In this document: positions 1 to 64,000 of the stretch, one piece after another
Position numbering within the stretch: position 1 is the stretch's first letter
How the letters are laid out: every line of letters begins with the position of its first letter
Made by a program: the position numbers and the translations under genes
The notes under the pieces: model-generated
The model's input: the letters and a program-made list of their open reading frames with translations, nothing else
Told to the model about the DNA's origin: nothing
Databases searched by the model: none
Origin: Muscardinus avellanarius
Taxonomy: Eukaryota > Chordata > Mammalia > Rodentia > Gliridae
Reading direction: 5' to 3'
NCBI GenBank assembly: GCA_963383645.1
Contig: OY726560.1
Span: 148,123,052 to 148,187,051, forward strand
DNA: 64,000 nt

Positions 1-633
1 GGGAGCCCTCAGCTTTCAATGCTATGGGGTACCTGAGGGGGATAGGAGGTGCTATCACCCTTTTCAAGGCTGATCTTGAGCCCATGATCCCAAGAAGAAA
101 GGTGTGAGCACCAGAGGCAGATGGGAAGTAGGGTTTGGGTGGTAGCTCCCATTTCTTGCTGATATTTAAGAATCTTCTACATACACAGAACATCGAATTC
201 AATTGCTTTGACCTCATATTAATTGTATCCACATGGGTTGACTTATCACTAAATCTTGAAGTATAATAATATAGCCTCTATTGCCTATGAAACCATGGTC
301 CCTGTTAAGGATCAAGCTGAAAAAAAAATCTATGAAGTTAAAAGTCCAACATAATAGAGTAAAAAATTGAGCAGTTTTTGTTGTTGTTTACAATTTTGAA
401 AGTGTCAGGAAAAAGAATTTAAAAACTGAGCATTAGGGGGGGAAACCCTGTTAAAATATGAATACTGTACATAAATCCCATTAAAATATTATGTTGAAAT
501 ATATAATCCAAGATTGGATGTGTGGTATCAGACTGTTCATGGAAGTCATAGAAGCCATATAAAGTAACTAATTTCTATTTGCTATAGTAATTGATAATTG
601 CTCTCTCTCCATGGCTTGAAATAATGTTTAGTT
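1..633. other. Upstream flank of PNLIP copy A, no gene seen
   Basis: No coding region is supported. The first 210 bases align by eye, imperfectly, with 41400-41670, so the duplicated block carrying the two lipase genes begins at or before the left edge. The rest is AT-rich unique-looking sequence. Confidence 0.6.
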
Positions 634-837
634 TGCTGGGCATGGTGGCGCACGCTTGTAATCCCCATGCTTGGGAGGTGGAGACAGGAGGATCACGCAG
701 TTTCGAAGCCAGCCGTGCTGGCTTAAGAGACCCTGTCTCCCGATAAAAAAGTATAAAAATGGGTCTGGGAGTGTAGCCCGGAGGTAGAAGGGTTTCCAGG
801 AACCCCAGTACCACCAAAAAATAATAATAATAATAAT
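634..837 (+). repeat. SINE, B1-dID type
   Basis: A 7SL-like left half (ggcatggtggcgcacgcttg) is followed by an ID-like right half (gggagtgtagcccggaggta) and an AAT-rich tail. Flanking target duplications aataatgtttagtt lie at 620-633 and 838-851. Confidence 0.9.
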
Positions 838-1891
838 AATAATGTTTAGTTCTTGTCCATGTAAAATACAAAATGATTATTTGTTATGATCAAGTAGCTT
901 TCCTCTAAGCACAAAATCCAGAATCTTCCATCTCGATGTTCTGCCAATTTCAACATGTGGCCTTCAAAGTTTCTGTCCTTGTCAGCACCAAGGCACTGCT
1001 TCATATGCACATTAGAAGGCTACATCTGAGTTTTTAGGAATGGATCTAAATGTTTTCTGTCCATACACTCACATCCCATTGCCAGAAGTGAGTATATGAC
1101 TCCATCTCCCTGCAAGGTAGTTTGAAGAATAGAGTCTAGTTCTGCTTCCTGTAGGAAGATGTCAGCAATCTCTGTCTCATGCTATATAAACAGGCACCCC
1201 CAGATATCAGAAAACCATCAGAATAAAGCAATGTGGTTAATAAATTTTTACGACTCTATAGAGTTGTGCAGGCCTGTATATAGGAGAAGTCAGTCATGTG
1301 TAGCTGACGTGACAAGTTGCTGCTTGTGATCCATTACCTTCTGAGCTTTGATATATGTAAAAAATTGAATCTTTCAAACCTGTTTTAGTTTACACCATGA
1401 TTTCCTGTAGACTCTAGTCTCTGTTTCACAATTTGGTGACTTTTGTTTGATTCTCCTTTTATCTCCTATACAAAATAAAGATTATCCTAAGTATGGGTTG
1501 AGTTATGTGACATCTAAAATGCCAACCTAGAAATATTGTTTGGATTATTTAATAATTCACACAAACTATAAATTACTTCATGATACACCTAGGATGAATA
1601 TTGACTTCTGTAGGATATGACCATTTGCTATGTACAACATTACCATGTGTACACACTATGGAGATGCAGGACTTCAGTTCTTAGATGCTTCTGGAGAGTT
1701 CTAGATGCTTCTTTGTCTCTGTCCTTATTCTAACATTTCCTATACCAAAGTTTCTTGAACTTTTCTGGTGTTATTATTCATCCATTTTTTTTTCTATACA
1801 TGTGTTAGTTTCACTCACGTGACTCAATCCAAACCAGTAGCTCCATCAGGAGACACTAAACAGTTCTGCTATATTAAAATTGTATAGTATT
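838..1891. other. Upstream sequence without gene
   Basis: No exon, RNA gene or clear repeat is recognised. From about 1270 onward the sequence aligns by eye with 50890 onward, the flank of copy B, so it belongs to the duplicated block. Confidence 0.5.
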
Positions 1892-2079
1892 GCCGAGTGT
1901 GGTGGCGCACGCTTGTAATCCCCATGCTTGGAAGGCAGAGACAGGAGGATTGCGCAGGCTCGAAGCCAGCAGGGCTGGCTTAAGAGACCCTGTTTCCAAA
2001 TAAAAATATATATATAAAAAAATAGGTCTGGGAGTGTAGCCCGGAGGTAGAAGGGTTTCCAGGAACCCCAGTACCACCA

Positions 2080-2088
<9 letters not shown>
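1892..2088 (+). repeat. SINE, B1-dID type
   Basis: Same dimeric structure as the SINE at 634: B1-like left half, ID-like right half, A-rich tail. The tail runs into a TA microsatellite. Confidence 0.88.

Positions 2089-2145
<57 letters not shown>
2089..2145. repeat. (TA)n microsatellite
   Basis: About 28 uninterrupted TA units at the 3' end of a SINE. Open frames here reading as alternating Tyr/Ile are artefacts of the repeat. Confidence 0.95.
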
Positions 2146-2148
<3 letters not shown>

Positions 2149-2205
2149 ATTCCATCATTTAAATGTGATTTAAACAACCAACTTCATTTCTATCAAACAC
2201 TTATT

Positions 2206-2332
2206 GGAAACAGGGTCTCACTAAGTTGCTGAGAGCCTCACTAAGTACCTGAGGCTGGCTTTGAACCTGTGCGATCCTCCTGTCTCAGCTTCCCAAGCGC
2301 AGGGATTACAAGCATGCACCACCACGCTCAGC
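2206..2332 (-). repeat. B1-like SINE fragment
   Basis: Reverse complement of a 7SL-derived monomer: gaaacagggtctca at the left and accaccacgctcagc at the right. The ID half is missing. Confidence 0.8.
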
Positions 2333-2966
2333 TTCAGAGAACTTTTTGAAGACATTTTTATTTCTAGGTGGAATTCTGTTTTTCTCTTATTCGTAGTTTG
2401 ATCCAATGATGGGTCACTGATTGTACTGCTATGCTCTCAGTAGTACCCTCAATTCTTTTGGTACATTGTTTGTTTTTTCCTACATGGTACTGTTGAGAAA
2501 TAAGTTAGTACGGTGGATTCGCAACAGCTTTTCTAGAAGAAATGAGACCTGTGGAAGGATTGCTTCTATTTCACTGGTGGGGCAAAAGGAAGAGGGATAG
2601 ACAAGCTGCCTGAGCTGGTGAGAGTCATCAGCACTGAGTTTGTCAAGATGGCTATTGTCCAATCTGCAGAAGCAGTCTGGTTTCACACTCACTCCTGGAC
2701 CTAACCAGAGAAGTGTGAACTAAGAAAAGGGGCCACCTAGAAGCTTCACAGTGCAATGGTGATGATTCTGAGCATTGTATAAGCGCTTATACAATGAGGG
2801 AACTTTTCATATCTACCACTTTCTCATCTTCCCATGGGCACTGTGGAAAACTTTGCCAACTCTATTGATCGGGCTTATCTATGATTAAAATTAGAAATAG
2901 ATCCTTGGAACCTGCTCTCTTCATGCCACTTTTCCCTGGCATTGCTCAAAAACGATAAGGCTCATC
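2333..2966 (+). promoter_or_regulatory. Upstream promoter region of PNLIP copy A
   Basis: This stretch aligns with 51735-52368 upstream of copy B, which suggests a shared promoter region. A TC-box-like tttccc lies near 2930, about 35 bp before the TATA box, and is kept in copy B; pancreatic lipase promoters use PTF1-type elements, but that link is inference. A 24-bp palindrome at 2773-2796 is private to copy A. Confidence 0.5.
2773..2796. repeat. Perfect 24-bp palindrome in promoter region
   Basis: The half-site cattgtataagc is followed directly by its reverse complement, with no spacer and no mismatch. It lies about 170 bp upstream of the TATA box of copy A. The aligned copy B sequence (about 52175) reads cattacataagcacac and is not palindromic. 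Confidence 0.9.
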
Positions 2967-2975
2967 TATAAAAGG
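2967..2975 (+). promoter_or_regulatory. TATA box of PNLIP copy A
   Basis: TATAAAAGG, 57 bp upstream of the exon 1 donor. The same motif at the same distance precedes copy B, so transcription probably starts near 2998. Confidence 0.85.
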
Positions 2976-2997
2976 AGCTCTCGGTGGCACCTGGTTG

Positions 2998-3024
2998 TCC
3001 GTGGAACCTGACGGCTCTGTCATG
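2998..3024 (+). other. PNLIP: PNLIP copy A exon 1 (5' UTR)
   Basis: Non-coding first exon inferred from the TATA position and a GTGAGT donor at 3025. The 5' end is approximate. Copy B has the same layout. Confidence 0.7.
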
Positions 3025-3155
3025 GTGAGTCAGGAATGACTTTTTAATTTATTGGAATGCACCCACTTTCCCCAGAGATCTAAACCAACTTGGATTATGC
3101 CAATATTTTCAAGCCTTATTTTGCTAATCTCAATCATGCTTTCTCTTTTATGTAG

Positions 3156-3201
3156 ATGCTGCCCCTCTGGACACTGGCATTGCTGCTGGGAGCAGTAGCA
3201 G
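3156..3201 (+). CDS. PNLIP: PNLIP copy A exon 2
   Basis: Starts at the ATG right after a TAG acceptor and encodes the signal peptide. The donor is gtaaga. It ends after the first base of codon 16. Confidence 0.95.
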
Positions 3202-4820
3202 GTAAGAAAAGATATATATATATATATATATACACTTCGAGGGATCTGACTGTGTGATCGTTTCCAAAGGATTGTGAAAGCTGAGTTCATGTTGGGAGGA
3301 GGACAAGGAGTAAAGCCAAGGAGATGCAGGATTCAGAGCACAAGGCATTGGAGTGGGTTTGCAGGATAAAATTACAATGCCCACTTAAATTCAAGTTTGA
3401 GATAAATGAGAAGTAACTCAAGCAATTGATATATAACACACTGTTTATCTGAAGTTCGAATATAATTTGTAATTTCATTTTCTGAGTCTAGCACCCCTAG
3501 ATTCAGAAATTTCCTCGGGGGGGATTGAACCCAGGTTTAATCACCTATAACTCTATGACTGGCAGGATACTGAGCCCCTCTGAGCTTTTGAATCTTTGTG
3601 AAATAGGGATAATAACCTAAGCCCTCTGATGGGATGACTGAGAGACTTTGGTACAATGAGTAAACATCTTGTCCAGCATCGGGCATGTAGTAAGCTTCGC
3701 AGCCCCCTTGACAGCTACTATTCTTACTCCTCTGATGATCTGAACTTCTTCTCCAGAGCCTTCCCTGAAGTTGTCCCTTTTTTCAGTAATATGCCAGCCC
3801 ATGGTTGTGGCAAATCATAGATTTTTTTGTAGGAATCATTGATAATTTTCAAACATAAGTCAGATACCTACACACTCAGTCTGGGTGGAAAGACGGAGTT
3901 TTGCATGAAACAACTTCTTTATCCAAAGTTCAGAGCCAGATGGTGGCTCCTGGTGTCCGATACTGGACAAGATGTTAACTCATTGTACCAAAGTCTCTCA
4001 GTCATCCCATTAAAGGGTTTAGGTTATTATCCCTATTTCACAAAGATCCAAAGCTCAGAGGGGCTCAGTATCCTGCCAGTCATAGAGTTATAAGTGATTC
4101 AACCTGGGTTCAATCCCCTCCCTGAGGAAATTTCTGAATCTATGTTTGCTAGACTCAAAAAAATGAAATTTTCTGAGCCTCTGCACCTGCTGCCTCCACC
4201 AAGGCCTGGGACACAGGCTGCTCCATTCTTGGGAACCTGTGGCCCAGAAACCATATCTGAGTAGAGAAGCTGAAATGAATCCCTGCCTAGAATCTTTTGT
4301 AGCTGCTTTGTGAGCATGTAGATAGGAAGGTGTTGGGAAATTAGAAGACTTGTCACCGAATGTGATTTTACTTGTACTAGAGATTGTAAGAAGGAGAATT
4401 CTGGTTAAACTAATGTGCTAAAACACTTCTGGGTGATTTCAGGAAAAGAAGTCTGCTATGATAGACTCGGGTGCTTCAGCGATGATTCCCCTTGGGCAGG
4501 GATCGTGGAAAGACCTCTGAAAATATTGCCCTGGAGTCCAGAGGACATCAACACCCGCTTTCTTCTGTATACTAACGAGAACCAGGATAACTATCAAGTA
4601 AGAATACACATTGTTTTCATCACTTAGTTACACGTGTTTTGTGCAATTAGTATACTGAATATTCATTTCTAAAGAGAACAAATCAGATGGCAGAATCTCT
4701 GTAGAGCTTTAGGGCCATGAGCTTAAATTTTACTTTATAAAATTTAAACTTATTTTTAAAAGGTCAATTAACTTCGTATTAATTTTTTCCTATTTTCATG
4801 ATGCAAGGTCAAACGATTAT

Positions 4821-4866
<46 letters not shown>

Positions 4867-7800
4867 CCATTTGAAGGGGCAAACAATATGCATTTAGTAA
4901 AACCATCTTTTAAATTTTGAATCTTGACCTTTTCTGGGCTAGTGATATTCTAAGCAAGACTCTCTCACTACACAGTAGCGGCATGACTCAACTCATAGTA
5001 ACCACTGATCATGAGCGTAAACAACTTATATCCTACAGTGCGCTGAATTGATGTTATGATGTTTGGAAGACAAATTTTCAGCTTATAGTACTTTCAACTT
5101 ATTTAAGTCTATCAAGATATAACCCCATCATAACTGGAAGAACATCTATATACAGATATATCTCAGAATGTTGGATAATTAGGTATATTATAGATATGCA
5201 TCAATCCACATGTATGTGAAGACATCCATCACATAAAAACAAGATCTTAATGACAAATATTATAGAAGACTTATTATCCCAAGATTAACAACTGTAAAAT
5301 TTTTGTGATTACCAGAAAGTAGCAACTTGGGGATGAGTGTGACTAGTTCAGCTATAAAGGGAGAGTCCTTTACATCCCAATGCCAGTTATCTTCATCTGC
5401 CTATAGCCTCTCTCCATATGTTTTAGAGACTATTATAAAAAGTTGACCTGTAACACTCTTCTCCCCAAAACAGATAGTCACTGCAGATTCATCAATTATC
5501 AGGAGCTCCAATTTCAGAACAGATAGAAAAACTCGCTTTATCATTCATGGATTCATAGACAAGGGAGACGAAAGCTGGCTGGCCAATATGTGCAAGGTGA
5601 GACCTAATAACCTCTTAATGGAAGATTGTCTCAGGAGTGATGATCAGGAACCAGAGGGCATGGCCCCAGTCAGGAGGACAAATTCTGGTCACCATGTCAC
5701 TGAAGGATCTTCTAATCCTGGGTTTCCCAGGAGAGGTCCAGGATGTGGTGGTGGGTAGAGAAAGCCTGGAGTAGCCAGGACACTAAGGTTGGTAGATGTT
5801 TGGTGGCTCCAATTGGTGATTATTTAATAATTACTACTTCAAATGTTTAGCTACAGCAGATGCTAATATAAGCCCCTTAAGTTCATTATCTTTTAATTTT
5901 TTCTTCTTGTTCTTTTCTGTGGTACTGGGGATTGAACCCAGAAGTGTTTTACTTCTGAGCTACACCCATTCCTATTTTATTTTTTCACTTTGAAACAGGG
6001 TCTCACTAAATTGCTGGGCTGGACAACAACCTGTGATCTTCATGTCTCAGCCTCCTGTGTACTAGGATTAAATGTACATGAAACGAGACCCAACAAATTT
6101 TAATTTCTGTGTGAACAGCTAACATCTCATTTGCCCAGACAAATGCTTTTCCTTTCATTTTCACTGGCTATTCTCTTCTATTCTGGTAGTGATGTCTAGG
6201 AAAACTACAGTAGTTTCTATTGTTCTGGCATAAGTTATCCTATTTTATTTAATTTGTCTTTGGCTCTGTTCCCAGTGATAGCTGAGATTTAAAATACAGA
6301 AAATTAAATGGAATAATTTCCCTAGTAACTGCTAGTACTTGAGGAACAATATTATTGATTCATGCATGTGTGTGTTTATTCATGTTTTCATCACATTTCT
6401 CTGGCTCTTGTGGCACAAAGCTGTATTCGTTTATTCAGTGGTGTCAAGAAAAAGATACAGAGCTCCTCCTAAACCCATGGAATGTGCCTCTCACTCAAGT
6501 TGTCTGTAATCACAGGGCTGATCCTGAGGAGGAGCACACTAGAGTCCACTTGCTTTCCATGTTTAGGAGCAATCAGTAAAACCACAGCTTACCTTCTAAA
6601 CTACTTTTGACTCTGATGCTTGCGGAAAGAGCATAATAGCTTTCTACATAGCAGTGAAGGGGAAAATGGGATTCTTAGCTCAAAGGGAATATACATTTCT
6701 TTTTACAATTTATTATTAAGATCCCAAAGCATATGTGTTTCACATGCACATCAATTGTGTTTGGCAACATTCTTGTGTTAAGATGTAGAAGAGCTTAGAA
6801 ATCTCATTTTTTGCGACCTGACACTTTTCCTTTCATTTTACTCTCGTTTCCTCTAGTAATGATGTCTATAAAACCATGACAGTTTTCAATTCCGGTTGTT
6901 GCTGTTTCAACAGAAACGATCCTATTTTCCTTCATTTGCCCTGGACTATGATTCCAGTGAAAGTGATTAAACCAGACAGTTGGAGGACATGGATTTCAGT
7001 CCTAACTCTGTCCTAGCTAACAACAATGTTAGTAAAGTTGAACCCTTAAATCTAGGATTTTAGAAATGCTATGCTTTGCAGTTTTATGATACTAAGAACA
7101 GCCAAACCAGATTTGTTTTGTCTCACTAAGAAAAATTGTTTATGTTCTTTGAATTTTTCCCTCTATAGGAGGATAGAGGTGGAGATGATTTCAAAGATTG
7201 CTTCATTATTCTTATTTTTAAGTTGAAAATATGTATAAACACCTACTGACACACACTTCCTACCAGAACCACTCTTCATGAGACCATGTATGTCCATTAG
7301 CATAGCTTCTAGGAACTATCTGGTAGACTATGCTGTTATGTGAGGTAAATTCAATGATGTAAAATAAGACATCTTCATCCAACATTTTCAGCTAGCCTTT
7401 TCATCATTAAAAAGCTTACTCTATTCCCTTCAATATATTTAAGTTTTTAAGGAGTCCTAACTGTCTTTCATTCATTTAGTAAATGTTTATGAACACCTAC
7501 TCTGTGTCAGGACTTGTTATAGGCACTAAGGATATAGCCGAGAAGGAGACAGGTGGTGTCCTCAGCTGCCTTCTATTAAGAAACAATGTTTTATGGCATT
7601 TATGAGGCTCTCATGAGATAAGCTACTATACCACATGTGATAGTTTTCTCTGAATCAATTGTCTGTGCATCTGATCCCCTAAATTCAGTTCTCATGATAC
7701 CTACACCTTCTATTTGGAGTCCATTTTACATCACAGGAGGAATTCCATATCCGATACACACTAGGTGTTTTCCTCATCACTGGGGATGAAAGTGACCTAA

Positions 7801-10800
7801 TGTAGTACTATTTCAGAAGGGAATTTATCCTAGTCACCAAATATGTTAATTAGCAATTATTAAAGATCCTGAATTACTTACCTACTGATTGCATCTCTCC
7901 CTTCAGACCATGTTCAAGGTGGAAAGCGTGAACTGCATCTGTGTGGACTGGAAGGGAGGTTCCCGAACTGGATACACCCAGGCCTCACAGAACATCCGAG
8001 TTGTGGGAGCAGAAGTGGCCTATTTTGTTCAGTCCCTTCAGGTAACTAACTCTAATACATAAAATCTCATACAAATTCCTTTCTGGATTCTCTTTCTAAA
8101 AACAAAACAAAAAAAACAAAACAACAACAACAAAAAAAACCCTGCTGGTATGATAATTGATAAAGACATTTCTTTACTGAGATGTGGCTTTTGGCTTGGT
8201 CAAAAAAATGTAGGAAAAAAATCTAGATTTGGACTTAATTAATAACCTATTTAATTCAATAATCGAGTTTGTTTTTAATTAAGTGGACTTAAGCAACGAG
8301 GTAGATGGTATCTGCTGAATTCTACCATTATTTATTTTAATTTTACCAGTTGTTACCAAGTTGTAATGGTAATATCAACCTCAAGGTTAAGCTAACTTTT
8401 TGTTTTCATTTGTGATCTGGAAGAGAAGCACAACGGGACTATCTTACTTGAATGGGTGACCAAAAATGGACAAAATGATAAACTTGAATGTGCCTAAATA
8501 ATTGTTCTCAGTATGGTGTGCTAATCTAAATATTTGTTTCATCATCTCCTGGTAACAATTCCACATATCTTTCAGGGATTCTCTCTACACAGTAGTAGAG
8601 CAAACTAGAGCTCTATGTACACGTGTTTAAAAGTTAAACCCATTGATATTCCTCATTGTAATTATGAAAAAACACAACGAAAAGCAATTGCTTTGAAAGG
8701 GCTGTATATGTGATGGTAAAAATTAAGGTTTGGGGGTTCCCTTTGCACCTATCTTAAATTCTGCAATACCCCCCCCAATTTTTTTGTTTTTATTTTCCCC
8801 CCAACAGTCTGAATTTGGATACTCTCCTTCCAATGTCCATGTCATTGGACACAGCCTGGGATCCCACGCTGCTGGAGAGGCTGGAAGAAGAACCAATGGG
8901 GCCATTGGAAGAATCACAGGTTAGTGGTCAAAACAGGGAAAGCTACAAAGTTAGACTACAGGTAGCCTCTGTGGGATACAACAGAAAGCATGGGAGGAAA
9001 ACTGAGTGCAGCTTTTTCTGCTGATCAGCTATCAGAATGTTCTTTGGCTTGGCATACTTTTGTGTGTGTGTGATACTGGAGTTCCTGGAAACCCTTCTAC
9101 CTCCGGGCTACACACCCAGACACCTATTTTTTATATTTTTATTTAGAAACAGGGTCTCTTAAGCCAGCAAGGCTGGCTTTGAACCTGCACAATCCTCCTG
9201 TTTCTGCCTCCCAAGCGCGAGGATTACAAGTGTGTGCCACCACGCCTGGCAGCTTGGTGTACTTCTTATTTTCATCAATATTTGGTCTTCAGTTTGTGAT
9301 TTAGCATTTACATATATTACATGTGACTTAAACATGGATTAAGAATACCCAGAGAATTTACCATCTCTGTTTTCCCTTAGACACTCACAAAGAATAACTT
9401 TCATAAATAATTACCACAAATAATAGAATAAATAAAATTTATCTCATAGAGCTCAAATTATTTAATTAATTGCATTCTGCTTCAATAGCAATGGCTTATA
9501 AACTCAAATCCATAATCCCAGTAAAGGAAGAAAGAGTGTCAGGCTGCTCTGGGCTGCCACTTCTGTGTTGCTTATTTGATTAAAAATACTTCTTCACAAA
9601 CTTTGGACTTGCTGCATTTGGCCGGTAGATCACATTTTGGATATTACCATCCTGGATATGAAAGACCACTTTCCTCTTCTAGCTTCCAACTTCCTGCATT
9701 AACCCGGTGTTTTTTTTTTTAATATTTTGGATATGCTGATTGCATTTGGGTTGGTGGGGACATTGTTAGGTGTTAACATCTACTTGTTAGATGTCTGAAA
9801 ATAAGTTCTTCCAGAATGTTCTCTTTCCCATAGTTGGTAGATGTTTCCCACAGCCTGATCAGCCAGGCACTGTGCTATGCCAGGCTGTGGACTGAGCACC
9901 AGAGAATCAAAGTCCTTGCCCTCCTGAGAGACAACAGTATAATGAAGACTCTTTCAGCCTGGATAGTTTTTAGTCCAGTGTCTCTTTTCTGGTAACTGCT
10001 GCTAATGACCAAGGTTCTCCAAGGGATAATGTAGTCTTATGACATTTACGATTCCATAAGCATTCCCAAGTAGAGGCAAATTCTATGTTTGGGAAATTTC
10101 ACTTTCAAGCAAAGAACAAACTAAAAGATTTCTCTTTTAAAAAAGAGTAAGGTGAGGAAGAATTTGTTTAACTCTTCCTGTGTGGCTCATGATTGCAGTC
10201 AGGTGTATAACTAATGGAGAAAGGTGAACCACATGAACAATAACATTGTTGAGGACATCCTGTTTGCTTTAGGACTGGATCCAGCCGAACCTTGCTTTGA
10301 AGGTACACCTGAACTAGTGCGACTGGACCCCAGTGACGCTCAGTTTGTGGATGTAATTCACACAGATGGTGCCCCAATAGTCCCCAACCTGGGTGAGTTC
10401 CACAGCTCCTGTTTCTATAGGATTTTGAGACTATGCATTCGAGTGTTTAAAAGTATCCTGTATTTATACAGTAACATAATATTTCCCTAATTTTTAAAAA
10501 TTCTTCAGGTTTTGGAATGAGCCAAACTGCAGGTCATCTAGATTTCTTTCCAAATGGAGGAATAGAAATGCCTGGATGTCAGAAGAATGTTCTCTCTCAA
10601 ATTGTTGACATAGATGGAATCTGGGAAGGTAAATAATGATGTGTGCAATGAGATTGATTTTCATTAGGGTAAAGTTTGTGTTTTATTTTGCTTTGGAATT
10701 GTACAACTCACATTTACATGATAAAAAGTTTCAAATTTCATCCCTGAGACATGAAATCTTATCCCTGATATTTCACTTGGATAAGTGGGGATAAAGAGCC

Positions 10801-13145
10801 TATCAGAAACAAATTGTATTTATTTTGCAAGGACCTAATTCAAGGATTTTATTACTAAGTTGCACTGCCATCTATATGGATCCATCTGTTCCTTCTCAAG
10901 TTATTTCTCCATTTCACAATGACATTAACTATTATGATCTATAAGCATACTTAATTTCTGATTTTATTATAAGTCATGAATACACTGGATACATGTTTTG
11001 TGTTGTGATATTTATGAATTCACACTAATTAGAGAAATCCATTCAGTAGCTATATTCTAATCATGACTTTAATTTAGAAAAATACAATCTATCACTGATT
11101 CATAATCATACTTGATTTCACAGGAACTCGTGACTTTGCAGCCTGCAATCACTTAAGAAGCTACAAGTATTATACTGATAGTATTCTCAACCCTACTGGC
11201 TTTGCTGGATTCTCTTGTGCTGCTTATAGTGTTTTCTCTGCAGTAAGTAGACTACCTTTCATTTGAATTTTACTTATTTTTATTTTGTTTATTACCTTTC
11301 TGTGGCATTGGGAATTCAATCCGGGGTCTTGCATATGCTAAACATTGCCTGTACTATTGAGCTACATCCTCAGCTCCTCATTTGATTTGTGTGACTATCG
11401 CTCCTCATGACTGGTACAGTTTGCCAAACATGACATCATTCAGTAAATGCTTATATTTTTATGCTTAACCATAGATATGTATTTTTGTAACAATGATGCA
11501 TTAGAGTATGTTAAAGAAACGAGCTTGTAAAGCAAAATGCCCTTGTCTAACTTTTTCTCTAAGTATCAATAAATATTCACACTCAATATGGAAATATGCT
11601 ACATAAATAAGTAAAATCTAGTTCATAGCAACCTTAGAGTCATGGCTAGAGTGTGTTTATGAACATGGTTAATGCTTCTTAAATGCTGACCCTTTAAGCT
11701 ATAGAATTATGGACATAGGACATGTCTGTATATCTCATAATTGCTAATATTTTTTTGAGCTTTCATCTTTTTTAATATTCTCTTGATATCTACACTGAGG
11801 TTTTATATGTGATCTGGAACATGCCATATATTGTCTGTTGTGTTTGAAAAATTGACTTTTCATTATAATTTTTCAAATACGAAATTTAACCTATAATATT
11901 TAATAAAGAAATTTTTAGGAAGTAACATGTCAGGCAATTACTAAGGAGATATACCTTAGTTATTAAGAGAAAGAACTTGAGTTCTGGTTTTAGGACTCTA
12001 CAGATAGCCCAATGACTGGAGGAAAATAGTTCACTTCTCTGAGATAGTATCTTCAAATACTAGTGGTAGACTCAACACACTTGGTAAAAGAAGTAATGAG
12101 ATGACACATATTAATTGCTGAGCCAGTGAGATTCCCCTCCCCAACAAAAAAGTAAGTTAATATTCCATGAGTACTAGCTATTATGGAAGATGGGTGCATA
12201 TTTTGTTCACACATTACAGATTGATTATATAGTAACAAAAAACACACATCTACTTTCTTTGTTATAATTTTATTATTTCTTTCTATAGACAAATCATTAA
12301 AAAAGCTTTAAGTCTCATGTGGTTAAATCAATCTGATTCAATAATAAATATAGTACTTTTACATAATGGTCATGGCTTTTAGACCCCTTTCTAACTTCTC
12401 ACAAAGAGATTCCTGGGTTATATGATCCTGGTGATGATGTGGTCAGTGTGTTTCCCACAGGGAATTAAGTGGAAGTCCATTGGTGCAGAGGGTCTTGGTG
12501 ACTTTGGACTCTGGGTCATGTCCCTGTTGGCCTTACTGAAGGTTACAACTGTAGCATTTAAAGATAAAGTCTGGGCTTGTCTACTTTTCTGGTTTGGGCC
12601 ATTTCCTTAGAGAGATTTGGCCATTTCTTTCTGGCTGCCTCAATTGCCACTTAGCATAATAGATGCCATGGCCATCCTCTGGTCCACTGACTCAGCAGTT
12701 CATCATCTGCCTTTACTGTTTAGTGGCTTTCCCCTCCACAGTGGAAATTTAGATGCTTGGCCTCCCAACTCTGTTATTCCTTCTCCATCCCTTTTATGAC
12801 AATCCCTTGATACAAAAAGGGAGGATATTTTATTACGTAATACAACTGTCTTCCTCAGACTCCGGCTTCATGGTTAAGCCTTTTTGGCCAACTGGAACAT
12901 TTTTTATTCACATTAGTAGAATTCTGAGGTTTTTATTCACATTAGTAGAACTCTGAGGTTTCAATCCTTCAGTCTTGGCTCTGCAAAATGCAAACAAAGG
13001 AAATTGAGAAGAGCCTAACTTTTGGGCCTATGGGCCTCCCAATGAATCTTGTTTTACATATCAGAAGCTGTTCTTTATTATACAGTCTTTCTAAAATAAA
13101 CTGTAATCACCATGCCAGAAGAAGCAAAAGGGAAAGGAAAATCGC

Positions 13146-13191
<46 letters not shown>

Positions 13192-16100
13192 CAATTGTGT
13201 GGTTTTTATAATATTGTGTTTCTAATAGCTAAATTGTTGTTTTATCCTTATGAATCATAAGAGCCATTATTATCTTTTCAGAAATACTATTAAAACCTCT
13301 TTTACCATCAGAACAGACTAGCATTAGAATATTTAAATCCTTGGACAAGAAAAGACAGTACACTATTAGAAGTAAGAGCACCCTTTCTCATTATTATTAT
13401 TATGTTTATTATTATCATTATCATTCTTATTTTCTTCACTAGAACAAGTGCTTCCCCTGTTCAAGCCAAGGATGCCCACAGATGGGTCACTATGCTGATA
13501 GATTTGTTGGGAGAACAAGTGGAGTGGGCCAGAAGTTTTTTCTGAACACTGGTGATGCCAGTAATTTTGCTCGTAAGTTTCTATTTTATTTACATTATAT
13601 TTTTACGGCTATGAATTGTATCATGCCCTTTGGTAATGTGTAAAATTGCTTTTAAATTTGCATGCTAGTAACACTCCTCCCTAAAGTGGACATATGGTTC
13701 ATGCCATGTACAAGGTAGTGATGGCTAATGGGGGCAGCAGAACAGAGTGTGGGGCCCAAATGATTCGTGTATGAAGAATACATTTCTTCACATGTGATTC
13801 TGGTGTTGAAAGCAGCAGGCTTCCTCTCGCAGACTCTTTGTGTTCAGTCAGAAGTTCATGAAGCAGAATTCTGAGGTTTTTATACAAAGAGAAAAGTAAT
13901 CCTACAGAGTGATGACAGAGATGATTGGACTGAAGATTTGAGGTATATTTAAGATAGTAGATTCCATGAGGGATTGAAATTATAGGGTATGAGGTGAGGC
14001 ATGCGAACAGGATCTAGTTTTTTTCCTGGGTAATATAAAAAGAAAACCACTTGGATGTGAGGCAGTGTAATTAAGAAAATTATAAAAATCTAAAGGCGAA
14101 TTTTATTTCATCTTCAATTTGGCCCATGTTAGAGCTAAAGGGCAAAGAATTATAATTCACTCTAAACTAGAGCCAAAGAAACTGTGATTTGATTATCTAA
14201 ACTGATATATTCCCAAGGGCAATGTAAAGTATGTAAAGTTGATAGAATTTTAAAAGTTCATGAAAACTATGTAGACAAAAAGATGTCAGTACTTTAAAAT
14301 CTGGAGGTCAATGAAACTAAAACAAACTGCTATAAATGACACACCCTTACTATTTTCCCACTACCTTTTAACATGAAGTTCTTAGAACATTCAAGAACAA
14401 ATTTTTAGGTCGAAAACTTTTTAAGCAAAATATACTGCTTTGTCTCTTGATTTGAAAAAAAAATTGGAAATTTCTCACTCCCCAATACTTGGAACATTTC
14501 AAAAAGTAATGACTATGGCTATGTTCTTAGAAAAATTTCTAACATTATGCATAAATCCTTCAAAATTCTGAAGTAGTAGGATGGAAATTAATGGGATTTT
14601 AGTATCTTCTTTCTACACATCAACATTTTACCAATTTTACCTCCTCTGCAGGTTGGAGGTATAAGGTAACTGTCACACTGTCTGGAGAGAAGGTTACAGG
14701 ACACATCCTAGTTTCTTTGTTTGGAAACGGAGTAAACTCCAAGCAGTATGAAATTTTTAAGTGAGTAAAATATTACTTTTAAATTACTTATATGTTCAAA
14801 TACTAGGCATACATAATATATAATATTAGCAAAAACTGTTTATCCTTTAGCATATAAAAATAGAGTACTGTCGCTGGGCGTGGTGGCGCATGCTTATAAT
14901 CCCAGTGCTTGGGAGGCTGAGACAGGAGAATCACACAGGTTCAAAGCCAGCCTCAGCTACTGAGTGAGGATCTCAGCAACTTAGTGAGACCTTGTTTACA
15001 AGTAAAATATAAAATAGCTCTGGGAGTATAGCCCAGAGGTAAAAAAGCCCCTGGGTTCCACCTCTAGTACCCCCCCACATATACACGAAATAGAGTGCTG
15101 TCACATATAATAGAAAGAAAGATACTCTGTCACACTTGTACCTTAATATATTTCAGACCCTTATTTCTAATTTTTTTCTCTACTATTTTCTGGGAAAACC
15201 ATAAATGTTTACTTAGATGCCTGGCATCTGGCTTTATAATCAGTAAATAATTATTCCCTAGAAATCAGTGAGGATTGACATGATGGTGCCATTTTTATAC
15301 TGTGACTATAATAGCAAATTGTGACTAAATCATGTTAGAAGTTTTATTAAAGATGACTAAAGTGTTATGAGTTACTGATGGCAAATCTTATCACTGAGTT
15401 CACATGTGTTAATTTATTAATACATTAGAATGATAAATGATAAATCATGTCAGCTAGACAGGTATTGTAAGATGGCTTTAGAAATACATATATGTACATT
15501 TTATATGTATTTATGTAAATTTATATATCTTTTTTAACTTCTTAACTCCACAGGGGCACTCTCCAATCTGGCTATACTCATTCCAATGAGATTGACTCTG
15601 ATGTGGATGTTGGGGACCTGCAGAGGGTGAAGTTTATTTGGTATAACAATGTGATCAACCTAACCCGACCCAGAGTGGGAGCGTCCACTATCCAAGTGGA
15701 AAGAAACGACGGAAGAGTGTAAGTAATGGAAATCAGAGGCCAAAGGCATCAAAGTCATGAGAATGATCAAGGAGTGTTCACAATTCCCACTAAAATTCTC
15801 CTTTAGGCTAAACTTCCCACAGTGGCTCACCCATGCTCCAGCCACAGCTTTTTCCCAATAATATCTGTGTCCCTAGGAGAAAGTGTAGAACTTTAGTGAG
15901 AAGACAACTTTGATTGACCTGTAGGTAAGTGTGGTGTTGTCTGATATAAATTGTTAGAATCTGGCTTCATGATCCCAAGGAAAAAAGAATAGCTCATGGG
16001 GGAGATAAGCCTTTTGCCATTGGCGTAATCAATGTGTGGTTCATCCCCAAACTTTATAGGTTAACTAAATTGCATTTCGGATTGTCAGGAACTTATTTAA

Positions 16101-19100
16101 CTTATCAAGGAACAAAAATAGGCTCTTCCATTCACTGATATTAGTGGAAAAAAAATCTCATAAGATCAGTCCTTGGTTCTCAATAGGTCTGAAGGATTTC
16201 TGAGCCACAGGATATTTTCCATGTTGGACTCCCAGGAAGGGATAACTGATGATAATCACAAAACTATCAATTTCTGCTCAAGAATTTTGAGTGGTGACCC
16301 AAGTTCTGATACAGAAAACACTGCCTGTCCTTTCATTAGGCCATTGTAACCCCATAAACACTCAAAAAGGAGACTTTTCTCCTGGCAAAGATAGCATAAG
16401 AGATACCATGTTTGTCTTCTCATCTGAAAAGACCAAAATTTCAGATGAATATGTGAAATAGTCATTTTCAAGGCACTGAACTCCAAGCAATAATAGACAG
16501 TGATGCCTGACAGACAAAAAGCCAAAGTGGATTCTTAAAATTACCCCAACTTACTGGCTTTATTTTCTAGGATAAGGCACAGTCAGGAGAAATTCAGGCA
16601 GAGTCCAATATATGCTATAAGTTGAACAGACAGAATTAAGAATGAGGGATTTTAAGGCAACTCAGTCTTATGACCCAGCCTAACAGTGGAGAATGTTAGA
16701 GGACAAATACAAGAGTTCTGAAAAAACCCCTTGAGTAATCAGCAGAGTACTGATCAGCTCATGTGTATTAGCAAATAGGCATGATCAGGTTAATAGTCAT
16801 CTGAAAAGATTAGACAGAACAGTGTCCATTATTCTTGCACTGAGAATATTTCTTGTTTTAACAAAACCATTCTAAGAAAAGCTTGAAATTCAAGAGACAT
16901 TGGGCAAAATATTTAGGAAGGTCTTATTTCCTAGTTAGAAATGAATCATCGAGATCTATTAGGAATTATAGTGATGAAACTGTTTTCAAATAACTGCATT
17001 GCAGAACAAAGCTGAATAAGATGTATTGAGATAAAAAATTATCTGGCAGCTAACAAGATAAAATTCACAATGTCTGATATTTACTCAAAGATCCCCAGCT
17101 ATACAAAGAAACAAAACAACTTATAATGAAAGAAGTAACTAAGGAATTGTTCAACCAGAACTGAGACTGGTGTTAGAAAATCAGACAAGGAGAGTTAAAC
17201 AGTTATTAAACATCTATTCTTCAAATAGGTCAGCAGAGGTACGGCAAGAATCAAAAATAATTTCTAGGGATAAAAAAATACAATCTGCTGTGAAAAAGAC
17301 TGAATAAAATGAAAAACACAATAAATACTCAGAAGAAATTGTGAATTTGAAAACATAGAAGAAAGTATTCAAAATGAAAAAGGGAAAAAAGATTTTAGTA
17401 TGCAAATATTATCAAAGACCTGTGGAAAGTTTTAAAGAAAAATATCGTAGCACATCCAGATGAGTAGAGATAAAAATTTAAAAACCAGAAATGGTGGGAC
17501 ACACCTACAATTTCAGCACTTGTGAGGCTGGGATGGGAGAATACCAGGTTCAAAGTCAGCCTCTGAAAACTTAGCAAGGCTCTCAGCAACTTATGAAGAC
17601 CCTGTTTTAAAACAAAACAACACAAAAATTCTAAAAGGGCTTTGGGTGTAGCTGGTAGGTATAATGCCCCAAGGTTTACTCCTCATTACACAAAATAAAT
17701 AATAAATAAATAAATAAAAACTACAGCAGATTTCTTGTTAGGAACAACGCAAGGCAGAGGGCAGTGGAATAACATCTTTAATACAGTAAAAGGAAAACAC
17801 TATTAATCTAGAATTTACTCCTAATATACTAAAAGGAAAACACTCTTAACCTAGAATTTATTCCTAATAACATCTATTAAAAATAAAAATACTTTTCAGG
17901 CATACCAAAACCATAAGAAATTATGTGAGAAAGATTTTTGGCAGAGAAAAATAATGCTACTTGGAAAAGAAACTACAACAAAAAAAACTTAAAAAACAGT
18001 AGAGAGTAATTACATTGGAAATATGTGAGGTTTATAAATCTTATTTACTACTCTGGAAATACTGCAAGTAAACCTCAGTTACCGAGCACATTAGCACACA
18101 AGAGGCCTTGTGCTCATTATCCAGAACTAAAATTTAAAACCAAACCCAAATGAGCCATCTTTAAAATAATACCAATATTTCAGAAGGTGAGTATATGTTG
18201 TATGTGTTTGTGTGTATGTGTAAAGTGTGTATATGTGTGTGTTTGTGTGTATGTATAAAGTTATAATAACAATGCCATAAGAAAAGGATAAATGGAAATA
18301 TACTATTGGAAAGTCCTTATACCATGTATAAATTGCTATAATAACACTTAAAGATAGAATGTGGTAAGTTAAAAATATTTTTATCATTTTTAAAGCAACT
18401 TTCAAAATAATAACACAAAGAACTCTAGCAAACAAACCAATGAGAGGAATAAAATGGAATAAAAATAATTTAAAAGAGAGCATAAAAAATGTTAAAAAAA
18501 AAAAAAGAACCAGGAATGGAGGGGACAAAAAGAAAACAGACAAAAAACTTACACCTAATCATGTCAATAATTATATTAAATAAAAATGGCCTAAATACCA
18601 CAATTAAAAGGCATATAATTTACACTGGATTTTTTTTCAAATCGGTATCTAATTGTCTTATGCCTACATGGAATGCACATTAAATATAAAAATAAAGATT
18701 TTACAAGATTAAAATCCAGAAAAGAAACCCTATTCATTAGAAAAATGCATATTAAATCCACAATTAGTTATCAAAATAAACTTTAAATGACTAAAATTAA
18801 AAATATTGACAATACCAAGCATTGTTGAAGGTAACAAGAATCTTAAACTTTCATACATGGCTAGTGGAAGTATAAACAATAAAATCCCTTTGGAAAGCAG
18901 TTTAGTGGTTTCTCTAAAAGGCAAACATACACCTACCTATAATTCAACCATATGGATCCCAGGTACAGTAATTTGCTCCATTCATAATTTTTCTTATTGC
19001 TTGATTTCAGTTACCCACAGTCAGCTGTAGTCTTAAAATACTAAGTAAGTCCCTCCAGTCTTTGGTGTGGTTATCAGCTGCTCTATATTATTTGCACAAC

Positions 19101-19364
19101 CACCTTACAAGACTAGAAAGGATATTTAAGTCCTTTATAGTTGAAGCCTTCTTCCCTCAGTCAATGTCTGGTCTCTGGCTCAGATCGTGCCCCTCTCTCA
19201 GGCTGCAGTAGGGCAGGCAGCGAGAATCGCAGCTGTCTTCATGCTCAGCACTCCAACTAATGTCAGCAAGAGGTGACCTTTTGATGTTTTCTCTCCACAG
19301 ATTCAACTTCTGCAGTGCAGAAACTGTGAAGGAGGAGGTCCTGCTCACCCTCACCCCATGTTAG
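3156..19364 (+). CDS. PNLIP: Pancreatic triacylglycerol lipase, complete gene (copy A)
   Basis: Secreted lipase that hydrolyses the outer ester bonds of triacylglycerol in the gut lumen, working with colipase and bile salts. Coding exons: 3156-3201, 4443-4597, 5474-5596, 7907-8041, 8808-8919, 10273-10392, 10509-10628, 11124-11242, 13443-13572, 14652-14760, 15554-15718, 19301-19364. All introns are GT-AG; the join is 1398 nt, 465 codons plus TAG, the usual family length. Signal peptide about 1-16 ([16 protein letters not shown]), mature start [10 protein letters not shown]. Nucleophile Ser169 in GHSLG, Asp193 in GLDPAEP, His280 in AACNHL. The lid is bounded by Cys254 and Cys278; the other family cysteines are present (20, 26, 107, 118, 302, 313, 316, 321, 465). 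The C-terminal PLAT/colipase-binding domain follows about residue 354. The start is the first ATG of exon 2, as in the family. The sequence fits PNLIP better than PNLIPRP1 or PNLIPRP2. Odd point: the sequon at Asn183 reads NGA, so that glycosylation site is lost. Confidence 0.97.
3471..3685 (+). repeat. Inverted repeat arm 1, intron 2 of copy A
   Basis: The original arm; it aligns with 52889-53106 in copy B. Its reverse complement recurs at 3954-4170, separated by about 268 bp. Matching landmarks include agattcagaaattt, aacccaggttt and actctatgactggcagga. Confidence 0.88.
3954..4170 (-). repeat. Inverted repeat arm 2, intron 2 of copy A
   Basis: Inverted copy of 3471-3685, inserted between ggctcctgg and tctgcacctgctg. 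In copy B the two flanks are nearly adjacent (ctcctgg-like then ctctgcacctgctg near 53430), so this arm was added to copy A after the duplication. Confidence 0.88.
4443..4597 (+). CDS. PNLIP: PNLIP copy A exon 3
   Basis: 155 nt, residues 16-67, start of the mature enzyme. Near identical to the copy B exon; the few differences I see are silent. The similarity continues about 50 bp into the next intron. Confidence 0.96.
4598..5473 (+). other. PNLIP copy A intron 3
   Basis: AT-rich intron with a (CA)n microsatellite at 4823-4864. Nothing else is recognised. Confidence 0.85.
4823..4864. repeat. (CA)n microsatellite
   Basis: About 20 CA units in intron 3. Absent at the matching place in copy B. 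Confidence 0.95.
5474..5596 (+). CDS. PNLIP: PNLIP copy A exon 4
   Basis: 123 nt, residues 68-108, with the FIIHGF core strand and Cys107. The first codon is ATA (Ile68); copy B has AGA (Arg). Confidence 0.96.
5597..7906 (+). other. PNLIP copy A intron 4
   Basis: 2.3 kb. Holds one old B1-dID SINE (5920-6093). The rest aligns in patches with intron 4 of copy B, which has gained more SINEs. Confidence 0.8.
5920..6093 (-). repeat. Old B1-dID SINE
   Basis: Reads tggtactggggattgaaccc, then a diverged reverse B1 body. The same insertion is present in copy B at 55767-55950, so it predates the duplication. Confidence 0.8.
7907..8041 (+). CDS. PNLIP: PNLIP copy A exon 5
   Basis: 135 nt, residues 109-153, including Cys118 and the [15 protein letters not shown] core. 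Residue 151 is Ser here but Phe in copy B. Confidence 0.96.
8042..8807 (+). other. PNLIP copy A intron 5
   Basis: AT-rich; an AAC/A-rich simple stretch lies near 8100-8140. No other element seen. Confidence 0.8.
8808..8919 (+). CDS. PNLIP: PNLIP copy A exon 6 (catalytic Ser)
   Basis: 112 nt, residues 154-190 plus one base. Carries the nucleophile elbow GHSLG (Ser169) and the sequence RRTNGAIG, in which the usual N-glycosylation sequon NGT is NGA. Confidence 0.96.
8920..10272 (+). other. PNLIP copy A intron 6
   Basis: Has a SINE at 9072-9251 that copy B lacks. The last 250 bp or so are almost identical to copy B, unlike the middle of the intron. Confidence 0.8.
9072..9251 (-). repeat. B1-dID SINE, private to copy A
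   Basis: Reverse B1-dID with imperfect target duplications (cttggcatactt 9049-9060, cttggtgtactt 9253-9264). Absent from copy B near 59275. Confidence 0.88.
10273..10392 (+). CDS. PNLIP: PNLIP copy A exon 7 (catalytic Asp)
   Basis: 120 nt. Carries Asp193 in GLDPAEP and the [14 protein letters not shown] segment. Identical by eye to copy B. Confidence 0.96.
10509..10628 (+). CDS. PNLIP: PNLIP copy A exon 8 (start of lid)
   Basis: 120 nt, residues 231-271. Carries Cys254, the first cysteine of the lid loop. Identical by eye to copy B; intron 7 between exons 7 and 8 is only 116 bp and also nearly identical. Confidence 0.96.
10629..11123 (+). other. PNLIP copy A intron 8
   Basis: Short and free of mobile elements. 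In copy B the same intron holds a 2.8-kb L1 derivative. Confidence 0.85.
11124..11242 (+). CDS. PNLIP: PNLIP copy A exon 9 (catalytic His)
   Basis: 119 nt, residues 271-310. Carries Cys278, His280 in AACNHL and Cys302. Confidence 0.95.
11301..11375 (-). repeat. ID-like SINE fragment
   Basis: Reads tgtggcattgggaattcaat then gagctacatcctcagc, the reverse of a tRNA-Ala-derived ID monomer. Confidence 0.7.
13146..13190. repeat. (GT)n microsatellite
   Basis: About 22 GT units in intron 9. Confidence 0.95.
13443..13572 (+). CDS. PNLIP: PNLIP copy A exon 10
   Basis: 130 nt, residues 311-353 plus one base. Contains the Cys313/316/321 cluster ([11 protein letters not shown]) and [15 protein letters not shown], the end of the catalytic domain. 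Confidence 0.95.
13573..14651 (+). other. PNLIP copy A intron 10
   Basis: AT-rich, nothing recognisable. Confidence 0.7.
14652..14760 (+). CDS. PNLIP: PNLIP copy A exon 11 (PLAT domain)
   Basis: 109 nt. Begins the C-terminal beta-sandwich: [12 protein letters not shown] and [17 protein letters not shown]. Confidence 0.95.
14761..15553 (+). other. PNLIP copy A intron 11
   Basis: Contains a SINE at 14873-15087; the rest is AT-rich. Confidence 0.8.
14873..15087 (+). repeat. B1-dID SINE
   Basis: Forward B1 plus ID-like half. Target duplications aaatagagtactgtc (14858-14872) and aaatagagtgctgtc (15088-15102) differ by one base. Confidence 0.9.
15554..15718 (+). CDS. PNLIP: PNLIP copy A exon 12 (PLAT domain)
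   Basis: 165 nt. Encodes [19 protein letters not shown] and [12 protein letters not shown], the colipase-binding sandwich. Confidence 0.95.
16600..19000 (+). mobile_element. Degraded L1 remnant(s)
   Basis: Phrases such as atggcctaaataccacaattaaaaggc, ccctattcattagaaaaatg and catggctagtggaagtataaac resemble L1 ORF2 and its 3' part, but there are many stops. Limits are approximate. Confidence 0.45.
17485..17715 (+). repeat. Old B1-dID SINE with AAAT tail
   Basis: agaaatggtgggacacacct and tttgggtgtagctggtaggt mark the two halves; it ends in an (AAAT)n run. Confidence 0.75.
19301..19364 (+). CDS. PNLIP: PNLIP copy A exon 13, coding part
   Basis: Encodes the end of the protein, [20 protein letters not shown], then TAG. 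It ends in the family's terminal Cys465. Confidence 0.96.
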
Positions 19365-19400
19365 GAGGAAGCTGACATATAGTCACTCAATCTTATTGCT

Positions 19401-19406
19401 AATAAA
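19401..19406 (+). terminator. PNLIP: Poly(A) signal of PNLIP copy A
   Basis: AATAAA 37 bp after the stop codon, a very short 3' UTR as is usual for this gene. Cleavage is expected near 19420. Confidence 0.88.
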
Positions 19407-19679
19407 ATCTAGCAGTGAAGCAATATATTCTGTCTTTTGTCATCAGTGTACTTTCTGTCCAATGAAGCTTTTGGGTATGATTCAAATCCAAAACCTGCAG
19501 TTGGTGAAAAGAACCACAGATAACTGCTGACTTTTGTGACATGTGATGTGGCATTTCAACTTGGGAATATTACCTCACACTGTTCTTGTCCACTACTAAT
19601 ATGACTGATGTCGTTCTGATCACTTAAGGCAGACTTCCTGGCCCAAAGCACCAACCTTTGCCTCTGTTTCCTCAGCTTT

Positions 19680-19877
19680 TTTTTTTTTTTTTTTTTGGTG
19701 GTGTTACTGGGGTTCCTGGAAGCCCTTCTACTTCCAGGCTACACTACCAGACCTATTTTTTTAATTTTTGGAAATAGGGTCTCTTAAGCCAGTGTGGCAG
19801 CTGGTTTCGAACCTACGTGATCCTCTTGTCTCCGCCTCTCAAGCGCGGGGATTACAAGCATGCGCCACCACACCGGC
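19680..19877 (-). repeat. B1-dID SINE
   Basis: T-run, then tggggttcctggaagccctt and caccacaccggc. Flanked by a ctcagctttt-like duplication. Confidence 0.9.
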
Positions 19878-21045
19878 TTCTTTTCCCTCAGCTTTAAGTT
19901 CTGTGTCTGCTCCTCATCATGTGAGTCCTAGGTGTGTGAATCTCAGGGTATAGAGCAGGAAGAAGAGAGAGGGAAAGTATGGGCTCTGCTTTCACATCAT
20001 GGAGGCCAGCATCAAGAGAGAAGTAAGCAGGGGAACTCAAAGACAAAATTATAGTTCCTAAGTCTGAATCCTCAAGGATCCACCTTCTCAAGCAACATAA
20101 CACCTGCCTAGGTTACTGCCCAGTAAATCCACTACGTTGAATTTATCCACTGATAAGATTACAGGAGTGATGGCACAAAAGAGATGAGAATGAACCCCAT
20201 CCAAGGCCTTCTAACTAGTGACCCTGCTCCCAGTGGGGGTCTCCCCTACCCCATACTTCTTACAGTCTGTTTGACCTTCCTAAGACACAATTATAGCCCC
20301 TACTTGTGATCCCCAGGACAGAATCTACATTCGTTAGTCAGTCCAGCAAAGTAGTTTTCACACAGTACGCCATTTCATCTCTCAACATGGTTCTTCAGGA
20401 AGTTTACATTTTGGCTCTGTCCCCAACCAGATGCTTTTGGATACCTGCACAAACTCTTTCTCTTCTTAGAATAGTCTTTCTTGTCCTTCCATCTGTTTTA
20501 CTCACATTGATGCTTCAAGCTTTTTCATTTCATCTAGGAAGCCTTTCTTTGCCCTCATTACTTACATCCCTGCATTGAACTAAGGTTTTCTTCCCTGTAC
20601 TTCTACTGCATTCAGGGCTTCCCCTTCTCAATACTTATGTTCTATATTGCAATTAATGATTCACTTCTTTGTATGTCCAATTTGTAAGCTCTTTAAGAGG
20701 GTTACTTTTGTATGTATCTCACTAATGGGATTCAATTACCTTCCTACTAATGAAGGATTAAATGAAACCACTAGGTTTAGGTATGTAAAATTAGGCTAGA
20801 TTCAAAATTAATATTCAAAAATAAAACAGGATATTTATGCTAAGTCTTACAAGATGGGAAGGGGTTGCCAAAAGGACATGGTGGGATTGCCACTCCTGAG
20901 AGAGGAAACAGTATAGCCAGAGACACAGGAGTGATGGCACAAAGGAGATGAGGATGATCCCCTTCTAAGGCTCTTTGGAGGTGCATCTAGGTTTTCTCAG
21001 GTACATCTTAGAAGTCTAATTTTCCATCTCTTCCATTTGCTTTTG
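19878..21045. other. Intergenic, no gene seen
   Basis: Unique-looking sequence. A phrase of about 50 bp (aggagtgatggcacaaa...gagatga) at 20163 recurs imperfectly at 20927, so one piece has been duplicated locally. Confidence 0.5.
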
Positions 21046-21175
21046 TATTTTATTTTATTTTATTTTATTTTAGGGACAGCGTCCCAGACTTGTTTCAAAA
21101 TCCTGGGCTCAAAAGCAATCTTCCTACATGGCTACCTAAATATCTGGGACTATAGGCACTAATCACCATGTTCAT
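21046..21175 (-). repeat. Diverged 7SL-type SINE
   Basis: TTTTA run, then text like a reverse 7SL monomer (tcctgggctcaaaagcaatc, gggactataggcac). Confidence 0.55.
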
Positions 21176-21890
21176 TTCCCATCTCCTCCTTTTGATCTGC
21201 CAAACCACTCAGGAGCCTCTGGCTACCCTTGCCATTGCAGATACAGGACACTAGGATTCAGTTATATTTTATATAGCATCAGCCAAAATTTAATATCCTG
21301 CAAAGGTATTTTTCCTTTCTAATTCCCCCAGCACTTACATACAGAGGTACAAATATAAAAAAGAAAAAAGAGAGCTGGAGAACTATAGACATTGACTTAT
21401 CAAATGCTAGAAAGTAAACCACAAACATTGCCTACTATCTGTATAGTATAAACATTACAATAAATTTAGTTTAAAGATCTGATTGGCATTTATCTAAAAT
21501 TCTTGAATTGAGTATTTTCTTACTCTCTGAAATGAAATGAATGTTGCAGTGAGCCAGAGAGGAGCTTATCTTCAAAAACAGAAAAGGACAGGTGATAACA
21601 GAAATGAAGAACAAAAGAGGACTGGTAATTTTACAGCCACTTTCCTTTCCTTATAGGGTTAAAATAGAAGTGATTTCTGTATCACATGACTGATTGACTG
21701 AAATATTTTGTCCTATTGGAAAATGGGCACACTCAAGGTTCTGTTGGATTTTGTGGCACTTAAGTCAGATGACTTCATTCTATGTTGGTTAGAATTGCTG
21801 GAAAATATTGTGTAAGGATAGTTCAAAACAATGGACTCCTATAAAATCTGATAATTCCCCCCACTTTTGGTAGCTTTACTTAGGGAATCA
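21176..21890. other. Intergenic, no gene seen
   Basis: Nothing recognised beyond AT-rich sequence. Confidence 0.4.
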
Positions 21891-24105
21891 GTGCTACTCT
21901 TGATTTCCTTCATGCTGGGTTTTTCATCTCAACACATTATATGTAGTTAAAGGTGTTTTGTTCTTGCTGCATTTAAGATTCTCTCTATGACTTGTCTAAT
22001 TGGGGTTCTAAATATCTCTTGCACATGACCATCCATCTCATTGTCCATATTTGGGTAATTATCTGATATTATTTCTCTCAAGAGGTTTCTAATGACCTTA
22101 GTTTGTGTTTTTAGGCCTTCTTCAATGCCTATTATCCATAAGTTGGCTCATTTTATATTATTCCATATTTCTTGAATATTCTGGTCATGTTGTCATATTC
22201 TCTTCTCTATATTGTCGACTGTGAGGTCAGTTTTGGATAAACTGTCTTCTAAGAGTGAGACTCTACTTTACATATGTTATAGTATGCCAGAAGTGGTTTC
22301 TATTGGGGTGTTTATTATTTTTTATTGTGTCCTTCGTTTTTATGTAGAATCTCTTTTTGGTTATTTAGGGCATTGATTCTTTTATTGATAAGTTCTCTTA
22401 TATTATGTGTGTGTGTTCTCTGATTTAATTTTAATTGTCTTTGATCATGTTAAATTACAATTCTGGATTTTCAGTCATTTTTCTGCAGCTCTATATTGAT
22501 AATTTCCAGTGTTTTTCAGTTTTAGGTGTTTAGTGTTCTCCCATAAGTCTCTGTTTTCATAGTTATCAGGATTTTTAGGTTTGTATTTCTGTTGTATTGT
22601 CATCCTTTTCCTCTTTGTGGAGTATCCTATGGCTATTGTTTTCCCTTTATAATAAGTGCTATGGTTGTAATGGTGCTGTGGGCTCATTTTTTTTCTATTC
22701 AATTAAGATTTTTTGAATAGGGAAATTAAAACTAATAGGCATCTTGATGCAGCTTTAGCAAGTCTTTATTACAAAATCAGTAGGAAATAGAAAGAGAATG
22801 AAGGAAAAGCACCATGCAGGCACATTGGAGAGTCCAAAAGTGAAAGTCTGAACCCCTATCCATCCCTGGTCTTTAAATAGATTTTGTATTGGTATGTTAT
22901 TAACAGTGTTACCAAGGCAATGGGCTAGTTACATTTCCTAGCCAGGTGGTGCCTCTTTGCCTCTGCACAGTGCAGTTACTAAGTGCAGAGAACAATAATC
23001 TACTTGTCTTCACCTCTATTGTATTAGGCTGTATTTGTTGCTCATTAGCTATGCATGCTTTGAAATAGCACACAGAGTTTACCTTTCCAATACCAAGGCC
23101 AGGTCACAAAAGTGAGGAGGAGATAAACAGAGGTACTGATTGCCTCTAAATATTTTTTAGGACTAAAGGCTTTAATTGTTTCTAGGGCTTTTAAGGCTAA
23201 AGACCTTAATTTTCTTTACATCTTTACTATAGGTTAATCATTAAATCATTAAAAACAAAGGACACAGAGAGATGGGAACGAACTCTGCAGTGTAACAGGC
23301 ATAGCCCCTCCCTGTCTGAGTGCCTACACAGCACCCAGACTCTGACTGCCTTTTACATTTTAGAAATTAATACCAGAACAATTTTCCAATACTAGCACAG
23401 TAAGCCCTAAGCTGGGAGCATATTTTTGTTTCAATGAATCTTTCTCATATAATCAGACTTTTTAATTAGTTCCCCAGAACTTCTTTAACAAGATCCAGTT
23501 TTAGTATAGGAAAACAATAATCTCTGATTGATTGCTAGCCTCTGTGAAATCTGGGCTAAAACTCAGCAAGGCCAGTGACTATAACATTTCAAGCCTGTTG
23601 CCCAGCTGGCTGAGTTTCAATGCCCCAGGGACACCATTGCTGTTCTGCTGATCTCCAAATTTCTTGTATCCCGCTGGATAACACCGATCTCCAGACTGTA
23701 TGGTCACTAGTCCCAAGCTCATCAGGGTAAGAGATTACAATGTTCCTAGCCTGGAGCCCATCTTGCTGAGCTTTGACACCCCAGGAACATCACCAGTATT
23801 CTGCTCACCTGACCACAATCTACTGGTAGTGAGAGTATAGAACTCCTTTCCAGTGGCATGCTGTATGAGTCAGATTACCTCAGGGACTCTGATTCTGCTC
23901 TGCCTGCTGTGACCACATGAAACCCTGTTGGTCACTGGTCTCCCTACTTGTGGAGCACAACTCTGCCAGGGGAGAGATTGCACTGCTCTAAACCTGGGGT
24001 CTGGTGGCTCTGTGTTTTGCCCCAGGAACAGCACTGCTGCTCTGATCAGTATCAATCACATGAGGCCTTGCTGGATCCCAGTCTTAGCCCTTGTTTGGAA
24101 ATGAG
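21891..24105 (-). mobile_element. Old L1, 5' UTR and ORF1 part
   Basis: Minus-strand L1. Left part (to 22656) resembles a decayed ORF1 coiled-coil region; right part (23400-24105) is the GC-richer 5' UTR. Both parts align with 24890-25104 plus 32262-33557, another L1 of the same family. Interrupted by an LTR-like insert at 22657-23399. Confidence 0.6.
22657..23399 (-). mobile_element. Possible solo LTR
   Basis: A block absent from the matching L1 copy near 32745. On the minus strand it begins TG and ends CA, with tatttaaa (22872-22879) and aataaa (22765-22770) spaced like an LTR promoter and poly(A) signal. The flanking duplication is weak (ataag/gtaag). Confidence 0.45.
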
Positions 24106-24889
24106 GATCTATGATAGAAACAAACACAGGAGAGTCACTTAACAAGCCAAAATTTTACTTTTGCAACACAGTGTGCAACAACAAAAAAGTCTGGTATGCA
24201 AGCACACTGATTATAAGGTCCATTCAGGTATTATTTCTGATGGGATCCCAATTGGTAGGGCTTGGGTTTCCAACTGTGTGTGTTTGGGTAGTTAAATACA
24301 GAGGGAGTTTTGGCTTTTGCCATTTGACAAAGAGTCTGAAAAACTGACGGTTAATAGGATAAAGTAGTTGCCCTCTGGCCAGCCTGTTTGAAAAAATTTT
24401 TTCATTTTTCTTACAAATTTCCCTCTTTGATTATACTTTATTTAACTTCAAATTGTGTTAAGTTACTAGAGATTGCAAAGTAAGGGGAATTTGAATTAAT
24501 CTTTGAATTAGGTCCCTCATGCAAGAAATGATACAAGATCTGACCATTGTAACTCCTTACACAATAATCAATGAGGTGAATAATGATACCATTCTTTCCT
24601 TTTCATTCCTTTTACAATTTTTTTTGTGGTAATGGTAATGAAACTCATAGGCTTTCTACTTCTGAGCTACATACCCACTCCTATTTTTTATTATTTTATT
24701 TTAAACTGGGTTTAACTAAGTTGCGGATGATGGTCTCAGCCCTGCGACCAACTAAAACAGAGTGTACAACAACAGCACAAGTCTGGCATGCAAGCACACT
24801 GATTGGAAGGTCCATTCATGTGTTATTCCTGATGGGATCCCACTTGCTCTTGATGCATGTAAGACACTCTATTTGACCTCTATGTTAGT
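24106..24889. repeat. Unclassified repeat with 80-bp direct repeats
   Basis: About 24178-24253 and 24765-24843 share a phrase including gcaagcacactgatt and tgatgggatccca. Could be the remains of a retroviral element; I do not recognise the family. Confidence 0.4.
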
Positions 24890-26686
24890 CATTTTGATTA
24901 TTATATAGTATGAACAAGTTCTTTGATCTTGTATAACAAGGGTTCTGAATGTCTCTTATGCATGAATGTTCACCTCTTAATATTTAGGAAATTCTTGATA
25001 TTATTTCTCTGAAGAGGTTTCTAATGACCTTAGTTTGTGCTTCTAATCCTTCTTCAATACCAATTATCCATAATTTGTCATTTTATATTATCCCATTTTT
25101 TCTTCTTTGATTTTTTTATTTTATTTATTTATTTTAAATATTTTATTGGTTCATTATAATTATAGCTCATAGTGATATTCAAAGTAGTACAAATGTGCAT
25201 GCACACAGATCTTGGTGTATGTCCCTCCATGTTCCTCCCTGAACACGTTAGTGAGATTGGTAGTGAAACATTAGAGTATGGACGTATCATTATTTGAACT
25301 GTTCGGTTTCTTTTTTTTCTTCTGATTTCAAACCTCATAAAGCTACAATAATCAAAACAGTGTAGTGCTGCTATAAAGGAAGATATATAAACAAGTGGAG
25401 TAAAATAAAAAGCCTAGAAATAAATTCTTCCAATATGGTCAAGTTATTTTTGACTAGGTTTCCAAGAACATTGGGTGAAGGAAATAATAATCTTTTCACT
25501 AAATATTGTTGAAAAATAATAATTACATGAAAAAGAATAAAATTGGACCCTTACCTAACACCATATACAGATATTAACTCAAAATAGATAAAAGACCTAA
25601 ATGTAAATCTTAAGGCTATAAACTTTTAGAAGAAAACTGGGGTCATAAAACTTCACAACATTGAAATTGGCAGTGATTTCTTGGATATGATTCCAAAGGC
25701 ACAGGCAACAAAAGAACAAACAAACAAACTTCATAAAAAATAAAAAAAATTGTACATCCAAAGACAATGTAAACAGAATTAAAAGTTACTGATAGAATGG
25801 GATAAAATATTTCCAAATGCTATATCTGAAGGTATATTAATATTCCAAATAGAAATTCAAAAATTAGCAACAATTAAAGCAAATAATACAATTTAGAAAT
25901 AGGTAAAAGACTAAAATAGATAATGAATCTCCAAAGATTTTTATATGATCAATAAACACATGAATATCACTCATCAATATCATAATATAACTAATCATTA
26001 AGAAAATAAAATTAAAAACTATAGTGAAATACTACTTCACATTTGTTAGGATGGCTACTTAACATGAATTACCTTACTCTAGCCCTTTACCTTGAGTTTG
26101 TTGCTTTCTTTACTTGTAAAGTGTGTTTCTTGTAAGCAGCAGATGGATGGATTCTGGTTTTAAATCCATTTTGCCACTTTATGCCTTCTTATTGGGGAAT
26201 TGAGGCCATTTACATTCAGTGTGTTAATTGAAAGATAACTTTTAATTCCTAACATGTTAAGGTTTTATTTCTGTTTTAAATACTGTTTATTCTTCTTCGT
26301 TTAGTTTTCTGTTGGATGGAAAATCTTGTTTCTCTGATTCTGGTGTGTATTACCTATTTCTTCTTTGTAGTTCATCTCTGAGTATTTTCTCTAGCACTGG
26401 TTTTGAAACATAAATTCCTTCAGTTTCTGTCATGGAAGCTTCTTATTTCCCCATCTAATTTGATAGATAGTTTTGCTGGGTAGGAAATTTTTGGCTGGAA
26501 GTTGTTTTCTTTCAGTTTGGAATATGTTACTCCAAGCCCTTCTGGGTTTCATGACTTGGTTTGGGAAGTATGGAGTGATTCTAATTGGTTTGCCTCTGAA
26601 TGTCACTTGGCCTTTTGTTTTTGTTGCCTTTAAGATTCTCTCCTTGGATTCTACATTTCTCATTTTGACAATTATGTGGTGTGGGG

Positions 26687-27120
26687 TGTTGGGGTCTACA
26701 CAACTACAGCCTGACAAAACCACGAGAACTTCCGCAATGAAAATGCAACATGTGGCCCAAAATAGCACTGAGCGGATATGGGGAGGGCGTAACTACTCCC
26801 CTTGCCCCCACTAGCCCAATTTGGTAATGTTGAGCCTTATCAGCTCATATAATGCTTCTGTGCTCGTGACCCCCTCATGCACTGGATAATGATTGGCTGC
26901 AAGTTATGTGCTTTGCGCATGCAAGAGTGATCTTTAGCATGATAGGTTAGAATAGTTTCCTGTTGGAAATCCCCCTTGTGGTTATTTGCTTTAAATTTGG
27001 TTGCCTGAGAAAAATAAAGGAGATACTGCTTGACTCAACTCCTGGCTCTGTGTGCTTCTGTTCAGGCCATTGGCACTCATCATTCCTTTCAGCCCCACCG
27101 CTGACAGGCTGGCTCCGTCA
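26687..27120 (+). repeat. ERV 5' LTR
   Basis: Starts TGTTGGGG, ends TCA. Has AATAAA at 27013-27018 and an attgg (inverted CCAAT) element upstream. Sense orientation to PNLIP copy B. Confidence 0.92.
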
Positions 27121-27123
27121 GTC

Positions 27124-27141
27124 TGGTGCCCCGTGTGAGGA
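27124..27141 (+). promoter_or_regulatory. Retroviral primer binding site, tRNA-Met type
   Basis: TGGTGCCCCGTGTGAGGA, three bases after the LTR. It complements the 3' end of elongator tRNA-Met, a primer choice known from HML-5-like class II elements. Confidence 0.85.
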
Positions 27142-27197
27142 ATTCTCCTTCTCTTCCTTCCTTCCTTCGGTAAGACGCTGACAGGCCAATTGGTCCG

Positions 27198-27206
27198 CGG
27201 GTGAGT
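27198..27206 (+). promoter_or_regulatory. Candidate retroviral splice donor
   Basis: CGG/GTGAGT, exon end at 27200, between the primer site and the gag start. A strong donor match in the usual place for the major retroviral donor. Confidence 0.65.
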
Positions 27207-27221
27207 GTCCCCTCATAAATT

Positions 27222-27700
27222 ATGGGGAAGTCTAGTTCTACGTCAGACTCTGCCCTAGAATCCTTTCAACTCTTTCTCAAGAGTCGAGGACTTGATCTCA
27301 CTGATAACCAAGCCACCCAGGCCTGGGGATGCCTTTTAAATTGCCCCGTGGCTCCCCGGAAGTAATCTTTTTGATTGGGATGCCTGGGATCAAGTTGAGA
27401 GAATGGTTAGTCAAGCCCAGACAGAGGAAGGGGAGATCCCCCACTGGGGGTTCTCCCCACCATCTCTGCGCTTAAAAGTTGTTTCCCCTCACAACCCCTG
27501 AAGAAACTCGCTGACCGTGGCCCCAAGCCAGCAGAAAAAGGGGCCGCTGAGCATACACCCTCCTCCGGTCCCAAAGCCCCTAAGAACCTTTCTGATCCCT
27601 CCCTTGATCCCTTTGGGGATGCTCCATGGAAGGGCTCCCCACAGTCCCTTTCCCCGGCCAATTCCTTCTTCATACCCTCAGCTCCGCAGCTGTCAAAAAT
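27222..27700 (+). pseudogene. gag: ERV gag remnant
   Basis: Opens with ATG and MGKSSSTSDSALESF, a betaretrovirus-like matrix start, but stops after 47 codons. The following 300 bp are Pro-rich and out of frame. Capsid and nucleocapsid are missing. Confidence 0.65.
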
Positions 27701-27770
27701 ACAGAAGTCAATCAATGAGGCATCCTTAAGGTGATTTGATCCCACGCTGCCTTTAATTTTATATGTTTTC

Positions 27771-28647
27771 ATGGGAAGCACCCTATGCTTGGCTCTTTTG
27801 ACCCAGATGGGAGAGCCCATTCATTGGATTCATCTTGCTATAGGAGGGGCGCCCCAGGTCTACACAATAATTGACCAAATTGTTGATTGCATAATTAAAG
27901 GAAGGGACATTGCAAATCATCTGTTTGGAATAGACCCTCATGAAATAATAATTCCATACTGGCTGTCAGATTCCATACTTGGCTACAAAGAAATGATGCA
28001 AGGATAGTGATTGCTCTAGAGGGGTTCCTCAGCAACCTGGATTGCCACTATGGTCCTTATAGGTGGATGAGCTCCTACATACGATTAGAATGGAGACCCC
28101 CCCAAAATATTTGTTTTAACTCCTAATCTGAGTTTCTATTCCATTTTCACTGATGGGGGTCATGTGGGGGCCTCAGTAATCGTCTACCACCCCTTCATTA
28201 GTGGTGATGATCCTCAACCTGCACGCACAATATCTCATCTAATAGAGGGCTTGCCCCAGTTTAAAGAGCTTTTTGCCATGACTTTGGCTTTACAAACAAT
28301 ACAAGAACCTATAAATTTATTTTCAGATAGCCTACCTGTTGCCTCTTTTGATGGAAGCTTACATTAAATTGGATGCCAATCCCATTACCTCCCTAATGAT
28401 ACAAACACAATGTTTACTTAAACAAAGGAGTAACCCAATCTTTGTTCAACACCTCCGTGGCCATCAAAATTTACCTGGCCTCCTTTCCAAAGGAAATCAG
28501 GTTGCTGATAAATTTGCTTCCTCTATCTTTACCCTAATGGAAGCCACTCATTTTCATCAGCTTACTCATACAAACTGGAGGGGGTTAAAACACAAATATC
28601 CACACATACCAATAATGGATCTGAAAAAAATCATGTGGACCTGTTGA
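27771..28647 (+). pseudogene. pol: ERV pol remnant: RT end and RNase H
   Basis: 27771-28007 matches the connection region of a betaretroviral RT (IIKGRDIANHLFG...IIIPY). 28120-28640 is RNase H: IFTDGG, ELFAMTLAL, NLFSDS and the closing GNQVADKFA are visible. Frames change near 28010 and 28350. The RT active site itself is absent. Confidence 0.8.
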
Positions 28648-28686
28648 TCCTGCCAACTCTTCCTTCAAATACCCCCCCTACAAATC

Positions 28687-29390
28687 TTGGGCAGCAACCC
28701 TCGAGGATTGCACCCCAACAATCTTTGGCAAATTGATGTAACTCATTATTCCCCTTTTGGTAAATTAAAATACATTTTTGTATCAGTCAATACCTACTCC
28801 CAAGCATTCTGGGCCTCAGCCCACAGGAGAAAAAGACCAAACATGCTATTAGTCATATGCTACAATGTTTTACCACCCTCGGGTTGCCCGACCAGATAAA
28901 AATGGATAACAGACCATGTTTTATTGGCAAGGCCTTTGCTGTTTCCCTCCAAACCTGGAATATCTCCCATACAACAGGCATTCCATATAATCCTAGAGGA
29001 CAGGCCATTGTAGAAAGATTTAATCATACCTTAAAGGTTCAATTACAAAAACAAAGGGGGGACTTGTTACCCCCCACATGGCTTAGAAAAGCATTACTTA
29101 CTCAAAATATATTAAATTTTTCAAAATACAGCCCAGAACTTTCACCATTCCAGAAACATTGGTCATCCTCAATCACATACACAGCTGTCTTGGTGAAATG
29201 GAAAGACCCACTCACAGGCACATGGAGAGGGCTAGACCCATTGATTATGGCTGGATGGGGATTTGGATGCATCTTCCCTCCTGATGAAAAAAGACCCCTG
29301 TGGGTTCCAGCAAGGGACATTAAATATCTTCCGCCATGCATTAATGATTGTGATTCCAGAGAAAAAGAGATCCCTGAGATTAGCTCTCTC
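28687..29390 (+). pseudogene. pol: ERV integrase remnant
   Basis: DDE triad visible: Asp in WQIDVTH, Asp in KMDNRP, Glu in IVERFNHTLK. A frameshift lies near 28870. The C-terminal part (WKDPLTGTWRG...WVPARDIKYL) has the Trp-rich end typical of class II integrases. Cut by a SINE at 29396. Confidence 0.85.
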
Positions 29391-29395
29391 TTCTT

Positions 29396-29604
29396 CTTCT
29401 TCTTTTTTTTTTTTTTTTTGGTGGTACTGGGGTTCCTGGAAGCCCTTCTATCTCCAGACTACACTCCCAGACCTATTTTTACATTTTTATTTGGAAACAG
29501 GGTCTCCTAAGCCAGCGCGCGCGTGGCTGGCTTCGAACCTGCGCGATCCTCCTGTCTCTGCCTCCCAAGCGCGGGGATTACAAGCGTGAGCCACCACGCC
29601 CGGC
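29396..29604 (-). repeat. B1-dID SINE inside the ERV
   Basis: Perfect 15-bp target duplications tagctctctcttctt at 29381-29395 and 29605-29619. It is the innermost layer of the nest. Confidence 0.95.
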
Positions 29605-29642
29605 TAGCTCTCTCTTCTTAGTTGCAAACAGAAAGATACAAA

Positions 29643-30295
29643 ATGGAGACAAAAATCCTCATTGGTCTGATCCTATTAGCACAAGTAAGGAATAGTATAC
29701 AAGGATTTGGAGACCCAGGTAAGGCAAGAGAGATACTTAATAAAAGAATGGGGCAGCCCTGTGAATGTGGAGGGGGTGCCTTACCAGTATTCCCCATACA
29801 TGGACAGGCTATCCAGAGTAATCCACTTTACAAGCCATCTTTAGACTCCCTTGCAGATGTAGTGTTACAAAAACAGAAAGAATTAGACTTGTTAATGGCC
29901 AAAAAGTGAGGCATATGCTTGTTTTTACAGGAAAAATGCTGTTTTTATTCCAATAAATCAGGCTTAGTTCAGGACAAGATAAAGCAACTCCAAGACGACC
30001 TTGAAAAACACCAACAAGATCTACAAGACAACCCGTTATGGACAAGCTTCAATGGGCTTTTGCCTTATTTCTTCCCTCTATTGGGCCCCCTTGTGTCTCT
30101 CCTGATTGTTTGTACCCTAGGCCCCTGTATTCTCAATAGATTAGTTCAGTTCGTACAACAATGGCTGGAGGCAGTTAAAATACATCAAGTAGAGATCCAA
30201 TATCAAAAGCTTGCTGAGAGAGAGCCCAATCAGTATGAGTGGCGTTCTGACTATGAACATCCCTCCTCTGCTCCCCATGTACCCAATGACGTGTA
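29643..30295 (+). pseudogene. env: ERV env remnant with transmembrane subunit
   Basis: Starts with a signal-like peptide (METKILIGLILLAQ), then jumps to the end of the surface/TM region. The EKCCFY motif, a following coiled coil and a membrane span (LLPYFFPLLGPLVSLLIVC) mark a gammaretrovirus-type TM. A stop at about 29907 breaks the frame. Class II pol with this TM type is the known type D arrangement. Confidence 0.8.
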
Positions 30296-30434
30296 AGATC
30301 CTCAGAGGAGGACAACCTAAGACAGGGGCTGGGGTGGCTTATGAGCGGCTATCAAGCATGAGTACCCAATGATGGGTAAGATCCTCAAAAGAGGACAACC
30401 TAAGACAGGGACCATGCATTTCACCCTCATATAT

Positions 30435-30451
30435 AAAAAGGAAGGGGGGGA
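30435..30451 (+). promoter_or_regulatory. ERV polypurine tract
   Basis: A purine run (aaaaaggaagggggg-like) directly before the 3' LTR, the usual plus-strand primer. Confidence 0.8.
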
Positions 30452-30885
30452 TGTTGGGGTCTGCACAACTGCAGCCTGACAAAACCACAAGAATTTCCGC
30501 AATGAAAATGCAACATGTGGCCCAAAATAGTGCCAAGCAGATATGGGGAGGGCATAACTACTCCCCTTGCCCCCGCTAGCCCAATTTGGTAATGTTGAGC
30601 CTTATCAGCTCATATAATGCTTCTGTGCTTGTGATCCCCTCATGCACTGGATAATGATTGGCTGCAAGTTATGTGCTTTGCGCATGCAAGAGTGATCTTT
30701 AGCATGATAGGTTAGAATAGTTTCCTGTTGGAAATCCCCCTTGTGGTTATTTGCTTTAAATTTGGTTGCCTGAGAAAAATAAAGGAGATACTGCTTGACT
30801 CAACTCCTGGCTCTGTGTGCTTCTGTTCGGGCCATCAGTACTCATCATCCTTCTCAGCTCCAATGCTGACGAGCTGGCCCCATCA
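30452..30885 (+). repeat. ERV 3' LTR
   Basis: Same length and limits as the 5' LTR. AATAAA at 30778-30783. Ends 21.7 kb before the start codon of copy B, same strand. Confidence 0.92.
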
Positions 30886-33800
30886 GTGGGAAACCTCTTC
30901 TCTGATCCTGTCTAATTGGGAGTTCTATAAGTTTCCTGGACCTGTGTATCAACCTCTTGCTCTATGTTTGGAAATTTTTCTGCTATTACTTCTTTGAAGA
31001 AATTATTGATCCCTATGGTTTCACCTTCTTCTTCTTTTCCCTCCTCTATTCCGATTATTCTTAGGTTAGCTTTCTTAAAATGGTCCCATATTTCTTCAAT
31101 GTCAAATTCCTGCTGTCGGATTTTTTTTCTAAGTTATAAATTATGCATTTGTTTTTGGAGTGATCATCTTCTAGGAGCAAGATTCTATTCTCCATGTGGT
31201 CTAATTGATTGTTGATAGTTTGAATTGAGGCCTTTACTTCAATGATTGCATCCTTTATTTCTTTTAGACTCTCTCTAAATTATTTTCGAAAGTCCTGTAT
31301 TATTTCTAAAGTTATATTCCTGATTTGATCTTCTGGAGATCTCTGAATTTCTGTTATCAGCTTCTGACATTGTGGGGTTATGGGGGCTCATTGCTCTATT
31401 GTTGTTCCTCTTTCTCATGATTTCAGAAGTTTGGGTCCTTCCCTGGATCACCATAACTTCACTTAGGGTGCTCTGGATCTCAAGTGTGTGGTCATCTCAG
31501 CCTCAACTACTCCTTTACTGAGCTGTATCACAAAGATCAGACCCAGGGAGTTAATCGAGACCGTGGGGGTGCCGAGCTGGGTGTTTTCCCACGGGGAGCT
31601 GCGACTAGGGTGTGGTATCTTTGCCACCACTACTCCTTCACTGCATTGGACTGCAAAAGCTCAGACCCAGGGAGATTATCAAAGCTGTGCAAGTCCCTGG
31701 GGGTGCAGTGCTGGGATTTCTCCTTTAAAGGCTGCAATTTCACTTACGGTTATTGTGTGCGCTGATCTGGAGCTGTCATGGGTGTGGTGAACTCGCTGCC
31801 ACTGCTGGCAATATGGCACCTCTGCCACGCCCTCAGCTGTGAGGCTGGTGTATTTCTTTTCTGGTTTTGAGCTACGTTCTGAGTCCCTGGAAGGCATGAT
31901 GAGCTTGGCCACTGGGAGTTTTAGACTTTCTTTGTGCTGAAAGAACTACTGAATTATACCTGAATGATCCACAGCTGCTTACTTCAGCTCCTTATTTACC
32001 TTTCCTCCCTCTCTGGAGGCTGGTGCTGTGAGGCAAGATGGCGCCAGCCACATTGTGGTGTCCTCCGCCACAATGTGGGCTGGTTTCTTTTCTGGTCTCT
32101 GGTTCTTCTTCTAGTCTTCTTTTTCTCTGTCCCTTGTGTTTACATCTCTGCTGATAGTGTTTTCTGGCTATGAAAAACACTGATTTTGTGGCAATAGAGA
32201 TTGAGTGTTAGCAGGACTCGTAAATGCTGCTTTTCTTGGTCACCATCTTCCCAGAAGTCTCTATCCCATATTTTTTAAATAGTCTGATATTCTCTATATT
32301 GTATTGTCTTCTCTATATTGTTGACTATATGGTCAGTTTTGAATAAGCTGTCTTATAAGAGTGAGACTCTATTTTCCCTATGTTATGGTCTACTGCAGAT
32401 GGTTCTTATTGAAACATTTTTTATTGTCTCTAATTTTGCTCAATCTCTTTTTTATTTAGAGTCTCATTTCCTTTACTGGTAGACTCTTTCATATCCTGTA
32501 AGCTTTCTAATATTTCATTTAAAACACCTTTGACCATATTGAATATTAAAATTCTGAATTTTACTTCAGGCATTTTTCTACAGCCTCATATTGATAGTCT
32601 CCATTGTTGTGCATTTGCGGATATTTATTATTTTCTCATTGCTCTTTCTTCTCATTTTCTCAGGATTCTTAGGTTTTTATCTCTGTTTTAGTGTCAATCT
32701 ACCCCTCTTTCTGGTATGTCCTATGGCTATTTGTTTTCCCTTTATAAAAAGTTCTTAGCTGGGGGTATATATTTGCCTCAATGAATTTTTCTCATACAAT
32801 CAGACTTCTGAATTAGTTTCTGAGAACCTCTTTAACAGTATCTACTTTTTAATCAGTTATGGAAAACTGTAGCCTCTGATAAACTGCCAGCCTTTGTGTA
32901 ATCTGGGTCAAAAGTCAGCTGGACCAGTGCCTATAATGTTCCAAACCTATGTCCAGCAGGCTGAGGTTCAATGGCCCAGGGATATGCTATTGTTCTTCTG
33001 GATATGATTACTTGAACTCTTGCATACCACTGGCTTCTGGCATCCATGGTCATTAGTCCCAAGCTCAGCAGGATCAGAGATTATGATGTCTACAGCCTGG
33101 TTTGCTTTGATTTACTAGGGACACCACTACTGTTCTGCTGGTTGCAAACTCTGGAATCATTTAAGGCACTTGCCTCTATCATCACTAGGCCCTTTACTAA
33201 CAATGAGTTTAGAGTTCCCATACAGGGGCTTTGCTGTATTAATCAAATTGTCCCAGGAATACTATTGTTGCTTCTCTTCTAGCTGTGATCATTTAGAATC
33301 TTGCTGGTCCCTGATCTGCCTGCTTTTGAAGTCCAAACTCTACCAGGGGAGAAATTGTGCTGCTCTGAGGCTGGAGCCTGTGTGGCTGAGTATTTTACCC
33401 TAGGAACATGACTGCTGGTTTGGTCAGCTATAATCATATGAGACCATAGGATTTCACTGGAGGTCTGGAGATTTATGGTGGGCCTGGTTGTAACCATTCC
33501 AGTCCCTGCAAAAAGAATCTGTCATTCCTTGGTCCATGGGAGTTCAGCTCCCTGTACAAGAATTTGCTGGACTTCCGGGAAGATGGCGACTGAGAAAAGC
33601 GGGGCTTAAGAGCCCCGCTAACAACAAATCTCCATTACTACAAAATCAGTGCCTTTCATAGCCAGAAAACACCATCACCAGTGAAACAAAAAATCACCAG
33701 GCTCCAGAGAGAAAGCAGACTGAGAACAGAGCCACAGAGGAGATAACCGGCCCCATGCCCAAGGACGCGGCAGATGTGGCAGCAGCGCCATACTGCCGGC

Positions 33801-34363
33801 GGCACCGGCGAATTCACGGGACAGCTACAGCAAGCCGAGGTGAGCCGCTGCGAAAACAGCCATACGGGATTTCTCCACGCAGAGAGCATCTAAAGCTCCC
33901 AGTGGCCGAGCTCAGCACACGCTGCAGGGATTCAGAGAGGAAATCAAAACCAAGAAGAAAAACACCAGCCCCACAGCCAAGGCCGTAGCAGCGGCGCCAT
34001 ATTGCCACTGGCGGCAGCAGCACCGAATTCAGGGAGGCCAGTACAGCTACATCTGCGTACGCAAGAACAGTGAGTCAAATTGCGGGCCACAGAGGAGAAA
34101 TCCCAGTACTGTACTCCCTGGGACTTGACCCAGTGGGGGAGTGGCGGTGGCAGAGATATCACACCATAGGAGAACGTGCAACCTGGCACCCCCCCACAGT
34201 CTAAAGCAGCCTCTATCGACTCTCTGGGTCGGACACTCTGTGATAAAACCCAGTAAAGGAGTAGTGGGGTCTGAGATACTACTGACTCGAGATCCAGAAC
34301 ACCTTAAGTGAAGTCATAGTGACCCAAGGGAAGAACCCAGAGAAGGCACAAACTTCCGAAATC

Positions 34364-35248
34364 ATGGGAAAGAGGAATAATACTGGAGCAATAAATGCCC
34401 ACAACCCCACAACATCAGAACCCGATAAAACAGAAAATCAAAGATTTCTAGAAGATCAAATCAGGAAAATAACTGTAGAAATAATAGAGGTGTTTCGAAA
34501 AGAATTCAGAGAGAGCCAAAAAGAGATAAAGGATGTAATTAATGAAGTAAAGGCCTCAATTCAAAGTACAAACAACCAATTAGAACACATGGAGAACAGA
34601 ATCTCGCTCATAGAAGATGAGCAATCCAAAAATGAACGCATAGTTTCTAATCTAGAAAAAAATATCCGACAGCAGGAATCTGATAGTGAAGAAATATGGG
34701 CCCATTTTAAGAGAGCTAACCTAAGAATAATTGGAATAGAGGAGGGAAAAGAAAGTGAAACCAAAGGGATCAACAATCTCTTCAAGGAAGTAATAGCAGA
34801 AAATTTTCCAGACATAGAGCAAGAGGTCGATACACAGGTCCAGGAAACTTATAGAACTCCCTTTAGACAGGATCCGAGAAGAGGATCCCCACGCCACATA
34901 ATTGTCAAAATGACCAATGTGGAAGCCAAGCAGAGAATCTTAAAGGCAACAAAAGCAAAGGGCCAAGTGACATTCAGAGGCAAACCGATTAGAATCACTC
35001 CAGACTTCCCAAACCAAGTTATGAGAGCGAGAAGGGCTTGGAGTAACATATTCCAAACTCTGAAAGAAAACAACTTCCAGCCAAAAATTTCCTACCCAGC
35101 AAAACTTTCTATCAAATTAGATGGAGAAATAAGAAGCTTCCATGACAAACAGAAACTGAAGAAATTTATGTCTTCAAAACCAGCACTAGAGAAAATACTC
35201 AAAGAGATGAACTACAAAGAAGAAACAGGTAACACACTCCAGAACTAG
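34364..35248 (+). CDS. L1 ORF1 protein, intact
   Basis: RNA-binding L1 protein that coats the element's RNA. From the first ATG (MGKRNNTG) the frame runs 294 codons; an open stretch extends 15 codons further upstream from a GTG but has no ATG. Coiled coil about residues 35-120 (IRKITVEIIEVFRKEF, NLEKNIRQQES), RRM region (LRIIGIEEG), then the C-terminal domain with RRAWSNIFQTLKENN and the closing PALEKILKEM. No frame breaks. Confidence 0.85.
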   Translation: MGKRNNTGAINAHNPTTSEPDKTENQRFLEDQIRKITVEIIEVFRKEFRESQKEIKDVINEVKASIQSTNNQLEHMENRISLIEDEQSKNERIVSNLEKNIRQQESDSEEIWAHFKRANLRIIGIEEGKESETKGINNLFKEVIAENFPDIEQEVDTQVQETYRTPFRQDPRRGSPRHIIVKMTNVEAKQRILKATKAKGQVTFRGKPIRITPDFPNQVMRARRAWSNIFQTLKENNFQPKISYPAKLSIKLDGEIRSFHDKQKLKKFMSSKPALEKILKEMNYKEETGNTLQN

Positions 35249-35636
35249 AGAAACAAGATTTTCCATCCAACAGAAAACTAAGATTGGTTATCTGTGGAGA
35301 TTCATTATTTATGTTAGTCTTTTACCTATCTCTAAAGGGTATTGTTTGCCTTTATTGTTGTTAACTTCTAGGATTTCTAGTTGGAATATTAATATACCTT
35401 CAGATATAGCATTTGGAAATATTTTATCCCATTCTATTAGTAACTGTTAACTCTGTTTACATTGTCTTTAGATATACAATATTTTTTTTATTTTTTAGGG
35501 AGTTCATATACTCCTTTGTTGCCTGTGTCATTGAAATCATAACCAAGAAATCACTGCCAATTTCAATGTTGTGAGGTTTAATGACCCAGATTTTCTCCTA
35601 AAAGTTTATAGTCTTAAGATTTATATTTAGGTCTTT

Positions 35637-35836
35637 TATTTTTTTTTATTTTTATTTTTTTTTGGTGGTACCGGGGTTCCTGGTAGCCCTTCTTCCTCCG
35701 GGCTACACTCCCAGACCTATTTTATATTTTTGAAACAGGGTCTCTTGGCCAGCACGGCTGGCTTCGAACCTGCGCGATCCTCCTGTCTCCGCCTCCCAAG
35801 CGCGGGGATTACAAGCGTGTGCCACCATGCCCGGCT
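35637..35836 (-). repeat. B1-dID SINE inside L1 derivative
   Basis: T-rich start, tggtagcccttcttcctccg, and ccaccatgcccggc at the end. A short gtcttttat duplication flanks it. The sister elements at 48200 and 61480 lack it. Confidence 0.92.
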
Positions 35837-36579
35837 TGTCTTTTATCTATTTTGAGTTAATATTTGTATATGGGATTAGGTAAGGGTCCAATTTTATTCT
35901 TTTCCATGTAATTATTATTTTTAACAATATTTAGTTAAAAGATTAATATTTCCACCACCAAATGTTCGTGGAAACCTTGTCAAAAATAACTTGACAATAT
36001 AGGGAAGAATTTATCTCTAGGCTTTTATTTAACTCCAGTGGTTTATATATCTGCCTTTATAACAGTACTACACTGTTTCAATTATTGTAGCTTTACATGG
36101 TTTGAAATCAGAAAATATATATCTTCTAGCTTTGTTCTTTTTCAAGATCGTTTTGGGTACTTAGAGTCCATATTCCATATTAGGATAGATTTTTTTCTGA
36201 AAAATAAATATATAAATATATGATAGTTTCACCTAAAAAATAGATAAAAAAATATTCTCTGGTAAGAAAGAAAGCAAAAAGAAATATTGAAATGTTATCT
36301 TTAAGTCATCAAAAGCTTGGTATCAGACAAATGAAACTGTTATGTGAGATTATCATTTTTAATTTTAGATAAATTGCCATAATACTAGATATCAACTACT
36401 AAGCCAAGCATGGGAGGGAGGGATAGGGAGAGAATGGGGTGGGGATTGGGTGGGGGCTGACTGGGAAAAGTGTGCATGTATGTCTACAAAAGTATGTATC
36501 CTACTATGATGTATGAATACAGTGCACCAATAAAAATAAATAAATAAATAAAAATAAATTAAAAAAAAAGAATTTGCTG

Positions 36580-37030
36580 AGTGGTTTTCCTAAGTGGTCT
36601 GGAGATTTGTGGTCTTGAGGTATTCAAGAATGAAGATAAAATGTGATTGTTTTTTCATGTTGATTCTCTACAATTACTATCTCTTCAGGATTTAGCTTCT
36701 TCTTTGTTGGAGTTCATCTCTGAGAACTTCCAGATTTAAGCAGCCACCAGCTCCAAAATGGGTTCACCAAGATGACTCCACCTCAGCTTTCTGCTCATCA
36801 AATGAGATGCATAGAGCTCTTTTCATTTCTATTCTTTCTATGCTGTCTCCAATTTAATATTTTAACTGTCTTTCTGCCATTATTTTCTGCCTGTTTTCTT
36901 CTCTTCCCAAGAAGCAGTCATCCCACTGGTTGAGTTACAAGTCTTGGAGCAGTGGAAAGGCACTGTTTCTCTCTATCCCACCATTCTTAATGCGCTCCTT
37001 ATTTCCTTTTTGCCTTAATATTTTACTTTA
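36580..37030. other. Rest of old L1 5' region or unique sequence
   Basis: Continues the outer old L1 text after the insertion, then becomes unassigned. No gene seen. Confidence 0.4.
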
Positions 37031-37231
37031 TTATTTATTTATTTATTTATTTGGCGGTACTGGGGTTCCTGGAAACCCTTCTATCTCCGTGCTACACTCC
37101 TAGACCTATTTTATACTTTTTATTTGAAAACAGGGTCTCTTAAGCCAGCGTGGCTGGCTTCAAACCTGCGTGATCCTCCTGTCTCCACCTCCCAAGCACC
37201 GGGATTACAAGCATGCGCCACCACGCCCAGC
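37031..37231 (-). repeat. B1-dID SINE
   Basis: Reverse SINE with imperfect target duplications cttaatattttactt (about 37014) and cttaatattttattt (about 37232). Confidence 0.9.
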
Positions 37232-37261
37232 ACTTAATATTTTATTTAAAACAGTGCCTTG

Positions 37262-37405
37262 ATATTTTACTTTTCAATTTTGAAACAGGGTCTCACTAAA
37301 TTGCTGTGGGTCTTGCTAAATTGCTAAAGGGGACTTAAGCCTGTGATCTTCCTAGCTCAGCCACCCAAGTACTAGGATTCCAGGGGTGAGCCACCATGTC
37401 CAGCT
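37262..37405 (-). repeat. Old B1-like SINE
   Basis: tttgaaacagggtctcacta and gagccaccatgtccagc mark a diverged reverse B1. Confidence 0.75.
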
Positions 37406-37777
37406 TAAAGTTTATATTTTGAAGGCATTTTTAGTAACTAAAAATGAGTCAAGTATACATACAAGAAACCATAAACCTATTTTATAAAAGCCATCTGGAT
37501 CTCTACAGCCTTATTTGTAACAGAAAGAGGGGTAAACTTTATCTTAAATTATGTTATCCAGTAGAGTAGCCACAAGGTACAGGTGACCATTTATCATTTA
37601 AAATGTGGCCAAACCACATGTGGAAATTATAGCATTTTGGAGATAACAGGTTATAGAAACAATCAAATTAATTTTATTGATATTATATTTCTTTTATGGG
37701 GGGATGAAGGTCCTGTCTATTGAACCCAGAGCCTTGCTCAGGCTTGGCTAGCACTTTACCAGAGCTATACTCCCAGC

Positions 37778-38157
37778 TGTCGGAGCCTGCTTGGCTAGAC
37801 CGGGATGGGGCGATGGCTCAAGATGGCACCTAGGCATGTTGCCAAGTCACGAGGCTCACGAGGCTGGCGGTGCCCTGAGCCTGCGCAGTGAGCCCTATCA
37901 GGTGCCCTACGGATGATCAGTGACGCAGCACCTCGTGCTACCACCAGCCCGCCTATGAGAGGGTTAGAAATGTGCATGCCCTAGCTGTGGGAAGCTTGGG
38001 ATTGGTGGAGTGATGAGGGAGGGGTTATGATACTGATATATATTTGCCTGCTGTGTGCATTTAGGGGGAAGCATTAAAGAGGAAGCATCATCAACAGACT
38101 CGGCGTTTGTGTGTTCTTTCCCAGGGCTCTGCAGGACAGAGCCTTAGGGACGGGACA
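37778..38157 (+). mobile_element. Solo LTR, class II ERV type
   Basis: Starts TGTCGGAGCC and ends GGGACA, 380 bp, with perfect 6-bp duplications cccagc at 37772-37777 and 38158-38163. TATA-like gatatatattt near 38034 and attaaag near 38074 are in the plus sense. It is GC- and CpG-richer than its surroundings and lies 14.4 kb upstream of the start codon of copy B, same strand. Different family from the LTRs at 26687 and 30452. Confidence 0.85.
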
Positions 38158-38163
38158 CCCAGC

Positions 38164-38552
38164 CCTCTTTTGACATTTTAAAAAGTGGTTTGCATTATGT
38201 TCTCATTGGGCAGTGTGAGCAAGAAAGCCAAAGCAGAGTAAGATGACTGGGTTTTAAGGATGAAACTGTCTGGCAGTGTGGAGAAGACAGACACAGGGGG
38301 AACTGTCTGAGTGTCTGAGGTGAAGGAGAACAGTCATAAAAGTACTGTGATGGCCAAGGAAAGAAATGATTGTCATCTTCAATATCACAGAGGTTATCTT
38401 CCTATTTGATTTTTATTTCATTTGTTGCATTGGTGGTAGGAAAAAAGCACAACTAAATTTTAAAAATGGGTCATTGAAAATTGTGTGTGTGTGTGTGTAA
38501 ATTTGTTCAGAAAGCAGATATTCAGTCTTAAGCAGTTGTCTACAAAGTCATA
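38164..38552. other. Intergenic, no gene seen
   Basis: Unique-looking; a short (GT)n near 38483. Nothing else recognised. Confidence 0.5.
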
Positions 38553-38569
38553 GAGCTGTACTCATTCTT

Positions 38570-40546
38570 TTTTAAAAAAATTTTTATTGGTGCATTATAT
38601 TCATACATCATAATGGGGTAAAAAACTTGTGTGTACGTACATGTACACATCACTGATTTAACCCCTACCCAATTCCCACCCCATCCCCTCCCCGTCCCTC
38701 CTTCCCTTGCTTGGCTTAGTGGTTGACTTCGATATGTTTAAGTACATTGTGTGTTTTAGAGATTTTCCTCTTCCCCCCTCCTTTCTCCTCCTTTAGGTTG
38801 CCTTGTTTGCTCCTCTATAGGATTTCCTTTTTCATCTAGAGTTCCTCCTATGACCCATTTCTACCTAACTCTCACATATTAGGGAAAGCATCTGCTTTCT
38901 TATTTTTTGTGACTGACTAATCTCACTTAGCATAATGTCCTCCGGTTCCATCCATTTCCCTGAAAATGATGTAATTGAGTTTTTTTAATGGCTGAGTAAA
39001 ATTCCATTGTGTGCATATCCCACAGTTTTGTGATCCATTCACCTGTTGATGAACATCTTGGCTGGTTCCATAGTTTGGCTATGGTGAATTGTGTAGCTAT
39101 GAACATAGATACACATGCATTAGTTTGGTAGTTTGGTTTCCTATCTTTTGGGTAGGTACCCAGAAGTAGTATTGCTGAATCAAATGGTAGATTTGTTCCC
39201 ATTCTTCTGAGGATTCTCCATACTGTTTTCCAAAGTGGTTGCACTAATTTTCAATCCAACCAACAATATCTTACAGTTCCCACTTCTCCACATCCTCGCC
39301 AGCATCTGTTGTTGTTTGTGTTTTGAATGATTGCCATTCTAGTTGGAGTTAGGTGAAATCTCAGGGTAGTTTTGATTTGCATCTCTCTGATTGCCAGTGA
39401 TGTTGAGCATTTTTTCATGCATTTATTGGCCATTTGAATTTCTTCTTTTGTGAAGTGTCTATTTAGTTTGTTTGCCCATTTTGTTATTGGATGCTTTGTT
39501 TTCTTAGTGTTTAATTTCTTGAGTTCTCTGTATATTCTAGATATCAGTCCTCTATCAGAGGGGTAGGTGGCAAAAATCTTCTCCCATTCTGTTGGCTCTC
39601 GATTGAGGTTCTTGATAGTTTCCTTTGCTGAACAGAAGCTCTTCAGTTTCATGCAACCCCATGTATTGATTCATCTTCTAATTTGTTGTGCCTTTGGGGT
39701 CTTCTTGAGAAAGTGTTTATCTGTGCCTGTGTGTTGCAGTGTTGGACCTATGCCCTCTTCAAGGAGCTTCAAGGTCTCTAGTTTGATTTCCAAGTCTTTG
39801 ATCCATCTTGAATTGACTTTTGTACAGGGTGAGAAAGTGGGATTAATTTCCAATTTTCTGCATATGGTTAACCAGTTTTGCCAACACCATTTGTTGAACA
39901 GGCTATCTTTTCTCCAGTGTATGTTTTTGGTCCCTTTGTCAAAAATCAATTGGCTGAAAGTGTGTGGACTTGTTTCTGGGTCTTCTATTCTGCTCCATTG
40001 TTCTATATATCTGTTTTTTTTTTGCCAGTACCATGCTGTTTTTATTACAATGGCTTTGTAATATAGTTTTAAGTCAGGTGTTTTGATTCCTCCTGCATGT
40101 TTTTTGTTGCTTAGAACTACCTTGGCTATTCTGGGCTTTTTGTTATTCCAGATAAATTTAAGGACTGATTTTTCTATGTCTGTGAGGAATGATCTTGGTA
40201 GTTTAATGGGCATTGTGTTAAATCTGTAGATAACTTTAGGAAGGATGGACATTTTAATGATATTTATTCTGCCAATCTGGAAGATCCTTCCTTCTTCTAA
40301 GATCTTCTTAGATTTCTTTTTTCAGTGTTTTATAATTTTATTTGTAGAGATCTTTTACCTCCTTGGTCAAGTTTATTCCTAAGTATTTTATTTTTTTTTG
40401 GGGGGGGGATCCTGAGTGAAAGTGTTTTCTGAATTTCTTTTTCAGTGGATTTATGGTTGGTGTACAGGAAAGCTTCTGATTTTTTAAGATTGATTTTGTA
40501 TCCAGATACTTTGCTGAATATGTTGATCAGTTCTATAAGCCTTTTG
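38570..40546 (-). mobile_element. L1, 5'-truncated, 3' UTR and ORF2 end
   Basis: Perfect 17-bp target duplications gagctgtactcattctt (38553-38569, 40547-40563). The minus strand carries the L1 3' UTR and the C-terminal third of ORF2 in pieces with frame changes (for example [19 protein letters not shown] and the end NGWNRRTLC). This is a normal-order L1, unlike the inverted family. Confidence 0.92.
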
Positions 40547-40563
40547 GAGCTGTACTCATTCTT

Positions 40564-41670
40564 GACCACATTTTAGATCTAGACTAACATACACTGGGAT
40601 AACATAACCTTCTGAGTATTATCACAAATAAATTGAGACTAGTGGGAAGAATTTGTGTCTCTAGATTGAGCTCTGCTCAATCAGCTGTGTGTTCCCTGAA
40701 AGGTTGCTTAAATTCTCTGAGTTTCATTGTCTTTGTTAAACAAATAGCTAAATCTCACATAGGTTTAGGGGTAGATTAGATTTAAAAGTGTGAATTGCAT
40801 AGAAACACATGAATTTTTTAGGTATAGTTGCTTTCCTTTTCCACCAATTAAATCACCATAACTGTGGGGTATGGGCTATCATTTATTTTCTGGGTTTGGG
40901 TGAGTTAGAAACCTTCACATTTGGTAGGCGGGTTGTCCTAGAAAGTGTGCAGCAGTAATTACACCCTGTGATACCAATATTTTTCTGGTCAGAGAAGTTT
41001 GTGATCTTCAGGCAAATATGTCCTCCTTCCCCAGAAGGCAGCAGCTGAGCTAGGTAGGAGGAAGACAGGACAGGTTTTCTGAAGGTTAAGTAAATGAGAC
41101 CCAGTTTGTCTAAGGTGCCAGCTATCTGGCCACACAGGTGTTTCATATACTTTCTTTACCTCATCTGGAATTTGGTATCACAAATGTGATACCAAAGTAT
41201 GGCCAAATGTGATACCACAGTGTGGCCAAAATCAAAGAATTACATGAGTAAATATTTGCTCTGCAAATATACACACGAGATAGGAACTTCCAAGTCTAGC
41301 CTTTAGTTTAAAGTATCCAAGGTTTCTGGGTCAAAGTTGAGCCTATGTTAAATAATGTACTCTCAGATCTAGAAGACATGGAGTCATTATCCAATGAAAG
41401 CTCCCCTTTAGCTTTTAATACTATGAAGTAGCTGAGGTGTCTGTTATCTCTTACAAGGCCAATCTTTGAATCTAGACTCACAATACAGAAGGAGTGAGCT
41501 CCAGAGGTGTCTGTTATCTCTTACAAGGCCAATCTTAGATCTAGATTCACAATACAGGGGGAGTGAGCTCCAGAAGTTGGTGGAAAGCAAGATTTGGGAG
41601 GTAGTTCCAGTCTCCTGCTGGCATTTAAAGGTCTCCTATGCATCCTGAACATTGAGCTGCTTCACCTTTG
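40564..41670. other. Intergenic flank, part of duplicated block
   Basis: 41400-41670 aligns with 1-210. A 68-bp unit (gaggtgtctgttatctctta...) is tandemly doubled at 41436 and 41504. The rest shows no gene. Confidence 0.6.
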
Positions 41671-42520
41671 TGTCTATTTTGTATGTTTTATTAGTCCTTT
41701 ATTAGCGGAATAGCTGACAAAGATATTCTCCCATTCTGTTGGTTCTCTTTAGACTCTTGATGTGTGTCCCCTGAACAGAAATTTCAGAAAGTTTTCCTTT
41801 GATGAACAAAAATATTTTAATTTAATGCCATCCTATTTATTAATTCTTTTTTATTTCCTGACCTTTAGGGATCTTATTCAGGAACTTTATACTTGTGTCT
41901 ATATGTTGGAGTGTTGGACTTATGCTCTCCTCTAGTAATTCAGTCTCTGCTCTAATTTCCAGGTCTTTGATCCATCTTGAATTGACTTTTGTGCAAAGAA
42001 GTAGACATCTAATTCCATTTTTCCAACACCACTTGTTTAAAATGCTATCTTTTCTCTAACATATGTTTTTGACACCTTTGTCAAAATCAAGTAGTTAGAA
42101 GTGTGGACTTGTTTCTGTATCTTCTATTCTGTTTCATTAGATAGTCTGTTTTGTGCCATTGCCATGCTGCTTTTATTAATATGGCTCTGTAGTATAATTT
42201 GAAGTCAAGTGTTATGATGTTTCTTGTTTCTGAGAATTTCTTTGGCCATTCTGGTTCTTTTGTTTTTCCACATGAAATTTAGGAGTGATTTTTCTAAATC
42301 TGTGAAAATGACATTGGTATTTTGATAGGGATTGCTTTGACTCTATAGATCACTTTTGGTACAATGGCCATTTTGATAATATTTAACTATTCAAGAGCAT
42401 GAAAGATCTTTTCACTTTCTAAGAACTGCTTAAATTTCTTTCTTTAGTTTTTATAATATTTATTGTACAGCTCTTTTATCTCCTTGGTTAGATTTATTCC
42501 AATGTATTTTATTAAACTTC
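41671..42520 (-). mobile_element. Old L1 ORF2 fragment
   Basis: Reverse ORF2 text parallel to 39540-40390 (gatattctcccattctgttgg, tgatccatcttgaattgact) with many changes. Confidence 0.8.
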
Positions 42521-43159
42521 TATTTTAAGCCAGTGAGATTCAAGGTTATAAAAATATTTCTTTAATAAATAGACATTTAAATTTTTTTTATCTTAAAACT
42601 CAAATCTTTTTCTGACTTCAATTAACTGTTCAGGTTCCAAATATCCAATCCCACCCTAATCTGTTTTACCATGAGATTTGGATGTTACTTATACATAACT
42701 GTAATATTTTAAAATACTTTTACTATCTCTTGACTTTTATTTATTTATTATTTTATTTTATTTTTTATTAATTTATTTTTTAAATTGGTGCATTGTAGTC
42801 ATATATCAATCACATTGGAGTACAAGACTTGAGAGGATATACAAGCACACATCATCCAATTAGCCCTCCTCCAGCCCCCATCCCATTCCCTCCCCCTCCC
42901 TCCATCCCACGCTTCTTTGGTGATTTACTTTGATACATTTGTTTATGTACCTCCTGCGTTTTAAAGAGGCTCCGTCCTCCAGTATTACATACCCTCTGAT
43001 TGGTCACATTAGTTGCTTCACTATAGGGCCCTTTCTATAGCTCAACCTCTTCCTGTTGCCCTTTTCCTCCTAGTTATTGCTGATTAAGAGAAGCGTCTGA
43101 TTTATATTTTCTGCGATATTTCTCTGTGCATGCTGCGTTGCAAGTACCGATCCCACTCT

Positions 43160-44450
43160 TGATGGTCCCAGTAGTGGCCTGACTACTCAGTGGACTGATC
43201 CAGACCTCGCTGGCTCAAGCAGCGGCCTTGCCTCATGGGAGGCCCTAGTTCTAGTCTCGCTGGCCCCTGCACCGGTCTAACCCCTAAGCTGGCTTTGGTC
43301 CCAGCCTTGGAGGCCGCAGGAGTGAACTTGCCTCATGCCAGGCTCCGATGCTGGCCATTGGCCCCTGCACTGGCCTAACCCCTCGGCAGGATTCCAATCC
43401 TGGCCTCGGAGGCCCCAGCACCGGCCTAGCCTCACGGCAGGCTCCAATGCCGGCCTTGTTGGCCCCAGCACCGGCCTAACCCCTCAGCAGGTTCCGTTCC
43501 TGGGTTAGGAGGCCCCAGCACTGGCCATGTCTCACGGCAGGCTCCGATGCCGGCCTTGCTGTCCCCAGCACCGGTCTAGCCCTTCGGCAGGTTGTTATCC
43601 TGGCCTCAGAGGCCCCAGTACCGGCCTTGCCTCACAGCAGGCTCCGATGCCGGCCTCACTGGCCCCAGCACTGGCCTAACCCCTCGGCAGGCTCTTATCC
43701 TGACCTTGGAGGCCCCAGTACCACCCTTGCCTCAAGTCAGGCTCCAATCCCAGCCTTGGAGGCCTCAGCACCCGCCTTGCCTTATGGCAGGCTCCAATGC
43801 CAGCCTCACTGGCCCCAGCATCGGCCTAACCCTCGGCAGGCTCCAATCCCAGCCTTGGAGGCCCCAGTACCGGCCTTGCCTCATGGCAGGCTCCGGTGCC
43901 AGCCTTGCTGGCCCCAGCACCGGCCTAACCCCTTGGCCAGCTCCGATACTGGCCTCGGAGGTCCCAGCACCGGCCATGCCTCACGGCAGGCTGCAATGCC
44001 GGCCTCACTGGCTCCAACACCGGCCTAACCCCTCAGCAGGCTCTTATCCTGGCCTCAGAGGCCCCATTATCAGCCTTGCCTCACAGTAGGCTCCGATGCC
44101 GGCCTCACTGGCCCCAGCACCGGCCTAACCCCTCGGCAGGCTCCGATCCCGGCCTTGGAGGCCCCAGCACTGGTCATGCCTCAAGGCAGGCTCCGATGCC
44201 GGCCTCGCTGGCCCCAGCACTGGCCTAACCCCTCGGCAGGCTCTTATCCTGGCCTCGGAGGCCCTAGCACCAGCCTTGCCTCACGGCAGGCTCCAATGCC
44301 GGCCTCGCTGGCCCCAGCATCGGTCTAACCCCTCTGCAGGTTCCAATCCTGGCCATGGAGGCCTCAGTAGTGGCCTTGCCTCACAGCAAGCTCCGATGTC
44401 GGCCACTGGCCCTGGCGCCCGCCTAACCCCTCAGCAGGTTCCGATCACTG
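43160..44450 (-). repeat. VNTR of 50-bp units in 99-bp pairs
   Basis: Two related half-units alternate: ggccttgcctcacggcaggc... and ggcctaacccctcggcaggc..., each continuing through tccgat, ggcct and ggccccagcac. Start points of the second type recur every 98-101 bp about a dozen times, with one gap of about 150 bp. Long open frames in all phases are by-products of the repeat. Confidence 0.92.
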
Positions 44451-44459
44451 TCTCTGTGA

Positions 44460-44940
44460 TTATTATTTAAAAGGTTCCAGGTGTAATGTATCAGATCTCT
44501 GCCTCCCCTGAGTAATGGCCACTGGCATTGCCACTGCCTCCACCATTTCAAATCCTTCCCAGGCTCTTTTTCCACTCTGAATGTTGTCCAGTGTTTCTAA
44601 GCATGCGTGATGGTAGCATTCGACATTTGGTGTAATTTCTCCAAAAAAATAAAGTTGGTAGCATCCGGTTTCTGCTTCTCCTGAATACAAGTCTCCACCA
44701 CCATCGAGGAGAACTCTTTCAACACCGCATTTCTCCTTGGTCTCCGCTAAACTCTCTCCTTACAGGTGATGTCTGAGATTCTTAACAATATAGAGAAATA
44801 GCAGTCCTCTTTCACGGCGAATTTTTCCATAAGTTCCAGTGCATTTAGATAAGTTTTGTCTGCATCTCCAGTGTCCTGGCATCCATAACGGCTTTCTTAC
44901 CTCCTCTTCGATATTTTTCTTTATCTTTTTCTGTTCTGGG
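44460..44940 (-). other. Non-repeated core of the composite element
   Basis: Holds a 75-codon open frame on the minus strand (44463-44690, MYSGEAETGCYQLYFFGEIT...). The composition looks coding-like, but I cannot name a source gene. It may be captured transcript sequence. Confidence 0.5.
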
Positions 44941-44945
44941 CCTGG

Positions 44946-45457
44946 TTTCTCCAGGGGTCTGGCGTGCTACGCGCAGTTTGGCCTGGGGCCCAGAGTCTCA
45001 TGACCCGGGCCCCAGCTGGCGTGCCCTGCGGGCGACCCCCGACCAGAACCCAGCATCTTACTGGGCCCAGTTTCTCCAGGGGTCTGGCGTGCTACGCGCA
45101 GTTCGGCCCGGGGCCCAGGGTCCCGGGACCCGGGCCCCGGTTAGTGTGCGCCGTGTGCGACCCCCGCCCAGAACCCAGCGTCTTACTGGGCCTGGTTTCT
45201 CCAGGGGTCTGGCGTGCTATGCGCAGTTCGGCCTGGGGCCCAGAGTCCCGCGACCCGGGCCCCATCTGGTGTGCCCCGCGCGTGACCCCCGCCCAGAACA
45301 CAGCGTCTTACTGGGCCCGGTTTCTCCAGGGGTCTGGCGTGCTACGCGCAGTTCGGCCTGGGGCCCAGGGTCCCGTGACCTGGGCTCCGGCTGGTGTGCG
45401 CCGCACGCGACCCCGCCCAGAACCCAGCGTCTTACTGGGCCCGGTTTCTCCAGGGGT
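44946..45457 (-). repeat. 125-bp GC-rich tandem repeat
   Basis: tttctccaggggtctggcg starts at 44946, 45071, 45196 and 45321, with a partial unit at 45444. CpG-dense, so it could act as the element's promoter; that is inference. Confidence 0.9.
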
Positions 45458-46204
45458 CTATCTCTTGACTTTTAAAATCCCCTTACCCGACACTTCCAAA
45501 TTGTTAAGGCTCTATGTCTTCCTCAATTTTAGTAAAATTTCTATTTTAACTTCCTCGTTCATTACCCAATGGGCTCTATTCCTTCCTTCATGAGTTCTCT
45601 GAGGCACTATGATTCTCTAAGTGGTAGTGAACATTTATCCCAGTGTTCCTCAAACAAATACATGGAACCTTCTCCAAAATAAATTACTTCCTAGCCACAA
45701 AGTGGGCACTAGAGTATTCCAAAAATGTGACATACTCCCTGTGTCCTTTCAGACCACAATGGAATAAAATTATAAATTAACCATAAGAAGATCCAAAGTG
45801 ACCACATAAACAGAAAGACTGAAGACTGAAAACTGTGAAGACTGAAAACCACATTGCTGAATGAGGAATGGGTCATAGAAGAACTAAGGAGTGAAATTAA
45901 GAAATTCCTAGAAACAAATGAAAATAGAGACATAACATAACAAAACCTCTGGGACACCTTGATAGCAGTATTAAGAGGAATTTTCATTACCCTGAGTGAC
46001 CACATAAGAAGAACAGAAAAATCATCAAATAAATAACCTAATGATACACCTCAAAGCCTTTGAAAAGCAGAAACAGTCTAACTCCAAAGCCAGTAGAAGA
46101 CAGGAAATCATTAAAATCAGAGCAGAAATCAATGAAGTAGAGAGTAAAACATAATACAGAAAATCAACAAAACCCAAATCCGGCTTCTTGAAAAAATAAA
46201 AAAG

Positions 46205-48925
46205 AGGCTACTGGAACAGCCCCGCTAACAACCAATCTCCATTACCACAAAGTCAGCGCCTTTCATAGCCAGAAAACACCATCACCAGAGAAAAAAAAAT
46301 TACCAGGCTCCATAGAGGAGGGGGTCTCAGAACGGAGCTCAGAGCCACAGAGGAGATACACCGGCCTCATGGCCGAGGAAGCAGCAGCAGCGCCTTACTG
46401 CCAGTGGCAGCGGCGAATTCACCAGATGGCTACGGCTACAGACCAACGCACTCAACAGCCCACCAGGCTTCACAGAGAAGCGGCGGACAGCAAGCTGAGG
46501 GACTCAGAATGGAGCTCAAAACCAGAGAAGAAATACGCCAGCCTCATGGCCGAGGGTGTGGCAGCAGCGCCATATTGCCACCGGCGGCAGCAGCAGCGAA
46601 TTCACCAAGTCCACTACAGCTCCATCTGCGTATTCAACAACAGTGAGTCAAATTGCGGGCCCCAGAGGAGAAATCCCAGTACTGCACTCCCAGGGACTTG
46701 ACCCAGTGGGGGAGTGGCGGTGGCAGAGATATCACACCATAGGAAAACGCCCAACCTGGCACCCCCCCATAGTCTAAAGCAGCCTCTATCAACTCCCTGG
46801 GTCTGAGACTCTGTGATACAACCCAGTAAAGGAGTAGTGGGGTCTGAGATACCACAGACTCGAGATCCAGAGCACCTTAAGTGAAGTCATAGTGACCCAA
46901 GGGAAGAACCCAGAGAAGGCACAAACTTCCGAAATCATGGGAAAGAGGAATAACAATGGAGCAATGAATGCGCACAACCCCACAACATCAGAACCCAATA
47001 AAACAGAAATTCAGAGATTTCTAGAAGATCAAATCAGGAAAATAACTGTAGAAATAATAGAGGTGTTTCGCAAAGAATTCAGAGAGAGCCAAAAAGAGAT
47101 AAAGAATGCAATTAATGAAGTAAAGGCCTCAATTCAAAGTACAAACAACCAATTAGACCACATGGAGAATAGAATCTCACTCTTAGAAGATGAACAATCC
47201 AAAAATGAACACATAGTCTCTAATCTAGAAAAAAATATCCGACAGCAAGAATCTGACATTGAAGAAATATGGGCCCATTTTAAGAGAGCTAACCTAAGAA
47301 TAATTGGAATAGAGGAGAGAAAAGAAGGTGAAACCAAAGGGATTAACAATCTCTTCAAGGAAGTAATAGAGGAAAATTTTCCAAACATAGAGCAAGAGGT
47401 CGATACACAGATCCAGGAAACTTATAGAACTCCTTTAGACAGGATCAGAGAAGAGGTTCCCCATGCTACATAATTGTCAAAATGACCAATGTGGAAGCCA
47501 AGCAGAGAATCTTAAAGGCAACAAAAACAAAGGGCAAAGTGACATTTAGAGGCAAACCGATTAGAATCACTCCAGACTTCCCAAACCAAGTCATGAGAGC
47601 CAGAAGGGCTTGGAGTAACATATTCCAAACTCTGAAAGAAAACAAATTCTAGCCAAAAATTTCCTACCCAGCAAAACTTTCTATCAAATTAGATGGGTAA
47701 ATAAGTAGCTTCCACGACAAACAGAATCTGAAGGAATTTATGCCTTCAAAACCAGCGCTAGAGAAAATACTCAAAGAGATGAACTACAAAGAAGAAATAG
47801 GCAACACACACCAGAACCAGAGAAACAAGATTTTCCATCCAACAGACAACTAAGATTGGTTATCTGTGGAGATTCATTATTTATGTTAGGCTTTTACCTA
47901 TCTCTAAATTGTATTGTTTGCTTTTATTGTTGTTAGTTTTTAGGATGTCTAGTTGGAATATTAATATACCTTCAGATATAGCATTTGGAAATATTTTATC
48001 CCATTCTATTAGTAACTTTTAACTCTGTTTACATTGTCTTTCGATATACAATTTTTTTTTGTTTTTTAGGGAGTTTGTATACCCTTCTGTTGCCTGTGCC
48101 ACTGAAATCATATCCAAGAAATCACTGCCAATTTAATTTCAATGTTGTGAGGTTTTATGACCCAGATTTTCTCCTAAAAGTTTATAGTCTTAAGATTTAT
48201 ATTTAGGTCTTTTATCTATTTTGAGTTAATATTTGTATATGGGATTAGGTAAGGGTCCAATTTTATTCTTTTTCATGTAATTATTATTTTTCAACAATAT
48301 TTAGTTAAAAGATTATTATTTCCTCCACCAAATGTTCATGGAAACCTTATCAAAAATAACTTGACAATATATGGAAGAATTTATCTCTAGGCTTTTATTT
48401 AACTCCAATGGTTTATATATCTGCCTTTAGAACAGTACTACACTCTTTCAATTATTGTAGCTTTATATGGTTTGAAATCAGAAAATATATATCTTCTAGC
48501 TTTGTTCTTTTTCGAGATTGTTTTGGGTATCTGGAGTCCATATTCCATATTAGGATAGATTTTTTTCTGAAAAATAAATATATAAATATATGATAGTTTC
48601 ACCTAAAAAAAAGAAAAGAAAAAAACATTCTCTGGTAAGAAAGAAAGCAAAAAGAAATATTGAAATGTTATCTTTAAGTCATCAAAAGCTTGGTATCAGA
48701 CAAATGAAACTGTTATGTGAGATTATCATTTTTAATTTTTGATAAATTGCTATAATACTAGATGTCAACCACTAAGCCAAGCATGGGAAGGAGGGATGCA
48801 GAGGGAATGGAGTGGGGATCGGGTGGGGGCTGACTGGGCAATGCATGTATGTCTACAAAAGTTTTTTTTGTAGCCCACTATGATGTATGAATACAGTGCA
48901 CCAATAAAAAATTAAAAAAAAGAAA
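46205..48925 (+). mobile_element. ORF1-only L1 derivative with inverted ORF2 piece
   Basis: Same plan as the elements at 33570 and 60767, slightly shortened at the 5' end. It has ORF1, the junction attggttatctgtggagatt at about 47853, reverse ORF2 text and a forward 3' UTR. Target duplication is A-rich (aaaaaataaaaaag/aaaaaagaaaaaag) and uncertain. Confidence 0.82.
46937..47850 (+). pseudogene. L1 ORF1, broken
   Basis: Starts MGKRNNNGAMNAHN. Open to 47473, where a small deletion near 47430 shifts the frame; the C-terminal domain continues in another frame with a further stop near 47650. Confidence 0.8.
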
Positions 48926-50880
48926 AAAGAAAAAAGATAGATAAATGACTAGTCAACCTAACCAAAAGAGAATCAATCCAAATTATGTTTAAGAGATTAA
49001 AAAAAAGAAAAAAAAGAAAATATTTCCACCTACAGTGTGGAAATCCACAGGACTATCAGAAACTACTTTGAAAAACTATACCCCAACAAAATGGAAAATA
49101 TGAAAGAAATTGACAAATTTCTAGATAAATACAATCTGCCTACACTGAGTCATGAAGATATAAAAACAAATCAATATCAAAGAGATTGAAGCAGCAATAA
49201 ACAACCTACCATCAAACAAAAGCCAAGGACCAGATGATTTCCCACGTGAATTTATAAAACCTTTATCAAAGAGCTAATCCCAATACTCCACAATCTATTT
49301 CATGAAATAGAAAGAGATAGGACTCTTGAAAATACAATATACGAAGCCAACATCATATTAATACCAAAACCAAATAAAGACAGCTCAAGGAAAGAAAACT
49401 ACGGGCTTATATTGTTGATGAACTTAGATACAAAACTGCTAAACAAAATACTAGCAATACACATTCAAAACCACATTAAGAAAACCATACATTGTGGCGC
49501 TTTGCATCCCTGGTTTAACATACAAAAAACAATATGTGATTCATCACATAAATGGAACCAAAGACAAAAATCTCATGATCATTTCAATAGATGCTGAAAA
49601 AAGTATTTGATAGATCCAACACTCATTTATGCTAAAAGCACTAAAGAGAATCAGAATAGAAGAAACATACCTCAACATCATAAACACAATATACAATAGG
49701 CACACAGCCAACATCATATTAAATGAGGAAAAACTGCAAGAATTACCCCTAAAAACAGGAACAAGACAAGAATGTCCATTATTACCACTTTTTAAAATGT
49801 AGTACTTAAAACTCTAGCCAGAGCAGTAAGACAGGAAAAGGAAATCAGAGAAATACAAATTGGAAAAAAACTAAAAATATCACTATTTGCAGATGACATA
49901 CCATACTTAGAAGACCCAACAAACTCAATCAAAAAGCTTATAGAACTGATCAACAAATTCATCAAAGTGTCTGAATACAAAATCAATCTTAAAAAATTAG
50001 AAACTTTCCTGTATACCAACAATAAATCCACTGAATAAGAAATTCAGAAAACACTTCCATTTAGGATATCCCACACAAAAAGTAAAATACTTAGGAATAA
50101 ATCTAACCAAGGAGGTGAAAGACATCTACAAAGAAAACTGTAAAACATTGAATAAAGAAATCAAAGAAGACCTTAAGAGATGGAAAGATCTTCCATGTTA
50201 TTGAATAGGCAGAATAAATATCATCAAAATGACCATTATTCTAAAAGTGATCTACAGATTCAATGCAATACCCATTATATTACCAACATCATTCCTCAAA
50301 GACAGAAAAATCAGTTCTTAAGTTTATTTGGAAAAAAAAAAAACAGAATAGCCAAAGTAGTTCTTAGCAATAAGAACAATTCAACCTACCACACCAAGGG
50401 GTATCACAATATCAAACTATACTACAAAGCACAGTAATAAAAAAGCATGGTACTGGCATAAAAATAAACACATAGACCAATGGAGCAGAATAGAAGACTC
50501 AGAAAAAAACTAGCACACTTACAGACAATTTATTTTTGACAAAGGGGCCAAAAACATACACTGGAAAAAAAAGATAGCCTTTTCAACAAATGGTTTTGGA
50601 AAAACTTATTAACCATATGTAGAAAAATGGAAATAAACCCTCACCCTGCACAAAAGTCAATTCAAGATGTATCAAAGACTTGGAAATCAGGCCAGAGATC
50701 TTGGAGCTCTTTGAAGTGTGCATAGGCCCAACACTTCAACACATAAGCACAAGTAAAAACTTTCTCAACAAGACCCCCAAGGCACAAGAAATTAAAAGGA
50801 GGCTCAATAAGTGAAATTGCATTAAACTGAAAAGGTTCTGTGCAATCAAGGAAACTATATAGAATCTCAACAGAGGATGC

Positions 50881-52368
50881 ATGTAGCAGAACTGGATTTA
50901 GGGGAAGTCATTTACACAGACCTGAGAAGACAGGCTTCTCATCGTGTCCCATTCCTTTATAGCATTTGTATATGTGGAAAGTCAAATCTTTTTGAAACAT
51001 CCTGAAATTTGAACCTGCTTCAGTTTACAAAATGACTTTTTATAGTCTTTATTGTTTCTGTTTTTGGTTTTTACTAATTAAATAAAAGAGGATGGAAAGC
51101 CCTTCACTGCCAGATCATGTAGACATTTTAGGGTCCAGCAATTATGCAAAATAAATTGTTTTTTCTATTCCTTGTCTTTGTGTTAGTTCATTCATTCAAC
51201 ATGGAAGTTATAAGAGTCTGGTATGTGTGAAACACTGGCCTAGATGGGTGCTGAGTTAAGACAAGGAGACCCAGAGAATCCCAGCTCTTATGAGCATGGT
51301 GGCTTTCAAACAAGGTGGCCTTCCCAGAGCATCCAAGGGAAACAAGGGAATGAGGACTAGAGAGTAATCCCTAGGGGGGGCAAAGGCTGAGATGGAGAAA
51401 ATTTGGTTGGAATTTCCAAAGCTCCTATTCATAGATTCTTTTCTTGAACTTCTGTACTTATTTTCATATTTCTCTTGCCAAATGTTCTTGAACTTTCTTG
51501 GTATGCAAAAAGTTTTACTGCTATTTTTTAAACATTAACCTATAAATTTTATTGGAAGATTAAATTATAATTTGACCAATTTTGTCCTACAAATGTGGTT
51601 ATTTTTATGATTTAATCTACATCTGTAACACTCTCAGGTAAAAGGTTCTGGTGTCCCTGTGTAACTTTTTAACAGTGCAATTTAAACAATCTAGCAAACT
51701 AAAAACATCTTAGTTCTCTACCAAACACTTCTTTTTCAGAGAACTTTGCCAAGACCATTTGGAGCCACTGAGTTCTATTTTTTTCTTATTCATAGTTTCA
51801 TCAGATGTTAGGGTCACTGATTGTACTGCTATGCTCTCAGCGGTACCCCAAATCCCTGTTATTGCTTTGTTTATTCTTTCCTATGTGATTTTGTTGAGAA
51901 ACAAGCTACTACTGTGGACTACCAACAATAAACTCAGAACTGTTTTTCTAGAATAAAGGTCTCTCTGGAAGCATTGTTCCTAATTCGTTGTTTGAGGGGA
52001 AGACCAGATGACAGAGAAACTGCCCGGGCACGTGAGCCTTCAGAGGTGTTTCAGGATGACTATTATCAAATCTTTGAAACAGTTTTGCATCATGCTCATC
52101 CCTGGACTTGATCAAAGTGTGAACTAAAAGAGGAGGCCACCTAAAACTTTCGCCTGAATGCAATGATGGTGATTCTGAGCATTACATAAGCACACAGAAA
52201 GAACTCCTCTTATCTACCACTTTCTCATCTTCCCATGGGCTCCATGGAAAACTTTTTCAACTCTATTTATCTAGACTTATCTATGATTAAAATTAGAAAT
52301 AGATCCTTGGAACCTGCTTTTTTCATGCCATTTTTCCCTGGCACTGCCCAAAAACGATAACACTCACT
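50881..52368 (+). promoter_or_regulatory. Upstream and promoter region of PNLIP copy B
   Basis: Collinear with 1270-2966 before copy A, without the SINEs found there. No gene seen. The last 600 bp are the likely promoter. Confidence 0.55.
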
Positions 52369-52377
52369 TATAAAAGG
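52369..52377 (+). promoter_or_regulatory. TATA box of PNLIP copy B
   Basis: TATAAAAGG, 57 bp before the exon 1 donor, the same spacing as in copy A. Confidence 0.85.
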
Positions 52378-52399
52378 AGCTCTCAGCGGCAACTGGTTG

Positions 52400-52426
52400 T
52401 CCGTGGAACCTGACAGATCTGCCACG
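52400..52426 (+). other. PNLIP: PNLIP copy B exon 1 (5' UTR)
   Basis: Same layout as exon 1 of copy A; donor gtaagt at 52427. The 5' end is estimated from the TATA box. Confidence 0.7.
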
Positions 52427-52562
52427 GTAAGTCAGGAGTAAATTTTCCAGGATAATTTATTGGAATTCTCCCATTTCCCCCAGAGATCTAAGACAACTTG
52501 GATTATAGCAGTATTTTCAAGCGTATTTAATCAGATTCAGTCATGTTTTCTCCTTTATGTAG

Positions 52563-52608
52563 ATGCTGCCCTTCTGGACACTGGCACTGCTGCTGGGATC
52601 AGTAGCAG
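52563..52608 (+). CDS. PNLIP: PNLIP copy B exon 2
   Basis: Signal peptide [16 protein letters not shown], two changes from copy A. The acceptor before the ATG is TAG. Confidence 0.94.
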
Positions 52609-55600
52609 GTAACAAAAGATATGCATGTGTACTTTGGGGATTCTGACTCTGTGCAGTCATTTCCAGGGCTGTGAGGGCTGAATCTATGCCAAGATAAGGA
52701 CAGGGAGTAGAGCCAGGAAGACACGGGATCTGGAGTACAAGGCATTGAAGTGTATTTGCTGGATAAAATCTTAAGCAATGCCCAATTTAATTAGAATTTG
52801 AGATAAAAAAGAAATAATTCAAATAGTGAACATATTACATATTTCTATAAAATATACTATTTATCTAAAGTTCAAATTTAACTTTTAATTTCATTTTCTG
52901 GGTCTAGCACCACTCCACTCAGAAATTCCTTCAGGGAGGGGGTTGAACCCAGGTTTAATCACCTACAACTCTATGACTGGCAGGATTCGGGGGCCCCCTG
53001 AGCTTTTGGATCTTTGTGAAATGGGGATAATGACCTCAGCCCCCTAATGGGATGACTGAGCGACTTAGGCATGATCAGTAAGTCATCTTGTCCAGCATCT
53101 GGCATGAGTAAGCTTTGGAGGAATACAGATCCCACAACAGCTGCAACTCTTACTCCTCTGTTGATCTGCACTTCTCCAGAGCCTTCCCTAGAGTTGTCCC
53201 TTTATACAGTAACATGCCAGCCCATAGTTGTGGCAAATCATGGATTTTTGTTGTTGTTGCTTGTTTGTGAAAACCTTCTTCATTGCAGGAATCCTTGATA
53301 ATCCTCAAACATAGGTCAGATACCTACATGCTCAGACTGAGTGGAGAGACAGAATTTTGCATGAAACATATTTCTTCATCCAAAGTTCAGAGCCAGATGG
53401 TAGTTCCTGGGAGTTGAAAGTCTCTGCACCTGCTGCGCCCACCAAGGTCTGGGACACAGGCTGCCCCATTCTTGAGAACCTGTGGCCCAGAAACCATATA
53501 TAGGTTGAGAGGCTGAAATGAGTCCCTGCCTAGGACTGAGCAGAGACAGAGGAGTGAGCCAGTCCCCGAGGCAGAAATGAGGAGCAGTATCAGGCGCTGT
53601 CTTTCAGAGCATGTAGGTAGGAGGGTGTTGAGAAATTAGAAGACTTGTCACTGAATGTGATTTTACTTGTCCTAGAGATCATAAAAAGGAGAATTCTGGT
53701 TAAACTAATGTGCTAAAAACACTTCTGGGTGATTTCAGGAAAAGAAGTCTGCTATGATAGACTCGGGTGCTTCAGCGATGATTCCCCTTGGGCAGGGATC
53801 GTGGAAAGACCTCTGAAAATATTGCCCTGGAGTCCAGAGGACATCAACACTCGCTTTCTCCTGTATACTAATGAGAACCAGGATAACTATCAAGTAAGAA
53901 TACACATTGTTTTCATCACTTAGTTACACGTGTTTTGTGCAACTAGTATACTGAATATTCAAATCCTCACCTAACGAGAACAAATCAGAAATTTTTTGTA
54001 GCCTGTTATGGGCATGACCTTTAATATTATTTATGTAACTTATTTATAAAAGGTCAATTAACTTCATGTTAATTTTGTTCTATCTTCATGGTACTCTCAA
54101 AAGATCATAAATATAAGGTAATATGCATATAATACATTCCACAAAAATATAGAGTTCTCCAACATTTATGCAAGTAGTCCCCATGGAAGATGTCTCAACT
54201 TAATAGTTTTTTGTCCTTACAATGGTGGGAAAACAATATGCATCCAGTATCAATCATCCTTTGATTTTTGAATCTTAATCTTTTCTGGGCTAGTGATATT
54301 CTAAACAAAACTCTCTTACTAAGCAATAGCAGCACAGCTCAACTCATAGTGAGCCACTGGTCGTGAATGTAAACAATGATACGCTACCTACACTATAGTG
54401 TATTGCATTGATGTTATGGTGTTTGGTAGTTTCAGTGTTTTTTCAATGCATTTCAACTTACAGTACTTTTGACTTACTATGGGTCTATCAGGACACAAAC
54501 CCATCATAACTGGAGGAATATCTATGTACAGATATAACTCACAATGTTGGATACGTAGGTAGATTAAGATATATATCAAATCACACATATACAAAGACTT
54601 CTACTGTGCAAAAATAGGATCTTAATGACAAATACGGCAGACATATCATCTTAAGATGAAAAACTGCAATATTTGTATGATGACTGGAAAGTAACAATTT
54701 GGGGATGATTATGAATAGCTTGGCTATTAAGGGAGAGTCCTTACCAGAGTCCCAAATACCAGTAATCTTCACCTATGACCTCCTTCCACATCTTCTAGAG
54801 AATAGTTCTAGAGAATATTGATATAATTAAGAAACTTAACCTGTAACACTTTTCTCCCCAAAACAGAGAGTCACTGCAGATTCATCAATTATCAGGAGCT
54901 CTAATTTCAGAACAGATAGAAAAACTCGCTTTATCATTCATGGATTCATCGACAAGGGAGACGAAAGCTGGCTGGCCAATATGTGCAAGGTGAGACCTGG
55001 TGAACTCTTAAGGGAAGATTGTCTCAGGAGTGATAATTAGGAGCCAGAACACATGGCCCCAAGCAGGAGGACACATTCTGGTCACCATGGTACTGCAGGA
55101 TCCACTGGTCCTTGGCTTCCCAGGGGAGTTCCAGATGGTAGTGTGCAGAGGGGCCCTGGACTAAAGATGGCAGGTATTTGGTGGCTCCAGATATTTGGTG
55201 GCTCTGGTTTACTACCAGAGATGTTTCAAAATTTTAGCAACAGCAAGCTGCATGTGGTGGCACATACTTCTAATCCCAGCATTTGGGAGGCTGAGACAGT
55301 AGGATCACAGTTCACAGACATCCTCAGCTACTACTTAGGCCCTTTGCAACTCAGTGAGACCCTGTTTAAAAATAAAGAATCAGAGCCGGGCGTGGTGGCG
55401 CATGCTTGTAATCTCAGTGCTTGGGAGGCTGAGACAGTAAGATTACACAGTTTTGAAGCCAGCCTTAGCTAATGAGTGAGGCTCTCAGCAACTTAGTGAG
55501 ACCCTGTTTCAAAATAAAGTATAAAATAGGTCTGGAGTATATCCAAGAGGTAGAAATTCCCTGGGTTCCACCCCCAGTGCCACAATAAAATAAAATAAAA

Positions 55601-58600
55601 TAAAGAATAAAAACATAGGGCTGGGGGTGTAGCTTGAAGGTAGAATGTTCCTTGGTTCCATCCCCAGTACTGAAAAAAAAAATAGCAATAGCAGCTGGAT
55701 ACCAGCTAATATAGGCCCCTGTATGTTCATTAGTTCATTAGCTTTTAAATTCTTTTTTTTTTTTTTGTAGTAGTGTTAGGGATTAAACCCAGGAGCATTT
55801 TACCTCTAAGTTACAACCTCCAGCCCAGTTTTATTCCCTATTTTGAAACAAGGTTTTGCTAAGTTTCTGGGGCCCTCGCTTAATTTCTGAGGCTGGCCTA
55901 GAAGCCTCAGCTTCCCAAATACAGGGATGAGAGGTGTGTGTCACCACTTCCAAGTGGCTTTTAATTTCCATGCAAAGTGCTAACATCTTATTTGTCCAGA
56001 CGATCACCTTCCCTTCCATTTTCCCAGGTTATCCTCCTCTATTCCAGTAGTGATGTCTAGGACATCATCATGGTTTTTTATTTCTGGTTTCTGTTTTCTC
56101 AGCAGAAGTGATCCTATTTTCTTTAATTGGCCTTTGGCTCTGTTCTCAGTGATAACACAGATTTAAAGGACAGAAAATTAAACGAAATATTTTTTCTAAC
56201 AACTAATAATGCTTGAGGAACCATATTGTTGATTCATTTATTTGTGTTTATTCACATTTTCATCACATTTCTGTGGCTGTGGTGGCATAATGCTGTAGTC
56301 ATTTCTTCAGTGGTGTCAAGAAAAAGACACAGAGCCCTTCCTAAAAGCATGGAATTTTTCACCTGTCTTGGACTCAAGCCATCCACAGAGCACAGGGTTG
56401 ATACCGAAGACAGAGGAGCACACGAGAGTTCATTTGGTTCCTGTGTTCCGAGCAATTAGTAAAAGCACAGTTCACCTGCTACACACTACTTTCAATTTGG
56501 TTCTTTTTTTTTTTTTTTTTTTTTTGGTGGTACTGGGGTTCCTGGAAGCCCTTCTACCTCCGGGCTACACTCCCAGACCTACTTTTACATTTTTGTTTGG
56601 AAACAGGGTCTCCTAAGCCAGCGCACGCGGCTGGCTTCGAACCTGCGCGATCCTCCTGTCTCTGCCTCCCAAGCGCGGGGATTACAAGCGTGCGCCACCA
56701 CGCCCGGCACAATTTGGTTCTTAATGTGGGAGGTTAATGATAGCTTTTTACTCAACAGTGAAGGAAAGAATTGTGCTTTTTAGCTCAAAGGAAATATACG
56801 TTTTATACAATTTATGCTTTTTTTTTTTTTTTTTGGTGGTTCTGGGGTTCCTGGAAGCCCTTCTACCTCCGGGCTACACTCCCAGACCTATATTTATAGT
56901 TTTTATTTGGAAACAGGATCTCTTAAGCCAGCGAGGCTGGCTCCGAACCTGCGCGATCCTCCTGTCTCCACCTCCTAAGCGCGGGGATTACAAGCGTGCG
57001 CCACCACGCCCAGCTCAATTTATGCATTTCTAAGATCCCCAAAGTATGATTTTACATGCATTTGATTTGCTTTGGCAACTCTTGTGTGATGATGGAAAGG
57101 AGCTAGGAAATCTCATTTGAACAAAGTAATACTTTTCCTTCCTTTTTCACTTGCCACTCTCATCCCTTCTGGTTGTGATGTCTAAGAAAACCATGACATT
57201 TTTCCATTCTGGTTGTTCACTGTTTCAGCAGAAGTGATTCTATTTTCTTTCCTTTGCCTTGGACTATGTTCCCAGTAAACGTGATTAAATCAGAAGACTG
57301 AAGAACTGGGATTCCAGCCCTGGCTCTGTTCTTAGCTAACACCCCATGCAGAGTTTTATGCTGCTATCTAAGAACAGCCAAACTGGATTCATGTTGTATT
57401 ATTTAGAAAAACTGTTTTCATTCTTTGAATTTTTCCTCTGTGGGAGAATAGAAGTGGATATGTTTCCCAAGATTGCTTCATTATTCTTAATTTTTTTTAA
57501 AGTTGGGAATATGTGTAAACATCTACTTGAACACTTCCTACCAGAACCATTCTTCATAACACAATGTTTATACCCATCAACATAGTTTTCAGTAGATAAC
57601 TGGTAGACTGTGCTGTTATGTGAGGTAATTTCAGTGATGTACAATAAGATATGTTCATCCAAAAACTCTGGTTATTCTTTTCATCATGAAAAGGCTTACT
57701 TCTTTACCTTCAATATATTTGATTTTAAGGGGTTCTAACAGTCTTCCATTCATTCAGTAAGTGTTTATTGAACACTTACTCTATGCCAGGACCAACATGT
57801 CCTGAGGCATACAGCACCAAGGATACAGTAGAGGAGACAGGCAATGTCCCCAGCTGTGTTCTAGTAGGGAATAGTGTAGCCCTATTGCATTTATGAAGCT
57901 CTAATAAAACAATCTGTTATATGACTTGTGATACAGTTCTCTCTGAATCAAATGTCTATGCATCCAATCCCAAGAAGGCAGTTCCAAAGATGGTCACACT
58001 CCATACTACACTACAGGAGGGATTTCATATCCATTAGAGACTAGCTGCTTTGGTCATAGCTTTGGGGTTGAAAGTGATTTGATGTAGTACTGGTCAAGAA
58101 GGAAATTTATCCTTGTCACAAAATGTATTAATTATCAGTTAAGATCCTGAATTACTTACCTACTTATTGCATCTCTCCCCTCAGACCATGTTCAAGGTGG
58201 AAAGCGTGAACTGCATCTGTGTCGACTGGAAAGGAGGCTCCCGAACTGGGTATACCCAGGCCTCACAGAACATCCGGGTTGTGGGGGCAGAAGTGGCCTA
58301 TTTTGTTCAATTCCTTCAGGTAACTAACTCCAGGATACATAAAGTCCCATGCACATCTTTTTCTGGATTCTATTTCTAAAACAAAACCTGGTGGTATGTT
58401 AGTTGATAAAGACATTTCTCTCCTGAGATATGGCTTTCAGCTTGGTCAAAAAAATGTAGGAAAAAATCTGTTTGGGCATAATTAATAACCTATTTAATTC
58501 AATAACATAGTTTGTATTTAATTAAGTGAACTTATTCAAACAATGAAGTAGATGGTATCTACTGAATTCTAGCAGTTTTTGTTTTAATTTTATCAGTTAT

Positions 58601-60732
58601 TACCAATTTGACATGGCAATATCAATCTCAAGGTTAATTTTTTTGTTTTTGTTTATGTTCTGGAAAAAAGCACAATGCTATAGTCTAACTTGAATGAGTG
58701 ATTAAAACACACAAAATATTAAACTTGAATGTGCTTAAATAATTGTTCTCATTATGACCTTTAAATATTTGCTTCATCATCTCTGGGTAGCAATTCCATG
58801 AGCCCTTCCTTCAAGGGTTCTCTCTACATAGTAGAACAAAATAGAGGTCTATGTCCACTAGTTAAATGATTGGTATTTCTCATTATAATTATGACAAAAA
58901 ACAGAAAAGCAAGTGCTTCAAAGAAGCTACATAAGAAATCTTAAAATCAAGGTTTTGGGGTCCCTCTGTGCTCATTTGGAATTTTGCAACGCTTGAAAAC
59001 ATTTTGAAGAGTTTCCCCTCCCCAACAGTCTGAATTCGAATACTCTCCTTCCAATGTCCATGTGATTGGTCACAGCCTGGGATCCCACGCTGCTGGGGAG
59101 GCCGGAAGAAGAACCAATGGGGCCATTGGAAGAATCACAGGTTGGTGGTCAAAACAGTGAAAGCTACAAAATGAGGCTACATGAAGCCTCTATGGAATCA
59201 AAAGGGAAGTACAAGAGGAAATTTTGGTGCCCCTGCTTTGCATAGTTAGAAATCAGAATGTTCTGTGGCCTGGCATACTTTATTATCATCAATCTTTGGT
59301 CTTCAGTATGCCATTTAACATATATATATATATATATATTACATATATATACAACATTTATATATATATTACATAAACTAGAATATCAACTAGGAACATC
59401 AAAAGACCTAATGTAGCTATTTCTCCTGGAAAAGATATTTGGAAAAGATAACTTTTATGAATAATTATTATAAACAATAAAATAAATAAAATGGATCCCA
59501 CAGAGCTAAAGTGCATATAACTAATTGTATTCTGCCTCCATAATAATTGACTAATTATATTCTGCCTCAATAGCAATGGCTTCTGAACACCAACCTGTAA
59601 TCCCAAAGGTGAACGGAAGAGGGGCAAATGGTTAGGCTCCCTTGGTATTACAGTTCTGGTACTGCTAATTCAATTAAAAATACTATCTCATAAACCTCAA
59701 ACTGGTTGCTTTTGGCCAAGGATCACATTTTGGCTATCCAGATCTAAAAACAGCCCTGTAACCTTATGAAGAGGACATTGCTATCCTCGACCTGAAATGT
59801 GACTATTTCAATTAATGGCCACTTCCCTCTTCAATCTTCCAGCTTTCCATGTTGATCTGATGATCCACTGCTTAATTCTGTGTATAATTTGATGCATTTA
59901 AATTGATGAGAACATTGGGAATTTCTACATATTAATTGTCTGAAAAGAAATTTTTCTAGAACATTAACTCCCATAATTTGTCAATGTTTCCCACAGCCTA
60001 CTCAGCCAGGAACCATGATCCTTTCCCTCCTGGGCAATTATAGTATAGCAGACTCTTTCAGCCTGGATAGTTTTTAGTCCAGTGTCTCTTTTCTGGTAAA
60101 TGCTGCTAATGACTAGGGTTCTCCAATGGATGATATAGTCTTATGACATTTATGATACCATAAGCATTCCTAAGTAGAGGCAAATTCTATGTTTGGGAAA
60201 TTTCACTTTCAAGCAAAGAACAAACTAAAAGATTTCTCTTTTAAAAAAGAGTAAGGTGAGGAAGAATTTGTTTATCTCTTCCTGTGTGGCTCATGATTGC
60301 AGTCAGGTGTATAACTAATGGAGAAAGGTGAACCACATGAACAATAACATTGTTAAGGACATCCTGTTTGCTTTAGGACTGGATCCAGCCGAACCTTGCT
60401 TTGAAGGTACACCTGAACTAGTGCGACTGGACCCCAGTGACGCTCAGTTTGTGGATGTAATTCACACAGATGGTGCCCCAATAGTCCCCAACCTGGGTGA
60501 GTTCCACAGCTCCTCTTTCTGTAGGATTTTGAGACTATGCATTCGAGTGTTTTAAAGTGTCCTGTATTTATAAAGTAACATAATCTTTCCCTAATTTTTA
60601 AAAATTCTTCAGGTTTTGGAATGAGCCAAACTGCAGGTCATCTAGATTTCTTTCCAAATGGAGGAATAGAAATGCCTGGATGTCAGAAGAATGTTCTCTC
60701 TCAAATTGTTGACATAGATGGAATCTGGGAAG
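52563..60732 (+). CDS. PNLIP: Pancreatic triacylglycerol lipase, second copy (copy B), partial in window
   Basis: Tandem duplicate of copy A, same strand. Exons in the window: 52563-52608, 53739-53893, 54867-54989, 58185-58319, 59029-59140, 60377-60496, 60613-60732. Each has exactly the length and phase of its partner in A, with GT-AG sites and no stop. The 811 nt encode residues 1-270 plus one base, including signal peptide, Ser169 (GHSLG), Asp193 and lid Cys254. His280 and the PLAT domain lie beyond the edge. By eye it differs from copy A at L4F, A13S, I68R, S151F and G157E. The NGA sequon loss is shared. Looks functional; a defect further on cannot be excluded. An L1 derivative sits in its intron 8. 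Confidence 0.93.
52609..53738 (+). other. PNLIP copy B intron 2
   Basis: Matches copy A intron 2 but lacks its (TA)n run and its inverted second arm. Confidence 0.8.
53739..53893 (+). CDS. PNLIP: PNLIP copy B exon 3
   Basis: Same protein sequence as copy A exon 3; only silent changes seen. Confidence 0.95.
53894..54866 (+). other. PNLIP copy B intron 3
   Basis: AT-rich, partly alignable with copy A; no CA microsatellite. Confidence 0.8.
54867..54989 (+). CDS. PNLIP: PNLIP copy B exon 4
   Basis: Residues 68-108. The first codon AGA gives Arg68 against Ile68 in A. Confidence 0.95.
55246..55378 (+). repeat. B1-like SINE
   Basis: Forward B1 half (catgtggtggcacatacttc) ending in an A-rich tail. 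Not in copy A. Confidence 0.75.
55385..55605 (+). repeat. B1-dID SINE
   Basis: gccgggcgtggtggcgcatg, ID-like second half, (AAAAT)n tail. Confidence 0.88.
55618..55682 (+). repeat. ID-like SINE monomer
   Basis: gggctgggggtgtagcttga then ttccatccccagtac and an A tail. It is tRNA-Ala derived, but far too altered for a tRNA gene. Confidence 0.8.
55767..55950 (-). repeat. Old B1-dID SINE, shared with copy A
   Basis: Same insertion as 5920-6093; it predates the gene duplication. Confidence 0.78.
56506..56709 (-). repeat. Young B1-dID SINE
   Basis: Perfect 13-bp target duplications caatttggttctt (56493-56505, 56710-56722). Private to copy B. Confidence 0.95.
56818..57015 (-). repeat. Young B1-dID SINE
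   Basis: Perfect 10-bp target duplications caatttatgc (56808-56817, 57016-57025). Private to copy B. Confidence 0.95.
58185..58319 (+). CDS. PNLIP: PNLIP copy B exon 5
   Basis: Residues 109-153. Phe151, as in human PNLIP, where copy A has Ser. Confidence 0.95.
58320..59028 (+). other. PNLIP copy B intron 5
   Basis: AT-rich, alignable with copy A, no element seen. Confidence 0.8.
59029..59140 (+). CDS. PNLIP: PNLIP copy B exon 6 (catalytic Ser)
   Basis: Nucleophile GHSLG kept. Residue 157 is Glu (SEFEYSPSN), where A and human have Gly. Confidence 0.95.
59141..60376 (+). other. PNLIP copy B intron 6
   Basis: Has TA-rich stretches at 59316-59375 and lacks the SINE of copy A. A phrase taattgtattctgcctc is doubled near 59522 and 59550. 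The last 320 bp are nearly identical to A. Confidence 0.8.
60377..60496 (+). CDS. PNLIP: PNLIP copy B exon 7 (catalytic Asp)
   Basis: Identical by eye to copy A exon 7, including Asp193. Confidence 0.95.
60613..60732 (+). CDS. PNLIP: PNLIP copy B exon 8
   Basis: Identical by eye to copy A exon 8; donor gtaaat kept. Last exon inside the window. Confidence 0.95.
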
Positions 60733-60766
60733 GTAAATAATGATGTGTACAATAAGATTGATTTTC

Positions 60767-63558
60767 TTTTCTTTTTTTATATATAAATTAGAGTAATATT
60801 TTTTTATTGGTGCACTGTATTCATACATCATAGTGGGATACAAACTTTTGTAGACATACATGCACACATCGCCCTGTCACCCCCCACCCGATCCCCACCC
60901 CATTCTCTCCCCATCGCTCCCTCCAATGCTTGGCTTAGTGGTTGACATCTAGTATTATAGCAATTTATCCAGAATTAAAAATGATAATCTCACATAACAG
61001 TTTCATTTGTCTGATACCAAGCTTTTGATGACTTAAAGATAATATTACAATATTTCTTTTTACTTTCTTTCTTACCAGAGAATATTTTTTTCTATTTTTT
61101 TAGGTGAAACTATCATATATTTATATATTTATTTTTCAGAAAAAAATCTATCCTAATATGGAATATGGACTCTAGATACCCAAAACAATCTCGAAAAAGA
61201 ACAAAGCTAGAAGATATATATTTTCTGATTTCAAACCATATAAAGCTACAATAATTGAAACAGTGTAGTACTATTCTAAAGGCAGATATATAAACCATTG
61301 GAGTTAAATAAAAGTCTAGAGCTAAATTCTTCCCTATATTGTCAAGTTATTTTTGATAAGGTTTCCACGAACATTTGGTGGTAGAAATAATAATCTTTTA
61401 ACTAAATATTGTTAAAACATAATAATTACATGAAAAAGAATAAAGTTGGACCCTACCTAATCCCATATACAAATATTAACTCAAAATAGATAAAAGACCT
61501 AAATATAAATCTTAAGACTATAAACTTTTAGGAGAAAATCTGGGTCATAAAAACCTCACAACATTGAAATTGGCAGTGATTTCTTGGATATGATTTCAAT
61601 GGCACAGGCAACAGAAGAGTATACAAACTCCCTAAAAAATAAAAAAAATATTGTATATCCAAAGACAATGTAAACAGAGTTAACAGTTACTAATAGAATG
61701 GGATAAAATATTTCCAAATGCTATATCTGAAGGTATATTAATATTCCAACTAGAAATCCTAAAAATTAACAACAATAAAGGCAAACAATACCAGTTAGAG
61801 ATAGGTAAAAGACTAACATAAGTAATGAATCTCCACAGATAACCAATCTTAGTTGTCTGTTGGATGGAAACTCTTGTTTCTCTGGTTCTGGTGTGTGTTG
61901 CCTATTTCTTCTTTGTAGTTCATCTCTTTGAGTATTTTCTCTAGTGCTGGTTTTGAAGACATAAATTCCTTCAGTTTCTGTTTGTCATGGAAGCTTCTTC
62001 TTTCTCCATCTAATTTGATAGAAAGTTTTACTGGGTAGGAAATTTTTGGCTGGAAGTTGTTTTCTTTCAGAGTTTGGAATATGTTACTCCAAGCCCTTCT
62101 GGCTCTCATGACTTGGTTTGGGAAGTCTGGAGTGATTCTAATTGGTTTGCCTCTGAATGTCACTTGGCCCTTTGTTTTTGTTGCCTTTAAGATTCTCTGC
62201 TTGGCTTCCACATTGGTCATTTTGACAATTATGTGGCGTGGGGATCCTCTTCTCGGATCCTGTCTAAAGGGAGTTCTATAAGTTTCCTGGACCTGTGTAT
62301 CGACCTCTTGCTCTATGTTTGGAAAATTTTCTGCTATTACTTCCTTGAAGAGATTGTTGATCCCTTTGGTTTCACTTTCTTTTCTCTCCTCTATTACAAT
62401 TATTCTTAGGTTAGCTCTCTTAAAATGGGCCCATATTTCTTCAATATCAGATTCCTGCTGTCGGATATTTTTTTCTAGATTAGAAACTATGCGTTCATTT
62501 TTGGAATGATCATCTTCTAAGAGCGAGATTCTGTTCTCCATGTGGTCTAATCGGTTGTTTGTGCTTTGAATTGAGGCCTTTACTTCATTAATTGCATTCT
62601 TTATCTCTTTTTGGCTCTCTCTGAATTCTTTTTGAAGCACCTCTATTATTTCTACAGTTATTTTCCTGATTTGATATTCTAGAAATCTCTGATTTTCTGT
62701 TTTATTGGGTTCTGATGTTGTGGGGTTGTGGGCATTCATTGCTCCAGTATTATTCCTCTTTCCCATGATTTCGGAAGTTTGTGCCTTCTCTGGGTTCTTT
62801 CCTTGGGTCACTATGACTTCACTTAAGGTGTTCTGGATCTCGAGTCAGTAGTATCTCAGACCCCACTACTCCTTTACTGGGTTGTATCACAGAGTCTCTG
62901 ACCCAGAGAGTCGATAGAGGCTGCTTTAGACTGTGGGGGGTGCCAGGTTGCACGTTCTCCTATTGTGTGATATCTCTGCCACCGCCACTCCCCCACTGAG
63001 TCAAGTCCCAGGGAGTACAGTACTGGGATTTCTCCTCTGTGGCCTGCAATTTGACTCACTGTTCTTGAGTACGCAGAGGTAGCTGTACTGGATTCGTTGA
63101 ATTCTCTGCTGCTGCCGCCGGTGGCAATATGGCACCGCTGCTACGCCCTCGGCCGTGAGGCTGGTGTATTTCTTCTTGGTTTTGATTTCCACCCTAAATC
63201 CCTGCAGCGTGTGCTGAGCTCAGCCACTGGGAGCTTTAGATTTTACCTGCGGCGAGAAATCCCGCCTGGCAGTTCCGCAGCAGCTTACCTTGGCTTGCTG
63301 TAGCCATCTGGTGAATATGCCGCTGCCGCCGGCAGTATGGCGCTGCTGCCGCGTCCTCGGGCGTGAGGCCAGTGTATCTCCTCTGTGGCTCTGAGCTCTG
63401 TTCTCAGTCCGCTTTCTCTCTGGAGCCTGGTGATTTTTTTGTTTCTCTGGTGATGGTGTTTTCTGGCTATGAAAGGCGCTGATTTTGTGGTAATGGAGAT
63501 TGGTGTTAGCGGGGCTCTTAAGCCCCGCTTTTCTCGGTCGCCATCTTCCCGGAAGTCC
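60767..63558 (-). mobile_element. ORF1-only L1 derivative in intron 8 of copy B
   Basis: Perfect 13-bp target duplications aagattgattttc (60754-60766, 63559-63571). From right to left: full 5' end (ggacttccgggaagatggcg on the minus strand), 5' UTR, intact ORF1, the shared junction near 61850, ORF2 C-terminal text in opposite orientation (about 61080-61840), 3' UTR and T-rich tail. Inserted after the gene duplication, antisense to the lipase. Confidence 0.92.
61849..62766 (-). CDS. L1 ORF1 protein, intact
   Basis: 305 codons from the ATG (MGKRNNTGAMNAHN); the open frame extends 15 codons further upstream without an ATG. Same coiled coil, RRM and C-terminal domain as the copy at 34364, with a slightly longer tail (NTHQNQRNKSFHPTDN). 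No frame breaks, so this element family may have moved recently. Confidence 0.87.
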   Translation of the reverse strand: MGKRNNTGAMNAHNPTTSEPNKTENQRFLEYQIRKITVEIIEVLQKEFRESQKEIKNAINEVKASIQSTNNRLDHMENRISLLEDDHSKNERIVSNLEKNIRQQESDIEEIWAHFKRANLRIIVIEERKESETKGINNLFKEVIAENFPNIEQEVDTQVQETYRTPFRQDPRRGSPRHIIVKMTNVEAKQRILKATKTKGQVTFRGKPIRITPDFPNQVMRARRAWSNIFQTLKENNFQPKISYPVKLSIKLDGERRSFHDKQKLKEFMSSKPALEKILKEMNYKEEIGNTHQNQRNKSFHPTDN

Positions 63559-63571
63559 AAGATTGATTTTC

Positions 63572-64000
63572 ATTGGGGTAAAGTTTGTGTTTTATTTTTC
63601 TTTATAATTTTATAGCCCTCATATTTTACAAGGTAAAAAGCTTTGACATTCATCCTTGAGACACAGGATTCCACTTGGGCATGTGGGCATGAGAAGCCTG
63701 TTAAAAAGAAACTGTATTTTCAATCAACTTTGTAAAAACCTAATTCAGGGAATATATTATTAAATTGCACTTACATCTATATGGATTCATCTGTTCCTTC
63801 TCAAGTTATTTCTCCATTTCATTTAACAATGACATTAATTATTATAATCTGTAAACATTACTTTATTTGATTGTATAACAAGTCATGAATACATTGCATA
63901 CATATTTTTGTGATGTGATCTTTATGAGTTCATACTAATTAGAGAAATATAATCAGTAGCTATATCCTGGTAATGACATTAATTTAGAAAAATAATATCT
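63572..64000 (+). other. PNLIP copy B intron 8, right part
   Basis: Aligns with 10660-11090 in intron 8 of copy A and runs off the window before exon 9. Confidence 0.85.

Follow-up and report, generated by a model that had tools for sequence, protein, structure and literature searches.

A probable SVA-like family of young, L1-mobilised composite retrotransposons in the genome of Muscardinus avellanarius

Is a 2.7-kb block with two tandem arrays and an L1-like end a composite retrotransposon of the kind that apes have in SVA and LAVA, or is it a reduced L1, the copy of a gene transcript, or a sequence spread at the DNA level? The question is raised by positions 42740-45457 of a 64,000-nucleotide stretch of the Muscardinus avellanarius genome (GenBank assembly GCA_963383645.1, contig OY726560.1, positions 148,123,052 to 148,187,051 of the forward strand), the whole of which was analysed and is called the window here. 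A sequence-only reading had proposed the first of these possibilities, describing an SVA-like unit of unrelated parts that had arrived in one piece. Dispersed copies with a constant order of parts and with target duplications of their own bear this proposal out, and we conclude, with a probability of roughly 0.8, that the block is a full copy of a young, multi-thousand-copy, non-autonomous and L1-mobilised family of VNTR composite retrotransposons.

The block is a minus-strand element enclosed by perfect 17-bp target-site duplications, CTATCTCTTGACTTTTA, which lie at 45458-45474 on its 5' side and at 42723-42739 on its 3' side. The two agree at 17 of 17 positions, as stated at first reading; when 2,000 pairs of places with the same spacing were drawn at random from the window, the longest repeat common to the two members of a pair was 11 nt. 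The minus-strand sequence of the empty site can be written as GATTT/TAAAAG and just as well as GATTTT/AAAAG. Since the element lies on this strand, the CpG-rich array of 125-bp units is its 5' end and the stretch at 42740-42782 its A-rich tail, which is of AAATAAA type (T-rich on the plus strand) and similar in make-up to the tails of other copies.

The 125-bp array (44936-45457, minus strand) comprises four full units and a further 23 bp, with 88% matches between units and a G+C content of 0.71. Its CpG observed/expected ratio of 0.70 (flanks: 0.04 and 0.13) agrees with its first description as a CpG-rich tandem array. A GGGCGG box is present in three of the four full units, and the array is a possible promoter. 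The length of array retained at the 5' end ranges from 99 to 524 bp in 19 copies of the family, and clustering of the 5' ends within the 125-bp unit is weak when starts are called from alignments (P=0.11); starts corrected by eye in 21 copies gave P values of 0.01-0.045 on three measures, on which we do not rely.

The array is followed by a unique core of about 0.5 kb (44437-44935, minus strand); a second copy is absent elsewhere in the 64-kb window. The suggestion that this core looks coding is not supported by the tests made. Each of the six frames of its consensus, built from 21 copies, is interrupted by stops, the three sense frames of the consensus have no Pfam match at E≤1, and a search with one sense frame of the core gave a PDB match at chance level (E 0.88) and no protein hit at E≤1. 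The longest open frames of the element (up to 209 aa, antisense) are confined to the tandem repeats, and sense ORFs do not exceed 75 aa. A plus-strand frame over the array, used in a protein search for other copies, recovered none among 538 candidates at E≤0.001.

Between the core and the 3' domain lies the VNTR (43140-44436, minus strand), with 26 units of ~50 bp and a G+C content of 0.66. The arrangement in 99-bp pairs that had been read from the letters stands insofar as units of types A and B alternate in ~100-bp pairs; it is broken by one B-B slip, and the outermost units are weakly typed as A or B. In the 22 copies with both ends the VNTR measures between 607 and 2,987 bp (median 1,447), and mean pairwise identity among these copies is 93% in its first 160 bp and 95% in its last 200 bp. 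Identity falls to 72-85% in the interior (22 copies or fewer), a contrast that arises in part because register is lost between copies of unequal length. The family thus has a central array of GC-rich units in the 30-50-bp range with conserved ends, as the SVA group does; we mean by this the same kind of array and claim no sequence homology. Outside the element, a 70-bp tandem duplication with 93% matches is found at 41434-41574 of the window.

The 3' domain (42783-43139, minus strand), which includes a G-rich tract, is 97.8-99.4% identical to that of 21 other copies. That the element ends in an L1-like 3' UTR with an A-rich tail is confirmed by a match to an L1 3'UTR within the window (38912-38564; 66% identity over 361 columns, E about 1e-36 in one comparison and 1e-38 in another), and the domain also matches another L1 3' end, in locus L013, at 74% over 234 columns, upstream of which ORF2-like sequence is recognisable by eye. 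Three ORF1-only elements of the window have just the last ~175-190 bp in common with the domain. Because the match to the L1 3'UTR is nearly full-length and homology to the ORF1-only elements stops at ~175-190 bp, a true L1 lineage is the probable donor (identity to the nearest L1 3'UTRs observed, 66-74%), and the ORF1-only elements are disfavoured as source of the 3' end. A 92% match to the 3' domain in locus L024, which at first resembled a donor L1, turned out to belong to the family itself, as an older copy truncated at its 5' end (L024:1887-2500, antisense), reduced to a few VNTR units and the 3' domain and flanked by AAAGTGCACATGCT and AAAGTACACATGCT.

The ORF1-only, half-L1-like elements of the window occupy 33608-36572 (+), 46215-48934 (+) and 60764-63559 (-). 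They are ~2.7-3.0 kb long and 89-94% identical in pairwise comparison, and they carry an L1 ORF1 and an L1-like 3' end, apparently without ORF2; Pfam L1 RBD- and dsRBD-like domains were found in the two whose ORF1 was tested, and target duplications of 12-13 bp at two of the three. The element at 60764-63559 interrupts just the second stretch of a local duplication, the two parts of which (2371-11090 and 51770-64000) are collinear and 72-88% identical. The window further contains, at 28764-29510 (+), a retroviral integrase remnant in which Pfam IN_DBD_C scores above the cut-off and rve slightly below it.

These elements, together with the nearly full-length match of the 3' domain to an L1 3'UTR, lend some credit to a derivation of the whole block from a single L1 by deletion, in which array and core would be a monomeric L1 5'UTR and the 3' domain the 3'UTR of the same L1, with the ORFs lost and the VNTR grown in between. 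Mobility would be the same, but the element would then belong with the half-L1s and would not combine unrelated parts. Monomeric 5'UTRs do occur in rodent L1s, the three half-L1-like elements described above lie in the window, and directly beside the family copy in L024 there is an element of ~2 kb (7880-9870) that starts near CTTCCGGAAGATGGCGACC and has a 3' end resembling that of L1 (74% over 180 bp); it is perhaps another non-autonomous L1 derivative. However, in a window with several L1-derived elements, neither array, core nor VNTR has a significant DNA match elsewhere (blastn, word size 6; best match 18 nt, E 0.64), and at the protein level array and core reach only E 0.23 against the rest of the window. 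The L1-like 5' end beside the L024 copy likewise has no match of at least 100 columns to array or core, and the short homology with the ORF1-only elements also counts against it. On these comparisons, which cover the 64-kb window and L024, we regard the L1 derivation as unlikely, though as the one serious rival of the composite reading. Exact patterns of the array or VNTR were absent from viral and from bacterial/archaeal contigs, collections that hold no animal genomes and so have no bearing on the family.

With the core as query, the genome from which the window comes (2.497 Gb in 104 contigs) yielded 1,180 candidates at first look, and all 40 that were scored, the window included, match at 98-100% over 480-481 of 481 bases. 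From these we assembled a set of 29 copies, the window and 28 of the other 39 scored matches, picked by core similarity. The order array-core-VNTR is kept in 29 of 29, and the 3' domain is reached in 22. In five of the others (L025, L050, L052, L054 and L056) the fetched piece ends before the 3' domain, the VNTR of L025 running to the last base; in L013 and L051 the VNTR breaks off abruptly in what appears by eye to be SINE-like sequence and the retrieved stretch lacks a 3' domain, possibly through deletion or recombination between SINEs.

Tag counts over the whole genome (both strands, up to three mismatches; reversed-pattern controls gave 0 for every tag) yielded 5,486 matches for the core and 7,721 for the junction of VNTR and 3' domain, which excludes a single-copy sequence. 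The array tag gave 5,274 matches, which exceed the number of copies since an array holds up to four units, and the array/core junction gave 2,342, below the core tag. Because CpG content and stringency are not the same for all tags, these counts are not exact copy numbers. The surplus of 3' over core tags is in line with 5' truncation, of which L024 shows one case, but neither this surplus nor the lower count of the array/core junction measures truncation cleanly. Linkage was followed on contig C1, where 57 of the 64 listed core tags were used, the listed junctions reaching 207.5 Mb: 30 of these 57 exact core tags are followed by an exact VNTR/3'-domain junction 1.0-4.1 kb downstream on the same strand, and a single pair in the wrong order or strand occurs within 9 kb. 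Starting from exact array/core junctions on C1, linkage was seen in 21 of 100 listed matches, again with one wrong pair. Both figures are lower bounds because both tags had to match exactly. The check proposed with the first reading, a search with the core, has thus been carried out on the element's own genome and returned many dispersed copies with the same order of parts and their own target duplications. In kind, the family is a VNTR composite, non-autonomous and dispersed, with a VNTR and unrelated domains in constant order, the unrelatedness of array and core to L1 holding within the 64-kb window.

Target duplications of 12-17 bp flank 18 of the 22 copies with both ends. In 15 of them (the window, L010, L011, L012, L014, L015, L017, L018, L019, L023, L027, L028, L049, L053 and L055) the duplications are exact and 12-17 nt long, and in three (L016, L022 and L024) they are 14-15 nt long with one mismatch; L009, L020, L021 and L026 have merely A-rich partial matches and no clear duplication, and by eye three of these four (L009, L020 and L026) are located in the A-rich portion of a SINE. 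Under a strict rule, by which a duplication had to be exact, at least 12 nt long, with at least two G or C and within 150 bp, 12 of 22 true flank pairs qualified against 2 of 462 crossed pairs. This flank test, the copy-specific duplications, the A-tails and the variable 5' ends inside the array leave hardly any room for a dispersed satellite or a segmental duplication spread at the DNA level, as the two internal tandem arrays and the presence in L009, within 10 kb, of another core accompanied by array and VNTR might have suggested.

The insertion sites point to L1 retrotransposition. A T precedes the cut in 13 of 15 copies (all except L011 and L027), and in six of the 15, with the boundary allowed to slide by one base, the context is TT/AAAA, the motif of the L1 endonuclease (PMC13174262): CACTT/AAAAG (L014), GGTT/AAAAG (L018), TATT/AAAAA (L022), CATT/AAAAT (L023), the window and L019. 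In four copies the target duplication is separated from the 3' domain by extra sequence with an A-rich run at its end (L012, ~0.53 kb; L011, 289 bp; L019, 172 bp; L015, 86 bp), which we read as 3' transduction, and template switching would do as well for L011, the extra sequence of which contains a second fragment of the 3' domain. Taken together, the copies bear the marks of L1 mobilisation by target-primed reverse transcription, namely target duplications, a TT/AAAA-like site, an A-tail, 5' truncation and extra 3' sequence. Locus L016 has a complex structure in which the duplication occurs twice on the 3' side: behind the first 3' duplication come a second, short 3'-end fragment (~7914-8050, sense) and then the duplication for the third time in all, as though one site had received two insertions. 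In seven of 28 copies (L009, L013, L020, L026, L050, L051 and L052) the element starts, by eye, directly after an A-rich stretch resembling a SINE linker, and since L009 and L026 have what seems to be the other half of the SINE on their 3' side, the A-rich linker of SINEs may be a preferred insertion target.

The cores of the copies have diverged little. In the window and 20 other copies the mean is 2.2 non-CpG substitutions per 465 positions from the consensus (0.47%), with no indels and a mean pairwise difference of 1.2% (0.2-2.9%), values from a set biased to young copies because it was picked by similarity; four copies carry a single substitution each, and the window copy carries 8. Ten copies from contig C2, taken in order from 36 listed places with an exact tag and skipping one of the scored 40, have a core divergence of 1.40% (range 0.46-2.33%; 60 differences in 4,298 positions, the tag excluded); the array lies upstream in all ten and the VNTR is seen in six, the pieces of the other four ending at most ~75 bases past the core. 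A third sample consists of the first six copies listed on contig C1 that have an exact array/core junction but lack an exact core tag. Their core divergence is 1.5-2.8%, the VNTR follows downstream in 6/6, and all six have four differences in common, at positions 171, 173, 275 and 424, of which 275 is variable in the first set too. The family is young and, given these common differences, includes at least two subfamilies.

A transcript of an ordinary gene, such as a processed pseudogene or a VNTR-bearing lncRNA, could in principle have been copied repeatedly by L1 from one or a few loci without propagating itself, considering the uniqueness and exon-like length of the core and the fact that L1 copies mRNAs in trans (PMC13174262). 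The tag matches in their thousands, the subfamilies, the different extra 3' sequences of four copies, as from several source loci, and the 5' array kept in 29 of 29 copies render this origin very improbable.

For the composite family as we understand it, the following cycle can be proposed. The CpG-rich 125-bp units would serve as an RNA polymerase II promoter, and the RNA would span the core, the VNTR and the L1-type 3' end, to be polyadenylated there or, to judge from the A-tails and the extra 3' sequences, at a downstream signal. The ORF2 protein of an L1 would take this RNA in trans, nick the target at TT/AAAA-like sites and copy the RNA by target-primed reverse transcription, steps of which target duplications, nick context and A-tails are the observed traces, and the borrowed L1 3' end may help L1 proteins find the RNA. 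The observed variation in VNTR length would probably stem from unequal exchange or slippage. The assembly of these parts would have been independent of SVA, of which the parts are different.

We lean towards the view that the SVA design arose a second time, independently and outside the apes, from other parts (a CpG-rich tandem 5' array, a unique core, a GC-rich VNTR and a borrowed L1 3' end), and that the family is a very young L1 parasite, perhaps active to this day, which numbers several thousand copies in several subfamilies. In that case, the joining of a tandem CpG-rich 5' end with a long GC-rich VNTR would be a recurrent solution to being copied by L1 rather than a chance product of ape evolution. 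The part that the VNTR and the CpG-rich 5' repeats play in L1 trans-mobilisation cannot be worked out from a single origin, and a convergent family made of other parts offers a direct test of their roles. The family would also be a young, length-variable and CpG-rich element in a genome where 264 kb (the window and 20 loci) held no full-length Alu dimer, 0 of 158 matches to an Alu consensus covering 85% of it; with B1 and ID consensus sequences, 5 of 129 and 2 of 4 matches over the same 264 kb reached 85% coverage, at identities of 74.3% or less. These repeats argue against an ape genome.

VNTR composites have been described as specific to hominoid primates (PMC4432496), and no VNTR composite outside hominoids was found in titles or abstract starts of the open-access literature, against which the novelty of the family is judged. 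Among known elements, half-L1s (HAL1), which arose several times in mammals (PMC5753468), resemble it in being non-autonomous and having an L1 3' end. HAL1 encodes ORF1p, whereas the family has no recognised coding gene, and its 3' domain can be aligned with a true L1 3'UTR for ~357 bp as against ~175-190 bp with the ORF1-only elements. With no ORF1 found in the element, either among the short sense ORFs or by Pfam in the sense frames of the core, we do not count the family among the half-L1s.

SVA elements, found in great apes and humans, show 3' transduction and an A-tail. The family is like them in being non-autonomous and apparently moved by L1, in having a 5' short-repeat array, a central GC-rich VNTR and target duplications, and in numbering thousands of copies; for SVA, these traits are documented with VNTR units of 30-50 bp and conserved ends (PMC5753468, PMC4432496, PMC13174262), and the human copies number ~6,000 (PMC13174262). 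Conserved arrays at both ends of the VNTR are described for SVA and LAVA alike (PMC4432496). The SVA/LAVA/PVA/FVA group has in common a 5' CT-hexamer array and an Alu-like region (PMC4432496). Tandem Repeats Finder detected no hexamer array in the window element, which nowhere has two CCCTCT units in a row, and in 29 of 29 copies it is the 125-bp array that precedes the core; a search of the window element for an Alu-like stretch gave just a 21-nt match at chance level (E 0.041) to an Alu consensus. Lacking these two parts, the family is, by its make-up, not a member of that group, although it resembles SVA and LAVA in its architecture and, to judge from its insertion marks, in its behaviour. 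Its order, array-core-VNTR-L1 3' end with a 5' unit of 125 bp, stands against hexamer-Alu-VNTR-SINE-R in SVA. Another parallel is LAVA of gibbons (L1-Alu-VNTR-Alu), a VNTR composite in which an L1-derived piece, an L1ME fragment, likewise lies 3' of the VNTR (PMC4432496). LAVA has the hexamer/Alu-like 5' region and the VNTR in common with SVA, where the family has its 125-bp array and core, and, unlike in LAVA, the L1 piece of the family is the terminal 3'UTR.
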